From Microbispora hainanensis (GTDB lineage Bacteria > Actinomycetota > Actinomycetes > Streptosporangiales > Streptosporangiaceae): 64,000 nucleotides of DNA. Shown piece after piece: positions 1 through 64,000 of the stretch. Numbering within the stretch: the first letter of the stretch is position 1; each line of letters starts with the position of its first letter. The stretch spans positions 1 through 64,000 of the forward strand of contig NZ_VIRM01000048.1 in NCBI RefSeq assembly GCF_006874475.1, written 5' to 3'. Position numbers and translations under genes: made by a program. Under the pieces are notes generated by a model. The model did no database searches and was not told the origin of the DNA. It saw nothing but the letters and a program-made list of their open reading frames with translations.

Positions 1-127
1 CCCGCCAACGAAGCCGCCTGACCCACCCGGCAAACGTTCGTGGTCACCGCACTAGGAAAGTCGCGCGCCACTGAAAACCACTGGGAAACCACTAGGAAAA
101 CGGCACCCGAACGCGGCGGGCCCGGCG

Positions 128-676
128 TCAGGAGGCGTCGCGGCGGCGGGCCCGGTATGCGGCGACGTGCATGCGGTTTCCGCAGGTGCGGCTGTCGCAG
201 TAGACCCGGGAGCGGTTCCTCGACTCGTCCACGAAGACGTGGGAGCAGTCGGGCGCCGCGCACGTGCGCAGGCGATCCCGCTCGTTCTCCACGAGCACGT
301 GGGCGAGCGCGACGCCGCAGTCGGCGGCCAGGTGCTCGGCGACCGACGAGCCCGGCGCGAAGTAGTGCACGTGGAGGGGGTGGCCGTCGTGCTCGGCGAG
401 GTGCGGTGTGATGCGGGTGCGCTGCAGCAGCGTGTTGAGCAAGCCGACCGCCGTCGGCTGGTCCGGCGCGGTGAACACCGCGTGGAACTCCTCGCGCAGC
501 GCGCGGACCTCGGCGAGGTCCCGCCGGGTCACCGCCTCGACTCCGCTGACCTCTCGTCTGCGGACGAACTCCTCAAGGTCGCCGACCTCGGCCAGCGCGT
601 CGCGCTCGTCGGCGCCGGTGTTGATGAGGTCCACCACCGTCCCCAGCGAGTACACCATGTCATGGCTGAACGGCAC
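128..676 (-). CDS. CGNR zinc-finger (ABATE-type) regulator
   Basis: The 182-residue protein has an N-terminal helical domain of the ABATE type and a C-terminal CGNR zinc finger: two C-x4-C pairs (CAAPDC near residue 139 and CDSRTCGNR near 160) followed by a basic tail ending RARRR. Family members are thought to be stress-related nucleic-acid-binding regulators; no target is known here. I chose the GTG at 676 because a GAGGGA purine run lies a few bases upstream; an ATG at 658 is the alternative. It stands alone, reading away from zur, with which it shares the same strand after an 88-base gap. Function beyond the fold is inferred. Confidence 0.8.
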   Translation of the reverse strand: MPFSHDMVYSLGTVVDLINTGADERDALAEVGDLEEFVRRREVSGVEAVTRRDLAEVRALREEFHAVFTAPDQPTAVGLLNTLLQRTRITPHLAEHDGHPLHVHYFAPGSSVAEHLAADCGVALAHVLVENERDRLRTCAAPDCSHVFVDESRNRSRVYCDSRTCGNRMHVAAYRARRRDAS

Positions 677-764
677 GCCATCTCCCTCTTGTCGCGGCGG
701 GCGGGATCATGTCCTTGTCGCGGCGCCCGCAGCGTACCTCTCGTAAGGCCCGCGTGGGACGGGG

Positions 765-1172
765 TCAGCCCTTTCCGGCCGTCTCCGCCCGCGACGCCGC
801 CTCCGCACAGGAGGAACAGGTGCCGAAGACCTCCACGGTGTGCGTCACGTTGGTGAAGCCGTGCTCGGCCCCGACGACCTCGGCCCAGCGCTCGACGTCC
901 GGCCCGGCCACCTCGACCGTACGCCCGCAGTCCCGGCACACCAGGTGGTGGTGGTGCGAGTCGGTCTGGCACGCGCGGTAGACCGACTCGCCCTCGTCGG
1001 TGCGCAGCACGTCGACCCGGCCGGCGTCGGAGAGCGACTGGAGCGCCCGGTAGACGGTCGTCAGGCCGATCTTCGAGCCGATCGCACGCATCTCGGCGAA
1101 CACGTCCTGCGCGCTCCGGAACCCCCGGCTCTGCCGGAGGATCTCGTGAACGGCGTCGCGGCTCTTCGTCAT
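765..1172 (-). CDS. zur: Zinc uptake repressor Zur (Fur family)
   Basis: This 135-residue Fur-family repressor senses zinc and normally silences zinc-uptake genes. The winged-helix half contains TTVYRALQSLSDAGRVDVLR. The dimerisation half has the histidine-rich segment HHHHLVCRDCG and a C-terminal CSSC, giving the two cysteine pairs of the structural zinc site and the His ligands of the sensing site. That sequence pattern fits actinobacterial Zur better than Fur or Nur. I chose ATG 1172 because CAGGAGT sits 5 nt upstream. In Streptomyces the zur/glyS neighbourhood includes znuACB; here those transport genes are missing between zur and glyS. I saw no clear Zur box nearby. Confidence 0.9.
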   Translation of the reverse strand: MTKSRDAVHEILRQSRGFRSAQDVFAEMRAIGSKIGLTTVYRALQSLSDAGRVDVLRTDEGESVYRACQTDSHHHHLVCRDCGRTVEVAGPDVERWAEVVGAEHGFTNVTHTVEVFGTCSSCAEAASRAETAGKG

Positions 1173-1227
1173 CAAGACTCCTGTGTACGGCTTCGCCCTA
1201 CGACCTACCAGGTTAGGCCGGTTCGCG

Positions 1228-1650
1228 TTAGATCAGGCCGAAACGGGTGGCGGCGAGCAGGATCAGGAACGTCGCGACCGCCACGCGCAGCAACCGGCCC
1301 ACCGGACGCAGCGAGGGCCAGGACAGGTAGGCCAGCCAGACGATGAACGCGAGCACCGGAAGCACGGCCACCCCGCCACGCCAGTCGGCCACCACCAGGC
1401 CGGCGATCAGCAGGGCCACCATGATCAGAGGGGCCAGCCAGCGGGGCTGCTGGAACAGGAAGACCAGCGGCGCGGCGCTCCTGCGCTCGATGTCCGCGCG
1501 CACCCCGATGGCGCCGGGCGTGAAGAACTGCTCGCCCTGCGGCAGGGACCGCCGCATGCGCGGGGGCGCCGCGTTCTCCTGGGCGGGGGGTTTCCTCGCC
1601 AGGGGATGGGCCGGCACCTGACGGCGCGGCGGTTCGGTTTCGCTTCCCAC
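1228..1650 (-). CDS. Small membrane protein of unknown function
   Basis: The 140-residue product has a proline/arginine-rich cytoplasmic N-terminus (about 70 residues) and then hydrophobic segments: WLAPLIMVALLIAGLVV, VAVLPVLAFIVWLAYL and VAVATFLILLAATRFGLI at the very end, so probably three membrane helices. I recognise it only as a conserved small actinobacterial membrane protein that recurs near zur and glyS. The GTG at 1650 is a guess; a longer start at GTG 1707 is possible and neither has a good ribosome site. It lies upstream of zur on the same strand with a 55-base gap. Confidence 0.6.
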   Translation of the reverse strand: MGSETEPPRRQVPAHPLARKPPAQENAAPPRMRRSLPQGEQFFTPGAIGVRADIERRSAAPLVFLFQQPRWLAPLIMVALLIAGLVVADWRGGVAVLPVLAFIVWLAYLSWPSLRPVGRLLRVAVATFLILLAATRFGLI

Positions 1651-1773
1651 GTGTTCGAGCCTAGTGCGCGTCCGCCCCGTCGTCGCCCTGTCACAGAGCT
1701 CGGTCACAGCGCTCGCGATACCCGTTCCGGCCGGGGCCCGCCCCTCCCCGGCAGGCCGTACGCGAGGGATGGC

Positions 1774-2103
1774 ATGCTGGGCGGCATGCTCGCCGTGATC
1801 CGTTACTCGGTGCCGGGCGCCCGCGCCGACGAGTTCGCCGCCCAGGCGCGCGACATCCTCGACCTGCTGGCCGCGCAGCCGGGATATCTGCGCGGGCAGG
1901 TCGGCAGGTCGGTGGACGAGCCGGCCCTGTGGGCCGTGGTCAGCGAGTGGGAGGGCGCGGGCTACTACCGGCGTGCCCTGTCCGCGGCCCGCATGGTGAT
2001 GTATCCCCTGATGACCCTTATGATCAACGAGCCCAGCGCCTTCGAAAGCGTCTACACGCTGCCGGGCGAGGGGGCGAGCGCCGGGACCGTGGGCAAGGCT
2101 TGA
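1774..2103 (+). CDS. ABM-fold (dimeric alpha-beta barrel) protein
   Basis: This 109-residue protein shows the antibiotic-biosynthesis-monooxygenase pattern: an opening strand [10 protein letters not shown], a helix with the [14 protein letters not shown] motif and the [17 protein letters not shown] strand-helix. ABM domains are small dimeric barrels; many are oxygenases or heme-binding proteins, but the fold alone does not give the reaction. Start ATG 1774 has GAGGGA 4 nt upstream; ATG 1786 is an in-frame alternative. It is followed by glyS on the same strand after 164 bases. Confidence 0.65.
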
Positions 2104-2267
2104 GCGCGGGGGCGCCGGATTCCCCTAAGCTTGAGCACGGATCCTGGCAGGTGGCCCGACGTCCCGCAGCCGCGACACGGCGGCCGGGCCGGCCCGCCCG
2201 CTTCAGCGAGCATCGCACCGCTGACCCCGATCTCAACGCCGACACCCAGCCGGATGGAGTTCCACTG

Positions 2268-3653
<1,386 letters not shown>

Positions 3654-3664
3654 ATCATCACGAC

Positions 3665-3700
3665 AAGGCGCCTGTCCGGATTCCCGGACAGGCGCCTTTC
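3665..3700 (+). terminator. Rho-independent terminator of glyS
   Basis: A perfect 15-bp inverted repeat (arms 3665-3679 and 3684-3698) with a 4-nt ATTC loop is followed by a short T-rich stretch. It lies just behind the glyS stop codon. Confidence 0.9.
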
Positions 3701-3774
3701 GCATTTCCTGCGCGGCACGCCGGAGTCGGCGAGGATGGGCGCGATCTCCGAAGAGCGACAAGGGAGCCGACGCG

Positions 3775-4116
3775 ATGACCAAATACCTGATCTCGTTTCC
3801 GAGTGCCGCCATGGCCCTTTCCGGCGAGGACCTGCAGGCGGCCGCGGACGCGGCGCACGCCGTGGTGCAGGAGGCGAAGGACGCCGGCGTCTGGGTGTTC
3901 GGCGGCGGCATCGACGAGAGCGTTCCGCCGGTCATGGTGGCCGGGGACGGGACCGTGACCGAGGGCACCTACCCGCAGACGCGGCGGCTCGAAGGCGGCT
4001 ACAGCATCCTGGAGCTGCCGTCCCACGAGGCGGCGCTGGAGTGGGCCGCGAAGATGGCGGTCGCGTGCCGGTGCGCGCAGGAGGTCCGCGCGTTCCAGTA
4101 CGACCCCGCAAGCTGA
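3775..4116 (+). CDS. YciI-like (YCII/DGPF) domain protein
   Basis: The 113-residue protein has the YCII fold pattern: MTKYLISF at the start, the central GVWVFGGGIDESVPPVMV segment, a TEGTYPQTRRLEGGYSILEL strand and the closing helix AALEWAAKMAVACRCAQEVRAF. Actinobacteria carry many such proteins, often beside ECF sigma factors, and their reaction is generally unknown. The RBS is probably AAGGGAG 5-11 nt upstream of the ATG. No partner gene lies beside it. Confidence 0.75.
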   Translation: MTKYLISFPSAAMALSGEDLQAAADAAHAVVQEAKDAGVWVFGGGIDESVPPVMVAGDGTVTEGTYPQTRRLEGGYSILELPSHEAALEWAAKMAVACRCAQEVRAFQYDPAS

Positions 4117-4224
4117 CGGGCACCGGCCCGCCGGGTGGGCCAGAAAGATCGCGGCTAATCGCGCGAAATATGCTCATAGCGTAATCTCCCGCGGGGGAAA
4201 TGTGCTGAGAGTGAAATAAGCAGT

Positions 4225-4279
4225 CCTGTTCCCGGGTTCCGGGACTAATGTCGCGGCATAACCCGGCTACCGGAACAGG
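4225..4279 (+). promoter_or_regulatory. Long hairpin in the clpP leader reaching the Shine-Dalgarno
   Basis: The outer arms CCTGTTCC (4225-4232) and GGAACAGG (4272-4279) are perfectly complementary. Inside them CGGGTT (4233-4238) pairs with AACCCG (4260-4265). The right outer arm runs into the purine run that serves as clpP ribosome site (about 4277-4283; ATG at 4288). As RNA this could mask translation initiation; as DNA it could be a dyad operator. Which one applies cannot be told from sequence. Confidence 0.5.
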
Positions 4280-4287
4280 GAGACCAG

Positions 4288-4890
4288 ATGGACCACTTCG
4301 CGCGCTCAGGCGACCCCGCCGCCGACCGGTTCGGCTTCGACGATCTTGGCCACAAGCTGCTGGAACGGCGCATCGTCGTGCTCGGCCAGGAGGTCGACGA
4401 CGACATCGCCAACCGGATCTGCTCGCAACTGCTGCTGCTGAGCGCGGAGGACTCCACGCGGGACATCAGCCTTTACATCAATTCCCCCGGTGGTTCCGTG
4501 TCGGCCGGTCTTGCGATTTACGACGTCATGCAATATGTGCCGAACGACGTCGTCACCGTGACCATGGGCCTGGCCGCCTCGATGGGGCAGTTCCTGCTGT
4601 GCGCCGGCGCGCAGGGCAAGCGCTACGCCCTGCCGCACGCGCGCATCATGATGCACCAGCCGCTCGGCGGCATCGGCGGCACGGCGGCCGACATCGCGAT
4701 CCAGGCCGAGCAGATGCGTCACACGAAGAAGACCCTGGCCGAGCGCACCGCCTTCCACACGGGCCAGCCGCTCGAGCGCATCGAGGCGGACGCCGACCGC
4801 GACCGGTGGTTCACCGCCGAGGAGGCCAGGGAGTACGGCATCGTCGACCACGTGGTGGCCGGGCTCGGCGCCGTGCGGACGGCCCAGTAA
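4288..4890 (+). CDS. clpP: ATP-dependent Clp protease proteolytic subunit, solitary paralogue
   Basis: This serine peptidase forms the proteolytic barrel that works with ClpX or ClpC unfoldases. The 200-residue protein has the catalytic triad Ser98 (GLAASMGQF), His123 (RIMMHQP) and Asp172 (DADRDRW); the spacing 98-123-172 equals that of E. coli ClpP 97-122-171. The oligomerisation segment [16 protein letters not shown] is intact. The gene stands alone: no second clpP, clpX or tig is adjacent, unlike the main clpP1P2-clpX operon of actinobacteria, so it is probably an accessory paralogue like Streptomyces clpP3. Its leader has a long hairpin, and its stop codon lies inside a 14-nt tandem array. 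Confidence 0.93.
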
Positions 4891-4990
4891 GAGGGGCCCA
4901 GTAAGAGGGGCACAGTAAGAGGGGCACAGTAAGGGCGGCGCAGTGAGAGCGGCCCAGTAAGAGCCGCGCAGTGACAGCAGCGCGGTGAGC
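4879..4990. repeat. 14-nt tandem array, 8 degenerate copies, spanning the clpP stop
   Basis: Eight consecutive 14-base units (4879-4892, 4893-4906 and so on to 4990) share the pattern GSGGCNCAGTRAGA. The first unit contains the clpP TAA stop; each later unit repeats a TAA or TGA in the same position. A further partial copy follows. Units differ by one to four bases. Confidence 0.85.
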
Positions 4991-5013
4991 AGTGAACGGG
5001 CGGGGGAGCGCGC

Positions 5014-6654
5014 TCAGCCGCAGCGCGTTCCCTCGGGCGGGACCGTCCCCTCCAGCAGGTAGGCGTTGACCTTCTCGTCGATGCACTGGTTCTGGCCGTA
5101 CGCGCCGTGGCCCTCGCCGTTCAGCGTCAGCAGCACGGCGGTGCGGAGCTGCTCGGCCAGCCGCGGCGCCCACTGGTAGGGCGTGGCCGGGTCGTTCGTG
5201 ACGCCGACCACCAGGATGGGATTGGACCCGGTGGCGTCGACGTGCCGGGCGGCGTCGTTCCCGCGCACCGGCCAGGCGCTGCACGCCCCCGCGCTGATCG
5301 CGGTCGGGGCGAAGATCGGGCTCTTCTTCTCCAGGCGCCGGGCCAGCTCCTTGGCCTGCGCGACCGAGGGGCGGTCGGTGCTGTCGACGCACAGCACCGA
5401 CGGCAGCGAGAACTGCAGGGTCGAGTAGGTGCCGTCCGGCTGCCGCCCGGCGTACTGGTCGGCCAGGGCGAGCAGGCCGTCGAGCCTGCCCTTCCTGCCC
5501 TCGTCCAGCGCCTCGGTGAGCAGGGGCCAGGTGAGCTTGCTGTAGAGCGCCTGGGTGATGCCCGCCCTGGCGATGTCCTCGGTGACCGTGCGCGAGCCGA
5601 CCTTCCCCGGCGTGCGGGCCAGGGTGTCGAGGAGCTTCAGCACGGTGGCGTTCGCCGCCGCGGCGTCGGCGCCGAGCGGGCAGCTCGTCCGCGTCTTGGT
5701 GCAGTCGGCCAGGTAGTCCTCGTACGCCTTCTGGAAGCCGAGGGTCTGCGTCTTGGCCATTTCGAGCATGCTGACCGAGGGGTCGACGGCCGAGTCGAGC
5801 ACCATCCGCCCCACCTTCTCGGGGAACTGCGTGGCGTACACCGCCCCGAGGTGGGTGCCGTAGGAGAAGCCGAAGTAGTTGAGGTGCGACTCGCCGAGGG
5901 CCGTGCGCATCGTCTCCATGTCGTGTGCCGCGTTGACGGTGCCGACGTAGGGGAGGATCCAGCCCGCGTTGCGCTCGCACGCCTGGGCGAATCCGGTGAC
6001 GAGCTTGGTCTCGGTCGCGGTGTTCTCGCTGGGCTCCTTGCTCATGTACTGGTCCATCTGCGGCCCGGTGAGACAGCGGATGCCGCTGCTGCGTTCCACG
6101 CCGCGCGGGTCGAAGCCGACCAGGTCATAGCGGGTGTTCAGCGTGGAGAACGCGTGGGCCGCGTTGATGAGCGTGGTGACGCCGGAGCCGCCGGGACCGC
6201 CGAAGTTGAAGACCAGGGAGCCGATCCGCCGGCTCGGGTCGGTGGCCCGCAACCGGACCAGGGCGATGCCGATCTGCTTGCCCTCCGGTTTGGCGTAGTC
6301 GAGGGGCACCTGGAGCGTCGCGCACTCGAAGCCCGAGGCGGACGCCGTCTCCTCGCACGCCTTCCACGCCAGGGAGGGCGTGCTCGACACGTACTCCCAC
6401 GGGGTGACCCGGGCGCCCCCGCAGCCGGTGGTCGCCGCCATCGCGCCGAGCCCGGCGACCACCGCCGCCGTCACCGGCCCGACCCTCCGTGCCGCCGTGC
6501 GCCGTGCTGCCAGAACCTGTGCTGCCAGGACCCGTGCCGCCATGGCCTGTGCCGCCCGCATTCGTGCCGTCGTTTCCCGTGCCGTCACTCGCGCCGATAC
6601 CCCTCGCTCCGGAACCCCTTGCTCCAGAACCTCTCGCGACAACGCTCGCGACAC
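5014..6654 (-). CDS. Secreted TAP-like alpha/beta hydrolase (tripeptidyl aminopeptidase family, S33)
   Basis: The 546-residue protein resembles Streptomyces secreted tripeptidyl aminopeptidases. After an Ala/Arg-rich N-terminus comes a hydrophobic export segment ending in TTGCGGA, a possible but imperfect lipobox. The alpha/beta hydrolase core has the oxyanion strand VFNFGGPGGSG, the nucleophile elbow GFSYGTHLG, an acid in GVTNDPATP and the histidine in NGEGHGAYG, inside the C-terminal TAP-like domain. I chose GTG 6654 because GGAGGG (6661-6666) is 6 nt upstream; this makes an unusually long n-region of about 60 residues with repeated LAAQ/LAARR stretches. A start at M34 or M40 would give a more normal signal peptide. 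Confidence 0.85.
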   Translation of the reverse strand: MSRALSREVLEQGVPERGVSARVTARETTARMRAAQAMAARVLAAQVLAARRTAARRVGPVTAAVVAGLGAMAATTGCGGARVTPWEYVSSTPSLAWKACEETASASGFECATLQVPLDYAKPEGKQIGIALVRLRATDPSRRIGSLVFNFGGPGGSGVTTLINAAHAFSTLNTRYDLVGFDPRGVERSSGIRCLTGPQMDQYMSKEPSENTATETKLVTGFAQACERNAGWILPYVGTVNAAHDMETMRTALGESHLNYFGFSYGTHLGAVYATQFPEKVGRMVLDSAVDPSVSMLEMAKTQTLGFQKAYEDYLADCTKTRTSCPLGADAAAANATVLKLLDTLARTPGKVGSRTVTEDIARAGITQALYSKLTWPLLTEALDEGRKGRLDGLLALADQYAGRQPDGTYSTLQFSLPSVLCVDSTDRPSVAQAKELARRLEKKSPIFAPTAISAGACSAWPVRGNDAARHVDATGSNPILVVGVTNDPATPYQWAPRLAEQLRTAVLLTLNGEGHGAYGQNQCIDEKVNAYLLEGTVPPEGTRCG

Positions 6655-6755
6655 TGACAACCCTCCGTGTTCGACTCTATTCGGAGGGTGTCTCGTTTAT
6701 ATCGCATGCCGTCGCCGCCGCATCGCCGACTCACCGGAACTCCGCCTTACCGGAC

Positions 6756-6771
6756 AATGGTCTAAACCATT
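6756..6771. promoter_or_regulatory. DasR-like operator (dre) 1, between the TAP hydrolase and ppdK
   Basis: The core TGGTCTAAACCA (6758-6769) matches 11 of 12 positions of the DasR operator consensus TGGTCTAGACCA and is flanked by AA and TT, giving 6-bp perfect outer arms. It lies in the 350-base divergent spacer 6655-7004, which is AT-richer than its surroundings. A GntR-family regulator of the DasR type is the expected binder; the regulator gene is not in this window. Confidence 0.6.
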
Positions 6772-6817
6772 TCCTCGCGGCCGCTGCGGGATCTTCATGC
6801 CGTCCTTGGCGGCGAAT

Positions 6818-6829
6818 TGGTTTATACCA
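6818..6829. promoter_or_regulatory. DasR-like operator (dre) 2
   Basis: TGGTTTATACCA matches 10 of 12 positions of TGGTCTAGACCA. Its centre is exactly 60 bp from that of site 1. A weaker third match (TGGATTAGACCT, 9 of 12) is at 6865-6876. Besides these sites I see no gene in 6655-7004. Confidence 0.5.
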
Positions 6830-7004
6830 CTTCGAGATCGTCGGAAAAATGGCCGTTCTTTGATTGGATTAGACCTCTCCAATGCCTCCTACCTGCTTAG
6901 ACGTCATATACGGCGAAGGGTGAGGTTTGGTGCTGATTTTCCTAGGTACAGTCCGGTTGCGGGCCGCATCGGCGGTTTTATTGAAGTCCGCGAAGGAGCG
7001 TCGC

Positions 7005-9641
7005 ATGCCCAAGTACGTTTACGACTTCACCGAGGGCAACAAGGACCTCAAGGACCTGCTCGGTGGCAAGGGCGCCAATCTGGCGGAAATGACCAACATA
7101 GGCCTCCCCGTGCCTCCCGGCTTCACGATCACCACCGAGGCGTGCCGCCACTATCTGGGGCACGGGCGCATGCCCGAGGGGCTGGAGGGGGAGATCGGCG
7201 AGCACCTCGCCGCCCTCGAAGCGCGGATGGGCAAGCGCCTCGGCCAGGCGGACGACCCGCTGCTGGTGAGCGTGAGGTCGGGAGCCAAGTTCTCGATGCC
7301 CGGCATGATGGAGACGGTCCTCAACATCGGCCTCAACGACGACTCCGTCCTCGGACTGGCCAAGCAGTCGGGAAACGACCGCTTCGCGTGGGACTCCTAC
7401 CGCCGGCTCATCCAGATGTTCGGCAAGACCGTCCTGGACATCGACGGCGAGCTGTTCGAGGAGGCGATGGACGACCTCAAGGGCGAGCGGGAGGACACCG
7501 AGCTCGACGCCGGCGACCTCCAGCGGCTGGTCGAGACCTTCAAGTGCATCGTCCGGGAGCGTACGGGCCGCGACTTCCCCACCGACCCCCGCGAGCAGAT
7601 GGACCTCGCCGTCAGGGCGGTCTTCGACTCCTGGAACGCCCCGCGCGCGATCCTCTACCGCCGCCAGGAGCGCATCCCCGCCGACCTCGGCACGGCCGTC
7701 AACATCGTCGCCATGGTGTTCGGCAACATGGGCCCCGACTCCGGCACCGGGGTCGCCTTCACCCGCGACCCCGGCTCGGGTCGCCAGGGCGTCTACGGCG
7801 ACTACCTGCGCAACGCCCAGGGCGAGGACGTCGTCGCCGGAATCCGCAACACCGTCCCCCTCCAGGAGCTGGAGACCATTAACCCGCAGGCCTACCGCGA
7901 GCTGCTCGACATCATGGCGACGCTGGAGCGGCACTACCGCGACCTGTGCGACATCGAGTTCACGATCGAGCGCGGCAAGCTGTGGATGCTGCAGACCCGG
8001 GTCGGCAAGCGCACGGCCGCCGCCGCCTTCTGCATCGCCACCCAGCTCGTGGACGAGGGCCTGATCGACATGGACGAGGCGGTCACCCGGGTCACCGGCG
8101 ACCAGCTCGCCCAGCTCATGTTCCCCCGCTTCGCCGCGACGGCCGGCAACCACAGGCTGACCACCGGCATGAACGCCTCGCCCGGCGCCGCCGCGGGCCG
8201 GGCCGTCTTCAGCTCCGAACGGGCCGTCGAGCTGGCCGGGCGGGGCGAGGCGGTCATCCTCGTGCGTCGGGAGACCAACCCCGACGACCTCGCCGGGATG
8301 ATCGCGGCCCACGGCGTGCTCACCTCCAGGGGCGGCAAGACCTCCCACGCCGCCGTGGTGGCGCGCGGCATGGGCAAGACCTGCGTGTGCGGGGCCGAGG
8401 AACTGGAGGTCGACCAGCACGCCCGCCGGTTCACCGCGCCCGGCGGGGTCGTCGTCGACGAGGGCGACGTGATCTCCATCGACGGCGGCACCGGGGCCGT
8501 CTACCTCGGCGAGGTGCCGGTCACCGCCTCACCGGTCGCCAAGTATTTCGAGGGCGAGCCCGCCGAGGACGAGCTGGTGGAGGCCGTCGACCGGATCATG
8601 ACCCATGCCGACTCCGTGCGCCGGCTCGCCGTACGGGCCAACGCCGACACCCCCGAGGACGCCGCCCGCGCCCGGCGCTACGGCGCCCAGGGCATCGGGC
8701 TGTGCCGTACGGAGCACATGTTCCTGGGCGAGCGGCGGCGGCTCGTCGAAGACCTGATCCTGGCCGCGACGCCCGAGGAGCGGCAGGCGGCGCTCGACGC
8801 GCTCGAACCGCTGCAGACCGGCGACTTCACCGGCATCTTCGCGGCGATGCGCGGGCTGCCGGTGACGATCCGGCTGATCGACCCGCCGCTGCACGAGTTC
8901 CTGCCCGATCTCACCGACCTGGCCGTGAAGGTGGCCCTCGCGGGCGACGGCGCGGACGACCGGGACCGCAGGCTGCTCGAGGCGGTCAAGCGGCTGCACG
9001 AGCAGAACCCGATGCTCGGCCTGCGCGGCGTACGGCTCGGCCTGACGATCCCCGGCCTGTTCGCCATGCAGGTGCGGGCCATCGCGGCGGCGGCCCGGCA
9101 GGTGGAGGACGCGCGTGCGGAGATCATGATTCCGCTGGTCGGCGCGGTGCAGGAGCTGGAGATCGTCAAGGAGGAGGCGGAGCGGATCCTCGCCGAGGCG
9201 GGCGTGGAGGCGGCGATCGGCACGATGATCGAGGTGCCGAGGGCGGCGCTGACGGCCGGCGGGATCGCCGAGGCCGCGGAGTTCTTCTCGTTCGGCACCA
9301 ACGACCTCACCCAGCTGACGTGGGGCTTCTCCCGGGACGACGTGGAGAGCGCCTTCTTCGGCAGATACCTCGACCTGGGCGTCTTCGGGGTCTCGCCGTT
9401 CGAGTCGATCGACCGGGAGGGCGTCGGCAGACTGATGCGGATCGCGGTCGAGGAGGGCAGGCGCACCCGGCCGGACCTCAAGCTCGGCATCTGCGGCGAA
9501 CACGGCGGCGACCCCGACTCGGTGCACTTCTGCCACGAGATCGGCCTCGACTACGTCTCCTGCTCGCCGTTCCGCATTCCGGTGGCCCGGCTGGAGGCGG
9601 GCCGTGCCGCGCTGACCTGCGCGCAGTCCGACACGAGATGA
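7005..9641 (+). CDS. ppdK: Pyruvate, phosphate dikinase
   Basis: This enzyme interconverts pyruvate, ATP and phosphate with phosphoenolpyruvate, AMP and pyrophosphate, and here would link glycolysis with PEP supply. The 878-residue length is typical. The nucleotide-binding domain begins GGKGANLAEMTNIGLPVPPG and contains the MPGMMETVLNIGLND segment. The swivelling domain has the phosphorylated histidine His448 in GGKTSHAAVVARG. The PEP-binding barrel carries the acid/base cysteine Cys830 in GICGEHGGDP. ATG 7005 is preceded by AAGGAG at a 6-nt spacing. Two DasR-like operators lie upstream, suggesting coupling to N-acetylglucosamine status. It appears monocistronic. Confidence 0.95.
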   Translation: MPKYVYDFTEGNKDLKDLLGGKGANLAEMTNIGLPVPPGFTITTEACRHYLGHGRMPEGLEGEIGEHLAALEARMGKRLGQADDPLLVSVRSGAKFSMPGMMETVLNIGLNDDSVLGLAKQSGNDRFAWDSYRRLIQMFGKTVLDIDGELFEEAMDDLKGEREDTELDAGDLQRLVETFKCIVRERTGRDFPTDPREQMDLAVRAVFDSWNAPRAILYRRQERIPADLGTAVNIVAMVFGNMGPDSGTGVAFTRDPGSGRQGVYGDYLRNAQGEDVVAGIRNTVPLQELETINPQAYRELLDIMATLERHYRDLCDIEFTIERGKLWMLQTRVGKRTAAAAFCIATQLVDEGLIDMDEAVTRVTGDQLAQLMFPRFAATAGNHRLTTGMNASPGAAAGRAVFSSERAVELAGRGEAVILVRRETNPDDLAGMIAAHGVLTSRGGKTSHAAVVARGMGKTCVCGAEELEVDQHARRFTAPGGVVVDEGDVISIDGGTGAVYLGEVPVTASPVAKYFEGEPAEDELVEAVDRIMTHADSVRRLAVRANADTPEDAARARRYGAQGIGLCRTEHMFLGERRRLVEDLILAATPEERQAALDALEPLQTGDFTGIFAAMRGLPVTIRLIDPPLHEFLPDLTDLAVKVALAGDGADDRDRRLLEAVKRLHEQNPMLGLRGVRLGLTIPGLFAMQVRAIAAAARQVEDARAEIMIPLVGAVQELEIVKEEAERILAEAGVEAAIGTMIEVPRAALTAGGIAEAAEFFSFGTNDLTQLTWGFSRDDVESAFFGRYLDLGVFGVSPFESIDREGVGRLMRIAVEEGRRTRPDLKLGICGEHGGDPDSVHFCHEIGLDYVSCSPFRIPVARLEAGRAALTCAQSDTR

Positions 9642-9791
9642 GTTGAAATTTCAGAGAACATCCGGACTCGTTGTGGAATGACCAGATCGGAGTGCGGACG
9701 GTTCACCGGGTCGTGCGACACGGCCCGGTGGATGTTGATGCCGGGCGATTGACTGATCACTCTACGTACCTACCGCAAGGGAGGGCGTGGA

Positions 9792-11795
9792 GTGAGAAGA
9801 CGTCGCCGCCTGCCGGCGCTGGGGGTCGCCGCGGCGCTGCTGTGCACCCTCGCGACACCGCTCGTCGCCGCCCCCGCGTCGTCGGCCGTTCCGCCCGCGA
9901 CCGTGCTGACGGCCGCCGGGGACGCCCCGGCGGAGCAGGCGGGCCAAGTGGTGCAGGCGGTGCAGGAGCCGTCGCCGTCGCGGCAGTATCAGGTGGACGG
10001 CCCGGCGACCGTCGCGCAGCGCAGCGCGGTGGCCCGCACGGGGGCCGCCGTCGACGAGGTGCACGGCCGGAGCATGGTCGTCACCGCGACGCTCCAGGAG
10101 GCCGACGCCATCCGCAGGCTCGGGTTCACGGTCACCGAGCCGGCGCCGCCCGCCGAGGACCGCGGGCCGCAGACCTTCGACTTCCCCTCGGGCGACTCCG
10201 CCTATCACAACTACGCCGAGCTCAGCACCCTGGTCGACCAGGTCGTCGCCGCCCATCCCACGATCGCCCGCAGGTTCAGCTACGGCCGCTCGTACGAGGG
10301 CCGCGACCTGATGGGCGTCAAGATCAGTGACAACGTGGCCACCGACGAGAACGAGCCGGAGGTGCTGTTCACCGCCCACCAGCACGCGCGCGAGCACCTC
10401 ACCGTCGAGATGGCGATCTACCTGCTGCGCCTGTTCACCGACAACTACGGCGGCGACGCGCAGATCACCGACCTGGTGAACACGCGGGAGATCTGGGTCC
10501 TGCCCGACCTCAACCCCGACGGCGGCGAGTACGACATCGCCACCGGCTCCTACCGGTCGTGGCGCAAGAACCGGCAGCCCACCTCCGGGTCCTCCGCCGT
10601 CGGCACCGACCTCAACCGCAACTGGGCCCACCGGTGGGGCTGCTGCGGCGGCTCCTCCGGCACCCCGTCGAGCGAGACCTACCGCGGCTCGGCCGCCGAG
10701 TCGGCCCCGGAGGTCAGGGCGGCGGCCGACTTCGTGCGCAGCCGCGTGGCCGGCGGCGTCCAGCAGATCAAGGCGGCCATCGACTGGCACACCTACAGCG
10801 AGCTCGTGCTCTGGCCGTACGGGTACACGACGGCCGGCACCGCCCCGGGCATGACGCAGGACGACCGGGACGCGTACGCCGCCCTCGGCCGGAGCATGGC
10901 GGCCACCAACGGTTACACCGCCGAGCAGGCGAGCGACCTCTACATCACCGACGGCTCCATCGACGACTGGATGTGGGGAACGTACAAGATCTTCACGTAC
11001 ACGTTCGAGATGTATCCCCGGGGGAGCAATCCCGGCTTCTACCCGCCGGACGAGGTGATCGACCGGGAGACCTCTCGCAACCGGGCGGCCGCGCTGCTGC
11101 TCGTCAAGAGCGCCGACTGCGTCTACCGGGTCATCGGCAAGGAGTCCACCTACTGCGGCACCGGCACACCGCCCACGACCGTCTCCTCCGACACGTTCGA
11201 GACGGCGACCGGCTGGACGGCGAACGCCGCGGGCACCGACACGGCCACCTTGGGCGCGTCGGAGCGCGCCGACCCCGCGACCTCGTCCAGCGGGGCCAAG
11301 CAGCTCGGCACGACGGTCAGCGGGAGCTACGACCTGGTCACCGGCGCCGCCGCGGGGACGAGCGCGGGCGACCGCGACGTCGACGGGGGAGTGCGTACGC
11401 CGGGCTGGGCGCCGGTGTCCACCAGGTGGGCGGCCCCGAACGCGTCGACGCGCAGCTCACCGGCGTCCCCCGGCGGCGCTCGTGGCCGCTTATCGGGCAA
11501 GGGGGCAATCTCCCATCGGACTACTGGATCTGTCGTGAAACCGGACCTTCGCGGGTACGCTCCATTCCCCGCCGCCACGGGGCTTGCCACAAGGAAGGAG
11601 GACGCATGGCCCGCTATGACGAGCACGACCAGGCACGGTGGGTGCCGGAACCGCCGGGCAACCCCGAGCGGAGCGCGTTCGAGCGAGACCGGGCACGCGT
11701 GCTCCACAGCGCCTCGCTGCGCAGGCTCGCCGCCAAGACGCAGGTGGTGGCCCCCGCCGACTGCACCGGCCTGCACAGCCCCCGCACCCGGCTGA
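9792..11795 (+). CDS. Secreted M14 zinc carboxypeptidase with a broken C-terminus
   Basis: A signal peptide (basic MRRRRR start, hydrophobic core to about residue 33) precedes an M14 carboxypeptidase domain: the zinc ligands in [13 protein letters not shown], a later His in AIDWHTYSE, and the catalytic Glu in [10 protein letters not shown]. The catalytic part to about residue 465 is intact. A C-terminal jelly-roll-like domain begins ([12 protein letters not shown]) but stops near base 11391; a residue stretch resembling its end ([15 protein letters not shown]) continues in another frame. The open frame then runs meaninglessly through the start of dgt to 11795. So the real protein ended differently, after a deletion of roughly 65 codons plus a frameshift. 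GTG 9792 has GGGAGGG 6 nt upstream. Confidence 0.8.
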
Positions 11796-12910
11796 CCCAC
11801 TCCCTCGAGTGCGCGCAGATCGGCCGCGAGATGGGCAAGGTGCTCGGCTGCGACCCCGACCTGGTGGAGACCGCCTGTCTCGCCCACGACCTCGGCCATC
11901 CCCCGTTCGGCCACAACGGGGAGGCCGCTCTCGACGAGCTGGCCGCGCCGTGCGGCGGGTTCCAGGGCAACGCGCAGAACCTGCGCCTGCTGACCCGGCT
12001 GGAGGCCAAGGTCATCACCGAGGACGGCCGGAGCGCCGGGCTCAACCTCACGCGGGCCGCGCTCGACTCGGTCTGCAAGTATCCCTGGGCCGGGTCCTCC
12101 TGCCGGATCCCCGGCGTCCCGCTCGCCGACGAGGGCCGGCCCTACTGCGTCTACCCGGACGACCTGGCGGTCTTCCTGTGGGCGCGGGAGGGGGCGCCCG
12201 ACTACGCGGTCGGCTTCGAGGCGCAGGTCATGGACTGGGCCGACGACGTGGCCTACTCGGTGCACGACCTGGAGGACGCGCTGACGTGCGGTCACGTGAC
12301 GATGGCGGCCCTGCGCGACCCGGAGGAGCGGCTGGAGGTGTGCCGCCTGACGAGGGAGTGGTACGCGCCCGACGCCGCCCTGGAGGAGCTGTCGGAGACC
12401 TTCGCCCGGCTGCTCGCCGAGCCGCTGTGGCCGTCCGCGTTCGACGCCGGGCTCGCCGACCTCGCCGCGCTCAAGCGGCTCACCAGCGCCCTCATCGGCC
12501 GGCTGTGCCGCTCCGCCCAGGACGCCACCCGCGAGGCGTACGGCTGCCGCCCCACGCCGGGCGGCAGGAGCGGCCGCACCCGGTATGACGCGGACCTGGT
12601 GGTGCCGCGGACGACCCGCCTGGAGTGCGCGCTGCTCAAGGGGGTGACGGCCCGCTACGTGATGTCCAGGGAGGCCCACCACGCCGTCCAGGCCCGGCAG
12701 CGCGAGATCATCGCCGAGCTGGGCGACCTCGTCCTGCGCGGCGCCCCGGCGACGCTGGAGCCCGCGCTGCGGCAGCAGTTCGAGCAGGCCGCCGACGACG
12801 CGGGGCGGCTGCGCGCGGTGGTCGACCAGATCGCCTCGCTCACCGACGCCTCCGCCATGGGCTGGCACCGCCGCCTGTCGGCGAAGACCCACCCCCTCAA
12901 GGCCGGCTGA
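11606..12910 (+). CDS. dgt: Deoxyguanosinetriphosphate triphosphohydrolase-like HD protein
   Basis: Enzymes of this family split dNTPs into deoxynucleoside and triphosphate and so limit dNTP pools. The 434-residue protein has the HD metal site: H in TRLTHSLEC, the HD pair in [19 protein letters not shown], and a later Asp in [19 protein letters not shown] 11606 is preceded by the very strong AAGGAAGGAGG. In actinobacteria dgt is commonly found just upstream of dnaG; here an SDR, a LysR regulator and a lipoprotein lie in between. The out-of-frame tail of the broken carboxypeptidase overlaps its first 190 bases. Confidence 0.93.
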
Positions 12911-12920
12911 CCCGCTCGTT

Positions 12921-13778
12921 TCAGGCCTGTCCGGCCCGCCGCGCCACCTCCGCCGCCGTACGCACGAAGGCGGCCAGCGCCCGCGACCGCGCGTCCTGCG
13001 GCCAGGCCAGGACCAGCGTCGTCGGCGGCGCGTCGGGCACGGGCACGCTGACGAGGTCGTGACGCAGGTTCGCCCGGATCGACCGGGGGACGACCGCCAC
13101 GGCCCGGCCGAGCGCGACGAGATGCATGAGCTGACCGCTCTCGGCGATCCCGAAGGAGCCCTCGGGGACGGCCTCGGGCCACCGCGGCAGCGGCTCGCCG
13201 TCGAGGTCGGCCATCGACAGCTCCGCGCGCCCGGCGAGCCGGTGCCCCCGGGGCAGCACCGCCACCTGGCTTTCCACCAGGAGCTCCTCGACCGCCAGGC
13301 CGGTCAGATCCTCGCGCGGCGCGTGCAGCAGGGCGGCGTCGGCCCGGCCGTCCCGCACCATCGCGCCGCGCTCGCGGGCGCTGAAGACGATGTCGACGGG
13401 CAGCGCGCCCGGCGTGGCCGCGTACGCCGCGAGGATCTCCGGCAGCAGGTCGGCGTCCCCGCCCGGTTTGGCGGCGAGCACGAGCGACGGCGCGTCGCGG
13501 CCGGCCCGCCGGGTCCTGCGTACGGCCGCCGACAGCGCGGCGAGCGCGGCGTGGCCCTCCCGCAGCAGCGTCTCACCCGCTTCCGTCAGCTCCACCGTGC
13601 GGTGGTCGCGCTCCAGCAGCCGCACCCCGAGGCGGCGTTCGAGCCGCTGGATCGCCCGCGACAGCGGAGGTTGCGCGATGCCGAGCCGCCGGGCCGCCCG
13701 CCCGAAGTGCAGCTCCTCGGCCACCGCCACGAAATAGGTCAGCTCCCGCGTCTCAACGGTGTCGTCACCGGCGGTCAT
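12921..13778 (-). CDS. LysR-family transcriptional regulator
   Basis: The 285-residue protein has the LysR helix-turn-helix at residues 8-66 (RELTYFVAVAEELHFGRAA, then QPPLSRAIQRLERRLGVRLLER) and an effector-binding domain behind it. It is transcribed divergently from the SDR gene with a 71-base spacer, the usual arrangement in which a LysR protein controls its neighbour and itself. The ligand is unknown. Confidence 0.9.
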   Translation of the reverse strand: MTAGDDTVETRELTYFVAVAEELHFGRAARRLGIAQPPLSRAIQRLERRLGVRLLERDHRTVELTEAGETLLREGHAALAALSAAVRRTRRAGRDAPSLVLAAKPGGDADLLPEILAAYAATPGALPVDIVFSARERGAMVRDGRADAALLHAPREDLTGLAVEELLVESQVAVLPRGHRLAGRAELSMADLDGEPLPRWPEAVPEGSFGIAESGQLMHLVALGRAVAVVPRSIRANLRHDLVSVPVPDAPPTTLVLAWPQDARSRALAAFVRTAAEVARRAGQA

Positions 13779-13849
13779 ACCGCGAGGGTATCGCCCGTGA
13801 CCGAGACGGTGTTGGGCACCGGGAGGGACGGGGTGGTGGGCTTGCCCCC

Positions 13850-14593
13850 ATGAACGGCACTGACACCGTCGCCCTGGTCACGGGCGCGAACAAGGGAATC
13901 GGCTACGAGATCGCGAGGCAGCTCGGCGAGCTCGGCATGATCGTGCTGCTCGGGGCGCGCGACCCGGGGCGCCGCGACGAGGCGACCGCGAAGCTGCGGG
14001 CGGAGGGCCTGGAGGTCCACCCGCTGACGATCGACGTCACCGGCGAGGAGGGCGTGCGGGCGGCGGCGGAACAGGTGGGGGAGCGGTTCGGCCGCCTCGA
14101 CGTGCTCGTCAACAACGCCGGCATCTCGGGCGGCACCCGGCAGACGCCCGGCTCGGTCAACCTCGGCGCGGTGCGCGAGGTGTTCGAGACCAACGTGTTC
14201 GGCGTCATCCGGGTGACCGACGCGATGCTGCCGCTGCTGCGGCGGTCGCCGGCCGGGCGGATCGTCAACGTGGGCAGCGGCACGGCGTCGATGACGCACA
14301 TGACCGACCCCGATCACTACTTCGCCCGGAGGCAGAGCGTCGCGGGCTACCCGCCGTCGAAGGCCGCGCTGAACATGCTCACCATCCAGTACGCCAAGGA
14401 GCTGCGGCCGCTCGGCATCCTGGTCAACGCCATCGCCCCCGGGGCATGTGACACCGACTTCGCCAGGGACCTCGGCATGTCCCTGCCGCGTACGGCGGCG
14501 CAGGGCGCGGCGGTCGCGGTCAGGCTCGCGACGCTCGGCGCCGACGGACCGTCGGGCGGGTTCTTCGCCGAGGACGGCCCGGTGCCCTGGTGA
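13850..14593 (+). CDS. Short-chain dehydrogenase/reductase
   Basis: The 247-residue classical SDR has the cofactor motif TGANKGIG, the NNAG strand (VLVNNAGISGG), a serine in VNVGSGTAS and the YPPSK that supplies the catalytic Tyr and Lys. GARDPGR after the second strand suggests NADPH preference. The closing segment ATLGADGPSGGFFAEDGPVPW is typical of small carbonyl reductases. It is divergent from the LysR gene. There is no good ribosome site at ATG 13850, so the mRNA may be leaderless or the start may differ. Confidence 0.87.
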   Translation: MNGTDTVALVTGANKGIGYEIARQLGELGMIVLLGARDPGRRDEATAKLRAEGLEVHPLTIDVTGEEGVRAAAEQVGERFGRLDVLVNNAGISGGTRQTPGSVNLGAVREVFETNVFGVIRVTDAMLPLLRRSPAGRIVNVGSGTASMTHMTDPDHYFARRQSVAGYPPSKAALNMLTIQYAKELRPLGILVNAIAPGACDTDFARDLGMSLPRTAAQGAAVAVRLATLGADGPSGGFFAEDGPVPW

Positions 14594-14693
14594 CCGTGCT
14601 CACCGCCCTGCGCACCCGGCGGCAAGGCCGGTCCGGCCATCCGTCACGAGGCCCGGAAGCGGTTCTCCGGCGGCGCGGGGCCTGCTCGCCTAA

Positions 14694-14742
14694 AGCGGGA
14701 TGACCACGACGTCGTCTAGAGCGGGATGACCACGACGTCGTC
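14694..14742. repeat. 26-bp tandem duplication of the end of the LytM lipoprotein gene
   Basis: The 23-base sequence at 14720-14742, which encodes the last codons of the minus-strand gene (DDVVVIPL), is repeated at 14694-14716. The period is 26, and the stop codon lies between the copies (14716-14718). The second copy is untranslated. Confidence 0.85.
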
Positions 14743-15567
14743 GTCGTCACCGCCACCGCCGCCGTTCTTCTTCTTTTTCTTCGTGGGCGGCTTGGTCTCG
14801 TCGGGGACGGGCGTGACCTGCTTGGAGGCGCACAGTTGCGTGCAGGGCGGGGTCGCGCCCATCTTCTTGCGCAGCGTGAGCATGGCCTTGCGCGGCGAGA
14901 CGGTGCGGTTGCCGTCGTCCCAGGCGTCCAGGTAGGGCCACGGCGGCACCACACCCCGCCGCACCCACCAATACTGCGGCGCGACCGGCCACGACATGGC
15001 GAAGTAGAGGTTGCTCGCGGTGTCGCGCGCGTTGCCCGTGTTGCCCACCCGGCCGAGCAGCTGCCCGGCCTTGACCTTGGTGCCCGGGGTGACGTCCTGC
15101 TCCACGGAGTCGAGGTGGCCGCCGAGATACAGCACGCCGTCCTCGCCCTTGATCGTGACGAACCGGCCCTCCCGGTCGGGGCCGCGGTCGGTGGAGGGCG
15201 ACCAGAGGTTCTTGAGGTTGACCTCCTGGACCACCCCGTCCACCGGCGACACGAACGCGCATCCCTTTGCCGCCCAGATGATCGTCTTGGGAAGCACGAG
15301 CAGCTTGCGGGAGTACGACACCTTGCAGCCCTTGATGGGGAAGGCGTACGTGTAGGGGGACACCTTCGGCGGCGGGACCCGCACCGGCTCGTCCCCGGGC
15401 GGAGGCACGACGTGGCCTGGCTGGGCGTCGTCCATGGCGGCCGTGATGCCGCCTCCCTGCGGCGGCGTGGGCGGCAGCGTGCTCACTCCCGCGACCCCGG
15501 CGGGCGCTCCGCAGGACGCCGCGACGAACGCGGCGCCGGCGAGGGCGGCCAGTCTCCCCGATCGCAT
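14716..15567 (-). CDS. LytM/M23-fold lipoprotein lacking the zinc ligands
   Basis: The 283-residue protein starts with a lipoprotein signal (LAGAAFVAASC, lipobox VAASC) and a Pro-rich linker. A LytM/M23-like domain follows (about residues 85-215): GCAFVSPVDGVVQEV, VTIKGEDGVLYLGGHLDS, GQLLGRVGNTGNA. The expected HxxxD ligand pair at its start is absent, and the HxH motif is replaced by NLYFAMSW, so it is probably not a working endopeptidase but a binding or regulatory version, as in EnvC-like proteins. The C-terminus is low complexity: runs of Lys, Gly and Asp before VVVIPL. ATG 15567 is preceded by AGGTGGAG. Its 3' end is duplicated. Confidence 0.8.
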   Translation of the reverse strand: MRSGRLAALAGAAFVAASCGAPAGVAGVSTLPPTPPQGGGITAAMDDAQPGHVVPPPGDEPVRVPPPKVSPYTYAFPIKGCKVSYSRKLLVLPKTIIWAAKGCAFVSPVDGVVQEVNLKNLWSPSTDRGPDREGRFVTIKGEDGVLYLGGHLDSVEQDVTPGTKVKAGQLLGRVGNTGNARDTASNLYFAMSWPVAPQYWWVRRGVVPPWPYLDAWDDGNRTVSPRKAMLTLRKKMGATPPCTQLCASKQVTPVPDETKPPTKKKKKNGGGGGDDDDVVVIPL

Positions 15568-15714
15568 GATCTCCACCTGGTCGACGTTACCGAACCTTTC
15601 CTTTCTAACGGACCAAGCCGCACATCACGACCGGTTCCGAAAAGTCGTGACATGTCCTGGACCATCCGCGGTGGAGCGTCCGGGCTGTCGGGGGCAGGCT
15701 CTAGACTCGCGAGC

Positions 15715-17634
15715 GTGGCAGGGCGAAGCGGTCGGATCAGTGACGAGGACATCGCGCTCGTGCGGGAGCGCTCGCCGATCGCCGACGTCGTCGGCGAGCA
15801 CATCCAGCTCCGCAACGCGGGCGGGGGCAACCTGAAGGGGCTGTGCCCGTTCCATGACGAGAAGTCTCCCTCCTTCAACGTGACCCCGGCCCGGGGCTAC
15901 TACTACTGCTTCGGCTGCGCCGAGGGCGGCGACGTCATCACGTTCGTCCGCAAGATCGAGAACCTGACGTTCACCGAGGCCGTCGAGCGGCTCGCCCAGC
16001 GCGCCGGCATCCAGCTCCGCTACGAGCAGGGCGGCTACGTGCCCGGCCGGGAGCAGGGCGAGCGGCTGCGGCTGATCGAGGCGCACCGCGCCGCCGCCGA
16101 GTTCTACGCCGAACGGCTGTCCGCCCCCGAGGCGGCGCCCGGCCGGCGCTTCCTGTCCGAGCGCGGCTTCGAGCGGGCCGACGCGGAGCGCTTCGGCGTC
16201 GGCTACGCCCCCAACGAGTGGGAGGCGCTCTCGCGCCACCTGATGGGCCGCGGGTTCACCTCACAGGAGCTGATCAAGGGCGGCCTGGCCCGCGAGGGCA
16301 GGCGCGGCCCCGTCGACCGGTTCCGCGGCCGGCTGATCTGGCCGATCCGCGACATCACCGGCGACGTCATCGGGTTCGGCGCGCGCAAGCTGCTCGACTC
16401 CGACGACGGTCCCAAATATCTGAACACCCCCGAGAGCCCGATCTACCACAAGAGCTCCGTGCTCTACGGGGTGGACCTCGCCAAGCGGGAGATCGCCAAG
16501 CGGTCCCAGGCCGTCATCGTGGAGGGCTACACGGACGTCATGGCCTGCCATCTGGCCGGTGTGCCGACCGCGGTGGCCACCTGCGGCACCTCCTTCGGGG
16601 AGGACCACATCAAGGTGCTGCGCCGGCTGCTGCTCGACCAGGCCGAGTTCCGGGGTGAGGTGATCTTCACCTTCGACGGCGACTCGGCGGGGCAGAAGGC
16701 CGCCCTGCGCGCGTTCCAGGACGAGCAGAAGTTCGTCACGCAGACCTTCGTCGCCGTGCAGCCCGACGGCCTCGACCCCTGCGACCTGCGGGTCAAGCAG
16801 GGCGACGGCGCCGTGCGCGACCTGATCGCCAGCCGCGAGCCGCTGTTCGCCTTCGCGATCCGCAGCACCCTCTCGCGCTACGACCTCAACACCAACGAGG
16901 GACGCCTCGCCGCGCTCGACGCCGCCGCGCCCATCGTGGCCTCGATCAAGGATCCCGGGCTCCGCAAGACCTACGTGGTCGACCTCGACCGCTGGCTCGG
17001 CTTCATCGACGAGGGCTTCGTCATCCAGCGCGTGCAGCAGGTCGTGGGGCGGACGCAGGAGGGCGGCCACGCTCCCGGACGCCGGCAGGCGGCGCGTGGA
17101 GCCGCGCCCGCGCGGCCCGCCCAGGCGCGCCAGGAGCCTCTGGACCCCGCGGTCCGACTGGAGGCGGAGGCGCTCAAGCTCGCCGTCCAGCGGCCCGCGC
17201 TGCTCGGGCCGGAGTTCGACGCGCTCGGCGCGGCGACGTTCACCCTGCCCGAGCACGTCGCGCTCTACGAGCTCATCGTGGCGGCGGGCGGGACCGTCGC
17301 CGGGGGGCCCGGCGGACGCGAGTGGGTCGACCGGCTGCTGGAGCAGGCCGACGCCGCGTCGCCCGGCGAAACCGGCATCGACCTGACATCGCTCGTCACC
17401 CGGTTCGCGGTCGAGGCCGTGCGCGCCGACGTCAACATCGAGGAGCGGTACGGCGCGGCGGTCCTGGCCAAGATCCAGGAGGTCGCGGTCGGCCGGGCCG
17501 TCGCCCAGGTGAAGTCCCGGCTGCAGCGGCTCAACCCGGTCGAGGAGCAGCAGGAGTACAACCGGCTGTTCGGCGAACTCGTGGCGCTGGAACAGCAGCG
17601 ACGCGTGTTGCGAGAACGCGCCAGCGGGGCCTGA
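15715..17634 (+). CDS. dnaG: DNA primase
   Basis: DNA primase makes RNA primers at the replication fork together with DnaB helicase. The 639-residue protein has the CHC2 zinc finger (CPFHDEKSPSFNV ... YYYCFGCAEGG), the TOPRIM domain with the catalytic Glu in VIVEGYTDVMA and the metal-binding DGDSAG, and a C-terminal DnaB-interacting region. I chose GTG 15715 because the zinc finger then starts at residue 44 as usual; in-frame sequence upstream is spurious. It is followed 134 bases on by the sigma-70 gene, a dnaG-rpoD pairing as in the classical macromolecular synthesis operon. Confidence 0.96.
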   Translation: MAGRSGRISDEDIALVRERSPIADVVGEHIQLRNAGGGNLKGLCPFHDEKSPSFNVTPARGYYYCFGCAEGGDVITFVRKIENLTFTEAVERLAQRAGIQLRYEQGGYVPGREQGERLRLIEAHRAAAEFYAERLSAPEAAPGRRFLSERGFERADAERFGVGYAPNEWEALSRHLMGRGFTSQELIKGGLAREGRRGPVDRFRGRLIWPIRDITGDVIGFGARKLLDSDDGPKYLNTPESPIYHKSSVLYGVDLAKREIAKRSQAVIVEGYTDVMACHLAGVPTAVATCGTSFGEDHIKVLRRLLLDQAEFRGEVIFTFDGDSAGQKAALRAFQDEQKFVTQTFVAVQPDGLDPCDLRVKQGDGAVRDLIASREPLFAFAIRSTLSRYDLNTNEGRLAALDAAAPIVASIKDPGLRKTYVVDLDRWLGFIDEGFVIQRVQQVVGRTQEGGHAPGRRQAARGAAPARPAQARQEPLDPAVRLEAEALKLAVQRPALLGPEFDALGAATFTLPEHVALYELIVAAGGTVAGGPGGREWVDRLLEQADAASPGETGIDLTSLVTRFAVEAVRADVNIEERYGAAVLAKIQEVAVGRAVAQVKSRLQRLNPVEEQQEYNRLFGELVALEQQRRVLRERASGA

Positions 17635-17666
17635 ATAAACGTCCCTTTCCAGATCTCACAGTCGCC

Positions 17667-17678
17667 AAACATATGTTT
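17667..17678. promoter_or_regulatory. Perfect 12-bp palindrome between dnaG and the sigma gene
   Basis: AAACATATGTTT is a perfect palindrome and AT-rich in an otherwise GC-rich spacer (17635-17768). It is not a terminator. A TTGACT hexamer (17695-17700) lies downstream of it, but I could not find a matching -10 at standard spacing, so the sigma-gene promoter remains undefined. Confidence 0.35.
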
Positions 17679-17768
17679 TGATCTCGATTCGGTATTGACT
17701 TCCGCCTTACCTTGGGTGACAAAAATAGGCCTGCCATTTAGTGGTGCCTTTCCTGCACACTGTGTTGC

Positions 17769-18920
17769 GTGGGTGCATCGGTGCTGCCAAGCAGGCCGCC
17801 ATCGGTAGACCAGGTGGCGGACCTTGTCGCGAAGGGAAGGGAACGCGGGAGCGTCACGGTTGACGACGTGGCCGCCGCGCTCGACCGATCCGAGCTTCCC
17901 GCCGACGCGCTGGAGCGCGTCGTGCGGATGCTCGCCGAGAACGGGGTTGAGGTCCTCGAGCCGCAGGGCGACGAGGAGCCCAGCAAGCCGGACGAGGAGG
18001 ACATCGGCAAACGCGCTCCGACCAGCGACCTGGTCAGGATCTATCTCAGGGAGATCGGCAGGGTTCCGCTGCTCACCGCCGAGGAGGAGGTGGAGCTCGC
18101 CAAGGCCATCGAGGCCGGCCTGTTCGCGGAGGACAAGCTCTGCGAGAGCCCGGGCGCCAGGTTCGCCCGGCCGGAGCTGGAAGACCTGGTCTGGGAGGGC
18201 GTCCGCGCCAAGCAGCGGCTCATCGAGGCCAACCTCAGGCTCGTGGTCTCCATCGCCAAGCGCTATGTCGGGCGCGGAATGCTGTTCCTGGACCTCATTC
18301 AGGAAGGCAATCTCGGTCTCATCCGGGCCGTCGAGAAATTCGACTACACCAAGGGATACAAGTTCTCGACGTACGCGACCTGGTGGATTCGCCAGGCGAT
18401 CACGCGGGCGATCGCCGACCAGGCGAGAACGATCCGGATTCCCGTGCACATGGTCGAAACGATCAATAAATTGGTCCGCGTGCAGCGGCAGCTCCACCAG
18501 GATCTCGGCCGGGAGCCGGCGCCCGAGGAGATCGCCGCCGAGATGGACCTGCCGATCGACCGCGTGGTGGAGATCCAGCGCATCGCGCAGGAGCCGGTCT
18601 CGCTCCAGGCGCCCATCGGCGAGGAGGACTCCGACCTCGGCGACTTCATCGAGGACGCCGACGCCGTGGTGCCGATGGAGGCCGCGGCCTTCATCATGCT
18701 GCAGGACCAGCTCGACGACATCCTGGCCACGCTGTCGGAGCGCGAGCAGCGGATCATCCAGCTCCGCTTCGGCCTCTCCGACGGCCACCCCCGCACACTG
18801 GAGGAGGTCGGCAGGGAGTTCGGCGTCACGCGTGAGCGCATCCGCCAGATCGAGTCCAAGACGCTGGCCAAGCTGCGCCACCCCACCCGCGCCCAGATGC
18901 TCCGGGACTACCTGGACTGA
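17769..18920 (+). CDS. RpoD-family (group 1/2) RNA polymerase sigma factor
   Basis: The 383-residue protein contains a region 1.1-like start (residues 12-60), region 1.2 ([16 protein letters not shown]), region 2 with [17 protein letters not shown] and [19 protein letters not shown], region 3, and region 4 ending in [20 protein letters not shown]. These are the features of a housekeeping-type sigma factor recognising TTGACa/TAtaaT promoters. It is shorter than HrdB/SigA (over 500) but has a region 1.1, so it may be the principal sigma of this lineage or an HrdA-like paralogue; the window cannot decide. GTG 17769 is the only good start. A hairpin terminator follows 27 bases behind the stop. 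Confidence 0.9.
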
Positions 18921-18947
18921 CGGCGGCTGACCTGACACCAACCGCGA

Positions 18948-18974
18948 ACGAGCGCCTCCCCTGGAGGCGCTCGT
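18948..18974 (+). terminator. Hairpin terminator of the sigma gene
   Basis: Perfect 12-bp arms (18948-18959 and 18963-18974) with a 3-nt loop follow the sigma-gene stop codon. There is no U-tract, as is common in actinobacteria. Confidence 0.75.
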
Positions 18975-19073
18975 CGCCGTTGTGCGCCCGGTTTGGCGCA
19001 GGGCGTTGGCGCGATCCATATGCGAGCCGCGCCGGGGAGTGTCACCATCGCGGGCGATCGAAAGGGAGACGAC

Positions 19074-19802
19074 ATGAGTGAGCCCGCGGTCCGGCCGAAC
19101 GAGACGACGGTGCCGTTGATGCCGTGCGCGTCGCCGGAGGAGACCCTGGCGTTCTACGAGGCGCTGGGATTCGAGACGACCTACAAACAGACCAGGCCCT
19201 ATGTCTATCTGGCGCTGCGGTGGAGCGGAATCCATCTGCACTTCGGCCCGGCGCCCAAAGACCTGGATCCGGCCCGGGAGCAGTCCGGGGCCTGCCTGGT
19301 CATGGTCGACGCCGTCGCGCCGTACCACGCGGAGTTCGTCGCGGCGATGCGCCGCGTCTACGGGAAGGTGCTGAGCTCCGGCCTGCCGCGGATCACCCGC
19401 TACCGGCCCGGCGCGTCGCGGTTCACGCTGATGGATCCGTCCGGCAACTCGATCATCTTCATCCAGCGCGACGAGCAGGCCGAGGTGGAATACGGCGGTT
19501 CGAAGAAGCTGACGGGCCTGGCCAAGGCGCTCGACAACGCCCGGATCCTGCGCGAGTTCAAGAACGACGACCTGCAGGCCTTCCGCGCGCTCAAGTCCGC
19601 CGTGCGCAGGCACGGCCCGGACGCCTCGCCGGCCGAGCGGGCCATCGCCCTGTGTCACCTCGTCGACCTGGCCACGGTCCTCGGTGAGCCCGCCGATCCC
19701 TGGCTCGCCGATCTGCGGGGTCTTGAGCTCACCGCCGACGACAGGCAGCGTGTCGAATCGGAGCTCGGGCATCTCGCCGGACTTCGCGAGTGGCTCCCCT
19801 GA
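19074..19802 (+). CDS. VOC (glyoxalase/bleomycin-resistance) superfamily protein with C-terminal helical extension
   Basis: Residues 10-135 form one VOC unit: VPLMPCASPEETLAFYEALGF, then HLHFGPAP, ACLVMVDAV and the closing FTLMDPSGNSIIFIQ. Residues 136-242 are an added helical region (LTGLAKALDNARILREFKNDD and so on) not found in short VOC proteins. Members bind metal and act as lyases, dioxygenases or drug-binding proteins; nothing here fixes the substrate. ATG 19074 is preceded by AAAGGGAGA. It is a single gene. Confidence 0.75.
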   Translation: MSEPAVRPNETTVPLMPCASPEETLAFYEALGFETTYKQTRPYVYLALRWSGIHLHFGPAPKDLDPAREQSGACLVMVDAVAPYHAEFVAAMRRVYGKVLSSGLPRITRYRPGASRFTLMDPSGNSIIFIQRDEQAEVEYGGSKKLTGLAKALDNARILREFKNDDLQAFRALKSAVRRHGPDASPAERAIALCHLVDLATVLGEPADPWLADLRGLELTADDRQRVESELGHLAGLREWLP

Positions 19803-19914
19803 GCGCGAAGCGGCCCGCGCCCGGGTCCCGCGGCTCCCGGGTGCGGAGCCGTACGACAGGAGGGACGGGGCGCCGGATAGCCTCGGGGGTGTTAACGGTC
19901 GTCGTACGCTGGCG

Positions 19915-20427
19915 GTGCTCCCTTTGACCTCTCAGAAGCCCTCACTGTCCCGCCTGTTCGGCTCCCGGCTGCCCCGTGAGGCCCGCGCGGCTCTCGCCCT
20001 GGAGGGCGGCGAGCGCCCTGTCAGTCACGCGGTGACGCCGGAGGGCGGCCACATCGTCGCCACCACCCTTGCCCTGCACCTGCCGCACGGGCCGCGCCTG
20101 CCGTGGCACCTGATGGACAAGGCGGTGTGGGACGAGGAGGGCGTGACGGTCACGATGACGGACGGGGCCGTCCACCGGGCCCTCCTGACCGAGCCGGGCA
20201 GGCTGCCGGAGACGATCCGCGAGCGGGTGACCTCGACGATCGTCGCGAGCCGCCACGTCACCATCGACGGCCGCGGGGGAGTGCGCCTGGTCGCCCGCCG
20301 GATCCCCGGCTACGACACCCCGCGCTGGGAGTTCATCTTCGACCCCGGGCTCGATGCCGACGACCCCGGCCTGCGCGCCCACGCCGAGCAGGCGCTCGAA
20401 GAGGTGCGGCGCAGCCTCGGCGTGTGA
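19915..20427 (+). CDS. Conserved actinobacterial protein of unknown function
   Basis: The roughly 170-residue cytoplasmic protein starts VLPLTSQKPSLSRLF and contains strands such as VSHAVTPEGGHIVATTLALHL and the two tryptophans in LPWHLMDKAVWDEEGV, then a mixed alpha/beta end (PRWEFIFDPGLDADDPGLR). I recognise no catalytic motif. The GTG at 19915 is the likeliest start but has no convincing ribosome site; TTG 19924 is possible. Confidence 0.6.
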   Translation: MLPLTSQKPSLSRLFGSRLPREARAALALEGGERPVSHAVTPEGGHIVATTLALHLPHGPRLPWHLMDKAVWDEEGVTVTMTDGAVHRALLTEPGRLPETIRERVTSTIVASRHVTIDGRGGVRLVARRIPGYDTPRWEFIFDPGLDADDPGLRAHAEQALEEVRRSLGV

Positions 20428-20619
20428 AGCCGGCGAGCCCGGGCAGGGGACTCGGCGGGGACGTCCGGCTCTGCTCCGGTGGCCTGGACAGGACACCGGA
20501 GCAGAGCGGAGCCGGCGACGACCGGAAGAGGATCGTCACGCCGCGCTGTCCTCGATCGCCCCCGTCCGGGCCGGCCGGCCGCGCACGGAGCCTGCCGCGT
20601 CGCCGAGCAGGGGCGTGCG

Positions 20620-21510
20620 TCACGTGCGATTGAGTTCCCCGACGCGCAGGGCGCCTCCGTCCAGCCGGCGTCCCTGGCACAGGAACAGATAGATGACCCC
20701 CGCCGCGACGGCCGCGGCGCCGGCCAGCAGCGCGGTGACGCCCCACACGGTGTGGAACAGCTCGGGCGGCGCCTGCTGGAGCAGCACGAATCCGCCCATG
20801 ACGAGGACGAACCAGCCGAAACCCTTGCGCAGGCGGTCGGCGTGGACGCGCCCGGCCAGCCAGCCCCCGGCGAGACCGCCGGCGACCGCCATCGCCGTAA
20901 CGGGCAGGGCGATCGACCAGTCGACGGGGACGGTCTGCAGGTAGCCGGCCAGCCCGGCGAACGACTTCATCGCGATGACGACCAGGGAGGTGGCGACGGC
21001 CGTGCTCATCGGCATGCCGCCGAGCAGCACCAGCGCGGGGACGACGAGGAAGCCTCCGCCGGCCCCGACCAGGCCGGTGACCAGGCCGACGACGACGCCT
21101 TCGACGAGGACGTGGAGGAGCGGCAGATCCTTGTGGGCCCGCGCGGGCCGAGGCGTCCCGCGGCGGCAGATCATGGCGACGGCGGTGGCCGCCATCATCA
21201 GCGCGAACCCCGCCAGCAGCGCCGTCGTCGGCAGGCGCGGCCCGATGAGGCCGCCGCCGTACGCTCCGGCCATTCCCGCCAGGCCGAAGACCAGCCCGGT
21301 CCGCCACCGGATGCGCCCGGCCCGGGCGTGGGCGACGGCGCTGACCACGCTGGTCACGCCGACGACGAACAGGGACATGGCGATCGCGGACTTGGCCGGG
21401 ACACCCGCGACGTAGACGAGCAGAGGGACGGTCAGGATCGATCCGCCGCCGCCGAACAGGCCCAGGGTCAGGCCGACGACGACGGCGCCGGCCAGAGTGA
21501 GAGCGGTCAT
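20620..21510 (-). CDS. TauE/SafE-family sulfite or sulfonate exporter
   Basis: This 296-residue membrane protein consists of two homologous halves, each starting with the glycine-rich TauE/SafE signature: GLFGGGGSILTVPLLVYVAG near the N-terminus and GLVGAGGGFLVVPALVLLGG near residue 140, with about eight hydrophobic helices in all. The family exports sulfite and organosulfur anions. It is the last gene of a leftward operon behind the rhodanese-membrane protein (17-base gap) and the persulfide dioxygenase; in Staphylococcus the CstR regulon has the same kind of exporter. So its likely cargo is sulfite made by the dioxygenase. ATG 21510. Confidence 0.85.
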   Translation of the reverse strand: MTALTLAGAVVVGLTLGLFGGGGSILTVPLLVYVAGVPAKSAIAMSLFVVGVTSVVSAVAHARAGRIRWRTGLVFGLAGMAGAYGGGLIGPRLPTTALLAGFALMMAATAVAMICRRGTPRPARAHKDLPLLHVLVEGVVVGLVTGLVGAGGGFLVVPALVLLGGMPMSTAVATSLVVIAMKSFAGLAGYLQTVPVDWSIALPVTAMAVAGGLAGGWLAGRVHADRLRKGFGWFVLVMGGFVLLQQAPPELFHTVWGVTALLAGAAAVAAGVIYLFLCQGRRLDGGALRVGELNRT

Positions 21511-21527
21511 GTCGTCGTCTCGATCCG

Positions 21528-22115
21528 TCAGGCCGCGCTGCGACCGGGGCGGCGGATACAGGCGAGAGCGGCGTCCACGTCGGCGCCCGCGCCGCGGTTG
21601 TACGGCAGGCGGGAGAGCAGCATGCCCATGGCGCAGGTGTCGGTCAGCCCGGCGAAGACCAGGCCCGCGCCGACGAAGGCGCCGGCGAAGCGCGCCCCTG
21701 GCAGCCACAGGTCGGCCACGATCGAGGCGAGCACGATGCCGCCCGCGACCACGCGGACCTGGCGTTCCAGGCTCCACCGCTGTCTGCCGCGCACCACGGG
21801 GGCGCCGGAGGCGATCCAGGCGTTCATCCCGCCGGTGAGCACGACCGTGTCGGGCAGTCCCGCCTCGCAGAGCTTCTTGTGCGCCTGGGTGGCCCGGCCG
21901 CCGGACTGGCAGATGAGCAGCATCCTCCCGCCGGCGTCGGCGACGATCCGCCGCAGGTGGGCGTCGACCTGGTCGAGCGGCAGGTTGATCGCGCCGCCGA
22001 TGTGCGCGGTCTCGAACTCGGCGGGGGTCCGCACGTCCACGACCAGCACGTCGGGGTTGGCGGCGATCAGCGCACGGGCGGTCGCGGTGTCGATGTTCGG
22101 GGATTCGGTGTTCAC
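21528..22115 (-). CDS. Rhodanese domain fused to DUF2892 membrane hairpin (YgaP/CstA-like)
   Basis: Residues 1-110 form a rhodanese (sulfurtransferase) domain with the persulfide-carrying cysteine in LLICQSGGRA. Residues 118-195 are a DUF2892 region with two hydrophobic segments (VRVVAGGIVLASIVADLWL; FVGAGLVFAGLTDTCAMGMLL). This is the architecture of E. coli YgaP. It probably moves sulfane sulfur at the membrane. It lies between the persulfide dioxygenase and the exporter in one operon. Confidence 0.9.
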   Translation of the reverse strand: MNTESPNIDTATARALIAANPDVLVVDVRTPAEFETAHIGGAINLPLDQVDAHLRRIVADAGGRMLLICQSGGRATQAHKKLCEAGLPDTVVLTGGMNAWIASGAPVVRGRQRWSLERQVRVVAGGIVLASIVADLWLPGARFAGAFVGAGLVFAGLTDTCAMGMLLSRLPYNRGAGADVDAALACIRRPGRSAA

Positions 22116-22128
22116 GGCTTCCTTCTCG

Positions 22129-22193
22129 TTCTCGTGTGCGGGGGGTCTGGGGTCAGGCCGCTTCTCGTGTGTGGGGGTCTGGGCTCAGGCCGC
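22129..22193. repeat. 32/33-bp tandem duplication covering the persulfide dioxygenase stop
   Basis: Unit A (22129-22161, 33 nt) and unit B (22162-22193, 32 nt) are nearly identical. Unit B contains the stop codon (22185-22187) and the last codons of the minus-strand gene; unit A carries the same TCA (TGA on the coding strand) again, untranslated. Confidence 0.85.
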
Positions 22194-23525
22194 GCGGCGG
22201 GTCCGCAGCGTGGCGACCACGTCGGGCACGCCGGCGCCGTCGAGCGCGACCGGCGTGTATCCCGCGGCCGCGAGCAGCGTGGCGGCGATGGCCGCGCGCC
22301 GGCCCGATCCACAGGCCACGAGCACCGGGCGCTCGCGGTCCAGTTCGGCGGGGACGCCATCGGTCACCAGGTCGGGGAGGAATCGCTCGACGGCTCCCTC
22401 CAGGCGCACGGCCTGGCGTTCGTTCGGCATGCGCACGTCCAGCACCTGGGCGCCGGGCTGGGCCGTCCGTGCCGTGAAGGCCGCCAGGTCCAGCCGTTCG
22501 AACGTCGCGGTCGCGGCCGGGCCGAGGTCGCGCACGACGCCGCGCACGGTGTCGACGCCGATCTGCGCCAGCTGGGTCACCGCCTCGCCGGCGTCCTGGC
22601 CGGGCTCGGCCACGAGCACGATCGGCGACCGGTACGGCAGCAGCCACCCGGCCCAGCTGCCGAAGTCCGCCCCCAGCTCGATGCCGACAGAGCCGGGCAG
22701 GAAGCCGTCCGCCTGCCTCTCGCGCGGGCGGATGTCGACCACGCGCGCGTCTTCGGGCAGGTCGGCGACGGCCAGTTCGGGCACGCCGACGGAGGGCATC
22801 GGCGGCACGCCGAGCGTGTTGGCGGGGCCCATGTACCGGTAGAAGGCCGGGATCGGCATGGGTGCGGCGAGCAGTTCGTCGGCCAGTTGTTCGGCGTCCT
22901 CGATGGCGAGCAGCGGGTTGGACCTCATCTCCTCGCCGATAGTCGAGGTGTAGCGGCCGGCCCCGCTCGCGCTGCAGAAGGACCCCTCGCCGTGCGTCGG
23001 GAACAGCCCGACCTCGGGCGGCAGCGCCGCCAGCCGGCGCAGCGAGCCGTGCTGCAGCCGGGCCAGGGTCCGGGCCCGGGCCATGCCGAGCAGGTCGGGC
23101 CGGCCCGCCGAGGCCACCAGGAGGCTGCCGCCGGAGAACACCGCGACCGGTTCACCCTCGATGAGCACCAGGTAGCTGGTGTGCTCCGGGGTGTGCCCCG
23201 GGGTGTGGACCGGCCGCAGGGACAGGCCGTCCCCTCCCTCGATGTCCTCCAGGTGGAACGCCGGGGTGTGAGGGTAGGCGGGCGCGGCTGCGGCGGGCAG
23301 GACCAGCTCGGCTCCGGTACGCAGAGCCGCCTGCTCGCCGCCCGACACGTAGTCGTTGTGCAGGTGGGTCTCCAGCACGAAGCGCAGCTCCACGTCGCGC
23401 TCGGCCGCCGCCCGCAGGAACCTGTCGATGTCGCGCTGCGGGTCGACGAGCACTCCCTTGCCTTCGTGGGTCAGCAGGTAGGTCTGGTCACCGAGACCCG
23501 GAGTGCGGAAGGACACGATCTCCAT
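22185..23525 (-). CDS. Persulfide dioxygenase-rhodanese fusion (CstB/ETHE1-like)
   Basis: The 446-residue protein has an N-terminal metallo-beta-lactamase-fold dioxygenase of the ETHE1 type (residues 1-220): THLHNDYVSGG holds the metal-binding HxHxD, then HTPGHTPEHTSYL and LFPTHGEGSF. A rhodanese-like domain without a cysteine (about 250-345) follows, then an active rhodanese domain with VLVACGSGRRAA. This is the domain order of staphylococcal CstB, which oxidises persulfides to sulfite/thiosulfate. ATG 23525 is preceded by GAGGTG. Two CstR-type operators lie upstream. Confidence 0.92.
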   Translation of the reverse strand: MEIVSFRTPGLGDQTYLLTHEGKGVLVDPQRDIDRFLRAAAERDVELRFVLETHLHNDYVSGGEQAALRTGAELVLPAAAAPAYPHTPAFHLEDIEGGDGLSLRPVHTPGHTPEHTSYLVLIEGEPVAVFSGGSLLVASAGRPDLLGMARARTLARLQHGSLRRLAALPPEVGLFPTHGEGSFCSASGAGRYTSTIGEEMRSNPLLAIEDAEQLADELLAAPMPIPAFYRYMGPANTLGVPPMPSVGVPELAVADLPEDARVVDIRPRERQADGFLPGSVGIELGADFGSWAGWLLPYRSPIVLVAEPGQDAGEAVTQLAQIGVDTVRGVVRDLGPAATATFERLDLAAFTARTAQPGAQVLDVRMPNERQAVRLEGAVERFLPDLVTDGVPAELDRERPVLVACGSGRRAAIAATLLAAAGYTPVALDGAGVPDVVATLRTRRAA

Positions 23526-23546
23526 AGGGGAACACCTCATTTCTAA

Positions 23547-23562
23547 ATACCCCCGGGGGTAT
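23547..23562. promoter_or_regulatory. CstR/CsoR-type operator 1
   Basis: ATACCCCCGGGGGTAT is a perfect 16-bp palindrome, the standard operator form of CsoR/CstR-family repressors. It starts 22 bases upstream of the persulfide dioxygenase ATG, where a bound repressor would block initiation. Confidence 0.88.
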
Positions 23563-23648
23563 GTGACGAGCATAAAAAACCGTGGACCGCTCCGGCCGTC
23601 GAGTACGCCTCGGCGTGGACGCCGGCGCGGGGATCGGCGCCCGGGAAT

Positions 23649-23664
23649 ATACCCCCGGGGGTAT
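23649..23664. promoter_or_regulatory. CstR/CsoR-type operator 2
   Basis: A second identical copy of ATACCCCCGGGGGTAT, exactly 102 bp from operator 1 (close to ten helical turns). It lies in the 235-base spacer between the dioxygenase start and the end of the repressor gene. Confidence 0.85.
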
Positions 23665-23760
23665 CCACCGAATATGCGAAGGCGGGCCTTCCTCCGGGGG
23701 AGTCCACGGCGAAGGCCTACCTGCGCGTGCGGGGGGGCTTTGTGGGGTGGGGCAGAGAAT

Positions 23761-24033
<273 letters not shown>

Positions 24034-24039
24034 TCATTT

Positions 24040-24055
24040 ATACCCCCGGGGGTAC
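24040..24055. promoter_or_regulatory. CstR/CsoR-type operator 3 (autoregulation)
   Basis: ATACCCCCGGGGGTAC differs from the other two copies by one base at the end. It begins 10 bases upstream of the repressor start codon. Confidence 0.82.
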
Positions 24056-24170
24056 CTGGGGGCAAATCGGCTTCACCCGTGGCCCCCGGCATCGTGCCGG
24101 GGGCTCGCCGCCTGATCTCCGGGGTCGTGGGCTGCTCCGGCGGTCGAGGGCGTAATCGGCCGGGGGCGGC

Positions 24171-24470
24171 TCAGGGGATCTGGTCGGCGCCGGCCGGCCA
24201 GCCGGTGGCCGTGCCGACCCGGTCGGTCCTGTCGGACTCCCAGGACTCCGTCTTCCTGAGGAACGGCACCTTGTCGCCTGCGAGGTCCTTGGCCTTGCCC
24301 GCCACCTTCGACGCCTGAGCGCCGACCAGCCCCGCGGCCTCCTGGACTGTGGGGCTGTCCGCGAACCGCTGCGCGAAACGCTTGATCTGCTCGTAGCGCT
24401 CACGCCCGGCCCGTGTGCCGAGGACGTAGCCGATGGCCAGCCCGGCGGCGAACATCGCCCTGTATCGCAT
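24171..24470 (-). CDS. YtxH-like small membrane-anchored protein
   Basis: The 99-residue protein has an N-terminal hydrophobic anchor with a glycine zipper (MFAAGLAIGYVLGTRAGRER) followed by an amphipathic helix of the YtxH/apolipoprotein kind (YEQIKRFAQRFADSPTVQE, AQASKVAGKAKDLAG). Function is unknown; such proteins are common in actinobacteria. ATG 24470 with GAGGTGG just upstream. Confidence 0.7.
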   Translation of the reverse strand: MRYRAMFAAGLAIGYVLGTRAGRERYEQIKRFAQRFADSPTVQEAAGLVGAQASKVAGKAKDLAGDKVPFLRKTESWESDRTDRVGTATGWPAGADQIP

Positions 24471-24729
24471 CTTCCACCTCCGCGCTCGTGTTCCCCGCCC
24501 CCTACCCCGAGGGCCTGTCTCTATCCAACCGCAGCCGTCCCGGCCCCGCCCGGGTGGGCTCCGGGGGCGTCCCGGCGCTCTTTGCCGTATGCCGATCAAG
24601 ACCCGACGACTCGCGGACGAATTCGATGTGACAGGCACCCCCAGGAGTGCGCTAATCTAGTTCCGCGCCGCAAGGAAAGCCGAAAGGCCGGAACGAGCGG
24701 AGCAGGCAGTACCAGCAGTAAAAGCACGA

Positions 24730-24802
24730 TCCCGTGTAGCTCAATCGGCAGAGCAGCCGGCTGTTAACCGGCAGGTTATAGGTTCGAGTCCTATCGCGGG
24801 AG
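24730..24802 (+). tRNA. tRNA-Asn (GTT anticodon)
   Basis: The 73-base sequence folds into a full cloverleaf: acceptor arms TCCCGTG and CGCGGGA (one G-U pair), D-arm AGCTCAATCGGCAGAGCA, anticodon GTT at 24763-24765 between CCGGC arms, and TTCGAGTC T-loop. No CCA is encoded (GCA follows the discriminator G). Confidence 0.97.
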
Positions 24803-24811
24803 CAATTCACC

Positions 24812-24850
24812 CGGGGCGGTGGTCACAGACCACCGCCCCGAGGCGTTTTC
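24812..24850 (+). terminator. Terminator of tRNA-Asn
   Basis: A perfect 12-bp stem (24812-24823 with 24829-24840), loop CACAG, is followed by GGCGTTTTC. It lies 10 bases behind the tRNA. Confidence 0.9.
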
Positions 24851-24866
24851 ACGGATACGGCTGTGG

Positions 24867-25047
24867 ACGAAGGTCACCAAGGGAGCGGGCAGCGGCCGCC
24901 GCTCTCGCGATGGTCTTCAAGCTCGTTGAGTCCGCCCGGCAACGCCGGCGAGCCGTGAACGCACCCCACCTCGTCGCACCCGTCCGGGCCGGAGCCCGCT
25001 TCGAACGCGGCGACCTCGTCGAACGCCCCGAGACTCACGTCGCTTGA
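24867..25047 (+). pseudogene. Remnant of an IS256-family transposase (C-terminal 60 codons)
   Basis: Translation gives TKVTKGAGS in one frame, then LAMVFKLVESARQRRR and AVNAPHLVAPVRAGARFERG in the next, ending at a TGA at 25045. This is the typical C-terminus of IS256-type transposases (family form: WRAVNAPHLVALVRAGA). A one-base frameshift lies near 24891-24897, and everything upstream is lost. The remnant begins only 17 bases behind the tRNA-Asn terminator. No inverted-repeat pair can be matched; the 80 bases from 25048 to the next gene may hold the right end. Confidence 0.75.
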
Positions 25048-25128
25048 ACAACCACGACCGAGCCGCTGATCTTGGACAGTCGGTCTGCGCGAAGCATCGT
25101 GATCGGGCCTGCGCACAGCCGACTTGAG

Positions 25129-25596
25129 TCATCCGGCCGTCTCGACGTACGACGCCAGGTTGGCCAGCGAGGAGGCGATGCCAGCTTCGTGGTCCGCTTG
25201 GTCGATGCCGGGCGGCACGTCCGTGGCGGTGACGGTCACCTCGGTCCCGTCACCGGCGGCGGCGAGGTGCCAGGTCATGGTCATAGTGCCTGCGTACGAC
25301 GGATCGTCGGCCTCGAACACCGCCCGCTGCACCACACGCTTCGGTGGCACCAGGTCGGCGAACCCGACGTCGACGACATCCGTCGATTCCGAGGTCTTGC
25401 CGGGGCTGTCGGTGGGGTTGAGGTAGGTGAGGATCATCCGGAACCCGCCGCCAGGCCGGGGATCCCACCGCTCGACCCGCCCGCGCATGCCGTCCGGCGG
25501 CAGCCAGGCCTCGAGCGACTCCCGGTCGAGGAGGGCGCCGTAGACAGTCGCCGGTGGTGCCGCGATGACCCGGCTGGCGCGGTCGGTCCTGCTCAT
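25129..25596 (-). CDS. SRPBCC/AHSA1-domain protein
   Basis: The 155-residue protein is a START/Bet v1-like lipid-binding fold: it opens SRVIAAPPATVYGALLD, has WLPPDGMRGRVERWDPRPG and closes with ADHEAGIASSLANLASYV. AHSA1-like proteins of this kind often occur beside ArsR regulators; none is here. It sits inside the relic zone behind the tRNA but is itself complete. ATG 25596 lacks a strong ribosome site. Substrate unknown. Confidence 0.8.
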   Translation of the reverse strand: MSRTDRASRVIAAPPATVYGALLDRESLEAWLPPDGMRGRVERWDPRPGGGFRMILTYLNPTDSPGKTSESTDVVDVGFADLVPPKRVVQRAVFEADDPSYAGTMTMTWHLAAAGDGTEVTVTATDVPPGIDQADHEAGIASSLANLASYVETAG

Positions 25597-25748
25597 GGCC
25601 CGAGCCTAGGACCAAAGTTCTGCTGAGCCCATGCTCGTCGAACGAACCCGCCGAAGAAACCAGCCAGCAATCAAGAGACGACCACAGGGCTTGACTATTC
25701 TCCGCCAAGGGCCAGGCGCGGGGCCGAAGGACGCGTGGCTATGGCTGT

Positions 25749-26141
25749 TCAGCGGCTGCAGAGTTCTTGATACGCCTCGTGCAGCTCGGCGGCCTCAGGT
25801 AGGCATCGCGCTTCCAATGCTCTGATCACCTCGGCCGCACGCCAGTAGTTCGAGGGCACCAGGAGCCCACTCGTGATCGCGGTGAGGGCCGCGTGCCCGG
25901 CCTCTTCGGGTTGGTCGGCGGCGAGCTCCAGCGCTCGCCGGTAGTCACCGGTGGTAAGGAGCTGCCATGCCTCCGTCTCCAGGCGCCACGCCGCGATCTC
26001 CTGGTGCTCGGTGTCCTTGGCGAACTGGGCGGCGGTGCGAAGCCGCGCCGCGGCTGCCGGGAACCGACGTAGATCGATGAGACAGGTCGCGGCCAGCAGC
26101 GACAGCCAGCCACCGGCCACGAGGAGCCGTCGGTGCTCGGA
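25749..26141 (-). pseudogene. C-terminal fragment of an HTH-TPR regulator
   Basis: About 130 residues match the end of actinobacterial helix-turn-helix/TPR regulators (LLVAGGWLSLLAATCLIDL, then HQEIAAWRLETEAWQLLTT, GDYRRALELAADQPEEAGH). The HTH domain and the first TPRs are missing: reading upstream, homology stops near 26141 and the frame continues through unrelated sequence. It is head-to-head with another truncated TPR gene, so two insertions/deletions met here. Confidence 0.6.
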
Positions 26142-26300
26142 GAGGCGACCTGACCGGCGCGGTGAACCAGATCCGCGACTACGTGGAGCAGTGCCGCACC
26201 GACATCCGTAGGGGAAATCAGAAACTCTTCCACAGCGTGCGCTCACCGTCGTCACCAGCGGCGAGGAGGCCAAGATCGGCACGTTCACCGCCACGCCTCG

Positions 26301-26765
26301 GTGGCCGAGCCGGCCGGTGCGATCTATGGTGCCGACGACCCCGAGGTGCTGGATCTCCGGACACGGCTGGCGAATGCGCTCTTCGAAGACGGTGATTACC
26401 TGCGCGCCGCTGCCGCCTATAACCGGCTCGCTCCCGACCTGGCTCGGCGCTGCGGGCCTGACGACGAGCGGACGTTCCAGTGCCGCATGCAGGAGGCCAT
26501 GCGCCAGGCGCACCTGGACGACAGCGATCTGGCCCTTCGTCTGCTGCGTGACCTGCTCGCGGACCAGCAGCGTGCCTGTCCGGCCGGCGACCAGCGGACG
26601 CTGGAGCTGCGCCGTCAGATCGGCGAGATGGAAAGGCGATCCGGTGACCTCGCCGGTGCCCACCTTACGATCGCCGAGCTGTACGACGCGTTGTGCCGTC
26701 GCTTCGGCCGAGACCATCCGGCGACCGCACGAGTAGGGGAGAGCCTTGCGGTGCTGGAGATCTGA
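26301..26765 (+). pseudogene. C-terminal TPR fragment of a Ser/Thr kinase-type protein
   Basis: The 154-residue stretch (IYGADDPEVLDLRTRLANAL, ALRLLRDLLADQQRACPAGD, RRFGRDHPATARV) resembles the tetratricopeptide tail of actinobacterial serine/threonine kinases, in which TPR units repeat GPDDPEVL. No kinase domain precedes it: the 160 bases upstream contain stops and short unrelated frames. A weak hairpin (26780-26798) follows. Either a small expressed TPR protein or, more likely, a relic. Confidence 0.5.
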
Positions 26766-26892
26766 AGCGGCCGGTGTGTGGATTTGGCGGACAAATCCGG
26801 GGACATCGCGGAAAATGTGATCGCCGTGGCCGTACGGGCCGCGGCTGCCGCGGACCACGACGGCGCAGTGGGGTGAGGGCCACTGCGGAAGG

Positions 26893-28128
26893 GTGTCGCC
26901 GCCGGCCCGGAACCGGTGCGGGACGCTCGTGAGCGCGAAGTGTGTGGCGGTCGTGCTGACTTGGCGGAAGACGAAGAAGACCCCGGCGCCCGTGCGGGCA
27001 TGCGGGGAGAAGACCGACGGGAAGACCCCCGCCCCCGTACGGGAGCGCGGGGAGGAGATCGACAGGCGGGAGGCGGAGAACTTCATCCGGCTCCATCATG
27101 CGGAGAATCCTGAGGCGGGCCCGGTGGATCTCCGGCTCCGGGAGGTCCTCGGGGAGATCGACCAGACCGGGACGTACACGCACACCACGAGCGAGCTGAC
27201 CTTCGGCGCGCGGGTGGCGTGGCGCAACAGCAACAGATGCATCGGGCGGCTTTACTGGAAGTCGCTGCAGGTGCGCGACCGGCGGCACGTGGACACCGCC
27301 GACGGCGTTGCCGAGGAGTGCGTCGAACATCTCAGGGCGGCCACCGGGAGGGGCAGGATCCGCCCCACGATCACGGTGTTCGCCCCCGACCGGCCGGGCG
27401 AGCGGGCGCCGCGGATCCTCAACGACCAGCTCATCCGGTATGCCGGCTACACGCGCGAGGACGGCTCGGTCCTCGGCGACCCGGCGAACGCGGACATCAC
27501 CAAGCGGGCCCTGCGGATGGGCTGGCGGGGGGAGGGCACGAGGTTCGACGTCCTGCCGCTGGTCGTGGAGGCCAAGGGCGCCCTGGTCATGCGGGAGGTG
27601 CCGGGCGAGGTGGTCCTTGAGGTGCCGCTCCGGCACCCGGCCTTCCCGTGGTTCGCCGGCCTGGGGCTGAAGTGGCACGCCGTGCCCGCGATCTCGAACA
27701 TGTCGCTGGAGATCGGCGGGGTCACCTATCCGTGCGCGCCGTTCAACGGCTGGTACATGGGCACCGAGATCGGCGCGCGCAACCTCGCCGACCGGGACCG
27801 CTACGACCAGCTTCCGGTGGTCGCCGAGGGGCTCGGCCTCGACACCTCCCACGACCGCACGCTCTGGCGCGACCAGGCGCTGGTGGAGCTCAACGTCGCC
27901 GTGCTGTACTCCTTCGCCGAGGAGGGCGTCACCATCACCGACCACCACACCGAGGCGCGGCGCTTCCTGACCCATCTCGAGCGGGAGGAGCGCAGCGGGC
28001 GCGTCTGCCCGGCGGACTGGTCGTGGATCGTGCCGCCCATGTCCGGCGCCGCGACGCCGGTCTTCCACCGCTACTACGAGGACGTACCGCTCACGCCGGC
28101 CTACGTCCACCGCCCTCCCCTGGCGTAG
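26893..28128 (+). CDS. nos: Bacterial nitric oxide synthase oxygenase domain
   Basis: This heme enzyme oxidises arginine to citrulline and NO. The NOS oxygenase domain is complete: FIRLHHAENPE, heme-ligand Cys in WRNSNRCIGRLYW, PLRHPAFPWFAGLGLKWHAV, ISNMSLEIGGVTYPCAPFNG, WYMGTEIGARNLAD with the arginine-binding Glu, and the DHHTEARRF region. As in other bacterial NOS there is no reductase domain, and no reductase gene is adjacent. The N-terminus carries a 15-residue duplication (KTPAPVRACGEKTDG, KTPAPVRERGEEIDR; bases 26976-27065). The start is uncertain: GTG 26893, 26929 or 26992. The stop codon lies in a 10-nt tandem repeat. Confidence 0.93.
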   Translation: MSPPARNRCGTLVSAKCVAVVLTWRKTKKTPAPVRACGEKTDGKTPAPVRERGEEIDRREAENFIRLHHAENPEAGPVDLRLREVLGEIDQTGTYTHTTSELTFGARVAWRNSNRCIGRLYWKSLQVRDRRHVDTADGVAEECVEHLRAATGRGRIRPTITVFAPDRPGERAPRILNDQLIRYAGYTREDGSVLGDPANADITKRALRMGWRGEGTRFDVLPLVVEAKGALVMREVPGEVVLEVPLRHPAFPWFAGLGLKWHAVPAISNMSLEIGGVTYPCAPFNGWYMGTEIGARNLADRDRYDQLPVVAEGLGLDTSHDRTLWRDQALVELNVAVLYSFAEEGVTITDHHTEARRFLTHLEREERSGRVCPADWSWIVPPMSGAATPVFHRYYEDVPLTPAYVHRPPLA

Positions 28129-28154
28129 AACCGTGTAGAACTGTGTAGAACATA
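28125..28154. repeat. 10-nt tandem repeat x3 covering the NOS stop codon
   Basis: GTAGAACCGT, GTAGAACTGT, GTAGAACATA: three adjacent 10-base units. The first contains the TAG stop of the NOS gene, the others repeat TAG. Confidence 0.8.
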
Positions 28155-28179
28155 GTTCGGGTGAAGGGGAGTGCGTGCG

Positions 28180-28950
28180 ATGGTGGTGCTGTCCGAGGAC
28201 GACGGGGGCGTGCGGATCCTGACGTTCAACCGGCCGGAACGGCTGAACGCCTGGACCGCCGAGATGGGACGGCGCTACTTCGACCTGCTGGAGGAGGCCG
28301 ACCGCGACCCGTCCGTACGGGCGATCGTGGTGACCGGCGCGGGGAAGGGCTTCTGCGCCGGGGCCGACTTCGCGGACCTGACGGCCATCCAGTCCGGCGA
28401 GTACGCCGACGAGCAGGATCCCCGGCCCAACACGTTCCCCACCACCCTGCGCACGCCGGTGGTCGCGGCGGTCAACGGCGCGTGCGCCGGTCTGGGAATG
28501 GTCCACGCGCTCGTCTGCGACGTGGTCGTCACCGCCGACGACGCCAAGTGGACGACGGCGTTCTCCCGGCGCGGGCTCGTCGCCGAGTATGGCCTCGGCT
28601 GGATCCTGCCCCGGCTGGCCGGGCAGGCGCGGGCGATGGACCTGCTGCTGTCCGGCCGGGTCTTCACCGGCGCGGAGGCGTGCGCCATGGGCCTCGCCGT
28701 ACGCGCCGTGCCGGGGGAGCGGCTGCTCGCCGAGGCCGTCGCGTACGCGAAGGAACTGGCGACCCAGTGCTCGCCCGCCTCGATGGCGATCATCAAGCGG
28801 CAGATCTGGGGTGGCTGGCAGGCGGGTCTCGACGAGGCCAGGGACGAGGCCGTGCGGCTGATGACGGAGTCGTTCCGGCGGCCGGACTTCGCGGAGGGAG
28901 TGGCGAGCTTCCTCGAACGCCGGCCGCCGGACTTCCCGCCCCTGGTTTGA
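28180..28950 (+). CDS. Enoyl-CoA hydratase/isomerase family protein
   Basis: The 256-residue crotonase-fold protein contains the oxyanion-hole segments GKGFCAGADFADL and VNGACAGLGMVHALVCDVV, and the helix KWTTAFSRRGLVAEYGLGW. These two carry the oxyanion-hole glycines; of the acid residues of classical hydratases, the Glu of AEYGLGW is present, so hydratase activity is possible. AAGGGGAG (28164-28171) sits 8 nt before ATG 28180; a GTG at 28171 is less likely. It follows NOS on the same strand after 51 bases but no functional tie is evident. Its stop codon starts a 14-nt tandem array. Confidence 0.87.
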   Translation: MVVLSEDDGGVRILTFNRPERLNAWTAEMGRRYFDLLEEADRDPSVRAIVVTGAGKGFCAGADFADLTAIQSGEYADEQDPRPNTFPTTLRTPVVAAVNGACAGLGMVHALVCDVVVTADDAKWTTAFSRRGLVAEYGLGWILPRLAGQARAMDLLLSGRVFTGAEACAMGLAVRAVPGERLLAEAVAYAKELATQCSPASMAIIKRQIWGGWQAGLDEARDEAVRLMTESFRRPDFAEGVASFLERRPPDFPPLV

Positions 28951-28995
28951 TCGCCCGGATCTGACCGCCCTGGTCTGACCGCCCTGGTCTGATCG
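28940..28995. repeat. 14-nt tandem array x4 covering the enoyl-CoA hydratase stop
   Basis: Four contiguous 14-base units (28940-28953, 28954-28967, 28968-28981, 28982-28995) with pattern CCCTGGTCTGAYCG. Unit 1 includes the gene's TGA stop; the other units repeat the TGA. The array ends 5 bases before the galK stop on the other strand. Confidence 0.88.
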
Positions 28996-28999
28996 GGCG

Positions 29000-30121
29000 T
29001 CAGCGGATGCGGTGGGCGCCGGCCGCCGGGGTGGCCGGCAGGAACGTCGGCGCGGCCCAGCCGCGCTCGGCGTAGGCCTGCTCCACGGTGGAGCGCACCC
29101 GGTCAACCCGGTCGTCGGCGACCAGCGCGATGGCCGAGCCGCCGAAGCCGCCGCCGGTCATCCGAGCCCCGCGCGCACCGCCCTTGATCGCGCCCTCCAC
29201 CGCCACATCCAGCTCGGGGCAGGAGACCTGGTATTGGTCCCGGAGAGACAGGTGCGAGGCGTTCAGCAGGGCGCCGATCTCCTGTACGGCTTTCGCGCGC
29301 AGCAGCCCGATGACGGCCTCCACCCGGTGGTTCTCGGTGACGACGTGCTGGGTGCGGGCCCGCTCGTCGCCGCTGAGCTTCGCCAGGGCCGCGGCGAGGT
29401 CGGTGACGTCCCGCAGCGACGGGACGCCGAGGTGCTTGGCCGCGTTCTCACAGTCCTGGCGCCGCTTGGCGTACTGCCCGTCGGCCAGCTCGTGGTGCAC
29501 ACCGGTGTTGATGATGAGGATCTGCATGCCGTACGCCGACAGGTCGAACGGCACGGCGCGGCTGGCCAGCGAGCGGCAGTCGAGGAACAGCGCGTGCCCC
29601 TCCTCGCTCAGCACCGAGGCCGCCTGGTCCATGATCCCGCACGGCATGCCGACGAACTCGTTCTCGGCCTTCTGACACAGCCTGGCCAGCTCCATCGGCT
29701 CCAGGCCCAGGCCGTACAGGTCGTTCAGGGCGAGCGCGACGGAGACCTCCAGCGCCGCGCTGGAGGACAGCCCGGCGCCCTTGGGCACGTCGCCGTCGAT
29801 CACGATGTCGGCGCCGCGCACCGGCAGTCTGGCACCGCGCAGGGTCGCGACGACCCCGGCGGGGTAGCGGGCCCAGCCCTCGGCCCGCTCGACGTCCTCC
29901 AGCACCTGCTCCTTGCCGGGGGCCTGGAGCGAGGAGATCCGGACGGTGAGGTCCTCGCGGGGGCTGACGGCGGCGGTGACGCCCCACGGCACCGCGAACG
30001 GCAGCACGAAGCCGTCGTTGTAGTCCGTGTGCTCCCCGATCAGGTTGACCCTGCCGGGCGCGTGCCAGACCCCGGCGGGCTCGCCACCGTACGCCGCACG
30101 GAAAGCATCAATAACGCGCAT
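29000..30121 (-). CDS. galK: Galactokinase
   Basis: Galactokinase phosphorylates galactose at C1 with ATP, the entry step of the Leloir pathway. The 373-residue GHMP kinase has the galactokinase signature GRVNLIGEHTDYNDGFVLP, the ATP-binding GDVPKGAGLSSSAALEVSV, the catalytic Asp region GIMDQAASVLSEEGHALFLD and the C-terminal ARMTGGGFGGSAIAL motif. ATG 30121 has GAGGAG upstream at 9 nt. galT and galE are not adjacent. It converges with the enoyl-CoA hydratase. Confidence 0.95.
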   Translation of the reverse strand: MRVIDAFRAAYGGEPAGVWHAPGRVNLIGEHTDYNDGFVLPFAVPWGVTAAVSPREDLTVRISSLQAPGKEQVLEDVERAEGWARYPAGVVATLRGARLPVRGADIVIDGDVPKGAGLSSSAALEVSVALALNDLYGLGLEPMELARLCQKAENEFVGMPCGIMDQAASVLSEEGHALFLDCRSLASRAVPFDLSAYGMQILIINTGVHHELADGQYAKRRQDCENAAKHLGVPSLRDVTDLAAALAKLSGDERARTQHVVTENHRVEAVIGLLRAKAVQEIGALLNASHLSLRDQYQVSCPELDVAVEGAIKGGARGARMTGGGFGGSAIALVADDRVDRVRSTVEQAYAERGWAAPTFLPATPAAGAHRIR

Positions 30122-30187
30122 AGTCGCACACTCCTCAACATCGCAGCCTTCCCGTAGGGTAGCGGCCCACGCGGGTGCGGACGTGCC

Positions 30188-30220
30188 AGGGCCCGGCTCG
30201 GAAGCTCCGGGCCGGGCCCT
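30188..30220 (-). terminator. Hairpin terminator behind the catalase gene
   Basis: Perfect 10-bp arms AGGGCCCGGC (30188-30197) and GCCGGGCCCT (30211-30220), with further pairing inside, follow the catalase stop on the minus strand. Confidence 0.75.
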
Positions 30221-30237
30221 GCTTCGCACGGCCGATC

Positions 30238-31899
30238 TCACGTGGCGGGTACGGTGGCCCGCTCGTCGGGGACGCAGTGCGTCATCTTCAGGCCCGAGAC
30301 GTCGCGCGGGCCGTTCTTGCCGAGGTCGGCCAGGCGCTCCCTGTCCTCGTCGGTCAGGTCCTGGCTCGCCAGCGGCTCCAGGTGCTTGACGTCGTCCGGC
30401 GTGATGCCGAGCCCCTCGCCGACGCGCAGCCCGAGGTCGTCCTCGACCAGCAGGAAGTGCCAGACCATGCGCTCCTGGATGGGCCGGTCGCACTCCGACA
30501 GCTTGGCGGTCAGGTTCTCCACCAGGTCGTCGCGCTCCCACTGCTCCATGAGCAGGTAGCGCTGGCCCGCCTGCTTGTAGTCGTTGGTCCGCGGGATGCG
30601 CTTGCGGGTGAGCCTGCCGACGATCTGGGGGCCCTGCTCGTCGTGCGTCGGGAACTGTCCCTCGCGCAGCCCGCCGGTGATGGACGGCTCGTAGTTGACG
30701 TGCGGGTTCTCGCCCGCCCGATCCTGGTGGTAGGTCATGAAGCCGTCGCGCTGGTTGGTCCGCACGTCGGCGTTCTTGGCCTGGTTGACCGGCAGTTGCA
30801 GGTAGTTCGGCCCGACGCGGTAGCGCTGGGTGTCGCTGTAGGAGAACGTGCGGCCCACCAGCATCTTGTCGTCGGAGAAGTCCAGCCCGTCGACGAGGAC
30901 GCCGGTGCCGAACGAGATCTGCTCGTTCTCGGCGAAGACGTTGCCCACGTTGCGGTCGAGGACCATCCGGCCGACCGGCTTGGCCGGGAAGACGTCCTCC
31001 GGCCAGACCTTGGTGTCGTCGAGCGGGTCGAAGTCCAGCTCGGGGTGCTCGTCGTCGCTCATCATCTGGACGAGCAGCTCCCACTCCGGATGGTCGCCGC
31101 GCTCGATGGCGTCGTGCAGGTCCTTCGTGGCGTGGCCCAGCTCGTGGGCCTGGATGCGGGCGGCGTCCTCGGCCGTCATGCTCCTGACCCCCTGCTTGGG
31201 CATCCAGTGATACTTCACGAGCATGGTGTCGCCCTGCTCGTTCACCCACTTGTAGGTGTTCACCCCGAAGCCCTGCATGTGCCGGTAGTCCGCCGGGATG
31301 CCCCGCGGGCTGAACAGGTTGACGAGCATGTGCATGCTCTCGGGCGTCTGCGACATGAAGTCGAAGATCCGGTTCGCCTCCTGCCGGAACGTGACCGGGT
31401 CGGGCTTCAGCGCGTGGATCACGTCGGGGAACTTGATGGCGTCGCGGATGAAGAACACCGCGAGGTTGTTCCCGACGAGGTCCCAGTTGCCGTCCTCGGT
31501 GTAGAACTTCACGGCGAAGCCACGCGGGTCGCGGGCGCACTCGGAGGAGTCACGCCCACCGATCACGGTCGAGAACCGCACCGCGACGTCGGTGCGCTTG
31601 CCGGCCTCCTGGAACAGCTTCGCCCTCGTGAAGCGGGAGATCGGCTCGTCGCCCCACATGCCGTACGCCTCGAAGAAGCCGTACGACGTCGTGCCGCGCG
31701 CGTGCACCACCCGTTCCGGGATGCGCTCCCGGTCGAAGTGACTGATCTTCTCCAGGAACTGGTAGTTCTCGAGAGTGGCCGGGCCGCGCGCGCCGACCGT
31801 CCGCTGGTTCTGGTTGTCGTAGACCGGGTGCCCTTGACGGTTGGTCAGCACCGGGCGCTCGTCTCCGGGCTCCGGTCCCTTGCTCGACACGTCCGTCAT
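30238..31899 (-). CDS. katA: Monofunctional heme catalase
   Basis: The enzyme disproportionates hydrogen peroxide. The 553-residue sequence shows the distal histidine in [15 protein letters not shown], the Asn in [16 protein letters not shown], and the proximal heme tyrosine in [15 protein letters not shown]. The clade-3 type core is followed by a normal helical C-terminus ending [20 protein letters not shown] 31899 is preceded by [10 protein letters not shown] protein and an AraC regulator lie directly upstream on the same strand, so the three genes may be co-transcribed. No OxyR or Fur-type regulator is adjacent. Confidence 0.95.
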
Positions 31900-31925
31900 G
31901 GGACGGCTCCTCTCGCTATCTGATC

Positions 31926-32417
31926 TCAAATGAGGTGTTTTTCCTCTTCAAGACCCCCCTTTCCGCTTTTTGCCGGGGTATTCGTGTCGGCGGTCGTGGG
32001 CTTCCCGGCGGCCTTGCGCGGCTCGCCGCGGTAGGTGCCGAACGACCAGAGGTTGTCCTCGATGTCGCGTACGGCGAACTCGCGGGAGCCGTAGTCGGTG
32101 TCGTGCGGCTCCTGGACGACCCGCGCTCCCGCGGCGGTGGCCCGCGCGAACAACGCGTCGGGGTCGTCGGTCACGGCGTACGCGCCGAACGAGCCGGGCG
32201 TGAGGCTCCACTTGTCGTCGGGTGTGTCGCGGACCGAGCCCAGCATGATCCCGCCGCCGTGCGGCCAGGAGAGCTGGGCGTGGTCGACCCGGTCGCCCTC
32301 GCCGTACACGGCGGTCTCCTCGAAGCCGAACGCCTCGGCGAGGAAGGCGATCAGGGCGCGTGCGTCCCTGGCCCGCAGCGTGGGCCAGACCTGTGGTGCC
32401 GGTGTGGTGTCGTTCAT
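31926..32417 (-). CDS. VOC-family (glyoxalase-like) protein
   Basis: The 163-residue protein is a single VOC unit: [56 protein letters not shown] and [19 protein letters not shown]. The type resembles phenazine/bleomycin-binding PhnB-like proteins. A charged tail of about 25 residues follows. Its ATG overlaps the AraC-gene stop by 4 bases, so the two are translationally coupled and the AraC protein is its likely regulator. Confidence 0.82.
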
Positions 32418-33304
32418 GCCACCGAGTCTGGCGAGCCGTCCCCCTGCCCGGCTTGGACGTTTCGGAACTGCACGCCGTCTTCGGCCAGCCACCGGCTGGG
32501 GGAGCAGCCGGCGAGGGCGCCGAACTCGCGGGCGAGGTGCGCCTGGTCGTAGAACCCGCACTTCGCGGCCGCGTCCGCCAGCGTTAGCCGCCGCCCGGAC
32601 ACCGCCGCCTTCTGGAGCAGACGCCGGACCCGGTCGAACCGCACGACCCGCGCCGCCTCCTTGGGGGACAGGCCGATCTCCTCCCGGAAACGGCCGTTGA
32701 GGTGCCTGGCGCTCCAGCCCGTCTCGCGGGCGAGACCGGACACGGTGACCTGCCCGCCGGAGGTCAGCATCCGCCGCCAGGCCCGCGCCACCTCGGCCGG
32801 GTGCGCCCGGGTGGGGCGGGCCTGCCGGGACAGGACCGCGTCGAGGACCGCGAAGCGCTCGTCCCAGCCGGGCGCCTCCAGCAGGCGTTCGCGCAGCTCG
32901 CCCGCCAGCCTGCCGAGCACCTCGGCGCCGTCCAGGTCGAGCCCGGACAGCTCCCCGGCGGGCAGCCCGAGCAGGGCCCGCGCGCCGAGCGGCGTCAGCG
33001 CGAGCTGCACGCCCGACTGCCGCCCGTCGTGCGTGATCAGCGCGGGGCTGGTGTGCAGCCCGCCGACCAGCGTGTCGTACGACCCGGGCGGGGTGCGCGG
33101 ATCGGGGTGTGCCGCGACGACGAGCGGGTCGTCGAGCGCGACGATCATCGTCAGGTAGGGCGACGGCAGGCCGCGGTGCGTGGCCGGCGGGACTCCGGCC
33201 TCGCGGTAGCCGCTGTACCACGCGACCAGCGGACGCAGCGCGGGCGCGGGCTGCCGGTGCAGGAAGCATGGCTCCTCGTGCCCGCCGGTTTCCGCCGCCG
33301 TCAT
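32414..33304 (-). CDS. AraC-family transcriptional regulator
   Basis: The 296-residue protein has an N-terminal sensing domain and a C-terminal double helix-turn-helix: VTVSGLARETGWSARHLNGR and LADAAAKCGFYDQAHLAREF, the classical AraC pattern with ending GCSPSRW. ATG 33304 follows a strong GGGAGGAGCG. It overlaps the VOC gene by 4 bases (ATGA). The effector is unknown. Confidence 0.9.
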   Translation of the reverse strand: MTAAETGGHEEPCFLHRQPAPALRPLVAWYSGYREAGVPPATHRGLPSPYLTMIVALDDPLVVAAHPDPRTPPGSYDTLVGGLHTSPALITHDGRQSGVQLALTPLGARALLGLPAGELSGLDLDGAEVLGRLAGELRERLLEAPGWDERFAVLDAVLSRQARPTRAHPAEVARAWRRMLTSGGQVTVSGLARETGWSARHLNGRFREEIGLSPKEAARVVRFDRVRRLLQKAAVSGRRLTLADAAAKCGFYDQAHLAREFGALAGCSPSRWLAEDGVQFRNVQAGQGDGSPDSVA

Positions 33305-33400
33305 CGCCCGCTCCTCCCTTCCGCGCTCCCAGTCTCCACGAAGGGGAGCACGGCGGCCACGCCACCGCCGTTCATCGGTGGGCGGGCCCGGCGATCGGGG

Positions 33401-33688
33401 TCAGGCGGCCCCCGCGGCCCCTTCGGCGTCGAGGTCGCGGGACAGCAGGTCCGCGAGGGCGGCGAGGGCCTCCTCCGCTCCCGGACCGTCGGCCTCCAGG
33501 GTGACCTCGGTGCCGTGCTCGGCGCCGAGGGTCAGCACGCCCAGCATGCTGTTGGCGGGGACGGCCTTCCCGCCGCCCACACGGATGCGGACGGGCACCG
33601 TCTGCCGCGCCGCCGCCTCGACGAAGATCTTGGCGGGTCGGGCGTGCAGGCCGGAGCGCGAGGCGACCGTCACTGTCCTTTCCGGCAT
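33401..33688 (-). CDS. ptsH: Phosphocarrier protein HPr
   Basis: HPr transfers phosphate from enzyme I to the sugar-specific EIIA. The 95-residue protein has the phosphorylated His15 in SGLHARPAKIF and a serine in the regulatory position (ANSMLGVLTLG, near residue 46-47). It is the last gene of the PTS operon; enzyme I is not in this window. Its start lies 12 bases from a 13-nt tandem array. Confidence 0.95.
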   Translation of the reverse strand: MPERTVTVASRSGLHARPAKIFVEAAARQTVPVRIRVGGGKAVPANSMLGVLTLGAEHGTEVTLEADGPGAEEALAALADLLSRDLDAEGAAGAA

Positions 33689-33699
33689 CGCGTTCCTCT

Positions 33700-33764
33700 C
33701 AGGGCTCGGTTACAGGGCTCGGTTACAGGGCTCGTTTTCAGGGCTCGATTTCACGGCTCGATGG
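33700..33764. repeat. 13-nt tandem array x5 over the dehydrogenase stop and HPr leader
   Basis: Five contiguous 13-base units with pattern CAGGGCTCGRTTA (33700-33712, then every 13 bases to 33764). The minus-strand dehydrogenase stop (33751-33753) lies at the junction of the last two units, and TGA or TGT recurs in the others. The array fills the whole spacer up to the HPr ribosome site. Confidence 0.88.
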
Positions 33765-34791
33765 TGACCTTGATGGCGGCGCCGCGGGCGACGACGTCGA
33801 TGGCGTCCATGACCTCGTCCAGGCCGAGGCGATGGGTGATCAGGTCGGCGACCGGCACCGCCCCCTCGGCGATGAGCCCCAGGGCGCGGGCGTTGTGCGC
33901 CGGGCTCGACCCGTTGGCGCCGACGATGGTCAGCTCGCGGTAGTGCACGAGGTTGGAGTCGCAGGCGATGATCGGGTCGTCCTTCGGCAGTCCGCCGAAG
34001 AAGCTGATCCGGCCCTGCCGCGCCGCCATCTGCAACGCCTGCTGCTGGGCCGCACCCGAGGCCGCCGCCGTGATCACCACGTCGGCGCCCCGGCCCCCGG
34101 TCAGCTTGAGCACCTCGTCCACGAGGTCGGTCTCGCCCGAGCAGATCGCCGCGTCCGGCCGTACGAGGTCGGCGGCCATGGCGAGGCGTTCGGCGTTCAG
34201 GTCGGCGAGGAACACCCGGGCCGCGCCGCGCGAGCGGGCCAGCCGCACGTGCAGGCAACCGATCGGGCCCGAGCCGACGACGACCACGTCGTCGCCCTCG
34301 CCGACGCGGGCCAGCTCCTGCCCGTTGAGCACGCAGGCGAGCGGCTCGGCGAGGGACGCCTCGGCGAACCCGACCCCGTCGGGGATGCGGTTGAGCCCGT
34401 CCACGGCGAGCACCTTGGCCGGCACGACCATGTACTGCGCGAAGCCGCCGTCGTAGTGGTAGCCCATCGACTCCTGGTTGGGGCAGACCGTGAGGTGACC
34501 CCGGCGGCACTCCTCGCACTGGCCGCACGGGATCGCGGCGATCACCTGCACCCGGTCGCCCGGGCTCCAGCCGGTGACGCCCTCGCCGAGCTCCACGATC
34601 TCCCCGGCGATCTCGTGGCCCATCACCCGGGGCGGCCTGATGTGGTGGTGCCCGAACCGGTAGATCTTCACGTCCGTGCCGCACGTCGAGCAGTTGCGTA
34701 CGCGGATCTTGACCTCGCCGGGGCGGGCGACGGGCTCGGGCACCTCCTCCAGGCGGATGTCCCCAGGAGCATGGAAACGGGCGACTTTCAC
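33751..34791 (-). CDS. Zinc-dependent (MDR) polyol/sugar alcohol dehydrogenase
   Basis: The 346-residue protein is a zinc-containing medium-chain dehydrogenase of the sorbitol dehydrogenase type: catalytic zinc Cys in CSTCGTDVKIYRFG, GHEIAG with the His-Glu pair, the structural zinc cluster CGQCEECRRGHLTVC, and the NAD-binding VVVVGSGPIGCLHV. In this PTS operon it probably oxidises the phosphorylated polyol; a classical MtlD is absent. GTG 34791 overlaps the EIIA stop by 4 bases. Substrate is inferred from context only. Confidence 0.87.
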   Translation of the reverse strand: MKVARFHAPGDIRLEEVPEPVARPGEVKIRVRNCSTCGTDVKIYRFGHHHIRPPRVMGHEIAGEIVELGEGVTGWSPGDRVQVIAAIPCGQCEECRRGHLTVCPNQESMGYHYDGGFAQYMVVPAKVLAVDGLNRIPDGVGFAEASLAEPLACVLNGQELARVGEGDDVVVVGSGPIGCLHVRLARSRGAARVFLADLNAERLAMAADLVRPDAAICSGETDLVDEVLKLTGGRGADVVITAAASGAAQQQALQMAARQGRISFFGGLPKDDPIIACDSNLVHYRELTIVGANGSSPAHNARALGLIAEGAVPVADLITHRLGLDEVMDAIDVVARGAAIKVTIEP

Positions 34792-35255
34792 TCGGAGTCT
34801 TCCTCTCCGTCCGGTTGCAGAAGTTGGATGACCTGGTCGGCCTCGGTGGCCGCGCGCAGGGCCGCGGCGCGGTCCGGGTCGAGCAGGATCTGGGCGAGCT
34901 CCGCCAGCAGCCGCAGGTGGCCGTCCCCGCGGGCCGCGATGCCGACGCACACCGTCACGTGCTCGCCGTGCCAGTCGACGCCCTCAGGGAAGCGCAGCAC
35001 GCAGATGGCGTCGTGGCGGACCGCCTCCTTCGAGGTCAGCGTGCCGTGCGGGATCGCGACGCCCTCGCCGACGTACGTGGAGATCGACCGCTCGCGTTCG
35101 AGCATGGCCTCGATGTAGCTCCCGTCGACGGCGCCGACCTCCTGGAGGACCGCCCCGCACTGCCGGATGGCGTCCTCGACGTCCGCCGCGGTCGCGGCCG
35201 TCCGTACGGCGCGGGGATCGAGGGGGAGCGGGGCCGTGCCGGCCCGGTCAGCCAT
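34788..35255 (-). CDS. mtlF: PTS EIIA, mannitol/fructose family
   Basis: The 155-residue EIIA has the phosphorylated histidine in GEGVAIPHGT and the second His in HLRLLAELAQIL region, as in MtlF-type proteins. It accepts phosphate from HPr and passes it to EIIB. It overlaps EIIB by 8 bases (ATGGCTGA) and the dehydrogenase by 4, so translation is coupled through the operon. The first 25 residues are variable. Confidence 0.88.
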   Translation of the reverse strand: MADRAGTAPLPLDPRAVRTAATAADVEDAIRQCGAVLQEVGAVDGSYIEAMLERERSISTYVGEGVAIPHGTLTSKEAVRHDAICVLRFPEGVDWHGEHVTVCVGIAARGDGHLRLLAELAQILLDPDRAAALRAATEADQVIQLLQPDGEEDSE

Positions 35256-35556
35256 CGATCGTGCCCCCGTTCTTGATGGCGGTGACGACCCGCGTCACGG
35301 CCGGGTCGCCGATGAAGACCTGGAACGGCACCAGCACGACGCCGGGGGCGCTCGCCCTGGCCCGGCCGGCCAGCCCGGTGTGGCACACGATCACGTCGGC
35401 GTCCCCGGGGATCGAGTTGACCGGGGTGTGCTCCACGCTGACCGGGGTGCCCTTGAGCTGCTTGCGCAGCGTGCTCGCCAGCATGACGCTGCTGCCCATG
35501 CCCGCGTCGCAGGCCACGATGAGCTTGCGGACGTCCTTGCCCTCGATGCTCGGCAC
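35248..35556 (-). CDS. PTS EIIB, mannitol type
   Basis: The 102-residue domain has the phosphocysteine loop IVACDAGMGSSVMLAST, followed by the strand VSVEHTPVNSIPGDADVIVCH, the standard EIIB-Mtl arrangement. Here EIIB is a separate protein, not fused to EIIC as in E. coli MtlA. It starts 4 bases behind the EIIC stop. Confidence 0.9.
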   Translation of the reverse strand: MPSIEGKDVRKLIVACDAGMGSSVMLASTLRKQLKGTPVSVEHTPVNSIPGDADVIVCHTGLAGRARASAPGVVLVPFQVFIGDPAVTRVVTAIKNGGTIDG

Positions 35557-35560
35557 GGTT

Positions 35561-36742
35561 CTACGCCTCCTTGGTGGCGGGCACGTTCTCGGCCGCCGTC
35601 TCGCCGGTTGTGTCGCGGTTCTCGTCGCTCATGATGGCGGTGTCACCGGTGTTGTTCGGGGTGGCGGCCTGCGCCGCGTCGTCCGCCCGGTCGCCGTTGG
35701 CGCGGCCGAAGCCCAGCAGCGCGGCGGCGACGGCGAAGGAGACGGCCGTCGCGATCACGATGCCCGCGATCACGCCGAACCAGCCGCCCTTCGGGGTCAC
35801 GGCCATGTAGGCGAAGATGCTGCCCGGCGACGGCGTCGCGACCAGCCCCGCCCCGGTGACCAGGAAGGTGAGCACGCCCGAGGCGCCACCGGCGATCACC
35901 GCGAGGATCAGCCGCGGCTTCATCAGCACGTACGGGAAGTAGATCTCGTGAATGCCGCCGAAGAAGTGGATGATCATGGCGGCCGGGGTGCTGGGACGCA
36001 GCGACCGCGGGCCGAACAGCAGATAGGCGATCAGCAGACCGAGGCCCGGGCCGGGGTTGGACTCCAGCATGAACAGGATCGACTTGCCGTGCTTGACCGA
36101 CTCGGCGACGCCCAGCGGCCCGAGCACGCCGTGGTTGATCGCGTTGTTGAGGAACAGCACCTTGGCCGGCTCGATGATGACCGAGGCGATCGGCAGGAGC
36201 GAGTGGGTGATGAGCCACTCGACGCCGCCGCCCGCCACCTCGGTGACCTTCTCCACGATCGGGCCGATGGCGAGCACGCCGGCGATCGCCATGACGGCGC
36301 CGACGATGCCGGCGGTGAAGTTGTCGACCAGCATCTCGAAACCGGCCCTGGTGCGCTCGGCGGTGAACCGGTCCACGTACTTGAGGATCAGCGCGGCCAG
36401 CGGGCCGACGATCATCGCGCCGAGGAACATCGGGACGTCCGCCCCGACGACCACGCCCATCGTGGCGACGGCGCCGACGACCGCGCCGCGCTGGGCGTGG
36501 ACCATCCGGCCGCCGGTGTAGCCGATGAGAACGGGGAGGAGGGTGCTGATGATCGGGCCGACGAGCTCGGCGAGTGTCTTGTTCGGCAGCCACCCGGTCG
36601 GGATGAACAGGGCCGTGATGAGACCCCAGGCGATGAAGGCGCCGATATTGGGCATGATCATCCCGGCGAGATGGCCGCCGAAACGCTGGATCGTGGCCCG
36701 CACACCGGTGCCGGTGACAGTGGGGGTATAGGGCGTGGCCAT
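35561..36742 (-). CDS. mtlA: PTS EIIC permease, mannitol type
   Basis: The 393-residue membrane protein matches the EIIC domain of mannitol permeases: FGGHLAGMIMPNIGAFIAWG at the start, LIGYTGGRMVH, GADVPMFLGAMIVGP, GFEMLVDNFTAGI, and the substrate-site region FFGGIHEIYFPYVLMKP. About eight to ten hydrophobic segments are visible. The last 60 residues are a hydrophilic tail rich in Asp, Thr and Ala. ATG 36742 is preceded by GAAGGAG. The family moves mannitol, but related polyols are possible given the unusual dehydrogenase and kinase partners. Confidence 0.9.
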   Translation of the reverse strand: MATPYTPTVTGTGVRATIQRFGGHLAGMIMPNIGAFIAWGLITALFIPTGWLPNKTLAELVGPIISTLLPVLIGYTGGRMVHAQRGAVVGAVATMGVVVGADVPMFLGAMIVGPLAALILKYVDRFTAERTRAGFEMLVDNFTAGIVGAVMAIAGVLAIGPIVEKVTEVAGGGVEWLITHSLLPIASVIIEPAKVLFLNNAINHGVLGPLGVAESVKHGKSILFMLESNPGPGLGLLIAYLLFGPRSLRPSTPAAMIIHFFGGIHEIYFPYVLMKPRLILAVIAGGASGVLTFLVTGAGLVATPSPGSIFAYMAVTPKGGWFGVIAGIVIATAVSFAVAAALLGFGRANGDRADDAAQAATPNNTGDTAIMSDENRDTTGETAAENVPATKEA

Positions 36743-36798
36743 TGACGTGCTCCTTCAGGGGGCGACCGGCCTGGCTGGCCGGTTGGTGGAGGTGGCGC

Positions 36799-37743
36799 TC
36801 ATCCCCCGGGTATGAGCTGCCGGGCCGGGTCGGGGGGACCGATCCGGACGTGTGTGCGATCGATGTCGGCCGGGCCGGGCATCCGGCTGCCGGGCAGCCC
36901 GACGGCCGCGCCGGCCCAGGCGAGGCCCTCGGCGAGGGCCGTCGCGCCGCGGGCCCCCGCGGCGAGGAAGCCCGCCAGCAGGGCGTCGCCCGCGCCCACG
37001 CTGCTGCGCGGCTCCCCGACCGCGCACTCGCCGTACCAGACCTGGTCGTCGTCCTCGACCAGCAGCGCGCCGTCCGCCCCCAGACTGGTCAGGACCGACC
37101 GCGCGCCCATGGCGCGCAGCTTGCCGACCGCGTCGAGCACGTCGCCGACGCAGGTGATCGCCGTGCCGGTGGCCTCGGCGAGCTCGTCGCGGTTCGGCTT
37201 GACGAGCGCGGGGCCGGCGTTCACCGCGCACACGAGGGCGGGGCCGCTCGTGTCGACCGCCAGGTTGATGCCGGCGTCGGCGAACCGGCGGCACAGCCCG
37301 GCGTAGACGTCCACCGGCACACCGGGCGGGAGGCTGCCCGAGGCGACCACCCAGTCGGCCGACCGGGCGGCGTCGAGCACGGCGCCCGCCAGCGTGTCGA
37401 GCTCGGCGGGGGTCAGCGCGGTGCCCGGCTCGTTCACCTTGGTGACGGTGCCGTCGGGCTCGGCGATCGCGACGTTGGACCTGGTGGGTCCCGCGACCGG
37501 CACGGGGATCATGTCGATGCCCTCGGCCGACAGCAGGTCGAGGAGCCGCCGCCCCTCGCTGCCGCCGTACGGGATGACCGCGCACGAGCGGACGTCGTTG
37601 GCCAGCAGGGCACGTGAGACGTTGACGCCCTTGCCGCCGGGGTCGAGGTGGGTGTCGGCCGCCCGGATGACGGCCCCGCGCGTCAGCGCGCCGACCTCGA
37701 TCGTGCGGTCGAGGCTGGGGTTGAGGGTCAGGGTGAGGATCAC
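36799..37743 (-). CDS. pfkB: PfkB-family kinase, probably 1-phosphofructokinase
   Basis: The 314-residue ribokinase-fold protein starts ILTLTLNPSLDRTIEV, has the substrate-binding GGKGVNVSRALL motif and the catalytic signature SVGAGDALLAGFLAAG. This subgroup phosphorylates fructose-1-phosphate or tagatose-6-phosphate. It would feed the product of the PTS dehydrogenase route into glycolysis. GTG 37743 overlaps the DeoR stop by 4 bases. The assignment between 1-phosphofructokinase and tagatose-6-phosphate kinase is not certain. Confidence 0.87.
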   Translation of the reverse strand: MILTLTLNPSLDRTIEVGALTRGAVIRAADTHLDPGGKGVNVSRALLANDVRSCAVIPYGGSEGRRLLDLLSAEGIDMIPVPVAGPTRSNVAIAEPDGTVTKVNEPGTALTPAELDTLAGAVLDAARSADWVVASGSLPPGVPVDVYAGLCRRFADAGINLAVDTSGPALVCAVNAGPALVKPNRDELAEATGTAITCVGDVLDAVGKLRAMGARSVLTSLGADGALLVEDDDQVWYGECAVGEPRSSVGAGDALLAGFLAAGARGATALAEGLAWAGAAVGLPGSRMPGPADIDRTHVRIGPPDPARQLIPGG

Positions 37744-38501
37744 GCCCGCACCACCTCCGGCCCGGCGGCGGCCAGCGCGGCGGCCTGGTCGGCGTCGAGC
37801 CCGGTGTCGGTGATGACGACGTCGATCTCGGCGAGCGTGGCGAAGCGCGCCAGGTAGGTGCCGGAGAACTTGGTGTGGTCGGCCAGCAGGACGGCGCGGT
37901 CGGCGCAGGCGATCATCGCCCGCTTGATCGCCGCCTCGGCCGGGTCGGGCGTGGTCAGGCCCTTGGCCACCGAGCAGCCGTTGGTGGCCATGAAGGCCAC
38001 GTCGACGTTGAGCTGCGACAACTGCTGGATGGCCCAGTCCTCCACGGTCGCCAGCGTCCGGCCGCGCACCCGGCCGCCCAGCATGAGCACGGTCAGGTTG
38101 GGGCGGGCCGCGAGCACCGTGGCCAGCGGAGGCGAGTTCACGACGACGGTGAGCTCGCGGTCCGGGGGCAGCGCCTGCACGAGCCGGCTCGTGGTGGAGC
38201 CCGCGTCGATGACCACGGAGCCGTCCTCGGGGAGTTCGGCCAGGGCGGCCTTGGCGATGCGCTCCTTCTCGGCCGTCATCACCTCGTCCCTGGCGGCCAG
38301 CGCGGGCTCGAACCCCAGGCGCTCGACCGGGATCGCGCCGCCGTGCACGCGCCGCAGGACGCCCGCGCGCTCCAGCGCGGTCAGGTCGCGGCGGATCGTC
38401 TCCGTCGTGACGCCGAACCGCTCGGCCAGCGTCACCACGTCGACCCGGCCGGCGTCGCGGGCCGCCCGCAGGATCTCCTGCTGCCGCTCCTCCGCGTACA
38501 T
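37740..38501 (-). CDS. DeoR-family sugar-phosphate-sensing repressor
   Basis: The 253-residue protein has the DeoR helix-turn-helix at residues 5-55 (RQQEILRAARDAGRVDVVTL, TTETIRRDLTALERAGVLRR, HGGA) and a sugar-isomerase-like sensor domain ([31 protein letters not shown]). It is the first gene of the PTS operon and is likely its repressor, released by a sugar phosphate. The promoter in front carries three phased GTTTCG repeats. Confidence 0.92.
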   Translation of the reverse strand: MYAEERQQEILRAARDAGRVDVVTLAERFGVTTETIRRDLTALERAGVLRRVHGGAIPVERLGFEPALAARDEVMTAEKERIAKAALAELPEDGSVVIDAGSTTSRLVQALPPDRELTVVVNSPPLATVLAARPNLTVLMLGGRVRGRTLATVEDWAIQQLSQLNVDVAFMATNGCSVAKGLTTPDPAEAAIKRAMIACADRAVLLADHTKFSGTYLARFATLAEIDVVITDTGLDADQAAALAAAGPEVVRA

Positions 38502-38518
38502 CGTGTTGGTTCACCGCC

Positions 38519-38569
38519 GTTTCGATGTTGTTTCGTATGTGTTTATACCCGGCTGTGTTGGACGGTCAA
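38519..38569 (-). promoter_or_regulatory. PTS-operon promoter with phased DeoR operator repeats
   Basis: On the minus strand the -35 hexamer TTGACC (38564-38569) and the -10 TATAAA (38542-38547) are 16 bases apart. On the plus strand GTTTCG occurs at 38519 and 38530 and GTTTAT at 38541, exactly 11 bp apart, one per helical turn. The third repeat overlaps the -10 box. DeoR-family repressors often bind such direct repeats, so this is probably the autoregulatory operator. The start codon lies about 35 bases downstream of the expected transcription start. Confidence 0.72.
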
Positions 38570-38710
38570 GAGCCGTGAGCATCACGAAATGGACGATGTG
38601 TGGAGATTCCCTGCGTGTCCGTATCTCTGAGGGCCGTGTGCCCGGCGCCCCCGTGTCACGTCTCGCGCCTCCGGCACGTCTCTATAGGGGAGCGGAGACG
38701 AGGAGGCCAG

Positions 38711-39670
38711 ATGCCCGCCGTGACCCAGGGGGAACCCACCGCGGTCGCCAGCTTCGAAAGCAGCCGGGATCTGCTGTTCGGGGTGGCGTACCGGGTGCTG
38801 GGCAGCGCGACCGACGCCGAGGACATCGTGCAGGAGGCGTGGCTGCGCTGGGACCGCGTCGATCACTCCCGCGTCGCCGACCCCCGGTCCTTCCTCGTCC
38901 AGGTCGCGACCAGGCTCGCCCTCGACCGCCTGCGCTGGGCGAAGGCCCGCAGGGAGGCGTACGTGGGGCAGTGGCTGCCCGAGCCGCTGCCGACCGGGCC
39001 CGCGACCGAGGAGGGCGCCGAGCGGGCCGACTCGGTCTCCATGGCGATGCTCGTGGTGATGGAGACCCTCTCCCCGCTGGAGCGGGTCGTGTTCGTGCTG
39101 CGGGAGGCGTTCGAGTTCTCCTTCGCCGAGATCGCGGCGGTGGTCGGCCGGTCGGAGGTCGCGGTCCGGCAGCTCGCCCGCCGCGCCCGCTCGAACGTCC
39201 GCGCCCGGCGGCCCCGGTTCCGGCAGGACCGCGAGGTCCGCAGGCGGGTGACCGAGCGCTTCCTGGCCGCCTGCCTGGGCGGCGACCTGCGGGCGCTGCT
39301 CGACCTGCTCGCCCCGGAGGTCACCTTGTCCATCGACGGGAACGGCCGCCGCGGCGTGGCCAGGAACCCGGTCGAGGGCGCGGCGAAGGTCGCCCGGCTG
39401 CTCGTGTGCGGCCTGCGCCGCGTGCTGCGTCCCTCGGGCGCCGGGGCCGGGGCGGCCGGCGACATCGGGAGCGGATCCATCGTGGACGTCAACGGCGGGC
39501 CCGCGGCGCTCATCACCGCCGGGGGCGAGCCGATCGCCGTCATCGTGGTCGACGTCGACGGCGCCGGCCTCGTCACGCGGATCTGGATCATCGCCAACCA
39601 GGACAAGCTCGGCGGCGTCGGCGCGGACCGGCGACCCAGGAGCAACAGGCATATCCGTGCCGCAGGCTGA
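38711..39670 (+). CDS. ECF41-type RNA polymerase sigma factor
   Basis: The 319-residue protein has sigma region 2 (LFGVAYRVLGSATDAEDIVQEAWLRW; shown in parts DIVQEAWLRW), region 4 (LSPLERVVFVLREAF, FAEIAAVVGRSEVAVRQLA) and a C-terminal SnoaL-like domain of about 120 residues. The family DGGGK motif appears as IDGNGRRG. In ECF41 factors this domain replaces an anti-sigma factor and modulates activity. ATG 38711 directly follows AGGAGG. The usual ECF41 partner (a carboxymuconolactone decarboxylase or oxidoreductase) is missing; qcrAB follows 26 bases on. Confidence 0.88.
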   Translation: MPAVTQGEPTAVASFESSRDLLFGVAYRVLGSATDAEDIVQEAWLRWDRVDHSRVADPRSFLVQVATRLALDRLRWAKARREAYVGQWLPEPLPTGPATEEGAERADSVSMAMLVVMETLSPLERVVFVLREAFEFSFAEIAAVVGRSEVAVRQLARRARSNVRARRPRFRQDREVRRRVTERFLAACLGGDLRALLDLLAPEVTLSIDGNGRRGVARNPVEGAAKVARLLVCGLRRVLRPSGAGAGAAGDIGSGSIVDVNGGPAALITAGGEPIAVIVVDVDGAGLVTRIWIIANQDKLGGVGADRRPRSNRHIRAAG

Positions 39671-39696
39671 CAGGCCGCGAGAGCAGCGACTTTCCC

Positions 39697-40800
39697 ATGA
39701 CAGACAACGAGCACGAGAACGGGCGGCCGGAGCGGCGGGCACCCGCGCGCGTCATCGGCACGCCCTTATCGGACACGCCCTTATCCGACTCCCACGGCGA
39801 GGAGCACGCCGTCCCCGGCGTCGTTCCGCAGGACGAACGGAAGGCGCGCAGGGCGGAGCGCATCGCGGCGCTGTGCTTCACGCTCGCCTTCGCCGCCCTC
39901 GTGGCCTTCCTCGTGGCCTACGTCCACTTCCAGTCCGGCGGCCTGAGCGCGACCGGCGCCTCGCACGTCGCGCTCGGCGGCACGCTGACCCTGGCGCTGC
40001 TCGCGCCGGCCGCGGGGATCGTGATCTGGGTGCGCCAGATCATGCCGAAGTACGAGCTGGTCCAGCAGCGCCACCCCATGGCCTCGCCCGAGGACGTGCG
40101 GGCCGAGGTCGCGGCCACATTCGTGCAGGGCGCGGGGGAGAGCGGCATCGTCAAACGCCGGCTGCTGCGCCGCACGCTGCTGCTCGCGGCGGCACCGCTG
40201 GGCCTGGCCCCGCTGGTGCTGCTGCGCGACCTCGACTCCAGCGGTGTGCCCGGCGCGCAACTCCACCGGCGGCTGGCGCACACGGTCTGGGGTGAGAAGA
40301 CCAAGGACGGCACACCGCTGCGGCTCGTCGTCGAGGGCACCGGCCAGCCGATCCGCGCGGCCGACTTCAACTCGCCCGGAGGCATCCTGTCGGTCGTCCC
40401 GCAGGGCTACGAACACGATCTGAACGTCCTGGCCAAGGCGACGGTGATCCTCATCAAGTTCCGCGAGGAGGAGCTCAAGCCCGGCACGAACCCGAACTGG
40501 ACGCACGACGGCATCGTCGCCTACTCCAAGATCTGCACACACGTGGGCTGCCCCGCCGCGCTGTACGAGCAGACCACCCACCACATCCTGTGCCCGTGCC
40601 ACCAGTCCACCTTCGACGCCGCGGACGGGGCCAGGGTCGTCTTCGGCCCCGCCGCCCGGCCGCTGCCGCAGCTGCCGATCGGCGTCGACGAACAGGGCTA
40701 CCTCATCGCGCTGGGGGACTTCCCCGCCCCCGTCGGTCCCGGTTACTGGGAGCGCGGCGACGCGGAGGCGCGGGCCAGGGAGAACGGAGGCCACTCTTGA
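39697..40800 (+). CDS. qcrA: Rieske iron-sulfur subunit of cytochrome bc1 complex
   Basis: The 367-residue protein has three hydrophobic segments (ALCFTLAFAALVAFLVAYV; ALGGTLTLALLAPAAGIVIW; LLLAAAPLGLAPLVLL), the actinobacterial QcrA layout, and a Rieske [2Fe-2S] site in CTHVGCPAALY and CPCHQSTFD. It passes electrons from menaquinol to cytochrome c. Starting at ATG 39697 there is a short duplicated TPLSD near residue 23-30 (two 15-nt units). qcrC and ctaE, which precede qcrA in the main actinobacterial operon, are absent, so this is a second, orphan copy. Confidence 0.92.
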   Translation: MTDNEHENGRPERRAPARVIGTPLSDTPLSDSHGEEHAVPGVVPQDERKARRAERIAALCFTLAFAALVAFLVAYVHFQSGGLSATGASHVALGGTLTLALLAPAAGIVIWVRQIMPKYELVQQRHPMASPEDVRAEVAATFVQGAGESGIVKRRLLRRTLLLAAAPLGLAPLVLLRDLDSSGVPGAQLHRRLAHTVWGEKTKDGTPLRLVVEGTGQPIRAADFNSPGGILSVVPQGYEHDLNVLAKATVILIKFREEELKPGTNPNWTHDGIVAYSKICTHVGCPAALYEQTTHHILCPCHQSTFDAADGARVVFGPAARPLPQLPIGVDEQGYLIALGDFPAPVGPGYWERGDAEARARENGGHS

Positions 40801-42458
40801 GTGCACTGAGAACCGTGCCCGGACGCATCGCCGGGCCGGCCACCTTCCTCGACGAGCGCCTGGGCGCGGGCGGCTTCGTCAGGCGCAACATCCGCAAGAT
40901 CTTCCCCGACCACTGGTCGTTCCTCCTCGGCGAGATCGCGCTGTACTCGTTCGTCATCCTGCTGCTGACCGGCACCTTCCTGACGTTCTGGTTCAAGCCG
41001 AGCATGGGGGAGATCGTCTACGACGGCACGTACGCCCCGCTCAAGGGCGTGACGATGTCCGAGGCGTACGCGTCCACGCTGAAGCTCAGCTTCGACGTCC
41101 GCGGCGGCCTGCTCATCCGGCAGATCCACCACTGGGCCGCCCTGGTCTTCATCGGCGGCATGATGGCCCACGCGCTGCGGGTCTTCTTCACCGGCGCCTA
41201 CCGCAAGCCGCGCGAGCTCAACTGGCTCATCGGCGTGGTGATCCTCTCCATCGCGCTGTTCGAGGGCCTGACCGGCTACTCCCTGCCCGACGACCTGCTG
41301 TCCGGCGCCGGCCTCCGGGTCACCCAGGGCGTGGTCATCGGGCTGCCCGTGGTCGGCACCTACCTCAACTTCTTCCTGTTCGGAGGCGAGTATCCGGGCG
41401 AGGACGTCATTTCCCGCTTCTACTCGATCCACATCCTGCTCCTGCCCGGCCTGATCCTGGCGCTGGTCACCGCGCACCTGATCCTCATGTGGGTGCAGAA
41501 GCACACCCAGTTTCCGGGCAAGGGCCGGACCAACCGCAACGTGGTCGGTGCGCCCTTCTATCCGGCCTTCATGGCGAAGTCGGGAGCGTTCTTCCTGTTC
41601 ACGTTCGCCGTGATCGCCGGTCTCGGCACGTTCGCGCAGATCAACCCCGTCTGGCTGTACGGGCCGTACTCGCCCGCCGACGTCTCGGCCGGCTCGCAGC
41701 CCGACTTCTACCTGGCCTTCCTCGAAGGGGCGCTGCGCATCATGCCCGCCTGGGAGATCAACCTCTTCGGCACCGCCGAGGCGGGCACGATCCCGCTCAG
41801 CGTGGTCATCCCGGCGCTGGTGCCGCTGGGCCTCGTCGTCGTCGGCATGGCGCTCTATCCGTTCATCGAACGGTGGATCACCGGTGACCACCGCGAGCAC
41901 CACCTCGCGGACCGGCCGCGCAACAACCCGCACCGCACCTCGATCGGCATGGCGGTCATCGCTTTTTATGGCGTGCTCTGGCTGTTCGGCGGCAACGACA
42001 TCATCTCGGCCAACTTCCGCATCGATCTCTACACGACCACCTGGGCCGGGCGGATCCTCGTGTTCGTCGCGCCCGCCCTGGCCTACGCGATCACCTACCG
42101 CGTCTGCCTGGGGCTGCAGCGCTCCGACGCCGCGGTGCTCGCGCACGGCGTGGAGTCGGGGGTGATCAAGCGGCTGCCCAACGGCGGATACGTCGAAGTC
42201 CACTCGCGGCCGGCCGAGGACATCGAGGCGCACCTGCGCGGCAGGGAACCGGTGCCGGTGCTGGCGTACGACGAGACCGTGCCCCCCAAGGGGCTGCGCG
42301 GGCCGCTCGGCAGACTGCGCCTGCGGATGTCCAGAGCGTACGGCGGGGAGAAGATTCCGCCGGTCAACGGTCATCCGCACGACGAGGACGGGCAGGCCGC
42401 GCTCCCGGAGGGACAGGGCGCACTGCCGGAGGGACAGGGCCGCGCGCTGACGCGCTGA
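40797..42458 (+). CDS. qcrB: Cytochrome b subunit of bc1 complex
   Basis: The 553-residue membrane protein has the cytochrome b core: GGLLIRQIHHWAALVFIGGM and RFYSIHILLLPGLILALVTAH supply the paired heme-ligand histidines, with the helices GVVILSIALFEGLTGYSLP and VFVAPALAYAITYRVCL. A hydrophilic C-terminal tail contains a 7-residue duplication (ALPEGQG twice) before the stop. The TTG start overlaps the qcrA stop (TTGA) and follows GGAGG. Together with qcrA it would form the quinol-oxidising core; the cytochrome c subunit must come from elsewhere. Confidence 0.93.
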   Translation: MSALRTVPGRIAGPATFLDERLGAGGFVRRNIRKIFPDHWSFLLGEIALYSFVILLLTGTFLTFWFKPSMGEIVYDGTYAPLKGVTMSEAYASTLKLSFDVRGGLLIRQIHHWAALVFIGGMMAHALRVFFTGAYRKPRELNWLIGVVILSIALFEGLTGYSLPDDLLSGAGLRVTQGVVIGLPVVGTYLNFFLFGGEYPGEDVISRFYSIHILLLPGLILALVTAHLILMWVQKHTQFPGKGRTNRNVVGAPFYPAFMAKSGAFFLFTFAVIAGLGTFAQINPVWLYGPYSPADVSAGSQPDFYLAFLEGALRIMPAWEINLFGTAEAGTIPLSVVIPALVPLGLVVVGMALYPFIERWITGDHREHHLADRPRNNPHRTSIGMAVIAFYGVLWLFGGNDIISANFRIDLYTTTWAGRILVFVAPALAYAITYRVCLGLQRSDAAVLAHGVESGVIKRLPNGGYVEVHSRPAEDIEAHLRGREPVPVLAYDETVPPKGLRGPLGRLRLRMSRAYGGEKIPPVNGHPHDEDGQAALPEGQGALPEGQGRALTR

Positions 42459-42472
42459 CCGCTCTCGTGCGG

Positions 42473-42502
42473 GCGGGTCCGGAGGGGTTCCTCCGGGCCC
42501 GC
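42473..42502 (+). terminator. Hairpin terminator of qcrAB
   Basis: Thirteen-bp arms (42473-42485 and 42490-42502) with one T-G wobble and a GGTT loop lie 14 bases behind the qcrB stop. Confidence 0.75.
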
Positions 42503-42547
42503 ACCGTCGTGATCCGGGCCGGGCCGGGCCGGGCCGAACCGGCAGGG

Positions 42548-43093
42548 TCAGGGATCCCACTGCTCCGGCACCGCCCACTGCGACTCCTGCGGGTCGGCGG
42601 GACGGATCTCGGTGAGCAGCTTGAGCGTCACCGGCCGCAGCCGCTGCCATGCTTCGACCGGCCAGCGCAGGCTCACCGAGGGGAACACGGTCTCCAGCAC
42701 GATCTTCAGATAGGGGCGGCCGGAGTGACCGACCGGGACCTCCGTGCACAGGCCGGACACGGCCGCGGAGACCTCCCGCCTGCCCAGTCGCAGCCGCGCG
42801 TTCCCCAGGACCTGGTTCGGAGGGTCCTGGGCCTCCAGGTCGACGGACTCCCAGAAGAGCACGGGCGCCTCGTCCTCCCGCAGCCACGACGGGTAGACCG
42901 GCAGCGGCAACTGCAGCGTGAACCCCGCCAGGAGCCCGACGGGGCGCAGATAGAAGGACCCGTGAAAACAGGGGAGTTCGTGCAGGAGCCGCGGCCCCTT
43001 CGACGTCGTCATCGACAGCGTTCCCTCGCTGGCGTCCATGGCGATCCGCCACGCGCTGGGATCGGTGTAGGAGGCGTCCGGTGTGAAGACCAT
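42548..43093 (-). CDS. Protein of unknown function
   Basis: The 181-residue soluble protein (MVFTPDASYTDPSAWRIAMD start) contains many short strands and conserved-looking tryptophans (VYPSWLREDEAPVLFWES, VSLRWPVEAWQRLRP). I recognise no family. ATG 43093 has GAGGGA 9 nt upstream; in-frame sequence upstream is not convincing. It converges with qcrAB and diverges from the ECF-like gene. Confidence 0.55.
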   Translation of the reverse strand: MVFTPDASYTDPSAWRIAMDASEGTLSMTTSKGPRLLHELPCFHGSFYLRPVGLLAGFTLQLPLPVYPSWLREDEAPVLFWESVDLEAQDPPNQVLGNARLRLGRREVSAAVSGLCTEVPVGHSGRPYLKIVLETVFPSVSLRWPVEAWQRLRPVTLKLLTEIRPADPQESQWAVPEQWDP

Positions 43094-43503
43094 CAGATGC
43101 TCCCTCGAAGTGCGGACTGGGAGAGGCGGCGACGGTGCGGCGCGGAGGGGGTCCCGCGAATCGGGCCGCCAAAAGAAAGACGTTCCCGAGGGGCCGGAAC
43201 GTGACATCGGGATTGCATCGAGAATTCACCGGCCGTTCCTGTGTCTCATTTCGCGGGCGGCGTTCGTCTTAATGGGAAAGGTGAGAGGGCGTCTCGCCGG
43301 GATCGCGGGGTGAAAGACAGGAAAACAAATCTGGGCGCACCGGTTTTCGGGGTGTAAGTTGCGGGTCGGGAAGAAACCGCCGAAGCGCGGGGCGCAGGGC
43401 TCGTCGGCGCCGTTCCTGTAGGTGTTCCCGGCGAATGGCGAGGGCCAGTTATCGGACCGGTAGTCGTGGTCCGGACGCCGGACCACGATTACGAGGAGGG
43501 TGT
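43094..43503. other. Divergent spacer, 410 bp, no gene seen
   Basis: The spacer between the unknown protein and the ECF-like gene is less GC-rich than its flanks. It holds the 7-bp dyad ACGTTCC-N9-GGAACGT (43180-43202), whose right arm contains the GGAAC typical of ECF -35 elements, and the hairpin at 43464-43488. I could not match a -10. Confidence 0.5.
43464..43488 (+). promoter_or_regulatory. Perfect leader hairpin directly before the ribosome site
   Basis: Arms TCGTGGTCCGG (43464-43474) and CCGGACCACGA (43478-43488) pair perfectly over 11 bp with a 3-base loop. GAGGAGG, the ribosome site of the ECF-like gene, begins 4 bases behind it. It could be an operator or an RNA element affecting translation. 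Confidence 0.5.
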
Positions 43504-44016
43504 ATGGAGCGTAACCCGGAACGGCCGGCCGAAGATCGGCGCCGCGCGTCCCAGGCCTTCGAGGAACACGCCGCACTGCTCCACGAGGTGGCCCGCAGCA
43601 TGCTCGGCGACGCCGGGGAGGCCACGCGGGTGGTCGAGGAGGCTCGGACCCGCTGGCTGGCCGGTCAGGGTGACCCTTCGGCGGGTTCCCCGGACGCGCT
43701 CGTCGGGCTGGTCTCCGTGCTGGCGCTCACCCGTCTGCGGGCCGCCCAGGCCAACGGTGAGGAGCACATCGGCCCATGGCTGCCGGAGCCCCTGCGCGGC
43801 GAGCCCGATCTGAAGATGGCCGAGTCGGTCTCCGCGGCCCTCGCGACCGTCCTCGGCATGCTCGACCAGGAGGAGCGGACGGTGTTCATGCTGCGTCACG
43901 GGTTCGGGCTCGCGTACGCCGACATCGCCTCGGTGACCGGGCTCACCGAGGAGGGAGTGCGCGGGATCGACGCCAGGGCGAAGGCGCAGGTGCGCTGCGA
44001 GGTGCCCCACCTTTGA
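43504..44016 (+). CDS. Degenerate, truncated ECF41-like sigma factor
   Basis: The 170-residue protein aligns with the sigma factor encoded at 38711 (HIGPWLPEPLRGEPDL matches YVGQWLPEPLPTGPAT). Region 4 is preserved (LDQEERTVFMLRHGFGLAYA, IASVTGLTEEGVRGIDARAK), but region 2 lacks the conserved DIVQE-type helix (GEATRVVEEARTRWLAG) and the SnoaL-like domain is missing. So it may no longer act as a sigma factor and might be a regulator or decaying gene. ATG 43504 has GAGGAGG upstream. Short CATCTGAGGG repeats follow at 44051-44094. Confidence 0.7.
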   Translation: MERNPERPAEDRRRASQAFEEHAALLHEVARSMLGDAGEATRVVEEARTRWLAGQGDPSAGSPDALVGLVSVLALTRLRAAQANGEEHIGPWLPEPLRGEPDLKMAESVSAALATVLGMLDQEERTVFMLRHGFGLAYADIASVTGLTEEGVRGIDARAKAQVRCEVPHL

Positions 44017-44150
44017 CGGGCCCGCGGCGCCGGGGAGGCGGGCGGGCCGCGCATCTGAGGGCAGGCCGTACATCTGAGGGCCGTGCATCTGAGGAAAACA
44101 CACAGTTGACCACCTGCGCCCTGCCGAACGCGTCCGGTGCCGCCCGCGGT

Positions 44151-44546
44151 TCAGCCGCCCCGCTCCGTCAGCCCGTACAGGTTGCCGTCGTGACCGCGGA
44201 TCTGCGCCCACCGGCCGTTTTCCCGCCAGGGGGTGGCCTGCGGCGCCACGACGATCTCCACTCCCCGCGCGTGCAGGTCCTGGCACGTGGCGTCGAGATC
44301 GTCGCAGTCGAACCAGCCGTGGGTCATCCGCCCCGCACGGGCGTGGAGCGCCTCCAGGATCTCCGGCTCGACGGCGGCGAGGGCCACGCACGTCTGCGCG
44401 CCCGGCGGGCGCACCTCGACCCAGCGCCGCCCGTCGCCCAGGGGGACGTCGGCCGCGAGCTCGAAGCCGAGCGTCCCCGTGAGGAACTCCAGGGTCCTGC
44501 CCTGGTCGCCGACGTAGAGCACGGCGAGCCGCGGGTTCACGATCAC
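44151..44546 (-). CDS. VOC-family protein
   Basis: The 131-residue single-unit VOC protein runs LAVLYVGDQGRTLEFLTGTL, GRRWVEVRPPGAQTCVALA, WFDCDDLDATCQDLHARGV and closes with AQIRGHDGNLYGLTE. GTG 44546 overlaps the stop of the ECF41 sigma gene (GTGA), so the two are co-translated. In ECF41 loci the co-transcribed gene is the likely target of the sigma factor. Substrate unknown. Confidence 0.82.
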   Translation of the reverse strand: MIVNPRLAVLYVGDQGRTLEFLTGTLGFELAADVPLGDGRRWVEVRPPGAQTCVALAAVEPEILEALHARAGRMTHGWFDCDDLDATCQDLHARGVEIVVAPQATPWRENGRWAQIRGHDGNLYGLTERGG

Positions 44547-45520
44547 GACGCCTCCCGGTGGCCTTCGCCGCTCACCCGCCCCGCATGAGACAGCGGACGG
44601 GGGTCGGACGGCGGGGCCGCCACCGGCGACGGGACGTCGGCGAGGCCGAGCCGCACCTCCTTCAGGCGTTCGGGATCGCCGATGACGTCGATGGACGCGA
44701 TGCGATCGCCGACCACGCCGATCTCGAGGACGAGCAGCAGGCGTCCGCGCGGCGCGATCACCGCCCCCACGGCGCCGTTGACGAGAGCGGGCCAGGCGAA
44801 GCGGGCCCTGCGGATGTTGGTGCGCGTCTCCTCGGCGACGGCGCGTGCGCCCCGCACCTCCGCCGGCGCCTTGGCCTGCCCGCGCAGGGCCGCGTAGTCC
44901 GCCCGGCGCACGACGTCGGGAGCCAGCACCGCCAGCAGCGCGTCGAGGTCGCCCGCTCTGGAGGCGGCCAGGAAGGCGTCCACGACCGCGCGCTGCCTGG
45001 CGAGGTCGGAGTAGGGGATGTCGGCCGAGCCGTGCACCCGGCGGCGGGCCCGGCTCGCCAGCTTCTTGGCGGCCGCCGGAGTGCGTTCCACGATCATGGC
45101 GATCTCGTCGAACGGCACGGCGAACAGGTCGTGCAGCACGAAGGCGGCGCGCTCGGCGGGGCCGAGCGTGTCGAGGACCACGAGCAGGGCGAGACCGACG
45201 GAGTCGGAGAGCACCGCCTCGTCGGCCGGGTCGCTGGTCTCGTCGTGGGGAGCCAGCATGTCGAGCTCGGTCAGGTCGGCGAGGTCCTCCCGCCGGCGGG
45301 TGCGGGAGCGCAGCATGTCGAGGCAGACCCGCCCGGTGATCGTCGTCAGCCAGGCGGTCAGGTTGTCGACGGAGCCGGAGTCGGCGCGGCAGGCGCGCAG
45401 CCAGGTCTCCTGCACCGCGTCGTCGGCCTCGTCGGCGCTGCCCAGCATGCGGAACGCGACGCCTCGCAGATGCCCTCGCGATCGGTCGAAGTGCTCGGCC
45501 AATTGGGCCTGGTCGTTCAT
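44543..45520 (-). CDS. ECF41/SigJ-type RNA polymerase sigma factor
   Basis: The 325-residue protein shows complete regions 2 (GVAFRMLGSADEADDAVQET, WLRACRAD) and 4 (LGPAERAAFVLHDLFAVPFD, EIAMIVERTPAAAKKLASRA), then a SnoaL-like C-terminal domain. It lacks an adjacent anti-sigma factor, as expected for this group, and is translationally coupled to a VOC gene. ATG 45520. It is one of three related sigma genes in 7 kb. Confidence 0.88.
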   Translation of the reverse strand: MNDQAQLAEHFDRSRGHLRGVAFRMLGSADEADDAVQETWLRACRADSGSVDNLTAWLTTITGRVCLDMLRSRTRRREDLADLTELDMLAPHDETSDPADEAVLSDSVGLALLVVLDTLGPAERAAFVLHDLFAVPFDEIAMIVERTPAAAKKLASRARRRVHGSADIPYSDLARQRAVVDAFLAASRAGDLDALLAVLAPDVVRRADYAALRGQAKAPAEVRGARAVAEETRTNIRRARFAWPALVNGAVGAVIAPRGRLLLVLEIGVVGDRIASIDVIGDPERLKEVRLGLADVPSPVAAPPSDPRPLSHAGRVSGEGHREAS

Positions 45521-46128
45521 CGGTCACCTTTCACCGTCGCGGTTCGTCATATGAGTGAGAGGACGAACGCAGGTTTGACAAGGAGCCTTGAGTGCCCGTA
45601 CTGATTATTGTTGCCGGTTCGTTTGAACCTACATGACGGGAAGGCTCACCGAGGGGTGCCTCTCCGGCGTGAGGCACACCGGCCGGTCGCCGTCCGAGGT
45701 GCATCCTATCCTCATAGCGACCGCCCAGACTTTCTCGCCGTTCCGAAAATAGATGATCGCGACCGAAATCGGCGTCCGGTCAGGGTGAAATGCGTGCGCG
45801 GGGACCGGCCGTGTGGTCCGGGACCCGTGGATTCGGCTCGTACGGATCCGCCCGAACGGGTCGCCCCCTGAGCGCGGTGGATGGCTCTGCGAAGCAGGCG
45901 ATCAATGCCGTCCGGCTCATTTCCGCCTTATGCCGGTATCGAGACACGTGAACGGCGCGTCGCGGTCCCGCCTGGGGCGATGAGGTCGATATCGAATTCA
46001 GTGGATAACTAGCCAGGAATGGGCCCCCGCTGCTCTGGCATCGCAATTAGCCGGAACATAGGCTGAACCCGAGTTGAGCTCCTGTGAAGAAATCGCCTCG
46101 CCCTTGTTCCTTCAAGGAAGGTCCCGCA
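45521..46128. other. 608-bp spacer between the sigma gene and the phenazine regulator
   Basis: No convincing gene is present; the 87-codon frame at 45608-45871 has shadow-like composition. A plus-strand promoter candidate is TTGACA (45575-45580), 18 bases, TACTGA (45599-45604). A dyad TTCCTT-C-AAGGAA (46107-46119) overlaps the ribosome site of the following regulator gene. Confidence 0.45.
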
Positions 46129-47238
46129 GTGTCACTTCACACCGCAGCCGACGCCGATCGCGTACTCGCCACCCGCCTTCCCGACGTGGCGGATCTGCGC
46201 CACCTGCCCTGGGAGATCGTCCCCGTCCGCCACCTCACGTCCTCGCTCTCGCCGCGCAAGCGACCTGAGGACCCGGCGCATGTCCGGCTGCTCGCGGAGA
46301 CGGACCGCGCCCTCGATCCGCTCCTCGTGCACCGGCCGACGATGCGTGTGATCGACGGCATGCACCGGTTGCGCGCCGCCGTGCTGAAGGGCAGGAACGA
46401 GATCGCGGTCCGGTTCTTCGACGGAAGCGAGGCCGACGCGTTCGTGCTGTCGGTCCGGCTCAACGTCGGCCACGGACTGCCTCTGACGCTCGACGAACGA
46501 AAGGAGGCGGCCCGGCGCATCCTCGCCTCCCATCCGCACTGGTCGGACCGGGCGGTGGCCGAGAGCACGGGGCTGAGCGCGAAGACCGTGGCCACGGTTC
46601 GCCGCCGGCTCGACGGGCAGGAGGGGCTGCAGCACTCCCGCGTGGGCCGTGACGGGAGGTCCAGGCCGCTCAGCAGCATCGAGGGGCGACGCAGCGCGGC
46701 CGCCCTGCTTGCGGTCAACTCGGAGATCTCCCTTCGCGAGCTGTCCAGGAAGACGGGGCTCTCGGTGGGCACGGTCCGCGACGTACGCGAGCGGCTCGGC
46801 CGCGGGCAGGACCCGATCCCGGAACGGCTTCGCGCCAGGGAGGGGTCCGGCGCCGGGCCGCGCGGCACGACGCCGCCGGCGCGGGACCAGGACGCGGACG
46901 TCCCGTCCGGGGCCGTCCGGCGGGTGGGAGAAGCCCGCCGCCGGCCCGGGGGAAGCCGCCGGAGGGGCGAGACGAGGCCGGGCCGCGGGGCGGGGGAGAG
47001 CGCGGAGACGGTGGTCATGCTGCGCAAGCTCGCGCGTGACCCGTCGCTGCGGGCGACCGAGTCGGGGCGGCTGCTGCTGCGGATGCTCCTCGCCACCGAG
47101 GTGGGACCGGCCCAGTGGAAGGAGATCGCTGAGGCGATTCCCTCCCATTGCATGCCGCTCGTCCGCGCGGTCGTGCTGCAGAGATCGGAGGAATGGAAAC
47201 AGCTCGCGAGCATGGTGCCGGCCGCTTTCTCGGCGTGA
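46129..47238 (+). CDS. ParB/StrR-like cluster regulator
   Basis: The 369-residue protein has an N-terminal ParB-like domain (ALDPLLVHRPTMRVIDGMHR, FDGSEADAFVLSVRLNVGHG) and helix-turn-helix units (HWSDRAVAESTGLSAKTVAT; ISLRELSRKTGLSVGTVRDV). A Pro/Arg/Gly-rich linker (about residues 235-290) precedes a helical C-terminus. This is the make-up of StrR-type pathway activators in actinobacterial antibiotic clusters, not of chromosome-partition ParB. Its position just upstream of phzB suggests it controls the phenazine genes. GTG 46129 follows AAGGAAGG at 7 nt. Confidence 0.82.
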   Translation: MSLHTAADADRVLATRLPDVADLRHLPWEIVPVRHLTSSLSPRKRPEDPAHVRLLAETDRALDPLLVHRPTMRVIDGMHRLRAAVLKGRNEIAVRFFDGSEADAFVLSVRLNVGHGLPLTLDERKEAARRILASHPHWSDRAVAESTGLSAKTVATVRRRLDGQEGLQHSRVGRDGRSRPLSSIEGRRSAAALLAVNSEISLRELSRKTGLSVGTVRDVRERLGRGQDPIPERLRAREGSGAGPRGTTPPARDQDADVPSGAVRRVGEARRRPGGSRRRGETRPGRGAGESAETVVMLRKLARDPSLRATESGRLLLRMLLATEVGPAQWKEIAEAIPSHCMPLVRAVVLQRSEEWKQLASMVPAAFSA

Positions 47239-47344
47239 CGGCGAATGGCTTCACCAGTCCGCTATGAAATCGACGGAGGTGCCCTGATTCGAAAGTAACA
47301 GGGTGAAATATCGCCATTAATCGGTATCTGTTGGAGGGTTCATC

Positions 47345-47833
47345 GTGTCAGAGACGACTCGCTTTCCGGGAAGCGACGAAGAGATCGAACTCCGGAAGAT
47401 CAACCGAGCGACGGTCGAGAAGTACATGAACACCAGAGGCGAGGACCGGCTGCGGCGGCACCTGCTGTTCACCGAGGACGGCGTCGGCGGCCTGTGGACC
47501 AACGACACCGGGCAGCCGATCGCGATCCGCGGCCGCGACCGCCTCGGCGAGCACGCCGTCTGGTCGCTGAAGTGCTTCCCCGACTGGGTCTGGACCAACA
47601 TCCAGATCTTCGAGACGCACGACCCGAACTTCTTCTGGGTCGAGTGCGACGGCGAAGGCGCCATCCGCTTCCCCGGCTACCCCGAAGGCCACTACAGGAA
47701 CCACTTCCTGCACTCCTTCCAACTGGAGAACGGGAAGATCAAGCTGCAGCGCGAGTTCATGAACCCGTTCGAGCAGCTGCGCGCGCTGGGCATCCCCGTG
47801 CCCGAGATCAGGCGTGAGGGAATCCCCACCTGA
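47345..47833 (+). CDS. phzB: Phenazine biosynthesis protein PhzB (PhzA/B family)
   Basis: PhzA/B proteins are NTF2/SnoaL-fold enzymes that join two molecules of the ketone from PhzF into the tricyclic phenazine skeleton. The 162-residue length and sequence (NRATVEKYMNTRGEDRLRRH, GLWTNDTGQPIAIRGRDRLG, CFPDWVWTNIQIFETHDPNF, FFWVECDGEGAIRFPGYPEG, YRNHFLHSFQLENGKI) are typical PhzB. Only one copy exists, as in other actinobacterial clusters; pseudomonads have PhzA plus PhzB. GTG 47345 is preceded by TGGAGGG. Confidence 0.96.
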   Translation: MSETTRFPGSDEEIELRKINRATVEKYMNTRGEDRLRRHLLFTEDGVGGLWTNDTGQPIAIRGRDRLGEHAVWSLKCFPDWVWTNIQIFETHDPNFFWVECDGEGAIRFPGYPEGHYRNHFLHSFQLENGKIKLQREFMNPFEQLRALGIPVPEIRREGIPT

Positions 47834-47940
47834 CGCCCGCCGCCTGCCGTGGAACGGCGGCGGCCACCGGACGACCCCAGCCGTCCCCCGGCCGGGCGAC
47901 GACGACGGCGCCGAGAGCGCCTCGACCCCCATGGAGAACC

Positions 47941-49113
47941 GTGGATGACGTGATGCCCGCCATCCGGTTGGACGCCGCGCTGCAGCAGCCGGAGTGGAGC
48001 GATGTCTCGCAGGTCCAGCGCGTCAAGGAAGTGCTCGCCTCCCGGCCCCCGCTCGTCAGGCCCGCGGACGTGCGCACGCTGCGCGCCCTCCTCGCGGAGG
48101 TCGCCGCGGGAATCTCCCTGGTCGTACAGGCCGGGGACTGCGCGGAGAACCCGGAGGAATGCACACCGGAGCACGTGAGCCGCAAGTCCGCGGCGCTGGA
48201 CGTGCTGGCCGGCGCCCTCAAGATGATCACACACAAGCCCGTGCTGAGAGTCGGCCGCATCGGCGGCCAGTTCTCCAAGCCGCGTTCCAGCCCGATGGAG
48301 AAGGTCGGCGACCTCACCCTCCCGGCGTTCCGCGGGCACCTGGTCAACGGCCCGGAGCCGACGGCCGAGAGCAGGCAGCCCGATCCGTTGCGGATCCTCA
48401 CCGGCTACATGGCGGCCAGCGACATCATGGACCACCTCGCCTGGCGCGGCTCGTCCGTCCGGTCGCCGATCGACCCGCCCGTGTGGACGAGCCATGAGGC
48501 GCTGCTCCTCGACTACGAGGTCCCCATGCTCCGCAGGGACGGGTCGGGACGGCTGATCCTCGGCTCGACGCACTGGCCCTGGGTCGGCGAGCGGACGCGG
48601 CAGGTGGACGGCGCGCACGTCGCGCTGCTGTCCGAGGTCACCAACCCGGTCGCCTGCAAGGTCGGCCCGAAGACGACCAAGGACGAGCTGCTCGCCCTGT
48701 GCGAGCGGCTCGACCCCGAACGAGAGCCGGGCAGGCTCACGCTGATCTCCCGGATGGGCGCCGACCAGGTCGCCTACACCCTGCCGCCGCTCGTCGAGAC
48801 CGTCAGGTCCGCCGGGCACCCGGTCATCTGGCTCTGCGACCCCATGCACGGGAACACGCTGGTCACCCCGTCGGGGCACAAGACGCGCGTCGTGCCGACC
48901 ATGCAACGGGAGGTCCGCGAGTTCGTGGCCGCGGTCGAGAGCGCGGACGGCGTGCCCGGCGGCCTCCATCTGGAGACCACACCGGACGACGTCACCGAAT
49001 GCGTCGCCGACGAGAGCGGCTTCGACCACGTCGGCGACCGTTACAGCAGCTTCTGCGACCCCCGGCTGACCCTCTGGCAGGCGGTCTCGGTCATCTCAGC
49101 CTGGGGCGGCTGA
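47941..49113 (+). CDS. phzC: Class II DAHP synthase PhzC
   Basis: This enzyme condenses PEP and erythrose-4-phosphate to DAHP and raises shikimate flux for phenazine synthesis. The 390-residue class II (plant/AroAII) protein has LVVQAGDCAENPEECTPEHV with the metal-binding Cys, GRIGGQFSKPRSSPMEK, RMGADQVAYTLPPLVE, CDPMHGNTL and GGLHLETTPDDVTEC. The short N-terminus lacks the regulatory extension of housekeeping class II enzymes, which fits a feedback-insensitive form. GTG 47941; ATG 47953 is an alternative. Confidence 0.95.
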   Translation: MDDVMPAIRLDAALQQPEWSDVSQVQRVKEVLASRPPLVRPADVRTLRALLAEVAAGISLVVQAGDCAENPEECTPEHVSRKSAALDVLAGALKMITHKPVLRVGRIGGQFSKPRSSPMEKVGDLTLPAFRGHLVNGPEPTAESRQPDPLRILTGYMAASDIMDHLAWRGSSVRSPIDPPVWTSHEALLLDYEVPMLRRDGSGRLILGSTHWPWVGERTRQVDGAHVALLSEVTNPVACKVGPKTTKDELLALCERLDPEREPGRLTLISRMGADQVAYTLPPLVETVRSAGHPVIWLCDPMHGNTLVTPSGHKTRVVPTMQREVREFVAAVESADGVPGGLHLETTPDDVTECVADESGFDHVGDRYSSFCDPRLTLWQAVSVISAWGG

Positions 49114-49140
49114 CGCGACGGACACCAGGAAGGTCGTTAT

Positions 49141-49764
49141 ATGTCCGGCATACCCATGATCAAGCCCTACCTCCTCCCGGCCGCGGGCGACCTGCCCGCC
49201 AACCACGCCGGATGGACGCCCGACCCCGCTCGTGCCGTGCTCCTGATCCACGACATGCAGCGTTACTTCGTCAGGCCGTTCCCCGAGCCGATCAGGAAGG
49301 AACTCGTCGGCAACATCGCGCTGCTGCGCGAGCGGAGCGCCGCGCTCGGCGTGCCCGTGGGCTACACGGCCCAGCCCGGTGACATGACCGAGGAGCAACG
49401 CGGGCTCCTCAAGGACTTCTGGGGGCCGGGCATGCGCCGCGCCCCCGAGGACCGGCTCGTCGTCGACGAGCTCGCCCCCGCACCCGGCGACTGGATGTTC
49501 ACCAAGCTGCGGTACAGCGCCTTCTTCCGCTCCGACCTGCTGGAGCGCATGCGGCGCAGCGGTCGCGACCAGCTCGTCGTCTGCGGCGTGTACGCCCACG
49601 TCGGCGTGCTGATGACGGCCGTCGACGCGTTCACCAACGACCTGGAGACCTTCCTGGTCGCCGACGCCGTCGCCGACTTCACCGCCGGCTACCACCGCAT
49701 GACGGTCGAGTACGCGGCCGAACGCTGCGCGGTCGTCCTGACGGCCAAGGAGGTGTTCGCGTGA
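49141..49764 (+). CDS. phzD: Isochorismatase PhzD
   Basis: PhzD hydrolyses the vinyl ether of 2-amino-2-desoxyisochorismate to trans-2,3-dihydro-3-hydroxyanthranilate. The 207-residue protein has the catalytic Asp in [15 protein letters not shown] and the Lys in [12 protein letters not shown]. The loop that carries Cys in amidases of this superfamily reads VCGVYAHVG, as in PhzD, with no nucleophilic Cys. ATG 49141 has AGGAAGG 8 nt upstream. It overlaps phzE by 4 bases. Confidence 0.96.
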
Positions 49765-51650
49765 ACGGGCCGGACCCCGGTGGGGGTGACCTGCTCGGCG
49801 ACGTGCTGGAGCTCCGGGCGCCGGCCTTCGCGTTGCTGCACCGGCCCGAGGCGAACGGGCCGGGCCTGCTGGACGTGCTGACGGGTGAGATCACGCACCT
49901 TCGCGAGCTCGCGGACATCCCGCTGCCCGGCGCACGGGAACCGGCGGCGGGCGGCGTCCACCACGCGCTCGTCGTCGTCCCCTATCGGCAGGTCCGCGAG
50001 CGGGGCTTCGCCTGCGCCGACGACGGCGCTCCGCTCGTCGCGATGACCGTGACGCGACAGGGCGCGGTTCCGGTCGCCGAGGCGCTGGACCGGATACCCG
50101 ACCTGCCCTTCGCGGTCTCGGGCGGGCACTTCGACGTGAGCGACGACGACTACGCCGAGATCGTCCGCAGGGTCGTCAAGGAGGCGATAGGCGAGGGCGA
50201 AGGGGCGAACTTCGTCATCAAGAGGTCCTTCGTCGCCGACATCGGGAACTACACGCCGCGCTCCGCCCTGGCCTTCTTCCGGCGCCTGCTGGAGGTCGAG
50301 TCGGGCGCCTACTGGACCTTCGTGGTCCACACCGGCGAGCGGACGTTCGTGGGCGCCACCCCCGAGCGGCACGTGACGCTGCGGAACGGCGTCGCGACCA
50401 TGAACCCGATCAGCGGCACCTACCGCTATCCGCCGTCGGGCCCCTCGCTGCCCGGGGTCATGGACTTCCTCGCCGACCGCAAGGAGTCCGACGAGCTCTA
50501 CATGGTCCTGGACGAGGAGCTCAAGATGATGGCGCGGATCTGCGAGCCCGGCGTCCGCGTGACGGGCCCCCGGCTCAAGGAGATGGCGCGGCTCGCGCAC
50601 ACGGAGTATTTCATCGAGGGCGAGACCGGCTGGGACGTGCGCGACATCCTCCGCGAGACCATGTTCGCCCCGACCGTCACCGGCAGCCCGGTGGAGAACG
50701 CCTGCCGGGTCATCGACCGGCACGAGCCGCACGGCCGGGGCTACTACAGCGGGGTCGTCGCCCTCATCGGGCGTGACGAGGACGGCAGGCAGACCCTCGA
50801 CTCCTCCATCCTCATCCGGACCGCCGACATCGACCGCGCCGGCCGGACGCGGATGGGCGTCGGCGCCACCCTCGTACGCCACTCGGACCCGATGTCGGAG
50901 GTCGCGGAGACCCGGGCGAAGGCCGCGGGCCTGCTCGCGGCGCTCGACACCGGCGACAGCGGCCGGCTCAGGGCCCGTCCGGAGGTCCGCGAGGCGCTGG
51001 AGCGGCGCAACGCGAACATCGCCGGCTTCTGGCTGGGCGGCCATGCCGGGGACACGCCGGCCGAGCCGGTGCCGGCCGGGGTGCGCACCCTCATCGTCGA
51101 CGCCGAGGACACCTTCACCTCGATGCTGGACCACCAGTTGCGCAGCCTGGGCATGTCGGTGACCGTGCGGCGCCACGACGACGGGCCGTCGCTGGACGGG
51201 TGGGACCTCGTGGTACTGGGGCCCGGCCCCGGCGACCCCCGCGACCCGGCCCACCCGAAGATCGCTTTTCTGCGGGCGGCGGCGGACGCGCTGCTGTCGG
51301 CCCGGCGTCCCTTCCTGGCCGTCTGCCTCAGTCACCAGGTGCTGTCCACCCGGCTCGGGTTCGCCCTGCAGCGCCGCGACATCCCCAACCAGGGGGTGCA
51401 GAAGGAGATCGGCCTGTTCGGCGCGCGAGAGCGCGTGGGGTTCTACAACACCTTCGCGGCCCGGGCGGAGGCGGACCTGGCCGAGATCGACGGCGTCGGC
51501 ACCGTGGAGATCTGCCGCGATCCTTCGACCGGCGAGGTGCACGCGCTGCGCGGCCCGCACTTCTCCTCCATCCAGTTCCACGCCGAGTCGGTGCTCACCG
51601 AGAACGGCCCGCGCATCCTGGGCTCCTTGATGAAAGGACTGCTGTCGTGA
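49761..51650 (+). CDS. phzE: 2-amino-2-desoxyisochorismate synthase PhzE
   Basis: PhzE converts chorismate and glutamine-derived ammonia to ADIC, the branch point into phenazines. The 629-residue fusion has an anthranilate synthase-I-like domain ([70 protein letters not shown]) and a C-terminal class I glutamine amidotransferase with the Cys in [16 protein letters not shown] and the His-Glu pair in [13 protein letters not shown]. It overlaps phzD and phzF by 4 bases each (GTGA). Confidence 0.96.
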
Positions 51651-52516
51651 CCATCGCTGACCAGTCCGTGCTGGAGGGGGCGCGTCCGTACGTGGTCGTC
51701 GACGCGTTCACCGACACGCCGCTGCAGGGCAATCCGGTCGCCGTCTTCTTCGAGGCCGAGGACCTCTCCGACGACCGCATGCAGCGCATCGCCAGGGAGA
51801 TGAACCTGTCGGAGGTCACCTTCGTCCTCCCGCCCCGGCTGGGTGGCGACGCCCGCATCCGCATCTTCACCCCCGTGAACGAGCTCCCGTTCGCCGGGCA
51901 CCCGCTTCTGGGCACCGCCATCGCGCTGGGCGAGACCCGCGGGGGCGACATGCTCCGGCTGGAGACGGCGATGGGTGTCATCGCCTTCGACCTGAAGCGG
52001 GTGAACGGGCGGGCCGTCGCCGCCGAGATGGAGCAGCCCGTCCCGACCTGGGCGGAGTTCGACCGGGCCGGGGAACTGCTCGCCGCGCTCGGCCTGACCT
52101 CCTCCGCGCTGCCCGTCGTGATCTACCACAACGGTCCCCGGCACGTGTTCGTAGGGCTGGAGAGTACGGCGGCGCTGTCCCGGGTCGACCCCGACCAACG
52201 CGCGCTGGCCGCCTTTCCCGACATGGCGACCAACTGCTTCGCCGGTTCCGGCTCGACCTGGCGCAGCCGGATGTTCTCGCCCGCGTACGGCGTGGCCGAG
52301 GACGCGGCCACGGGGTCGGCGGCCGGCCCGCTGGCGATCCATCTCGCCCGGCACGGGCGCATCGGGTTCGGGCAGTGGATCGACATCCACCAGGGCGTCG
52401 AGATGGGCCGGCCCTCGCTCATGCGGGCCCGCGCCGACGGGACCGCGGAGCACGTCACCTCCGTACGGGTCGGCGGCTCGGCCGTGACCGTCGCTCGCGG
52501 AGTGATCTACGCCTGA
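51647..52516 (+). CDS. phzF: DHHA isomerase PhzF
   Basis: PhzF isomerises dihydro-hydroxyanthranilate to the reactive aminoketone. The 289-residue diaminopimelate-epimerase-fold protein shows the catalytic Glu56 (EMNLSEVTF), His85 (LPFAGHPLLG) and Asp in AEDAATGSAAGPL; Glu56 and His85 correspond to Glu45 and His74 of P. fluorescens PhzF with a constant offset of 11. GTG 51647 overlaps the phzE stop. Confidence 0.96.
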   Translation: MTIADQSVLEGARPYVVVDAFTDTPLQGNPVAVFFEAEDLSDDRMQRIAREMNLSEVTFVLPPRLGGDARIRIFTPVNELPFAGHPLLGTAIALGETRGGDMLRLETAMGVIAFDLKRVNGRAVAAEMEQPVPTWAEFDRAGELLAALGLTSSALPVVIYHNGPRHVFVGLESTAALSRVDPDQRALAAFPDMATNCFAGSGSTWRSRMFSPAYGVAEDAATGSAAGPLAIHLARHGRIGFGQWIDIHQGVEMGRPSLMRARADGTAEHVTSVRVGGSAVTVARGVIYA

Positions 52517-52636
52517 ACGGCGCGACCGGCCCGTCCGGCCGGGTCCCCGCCCTTTTCCACCCCCTCCCCGCCCTTGCCATCGGGGACGGCCGCGCCCCGC
52601 GGCCGTCCCCCGCTCCCACAGCTTGCGGAGGCGACA

Positions 52637-53272
52637 GTGAGCAGCAGGTTCGAGAGTCTGACCGGCGCCATCGACCCGGCGTTCCCCGAGTACGACATGC
52701 CGCCCGCCGAGCCGATGGACCTCGCGCGGCAGTGGATCGCCGGGGCGGTGGAGGCCGGGGTGCGCGAACCGCTGGCGCTCGCGCTCGCGACCGCCGACCG
52801 CGGCGGCCGGGCCTCCACCCGCATGGTCGCCGTCATCGACGTCGGCGACCGGGGCCTGGTCTTCACCAGCCACAGCACCAGCAGGAAGGGCCGGGAGATC
52901 GCGCAGACCGGCTGGGCCTCGGGCCTGCTCTACTGGCGCGAGACCGCCCGGCAGCTCAGCTTCTCCGGCCCGGTGGCCATGCTGCCCGAGCCCGAGGCGG
53001 AACGCCTGTGGAACGCCCGGCCGGTGCCGCTGCACGCGATGTCGGTGGCCTCCCGGCAGAGCGAACCCCTGGAGGACGTCGCCCGGCTCAGGTCGGAGGC
53101 GGAGCGCCTGGCGTCCTACGGAATCTCCTTGCCGCGCCCGGCGCGCTTCGCCGGATATCGCCTGGAGCCTGCCGCCGTCGAGTTCTGGTCGGCCGACGCC
53201 GACCGGCTGCACCGGCGGCTGCGTTACGACCGGACTCCCTCCGGTTGGCACATCTCACGGCTGCAGCCGTGA
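52637..53272 (+). CDS. phzG: FMN-dependent oxidase PhzG
   Basis: PhzG, related to pyridoxamine phosphate oxidase, aromatises the tricyclic intermediates to phenazine-1-carboxylic or 1,6-dicarboxylic acid. The 211-residue protein has the PdxH-like FMN site (RASTRMVAVIDVGDRGLVFT, TSHSTSRKGREIAQ, LYWRETARQLSFSGPV) and the C-terminal VEFWSADADRLHRRLRYDR. GTG 52637 follows GCGGAGG. The gap to phzF is 120 bases and contains Pro-codon-rich sequence but no hairpin that I can support. Confidence 0.94.
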   Translation: MSSRFESLTGAIDPAFPEYDMPPAEPMDLARQWIAGAVEAGVREPLALALATADRGGRASTRMVAVIDVGDRGLVFTSHSTSRKGREIAQTGWASGLLYWRETARQLSFSGPVAMLPEPEAERLWNARPVPLHAMSVASRQSEPLEDVARLRSEAERLASYGISLPRPARFAGYRLEPAAVEFWSADADRLHRRLRYDRTPSGWHISRLQP

Positions 53273-53313
53273 CCCCCTCCCCACAGGGACAGGAAACACG
53301 AAGGAGTGCAACC

Positions 53314-54939
53314 TTGACCGACACGACAGACACCGACTTCGACGCGATCGTCGTCGGCACCGGCTTCGCCGGAATCTACATGCTCCACACGCTCCGCAAC
53401 GAGCTCGGCTTACGGGTGCGGGCCTTCGACCGGGCCGGCGGCGTGGGCGGCACCTGGTACTGGAATCGCTACCCCGGCGCCATGTCGGACGTCGAGGGCT
53501 TCGTCTATCGCTACTCCTTCGACAAGCAGATGCTCCAGGAGTGGGACTGGACCACCAAGTACACCCCGCAGCGGGAGCTCCTCGCCTATCTCGAGGCGGT
53601 CGTCGCCAAGCACGACCTGGGCAGGGACATCCAGCTGAACACCGGCATCGAGAGCGCGGTGTTCGACGAGTCGCGGGGTGTCTGGACCGTCGGCACCGAC
53701 ACCGGTGAGAGCTTCACCGCGCGGTACGTCGTCACCGCGCTCGGGCCGCTGTCGACGGCGAACATCCCCGACATCAAGGGCCGTGACCGTTTCCAGGGCA
53801 GGATCGTCCACACCGGCTCCTGGCCCGACGACCTGACGATCGAGGGCAAGCGCGTCGGCGTCGTCGGCACGGGATCCACCGGCACCCAGTTCGCCTGCGC
53901 CGCCGCCAAGGTGGCCGAGCACCTGACGGTGTTCCAGCGCTCGGCGCAGTATTGCGTCCCGTCCGGCCACGGCCCCGTCACCGAGGGGTACGTCGCGGAG
54001 GTGCGCGCGTCGTACGACCGCATCTGGGAGCAGGTGCGCGGCTCCCGCGTCGCCTGTGGCTTCGAGGAGAGCGACGTCCCCGCCATGAGCGTTTCCGAGG
54101 AGGAGCGCCGGCGGGTGTTCCAGGAGTACTGGGACAAGGGGAACGGCTTCCGCTTCATGTTCGGCACGTTCTCCGACATCGCGACCGATCCCGAGGCCAA
54201 CGAGGCCGCGGCGGAGTTCATCCGGTCGAAGATCCGCGAGATCGTGAAGGATCCGGAGACGGCGCGCAAGCTGACGCCGAGCGACTTCTACGCCAAGCGC
54301 CCCATCTGCAACCCCGATTACTACGAGATCTTCAACCGCGACAACGTCTCCCTGGTCAGCATCAAGGAGACGCCGATCAAGGAGATCACTCCCACGGGAG
54401 TGCTCACCGAGGACGGAGTGGAGCACGAGCTCGACGTCCTGGTCTTCGCCACGGGCTTCGACGCCGTGGACGGCAGCTACAAGCGGATGGACATCCGCGG
54501 ACGGGGCGGCGTGACGATCCGGGACCACTGGGAGGACGGGCCCACCAGCTATCTCGGCGTCGCCACCCACGGCTTCCCCAACCTGTTCATGGTCCTCGGC
54601 CCCAACAGTGCCTTCAGCAACCTCCCGCCCGGCATCGAGACGCAGGTCGAGTGGATCGGCGACCTGATCCGCACGGCTGAGGAGAACGGCACCACCGTGA
54701 TCGAGGCCACCAGGAACGCCGAGGACGAGTGGACCGAGACCTGCGGGAAGCTCGCGGACTACACGCTCTTCCCCAAGGTCAAGTCGTGGATCTTCGGCGC
54801 GAACATCCCCGGCAAGAAGAACAGGGTCATGTTCTACTTCGCGGGGCTCGCGTCCTACCGGCTCAAGCTCGGCGAAGTGGCCGAGGCGGGCTACGAGGGA
54901 TTCGACCTGCACGCCAGCCCCTCGCTGACGCCGGCCTGA
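53314..54939 (+). CDS. Baeyer-Villiger-type flavin monooxygenase, probable phenazine N-oxygenase
   Basis: The 541-residue class B flavoprotein has two Rossmann motifs (VGTGFAGIYMLHTL and VGVVGTGSTGTQFA) and the Baeyer-Villiger fingerprint F-x-G-x3-H-x3-W in FQGRIVHTGSWPDD. The WNRYPGAMSDVEGFVYRYSF segment is typical of cyclohexanone monooxygenase relatives. To my knowledge the phenazine N-oxygenases of Nocardiopsis (NaphzNO1) and Lysobacter (LaPhzNO1) belong to this family, so N-oxidation of a hydroxyphenazine is the best guess. TTG 53314 has AAGGAG 7 nt upstream. It is the last gene of the phzB-led unit; a hairpin covers its stop. Confidence 0.88.
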   Translation: MTDTTDTDFDAIVVGTGFAGIYMLHTLRNELGLRVRAFDRAGGVGGTWYWNRYPGAMSDVEGFVYRYSFDKQMLQEWDWTTKYTPQRELLAYLEAVVAKHDLGRDIQLNTGIESAVFDESRGVWTVGTDTGESFTARYVVTALGPLSTANIPDIKGRDRFQGRIVHTGSWPDDLTIEGKRVGVVGTGSTGTQFACAAAKVAEHLTVFQRSAQYCVPSGHGPVTEGYVAEVRASYDRIWEQVRGSRVACGFEESDVPAMSVSEEERRRVFQEYWDKGNGFRFMFGTFSDIATDPEANEAAAEFIRSKIREIVKDPETARKLTPSDFYAKRPICNPDYYEIFNRDNVSLVSIKETPIKEITPTGVLTEDGVEHELDVLVFATGFDAVDGSYKRMDIRGRGGVTIRDHWEDGPTSYLGVATHGFPNLFMVLGPNSAFSNLPPGIETQVEWIGDLIRTAEENGTTVIEATRNAEDEWTETCGKLADYTLFPKVKSWIFGANIPGKKNRVMFYFAGLASYRLKLGEVAEAGYEGFDLHASPSLTPA

Positions 54940-54967
54940 GGCCGGGCTGACCTCCGCCTCAGGCCGG
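54931..54967 (+). terminator. Hairpin terminator at the end of the phzB-to-monooxygenase unit
   Basis: Perfect 12-bp arms CCGGCCTGAGGC (54931-54942) and GCCTCAGGCCGG (54956-54967) enclose a 13-base loop. The left arm contains the TGA stop of the monooxygenase gene. Confidence 0.75.
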
Positions 54968-55078
54968 GGGAGGGCACACCCTCCGGGGTCCGTGACGGGC
55001 CCCGGTGGGTTCCGGGTGGGTCCGGCGCCGACGTCGGCGCGGCATCACGCGCCGGACCCACTCCCCGGGATCACGACG

Positions 55079-55162
55079 GACCTGTTCCCAGGGTCCTGTT
55101 CCCAGGTTCCGCTCGCGCGGTCGTCCTCGCGCGGTCGTGCTCGCGCGGTCCCGTTCCCGCGG
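55079..55162. repeat. 14-nt tandem array x6 inside the phenazine cluster
   Basis: Six contiguous 14-base units (55079-55092 to 55149-55162), for example GACCTGTTCCCAGG, TCGTCCTCGCGCGG and TCGTGCTCGCGCGG. The units drift along the array, but the 14-base register is kept. It lies in the 396-bp spacer 54940-55335, which holds no gene. Confidence 0.8.
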
Positions 55163-55298
55163 GGTGGCGAGCGGGAGCGTCAGGACGGCCGTGAAGCCGT
55201 CCGCGTGCCCGGTTGCGATAAGCGGTATTTCCTGCTCTGCGCGCGCGATATTCGGAGAGAAGCTCGTGTTCGGAATCCTGTTTAATCAACAATCGGGC

Positions 55299-55329
55299 TT
55301 GACTGAATTGGTTCTTTGTCGGATACGAT
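55299..55329 (+). promoter_or_regulatory. Promoter giving a leaderless mRNA for the ABM gene
   Basis: TTGACT (55299-55304) and TACGAT (55324-55329) are 19 bases apart; reading the -10 as ATACGA gives 18. Transcription would start about 6-7 bases behind the -10, at the A of the ATG at 55336. No ribosome site precedes that ATG. The surrounding sequence is AT-rich. Confidence 0.6.
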
Positions 55330-55335
55330 GAAGTC

Positions 55336-55662
55336 ATGAGTGAGACAGTGATTCGGGTCGGCGATCAGCACGCGACATTCATCAACGTCTTCGACGTCGA
55401 CCCCTCGCAGCAGCAGGAACTCATCGCCATTCTCGACGAGGGTGCCGAGAAGGTCATGCGGCACCGGCCCGGCTTCATCTCGGTGAACATTCTCGCCAGC
55501 CTCGACGGCAGCCGGGTCGTGAACCTCGCCCAGTGGCGCAGCCCGGACGACATCAAGGCCACCGCGGGCGACCCCGAGGCGCAGGTCTTCGCCAAGAGGG
55601 CGGCGGAGATCGCCAAGGCGGCCCCCCAGGCGTACAAGGTCGTCTCCGTTCATCACGCCTGA
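55336..55662 (+). CDS. ABM-fold monooxygenase-like protein, possible phenazine modification or self-resistance
   Basis: The 108-residue protein has the ABM barrel pattern: ATFINVFDVDPSQQQELIAI, KVMRHRPGFISVNILASLDG, RVVNLAQWRSPDDIKAT. In Lysobacter antibioticus a small ABM protein (LaPhzX, as I recall) lies in the myxin cluster and takes part in self-resistance; the position between the N-oxygenase and phzS-like genes here suggests a counterpart. It has its own promoter, apparently leaderless, and its own terminator, so it can be expressed separately from the biosynthetic unit. Confidence 0.8.
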   Translation: MSETVIRVGDQHATFINVFDVDPSQQQELIAILDEGAEKVMRHRPGFISVNILASLDGSRVVNLAQWRSPDDIKATAGDPEAQVFAKRAAEIAKAAPQAYKVVSVHHA

Positions 55663-55718
55663 CCAGGAACTTCCCGGTCGGAATCCAGAAGCCGGCCCGG
55701 GCCCCGGCACGGCACGCT

Positions 55719-55748
55719 CCGTCCCGCCTCTCGGCATCGGCGGGACGG
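55719..55748 (+). terminator. Hairpin terminator behind the ABM gene
   Basis: Ten-bp perfect arms CCGTCCCGCC (55719-55728) and GGCGGGACGG (55739-55748) with a 10-base loop lie 57 bases behind the stop. Confidence 0.7.
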
Positions 55749-55769
55749 GGCCCCGCCCGCACCCCGTAA

Positions 55770-57083
<1,314 letters not shown>

Positions 57084-57106
57084 GCGGACGGGACCGCGCG
57101 GGCTGT

Positions 57107-57134
57107 GGCCACCCTCGTCCGTCCCCGGGTGGCC
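57107..57134 (+). terminator. Hairpin terminator behind the phzS-like gene
   Basis: GGCCACCC (57107-57114) pairs with GGGTGGCC (57127-57134). A second small stem, CCCCC/GGGGG, overlaps at 57133-57146. Confidence 0.6.
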
Positions 57135-57250
57135 CCCTGCCGGGGGCGACCGGGAAACGTGACCGGCGGAATTGCGGAATCGCCGGCATCTTCCGGCGTC
57201 CTGGAAATGCGAATTCGCGGATGTCGATTTCGATATTGCGCACAGCGGCG

Positions 57251-57282
57251 CGGCATTCTGACAACGCATTCACAGAATGCCG
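57251..57282. promoter_or_regulatory. Inverted repeat with 12-bp spacer
   Basis: Perfect 10-bp arms CGGCATTCTG (57251-57260) and CAGAATGCCG (57273-57282) lie in the gene-free spacer 57084-57595. The arm length and spacer fit an operator for a dimeric regulator better than a terminator, but no promoter or gene start lies close by. Confidence 0.4.
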
Positions 57283-57440
57283 ATCAGGAGTCTCGATATA
57301 CGTCTTTACCCGCGCCGGTGCGGGCCCGGCGCGGCTTTCGGTGGCGGGCCTCGACGGCGCGGAACAGGCTCTCCGTTCGTGTCTCTGCTTCCCGTCCTTA
57401 AGACGAATCGCGCCGCGGAAAGGTGACATGCCGCGGGTCC

Positions 57441-57474
57441 GCGGTGGTGTCCGCCGAGGGACGGACACCACCGC
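57441..57474. terminator. Bidirectional hairpin between the phzS-like and AzoR genes
   Basis: Perfect 13-bp arms (57441-57453 and 57462-57474) with an 8-base loop lie between two convergent genes. Confidence 0.75.
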
Positions 57475-57504
57475 TCGTCCGAGGCCGCTACGGGCGGCCG
57501 CGGC

Positions 57505-57546
57505 GCCCTGTGCGCTGTGCCCTGTGCGCTGTGCGCTGTGCCCTGT
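57505..57546. repeat. Heptanucleotide array (GCSCTGT)6
   Basis: Six contiguous 7-mers, GCCCTGT or GCGCTGT, occupy 57505-57546, 49 bases before the AzoR stop. Two units make 14 bases, the period of several other arrays in the window. Confidence 0.9.
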
Positions 57547-57595
57547 GTCGGGCGGCGGGGTTGGCACGCTGCCCCGGTCCGTCGGTGCCGGGACC

Positions 57596-58309
57596 TCACC
57601 GCATGCGCGTCGCCGCCCCGCTGCCGACCGGCCGGCGGGCCAGCTCGGACACGGCGGTCCTCGCCGCGGCCAGCGAGTCCGCCGCCAGGGGCTTGAAGTG
57701 AGCGAGGGCGGGCACGTCCGAGGCCCGGGTCATCTCGGCATGCACGAAGTGCAGGTTCTCCGGCGCCACGCCCAGCTCGGTGAAGTAGGCCCTCAGGTAG
57801 GGCGTCTGGAAGTCGAAATCCTCCCGCGGCGTGCCCGGCGCGTAGCAGCCGCCGCGGGCGGTGACCACCACCACGTTCGTCTCCCGGAGCAGCCGGTTGC
57901 CCGTGCCGGGGTCGACGAACGCCCCGGGGAAGGTCACCCGGTCGATCCACGCCTTGAGGGACGCGGGCACGGAGAAGTTGTACATCGGGACGCCGGCCAG
58001 CACCGTCTCCGCGGCGCGCATCTCTTCGATAAGCGGGAGGGTCAGCGCCCACTCGCGCTCCTCGGCGGGGCCGGCGGTCATCTCCGCCACCTTCCGCAGC
58101 GGAACCGCCCCGTGCCTCTCCACCCGGATGCCGAGGGAGACGAAGGCCGGCGAGACCAGCGGGACCGGGTCGGCGGCGAGGTCGCGGTATCGGTACCCGG
58201 CGCTCCCGTGGAGACACCGCCACGTGTCCGCGTAGAACGCCGTCAACTCCCTGGTGACCGAGTCGCCGCCGCCGCTGGCGCTGGCGTCCATGTGCAGCAG
58301 GGACGTCAC
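57596..58309 (-). CDS. AzoR-type FMN-dependent NADH:quinone reductase/azoreductase
   Basis: The 237-residue flavodoxin-fold protein has HMDASASGGGDSVTREL at the start, the ETVLAGVPMYNFSVPASLKA segment and the loop VVVVTARGGCYAPGTP typical of AzoR. These enzymes reduce quinones and azo dyes by two electrons. Convergent to the phzS-like gene, it might reduce phenazines or their N-oxides and so protect the producer; this is inference from position. GTG 58309 follows AGGGGGTGGG. Confidence 0.82.
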   Translation of the reverse strand: MTSLLHMDASASGGGDSVTRELTAFYADTWRCLHGSAGYRYRDLAADPVPLVSPAFVSLGIRVERHGAVPLRKVAEMTAGPAEEREWALTLPLIEEMRAAETVLAGVPMYNFSVPASLKAWIDRVTFPGAFVDPGTGNRLLRETNVVVVTARGGCYAPGTPREDFDFQTPYLRAYFTELGVAPENLHFVHAEMTRASDVPALAHFKPLAADSLAAARTAVSELARRPVGSGAATRMR

Positions 58310-58488
58310 GTGCCCACCCCCTGTCGCTGCGAGTGCATCGCATGCTCCTCTCTGGATACTTTCCGTCACCATGTCTGACGCTCCGTGTTCATCAGAGGTG
58401 ACCGGTCCCCGACGCCCGGTCTTCTGCGGAGGACGTGGCGCCGCGCTGGTGGGTGGGGTCCTGGGCCGGTGAGTAGGGTCCTGAGTCC

Positions 58489-59739
58489 GTGACATCGCAT
58501 TCGGATCCGCGCGTACGTCCGTCGGGACCGGAATGGGTCGCGGTGCGGCGACGCCTGGACGGGCACCGGCACGAGCTGGCCGCTGCGGCGGATCGGCTCT
58601 ATCCCGCGACGGCCAGGGCCGGATCGACCCGCCTGCTCACCCGGGACGGCTGGACGGCGACCCCATGGACCCTGGCCACGCCGCTCGACCTGCGCGAGGT
58701 GCGGCTCGGCTGGGTGGACGACGCTCCCGCACCCGCCGTCACGGGACGCGAACCGGAGGCGGCGGCCCTGCTGCCGGAGGGCGCCGGCGCCTATCCGGAC
58801 GCGCTGGGGACGCTCGCCCGCCCCCGGCTCTTCGAGGACCGCACCTGCTACCGGCTGCTGGACGTCGCCTGGCCCGAGCTGACCTTCACCCGCGCACGCT
58901 ACTTCGACGGCGTGAGCGTCGGAGAGGCGGCCGCCCACGAGTTCGCGGCGTACAAGCTCGCCGGGCAGGAGTCCGGCGAGCGTGAGCCTGCTGGGCAGGA
59001 GTCTGGTGGGCAGGGGTTCGACAGGCAGGGGTTCGACAGGCAGGGCTTCGACGGGCAGGGGTTCGGCGGGCGGGGGCTCGGTGGGCATGAGCGTGCCGGG
59101 CATGGGGCCGGGCGGCGGCTGCCGTTCCGTACGCTCGTGGGCGACCCCACCGACCTGCGCAGGCGGCCCGCGCTCTGTGCGATCTCCACCCTCACGCTGC
59201 GCCGCGACCGCCGTACGGGGGAGACGTCGTTCGTGCTGCACTGGCGTGACCCGGCCAAGGTGGCGCACGGCGGCGGGCTCTTCCAGGTCATGCCGGTCGG
59301 GGTGTTCCAGCCCGCGCACGAGTCCGCGGGCGCGGAGAAGGCCGACCTCGACCTGTGGAAGTGCGTGGTCCGCGAGTACGCCGAGGAGTTCCTGGGGCGG
59401 GGAGAGGAGTACGGCGACGGCTTCGATTACGAGAGCTGGCCGTTCTACCGCCTGCTGACGGATGCCCGCGAGGACGGGCGGGTGCGTTGCCACGTGCTGG
59501 GCGTGGGGGTCGATCCGCTGACGTTCGCGACCGACTTCCTCACGGTGACCGTGCTGGAGGCGGAGACGTTCGACGCCGCCTTCGGCGAGGTCGCCGCCTC
59601 CAACAGTGAGGGCCGGATCGTCGGCCGTGTCCCGTTCGACGCGGAGACCGTGCGCCGGCACGTCCGCGACGAGCCGATGCAGGCGGCGGGCGCGGCCGTG
59701 CTCGACCTCGCCTGGCGGCACCGCGAGGCGCTGCTGTAG
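58489..59739 (+). CDS. Nudix-like regulator-type protein with internal repeats
   Basis: The 416-residue protein resembles the effector part of actinobacterial HTH regulators with a Nudix-like domain: LDLWKCVVREYAEEFLGRGE corresponds to the Nudix box position, followed by CHVLGVGVDPLTFATDFLTV. The HTH part is absent. Between residues about 160 and 205 it has a run of 5-residue repeats (GQGFD, RQGFD, RQGFD, GQGFG and variants), encoded by 15-nt tandem units at 58966-59112, that looks like an unstructured insert. GTG 58489 follows two near-identical 20-nt units. Confidence 0.65.
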   Translation: MTSHSDPRVRPSGPEWVAVRRRLDGHRHELAAAADRLYPATARAGSTRLLTRDGWTATPWTLATPLDLREVRLGWVDDAPAPAVTGREPEAAALLPEGAGAYPDALGTLARPRLFEDRTCYRLLDVAWPELTFTRARYFDGVSVGEAAAHEFAAYKLAGQESGEREPAGQESGGQGFDRQGFDRQGFDGQGFGGRGLGGHERAGHGAGRRLPFRTLVGDPTDLRRRPALCAISTLTLRRDRRTGETSFVLHWRDPAKVAHGGGLFQVMPVGVFQPAHESAGAEKADLDLWKCVVREYAEEFLGRGEEYGDGFDYESWPFYRLLTDAREDGRVRCHVLGVGVDPLTFATDFLTVTVLEAETFDAAFGEVAASNSEGRIVGRVPFDAETVRRHVRDEPMQAAGAAVLDLAWRHREALL

Positions 59740-59747
59740 ACACGCGA

Positions 59748-59788
59748 ACGCCGTCCCCGCCGGCCGGTCGGGCCGAGGGGGACGGCGT
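59748..59788. terminator. Bidirectional terminator between convergent genes
   Basis: Perfect 11-bp arms ACGCCGTCCCC (59748-59758) and GGGGACGGCGT (59778-59788) enclose a smaller CGGCC/GGCCG stem. It lies 8 bases behind the Nudix-like gene stop and before the peptidase stop. Confidence 0.78.
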
Positions 59789-59803
59789 GTCGGGAAAGGA
59801 CGG

Positions 59804-61759
59804 TCAGCTCGCGGAGGCGAGCGCGCCGGTGCCGCCCACGATCGGCAGCGTCACCGTGCTCTTCGTCGTGTCGAGGTGCAGTCGGGCGCCGGGAGCGGGC
59901 CGGATCGTGTACTCGTAGTCGCTCGACAGCAGCACGACCCCGATGCGGTGCCCCGCGGGGAAGACGTAGTCGTGCGGCTGCAGGTCGAAGTCGAGGCCGT
60001 AGGGCGAGCCCGGCTTGACCGGCTCGGTCCGCGAGATCGACTTGCGGTTCTGCGGGTCGATCCAGCCCCGGGTGATGATCTTCGCCTTGCCGTTCTCGTC
60101 GTAGTCCACGACCAGCGCCGTGACGTTCGCCGCCGGCTGGTCGAAGGACATCCGCAGCGAGACCCGCGGGGTGCCGCTGAGCCTGGCCGGCGCCGTCAGC
60201 GCCGCCGACTTGTACGCCAGGCGGTTGGGCGAGGTGGCCGCGTCGGCGAGGGTCTGCGCCGGCTTCGTGGCGTCGTCGACGATCGTTTCGGTGACCGGCT
60301 TGCCCTTCCGGGTCTTGTCCGGGGTGAGCAGGCCGGCCGCGCCGCCGTCGCCGGGGGCCAGGTTGAGCTCGGTGTCCGCGGCGGCGGGGTCGGGCCACTC
60401 GGCGTACTGCACCAGGGTCCTGTCCTCGCGCTGCACCAGGGCGCGGGGGTCGTTCTCCACGCCGTTCTGCTGATCCCAGAGGTAGCGGGTGAACCAGCGG
60501 TTGAGCACGTCGACGCTGGGGGAGCCGCCGTGCCCGCCCTGGTGCAGGTAGATCTTGTGCGGCACCCCGCGCGCCTTGAGCGCCTCATACCACTGCGCGG
60601 CCTGCTTGGTCTTGACGTTCCAGTCGTTGAGGCCGTGGGCGACCAGCACCGCGGCGTGGACCTTGTCCACGTCGTTCATGTAGTTGCGCTCGTCCCAGAA
60701 GGCGCTGTAGTCGCCGGTCTCGCGGTCCTGCGCCTTCGCGAGCTGCTCGATGACGCTCCGGCAGACCTGCTGGTCCGCGCGCGTGTAGACGTACTCCGCG
60801 AGCACGTCGGCGTCCTCGCCCTGGTAGCCGCCGGCGGCCACGACGGCACCGTTCGCCCGGTAGTAGTCGTACCAGCTGGAGATCGCCGAGATCGGCACGA
60901 TGGCCTCCAGCCCCTTGACGCCGGTGCTCGCGACCGCGTTGGGCAGGGTGCCGTTGTACGAGGTGCCGATCATGCCGACCTTGCCGGTCGTCCACGTCGC
61001 CTTGACCTCCTGACCGGAGGCGTCGTACGCCTTCGCGCGACCGTTCAGCCAGTCGACGACGGACTTGGCGCCGATGGTCTCGTTGCGCCCGCCGGTCGTC
61101 GGGCAGCCGTCGGACTGGCCGCTGCCCAGCGACTCGGCGTGGACCACCGCGAAACCGCGCGGCAGCCAGTTGGACTCGTGGCTGGTGCTGATGACCGGCT
61201 GCGGGCCGCTCGCCGCGAGGGACGCGTCCGCGCCGCCGGCACCGGAGTCGTCGGCCGCCGCCGCGGCCAGGCGCTCGTCGGTGGCCGGGTCGAGCCGCTT
61301 GCCGCCGCGGTTCTGCCAGCCCTTGCCCGGGCGGACCGCCTGGTTGAGCTCGTGGTCGACGTCGTGGTTGGTGATGTCGTTGCCGCCGGCGTAGTAGGGG
61401 CTGACCTCGTACACGACGGGCGACTTCAGACCGGCCGTCTCGGTCTCCCGCAGGCGGGTGACCTCGGCGTGCACCCGGTCGTTGCGCCCGTCGCCGTCGC
61501 TGTCGACCGGGGTCTCGACCCACACCTCCTCGCGGATCCAGTCGTTCCTGTTGGACGAGAACACCGGCTGGGCCATGCCGTCCTGGAACACCGGGCCGAC
61601 GGGGGCGGCCGCGCCCGCGGGGGCCGTGTTCACGGCGAGCCCCGTGACGGTGGTGGCGACGGCCAGGCCCAGCGCCGCGGCGGTGCGGCGTGCGGCACCC
61701 GTACGGCGTGACGCGGCCGGCGGGAGGGGACCAGGCGTCACCCGGGGCGATGAGGACAT
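59804..61759 (-). CDS. Secreted Xaa-Pro dipeptidyl-peptidase (S15 family)
   Basis: The 651-residue protein has a signal peptide (basic RRTGAARR, core ALGLAVATTVTGLAV, cut after AGAAA). The alpha/beta hydrolase domain has the nucleophile in VGMIGTSYNGTLPNAVAS, the Asp in VAHGLNDWNVKTKQA and the His in YLHQGGHGGSP; a C-terminal jelly-roll follows (SFDQPAANVTALVVDYDENG). It releases Xaa-Pro dipeptides outside the cell. ATG 61759 has GGAAGG 8 nt upstream. An 18-bp dyad lies about 125 bases upstream. Confidence 0.92.
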   Translation of the reverse strand: MSSSPRVTPGPLPPAASRRTGAARRTAAALGLAVATTVTGLAVNTAPAGAAAPVGPVFQDGMAQPVFSSNRNDWIREEVWVETPVDSDGDGRNDRVHAEVTRLRETETAGLKSPVVYEVSPYYAGGNDITNHDVDHELNQAVRPGKGWQNRGGKRLDPATDERLAAAAADDSGAGGADASLAASGPQPVISTSHESNWLPRGFAVVHAESLGSGQSDGCPTTGGRNETIGAKSVVDWLNGRAKAYDASGQEVKATWTTGKVGMIGTSYNGTLPNAVASTGVKGLEAIVPISAISSWYDYYRANGAVVAAGGYQGEDADVLAEYVYTRADQQVCRSVIEQLAKAQDRETGDYSAFWDERNYMNDVDKVHAAVLVAHGLNDWNVKTKQAAQWYEALKARGVPHKIYLHQGGHGGSPSVDVLNRWFTRYLWDQQNGVENDPRALVQREDRTLVQYAEWPDPAAADTELNLAPGDGGAAGLLTPDKTRKGKPVTETIVDDATKPAQTLADAATSPNRLAYKSAALTAPARLSGTPRVSLRMSFDQPAANVTALVVDYDENGKAKIITRGWIDPQNRKSISRTEPVKPGSPYGLDFDLQPHDYVFPAGHRIGVVLLSSDYEYTIRPAPGARLHLDTTKSTVTLPIVGGTGALASAS

Positions 61760-61881
61760 CGGCAAACCTTCCACGAACGATCAGGGGGACTCGGGCCGGG
61801 GGATTTGGCCCGCAGTGGGCGATGCTAGGGACGCAAACGTGGAATGTCTTCGGACGACCGCTCTGTCTTGATCGCGACTAT

Positions 61882-61899
61882 TTTCGACACATGTCGAAA
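61882..61899. promoter_or_regulatory. 18-bp dyad upstream of the secreted peptidase
   Basis: TTTCGACA and TGTCGAAA form perfect 8-bp arms separated by CA. It lies in the 216-bp spacer between two secreted-peptidase genes. The AT-rich ends and size suit an operator for a dimeric repressor. Confidence 0.5.
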
Positions 61900-61975
61900 T
61901 CGATCCCCGGCGCCACGGCGATGGCCCAGGCCTGACGCGGCCCAGGCCTGGTGCGGGCGGGGCCGCCGAGGGGCG

Positions 61976-63223
61976 TCAGTAGCCGTAGCGGTTCTTCAGG
62001 TGCCGCCAGACGTCGCGCAGCATCCACGCGTCGAACTCGGTGATCGACGTGGCCGAGCCCGCCTTCATGAGGAAGCAGCACTGCCCGGCCGGGGTCCAGT
62101 CGTAGAAGTCGTCCAGGCCGAAGCTGTGTCCGATCTCGTGGAGGAGGATGTGGATGTCGTCGCTGCCGAGGTTGTCCACCAGATACTCGCTGCCGACGCG
62201 CTGTCCCCAGGCGCCTCCCATGCCGCCGCTCATGCCCTCGGTGAGCCACAGGGACATGTCGTAGTGGTGGGAGGGACCGCCCGGGCAGTTCGGGTATGCG
62301 CCCGACTGGTCGAACAGGCGCCCGCACGGCTCGGCGCACTGCGGCGCGTTCTCGCTCAGATCGCCGACGTACACGTCCACCGAGTCGTCGTTCCACTGCA
62401 GCAGGGAGCGGTCGCGTACGGCCCAGCCGACCACCTTCACCGGCACGTCCGCGTACGGCCAGCCGTTGTGGCCCGCCATCACGTCCGTCCACTTCTTGAA
62501 CGACCTGGCCAGCGCGGCCTCGATCTTGTCGCGCAGCTCCGCCGAGACCGGGGCGCCGGAGTCCCAGCGGACGCAGTAGTCGACGCTGCCGCCGTTGGCC
62601 ATGATCTGGTCCCAGGCGTAGTTGCGATAGCCGTACAGGTCGGGGTTGACGGACTCGGCGTGCCGCCGGACCTCGTCGAGCGGGGCGACCAGGTCGGCGG
62701 GCGGGCTCCAGGTGCTCTGCTGTCCGGCGGTGTCGGCGAGGGCCTTGATCTCCAGCAGCCCGACCGACGCCTGGCCGCTGCGCAGGACGACGCGCAGCCT
62801 GGTGGTGGTGACGGCGGGGAACGTGACGGTGTTGTAGGTGTCGGCCGCGATCGGGTAGGCGGCGGGAATGTCGTCGTACGCCGCGCCGTTCCAGCTCTCG
62901 AGCTTCCAGGAGGCCGGCAGCCGGACGCCGCCTCCGTCGTCGAAGAAGTAGACCTGCACCGAGGAGATCGTCTGGGCGGACGGCCACGTCAGCTGGGCCC
63001 ACTGTTCGCCGGCCTCCGGCCAGGTGCCCCAGCGGCGGTTTTGCGTCTCGTCGGAGCGGGCCGGGTCGATGCCGTCGTTGACGGCGGCCACGCTCTCCCA
63101 GGGCGAGGTGTAGGAGGCCGAGGCGGTGGCCGACGGTGCCACGTCCATGACGGCGGCGTCGGCATGCGCGGGCGCGAGCAGGAAGCCTGCGACCAGCGCG
63201 AAAACGGCGAGCAATCGCCTCAT
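61976..63223 (-). CDS. Secreted zincin metalloprotease with discoidin-like domain
   Basis: The 415-residue protein has a signal peptide (MRRLLAVFALVAGFLLAPAH to ADAA), a discoidin/F5-8C-like sugar-binding domain (residues 30-165: SPWESVAAVNDGIDP, TTRLRVVLRSGQASVGLLEI) and a metalloprotease domain with HExxHxxGxxD in LLHEIGHSFGLDDFYDW and a Met-turn in CCFLMKAGS. It is probably a matrixin-like extracellular protease. Six further cysteines suggest disulfides. ATG 63223. It follows the S15 peptidase upstream on the same strand but with a 216-base spacer. Confidence 0.87.
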   Translation of the reverse strand: MRRLLAVFALVAGFLLAPAHADAAVMDVAPSATASASYTSPWESVAAVNDGIDPARSDETQNRRWGTWPEAGEQWAQLTWPSAQTISSVQVYFFDDGGGVRLPASWKLESWNGAAYDDIPAAYPIAADTYNTVTFPAVTTTRLRVVLRSGQASVGLLEIKALADTAGQQSTWSPPADLVAPLDEVRRHAESVNPDLYGYRNYAWDQIMANGGSVDYCVRWDSGAPVSAELRDKIEAALARSFKKWTDVMAGHNGWPYADVPVKVVGWAVRDRSLLQWNDDSVDVYVGDLSENAPQCAEPCGRLFDQSGAYPNCPGGPSHHYDMSLWLTEGMSGGMGGAWGQRVGSEYLVDNLGSDDIHILLHEIGHSFGLDDFYDWTPAGQCCFLMKAGSATSITEFDAWMLRDVWRHLKNRYGY

Positions 63224-63382
63224 GCCTGTCTCCTTCGCGGCTGCGCGCTCACCGGCCGCTGTCGGGGGAAGTGCTGTGGAGCGGGAGTGATCTGAGTTTT
63301 TTCCGCCACAAAAGGGGTGTCAAGCCCCTATCCGGAATGATGTGACAGACGGGGTCGCGAGCCGGCAGGGCTCTCGCGAGGG

Positions 63383-63475
63383 GTGAACCGGTGGATTTTG
63401 GGATAAACCGCTTATTTTAGGATGACCTAGTTGTTTGAGGATGACGAGGTGGTTTTCGGGATGACAGCGCGTGGA
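63383..63475. repeat. 19-20-nt degenerate tandem array in the transporter leader
   Basis: GATGACC-like heads (GTGAACC 63383, GATAAACC 63402, GATGACC 63421, GATGACG 63440, GATGACA 63460) recur every 19-20 bases, each followed by a T-rich half. The array ends at the GTG start of the transporter gene. Confidence 0.65.
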
Positions 63476-64000
63476 TGACAGGGCGGCCGGGTGTCCGCCG
63501 GCTCCGTACGGCGAGGCGGTCCGGAATGAGCCCGTGGTTGGCGATGAGCCGGCGGGTCGCGACGAGCCGGTGGTCCGGGACAGGGCGCGGCCGGAGGGCG
63601 ACGCGGCACCGGGCAGCCCGGTGAAGCAGCGGCAGGGCCACGCCCGATCCGCCACGTGGACACGCCGCCTGGCCGTCACCGCACTGGTGCTGGCCGCGCT
63701 CAACCTCCGCCCTGTTGTCACCAGCCTCGGGCCCGTGCTCGAAGAGGCCCGCGCCGCCCTCGGGATGAGCGCCACCATCGCCGGGCTGCTCACGTCCGTG
63801 CCGGCGGTGTGCTTCGCGCTGGTCGGCTCGGCCGCGCCGCGCCTGGCCCGCCGGTTCGGACCGGACGGCGTCGTCTTCGCCGGGATGGCCGCGGTGGCGC
63901 TCGGGCTCGCCGTGCGGCCGTTCGTCGGCACCACCCCGGTCTTCCTCACGCTGAGCGGCCTCGCCCTGGCCGGGATCGCGGTCGCCAACGTGCTGCTGCC
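63471..64000 (+). CDS. CynX/NimT-type MFS transporter, N-terminal part (runs off the window)
   Basis: The open frame runs from GTG 63471 to the window edge. After a hydrophilic, Asp/Glu/Arg/Pro-rich N-terminus of about 60 residues come membrane segments with the CynX-type motif LAALNLRPVVTSLGPVL, then MSATIAGLLTSVPAVCFALV, SAAPRLARRFG and FAGMAAVALGLAV. The family moves cyanate, nitroimidazoles or small acids. A later start such as the GTG before KQRQGHARSATW would remove the odd N-terminus. Confidence 0.8.
   Translation, partial: MDDRAAGCPPAPYGEAVRNEPVVGDEPAGRDEPVVRDRARPEGDAAPGSPVKQRQGHARSATWTRRLAVTALVLAALNLRPVVTSLGPVLEEARAALGMSATIAGLLTSVPAVCFALVGSAAPRLARRFGPDGVVFAGMAAVALGLAVRPFVGTTPVFLTLSGLALAGIAVANVLL

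Follow-up and report, generated by a model that had tools for sequence, protein, structure and literature searches.

A candidate gene cluster for iodinin-type phenazine N-oxides in Microbispora hainanensis

We analysed a window of 64,000 nucleotides from the genome of the soil actinomycete Microbispora hainanensis (contig NZ_VIRM01000048.1, positions 1 to 64,000), in which a phenazine cluster sits between an ECF sigma factor gene and azoR (Table 1). A sequence-only reading had described a complete phzB-C-D-E-F-G set, a Baeyer-Villiger-type flavoprotein (here NO), a small ABM protein, a PhzS-like hydroxylase, an AzoR flavoprotein and a regulator, and every gene that it named is present and open. 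All six core family profiles were matched, and the coordinates confirm 4-base overlaps at phzD/phzE and phzE/phzF. The core is compact and co-directional, and its phzB is the one PHZA_PHZB match in the M. hainanensis genome. The same gene order was found in other genera, so the arrangement is not a chance one. No methyltransferase family was found among the 11 cluster genes, in agreement with the earlier claim; the O-methyltransferase that would mark a myxin cluster is missing from this set, and the four PF00891 matches in the genome all lie on other contigs.

Table 1. Genes of the phenazine locus and its flank, with positions in the window
Feature	Coordinates	Strand	Family evidence and remarks
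ECF sigma factor, SnoaL_2-like C-terminus	44543..45520	-	Pfam Sigma70_r2, Sigma70_r4_2, SnoaL_2 (SnoaL_2 below its own cut-off)
Pathway regulator candidate, HTH protein, N-terminus weakly ParB-like	46129..47238	+	Pfam HTH_24, HTH_23
phzB (PhzA/B)	47345..47833	+	PHZA_PHZB PF03284 1.6e-89
phzC, class II DAHP synthase	47941..49113	+	DAHP_synth_2 PF01474 7e-124
phzD, isochorismatase family	49141..49764	+	Isochorismatase PF00857 1.1e-38
phzE, chorismate-binding and glutamine amidotransferase	49761..51650	+	Chorismate_bind PF00425 5.7e-41; GATase PF00117 1.8e-24
phzF isomerase	51647..52516	+	PhzC-PhzF PF02567 1.7e-78; TIGR00654 above cut-off
phzG, FMN-dependent oxidase	52637..53272	+	NCBIfam equivalog NF038138 phena_PhzG 317.6 bits, cut-off 270
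NO, phenazine N-oxygenase candidate (BVMO-type flavoprotein)	53314..54939	+	FMO-like 2.6e-14; TTG start; TTA codon 33
ABM protein, positional counterpart of LaPhzX	55336..55662	+	PF03992 6.2e-10
PhzS-like FAD hydroxylase	55866..57083	+	FAD_binding_3 5.5e-27
AzoR-like flavodoxin-fold protein	57596..58309	-	Flavodoxin_2 PF02525 4.9e-28

The protein read as PhzS-like resembles PhzS over nearly its full length. It matched PDB entry 3c96 at 494.6 bits over residues 6-400, and the next different solved protein scored 118.6 bits. Entries 2rgj and 3c96, annotated as a flavin-containing monooxygenase, we take to be Pseudomonas aeruginosa PhzS. We infer that the M. hainanensis enzyme is a decarboxylative hydroxylase. 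Co-occurrence with NO was scored over 33 phz loci (L009 and L042-L073), several of them sharing a genome, at identity and length thresholds that we set ourselves; the M. hainanensis cluster itself was excluded and loci with a lone or weak PhzA/B (L074-L077) were left out. At the length threshold chosen, PhzS accompanied NO in 16 of the 18 NO+ loci and was found in none of the 15 NO- loci. The corresponding figures were 15/18 and 1/15 for the regulator, 14/18 and 1/15 for the ECF gene, and 11/18 and 1/15 for AzoR. A single NO- locus, L059, has the regulator, ABM, AzoR and ECF; it is a decayed cluster whose short pieces led it to be scored NO- and PhzS-. Fisher p values ran from 1.5e-7 (PhzS) to 0.003 (AzoR) with relatedness ignored, and they are not taken as probabilities because the loci are related and some lie in the same genome. 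NO and PhzS are separable, since in the 21.6 kb read of Streptomyces sp. DH12 (L009) NO is present and PhzS absent. In a tree of phzD plus phzF (31 rows; L053, L059 and L062 were dropped, each being without one of the two genes), the NO+ rows were not monophyletic on the best tree, and the NO- rows L058 and L061 fell among them. That tree needs two changes in NO, and its well-supported branches force only one.

The flanking genes fared differently. The AzoR flavoprotein is present as described, but the data do not support it as a dedicated cluster gene: at E<=1e-70, AzoR was found in 41 of 345 genomes, and by hand count 14 of these have an NO-type cluster, one (G322) a decayed cluster and one (G076) a scar, while the other 25 have no cluster of the NO type, which leaves 27 of 41 without an intact one (relics were looked for within the stretches read). 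At 30 of the 41 places, azoR loci were read for about 1.5 kb on each side. Among these 30, the ECF gene adjoins azoR in 18 loci that are neither intact clusters nor contig fragments of such a cluster; 17 were without any phz gene, and the other was G076, with ABM alone. AzoR as a pathway enzyme was rejected as the default because the azoR-ECF pair is common in phz-negative genomes. It is probably no pathway enzyme; given its enrichment near NO+ clusters, a supporting role is possible. The ECF gene, presumably of the ECF41 type, was likewise rejected as a cluster-only gene, as it also occurs in phz-negative Microbispora. The regulator labelled "ParB/StrR-like" matches helix-turn-helix families, but its ParB likeness is weak and no ParB family was found among its Pfam and NCBIfam matches. 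Searched against the PDB as a single sequence, the regulator had a best match of E 0.29, not to ParB; a 12-row profile gave a weak match to a ParB-family chain (E 0.0047, positions 41-101).

Analysis of NO found the predicted Baeyer-Villiger fingerprint intact, with the type I motif FQGRIVHTGSWP at position 160 and GxGxxG at 15 and 185 (two dinucleotide-binding motifs). In the tree, NO fell in a clade of 18 rows (support 100/100), all encoded in phz clusters; the clade includes L060, taken as the Nocardiopsis dassonvillei type strain, and stands apart from the ketone BVMOs. Its sister group (100/99) comprises eight rows, namely TmCHMO of Thermocrispum municipale (PDB 5m0z) and the seven loci L129-L135. 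L134, from genome G1039 of the even draw, is TmCHMO itself (100% over 532 residues), so the same protein stands twice among the eight. No phz genes were found in the 20-kb stretches read around TmCHMO-group loci. Another tree with all 20 distant rows recovered the same 18-row clade at 100/100, with TmCHMO as sister only at 85/40. Grouping with ketone BVMOs was the outcome that the sequence-only reading had held would tell against it; the nearest solved enzyme is indeed a ketone BVMO, TmCHMO, but NO lies in a separate, wholly phz-encoded clade. The idea that TmCHMO is itself a phenazine N-oxygenase was not supported, since it lies outside that clade with no phz gene in its 20-kb surroundings.

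An order-level search matched NO in 19 of 345 genomes at E<=1e-190, 17 within phz clusters and the remaining two (G109, G342) outside the NO clade. At class level, 25 of 394 genomes matched at E<=1e-150: five (G000, G065, G066, G077, G093) were in the NO clade, and 20 matched at 45-58% identity, three of which (L143-L145) were read in context and had no phz genes. A plasmid search with NO (156 records) gave a best identity of 64%. We regard the protein as a candidate phenazine N-oxygenase, very probably serving a cluster that makes iodinin-type products.

The residues of the predicted pocket were compared between the NO clade and 17 phz-negative rows, with TmCHMO and L134 again the same protein. 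Positions 246, 248, 277, 279, 432, 433, 492, 505 and 507 were added to the pocket list as presumed members or neighbouring residues. The ligand contacts published for TmCHMO are T60, L145, L428, P430, F434, T435 and L437, and positions 59 and 329 were chosen from the same source (PMC5213842). D59, R329, P430 and F434 were unchanged in 18/18 NO-clade rows. Relative to TmCHMO, we observed L145P in 17 of the 18 (one V), and F248C/A/G, G432S/T, P433A/V and T435S in all. Every NO-clade row differs from every TmCHMO-group row at these five positions. Position 60 fails to tell the two groups apart (V 8, S 8 and T 2 in the NO clade), and positions 428 and 492 vary inside the clade. An exception among the phz-negative rows is L140, which has P145 and S432 in common with the NO clade. 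A scan beyond the pocket list found C195 alone to be clade-fixed (18/18). These comparisons indicate that the NO clade keeps the BVMO catalytic residues and has altered pocket residues, a signature by which these N-oxygenase candidates of phz clusters can be told from cyclohexanone monooxygenases in genomic sequences.

The small protein encoded after NO matched the ABM family profile, as had been proposed. Its PDB relatives are 9lsd (68.6 bits) and ActVA-Orf6 (1lq9, 37.6 bits), and it is set beside LaPhzX, for which a role in phenazine tolerance has been proposed, by family and by place in an N-oxide phenazine cluster. ABM is missing from 5 of 18 NO+ loci, one of which (L054) breaks off where its contig ends; the genome concerned carries ABM on a different contig. 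In G076, a related Microbispora, the cluster has been lost and a phzB scar left, with ABM intact; in G322 the cluster has decayed and ABM is still intact. ActVA-Orf6 is a biosynthetic monooxygenase, and family membership and this match would allow ABM to add an extra ring oxidation, the end product then being a further oxidised phenazine rather than iodinin. We consider this unlikely, as the gene outlasted the pathway in G076 and G322 and is missing from the five NO+ loci. Its retention there hints instead that ABM is a candidate self-protection enzyme. dN/dS was 0.35-0.47 for the G076 copy against six others, versus 0.22-0.32 for three phz+ pairs; these values lean towards some relaxation in G076 and do not support purifying selection on ABM after cluster loss. 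More tentatively, and on balance doubtfully, ABM may be a LaPhzX-type immunity gene that would disarm phenazine N-oxides or reduced radicals and be retained after loss against neighbours' toxins, while ECF and AzoR would form a stress module already handling redox-cycling aromatics, hence the repeated settling of clusters beside it. G076, with its cluster lost and ABM kept, offers a natural test case for producer survival of phenazine N-oxides.

We put the probability that this is an iodinin-type phenazine cluster at roughly 0.77. Iodinin is a long-known purple antibiotic pigment that, in a 1964 report, is said to have come from Waksmania (Microbispora) aerata; Thermobispora bispora is a former Microbispora. 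Judging from their families, PhzC, D, E, B, F and G would convert chorismate to phenazine-1,6-dicarboxylic acid (PDC) and some phenazine-1-carboxylic acid (PCA). The PhzS-like enzyme would exchange carboxyl groups for hydroxyls to yield 1,6-dihydroxyphenazine with some 1-hydroxyphenazine, and NO, via a C4a-peroxyflavin, would place oxygen onto the ring nitrogen beside the hydroxyl to give mono-N-oxides and probably the di-N-oxide iodinin. The operon is probably under control of the regulator, ABM probably renders the product or side products harmless, and AzoR and the ECF gene would be an older pair flanking the cluster. Of the route first proposed, from PDC through 1,6-dihydroxyphenazine to its N-oxides, the hydroxylation and N-oxidation steps are backed by the tree, by co-occurrence over the 33 phz loci and by the published Microbispora 1,6-dihydroxyphenazine, but PDC versus PCA flux is not readable from the core genes. 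Counting against the iodinin-type reading, the chemistry of M. hainanensis CSR-4 names no N-oxide (PMC7338456), and N. dassonvillei 502F, although it has phzNO1, gave other phenazines (PMC10581944).

The main product could instead be a mono-N-oxide (1,6-dihydroxyphenazine 5-oxide or 1-hydroxyphenazine 10-oxide), with iodinin minor or absent, if one nitrogen only were oxidised or flux ran mostly to PCA. Indeed, NaphzNO1 converts 1-hydroxyphenazine to its N10-oxide, a mono-N-oxide (PMC11130421, PMC11477647), and M. hainanensis CSR-4, whose antiSMASH result includes phenazine synthesis, gave 1-hydroxyphenazine alongside 1,6-dihydroxyphenazine (PMC7338456). Against this, LaPhzS and LaPhzNO1 together take PDC to iodinin (PMC7591250), and iodinin production is a scored trait in the T. 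bispora description, T. bispora itself being negative (PMC3035289); we judge a mono-N-oxide as main product to be improbable. That NO is an ordinary cyclohexanone-type BVMO, adjoining phz genes by chance and oxidising ketones, is most improbable: the intact fingerprint and 68% identity to its nearest solved relative would permit it, but all 18 clade rows are phz-encoded, the 20-kb stretches read at the TmCHMO-group loci are free of phz genes, and the two groups differ throughout at 145, 248, 432, 433 and 435. The preferred reading, an iodinin-type cluster, would supply a candidate gene set for such a pigment in Microbispora, and phenazine N-oxides are studied as antileukaemic leads.

In the literature searched, not exhaustively, we found no gene-by-gene account of this phz cluster in Microbispora. 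Related loci also point to a halogenated branch, of which no description was found in the literature searched. Every gene from the regulator through azoR has a counterpart in M. amethystogenes (L008), the proteins being 79-94% identical. In L060, the regulator (59%), NO (72%), ABM (62%), PhzS (68%), AzoR (62%) and ECF gene (66%) have counterparts and phzB-G are present, but ABM and PhzS form a block that lies upstream of the regulator and is encoded on the other strand, and the locus is on a 775-kb plasmid. The hydroxylase resembles P. aeruginosa PhzS (2rgj/3c96; 494 bits over 395 residues), but in M. hainanensis its gene stands beside that of the N-oxygenase candidate. TmCHMO shares with NO equal length and the same catalytic residues and differs at the pocket positions and in its surroundings; its substrates are ketones, and genes upstream of it may serve cyclohexanol degradation (PMC5213842). 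The phz cluster of N. dassonvillei 502F includes phzS, phzX and phzNO1; this strain yielded other phenazines, its compounds 1-4 including no named N-oxide in the part of the paper available (PMC10581944). The Brevibacterium iodinum phzGFEDCB cluster, from a species known for purple iodinin crystals, is likewise a clustered set of phzBCDEFG core genes, likened by gene content as published (PMC5719810). The Lysobacter antibioticus LaPhz (myxin/iodinin) cluster, with LaPhzB-G, the BVMO-like LaPhzNO1, LaPhzS and the small monooxygenase LaPhzX, is alike by gene description in its B-G core, BVMO-like N-oxygenase, PhzS and small monooxygenase (PMC7927275), but its O-methyltransferase LaPhzM is without counterpart in the Microbispora cluster and the flank is different.

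Profile matches recovered every gene that the sequence-only reading had assigned to the cluster, with reading frames intact. The window is contig C195 within an 8.7-Mb assembly, and the source genome gave a single PHZA_PHZB match, which is the window phzB. As that reading had noted, the cluster contains no O-methyltransferase; the genome's four PF00891 matches sit on other contigs. By comparison with related loci, its identification as a predicted iodinin-type phenazine cluster is well supported. The gene downstream of the cluster gave no Pfam match in a profile search and includes a repetitive Gly/Gln-rich stretch (e.g., GQGFDRQGFDGQGFGG).

Positions of the features discussed in the window and in related loci
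Feature	Sequence	Positions	Strand
ECF sigma gene	window	44543-45520	minus
Regulator	window	46129-47238	plus
phzB-C-D-E-F-G	window	47345-53272	plus
phzB part matching the G076 remnant	window	47715-47771	
N-oxygenase candidate (NO)	window	53314-54939	plus
ABM	window	55336-55662	plus
PhzS-like	window	55866-57083	plus
azoR (AzoR-like)	window	57596-58309	minus
Downstream gene	window	58489-59739	
Gly/Gln-rich stretch	window	58960-59110	
phzB remnant and ABM of G076	L148	4992-5526	
Decaying cluster of G322	L059	10131-17774	
Stretch of the Streptomyces sp. DH12 locus	L009	10001-13528	
Variant cluster	L049, L052, L055	about 12600-19200	

A contig search found relatives in five loci, with NOs matching that of the window at 95% (Microbispora bryophytorum), 90% (M. 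triticiradicis and M. amethystogenes), 75% ([Actinomadura] parvosata subsp. kistnae) and 73% (Streptomyces sp. DH12). The genome that carries the window was accordingly assigned to Microbispora. The regulator-phzB-C-D-E-F-G-NO-ABM-PhzS block was present in four of the five. No ABM or PhzS was found within the 21.6 kb read for Streptomyces sp. DH12, in which phzB-G and NO are followed on the opposite strand by an apparent ABC-transporter pair (by eye). In A. parvosata subsp. kistnae (L011/L051), phzC and phzF each match as two pieces, reflecting sequencing error or decay. A further copy (L060) is taken as that of the Nocardiopsis dassonvillei type strain on its 775,354-base plasmid, so the phz cluster can be plasmid-borne.

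Because the nearest solved relative of NO is a cyclohexanone monooxygenase, that of Thermocrispum municipale (TmCHMO; 855 bits, 68% identity), the genomic context of NO relatives was surveyed for phz clusters. A PHZA_PHZB search of 345 genomes of the order matched 80 at an E value of ≤0.001, many weakly; the co-occurrence set comprised 32 strongly matching loci (L042-L073) together with L009, 33 in all. NO was present in 18 of these loci. PhzS accompanied it in 16/18, compared with 0/15 loci lacking NO. The two exceptions were L009 and L054, the latter stopping at a contig end; a different contig of its genome has PhzS, ABM and AzoR side by side with one another in a single locus. A 40-row tree was built with the phz-encoded NOs of the window and 17 loci, leaving out the half-length L054. 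The 18 phz-encoded NOs form one clade (support, 100/100), with the eight-row TmCHMO group as its sister (100/99). A tree built previously from a different set of distant rows recovered an identical clade, with weak support for the sister fork (85/40). The seven loci of the TmCHMO group had no phz gene within 20 kb each; one member, TmCHMO's own locus (L134), is identical to TmCHMO across 532 residues. Of 397 genomes drawn from the order of TmCHMO, 12 encoded a relative at an E value of ≤1e-190, and the 20 kb read for each of these contained no phz gene.

The window NO aligns with TmCHMO without gaps across residues 3-534, so the two share a common numbering. D59, R329, P430 and F434 were retained in all 18 clade rows. 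Five positions differed: L145 is replaced by P in 17 rows and V in one, and all 18 rows carry S for T435, S/T for G432, A/V for P433 and C/A/G for F248. Among 17 phz-negative rows, the TmCHMO residue was kept in 16 (L145), 15 (T435), 16 (G432), 16 (P433) and 15 (F248). L145 and T435 are described as contacting the ligand in the TmCHMO structure (PMC5213842). From this alignment, we infer that NO would retain its peroxyflavin chemistry unchanged, in a pocket remodelled to fit a flat tricyclic substrate.

AzoR had been counted as a cluster gene, a view that was not supported. azoR was found in 41 of the 345 genomes, and in 17 of 30 azoR loci read it lies beside the ECF gene without any phz gene. 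In two phz-negative Microbispora genomes (G069 and G075), the pair adjoins, about 0.1 kb apart. Their right flank is the same as that of the window, and on the left they rejoin it near 38.5 kb; its segment of about 38.6-44.5 kb is thus missing from them as well. The phz block sits between the members of an older ECF/azoR pair; the phz-free sites may be ancestral or else clean losses.

A third phz-negative Microbispora genome (G076) has, between ECF and azoR, a 57-base remnant of the 3' part of phzB (alignment score, 35, versus ≤18 in 300 dinucleotide shuffles). An intact ABM gene (84%, 108/108 residues, no stop) follows the remnant. ABM was found at an E value of ≤1e-15 in 7/15 Microbispora genomes, namely, the six with phz and G076. 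At ≤1e-20, a sample of 120 genomes of the family gave seven with ABM, each carrying an NO-type cluster or, in G322, a decayed copy with internal deletions. In the latter, the regulator, phzB, ABM, azoR and ECF genes are still open across the aligned part, phzC, phzE, NO and PhzS are fragmented, and phzD, phzF and phzG gave no match. Retention of ABM through both losses would fit self-protection, which we offer as a lead; a defence role has been proposed for Lysobacter antibioticus LaPhzX, said to resemble PumA (PMC7927275). Against a special role for ABM, the regulator and phzB were likewise kept in G322, and the G076 ABM copy has a slightly raised dN/dS.

Codon 33 of NO is the sole TTA among 12 genes examined in the window, and is common to four of six Microbispora (the window, G073, G066 and G078). 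A scan of five genes in each of eight other loci found TTA in the regulator gene at six loci, at codon 146 of NO at two and in phzE at one. Regulation through bldA, the rare leucine tRNA, is possible.

Three loci (L049, L052 and L055) carry a variant NO-type cluster without the regulator and ABM. Profiles run on L049 alone assigned a vanadium-chloroperoxidase-like protein (VCPO_2nd, 4.8e-51), a Trp_halogenase-family flavoprotein (2.5e-42) and a glutaredoxin-domain protein; all three occur in all three loci, at 84 to 90% identity to the L049 copies. The predicted product is a halogenated phenazine N-oxide.

The PhzS-like enzyme of the window matched 3c96 over residues 6-400 (494.6 bits; next different solved protein, 118.6 bits). 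Thermobispora bispora was scored negative for iodinin production (PMC3035289). For Microbispora hainanensis CSR-4, antiSMASH results include phenazine synthesis, and the strain is given as a source of 1-hydroxyphenazine and 1,6-dihydroxyphenazine, with no N-oxide named in the passages on these compounds (PMC7338456); a hydroxyphenazine precursor is thus already recorded for Microbispora. In known systems, NaphzNO1 of Nocardiopsis oxidises 1-hydroxyphenazine (PMC11130421, PMC11477647), and iodinin is made from phenazine-1,6-dicarboxylic acid by LaPhzS and LaPhzNO1 (PMC7591250).
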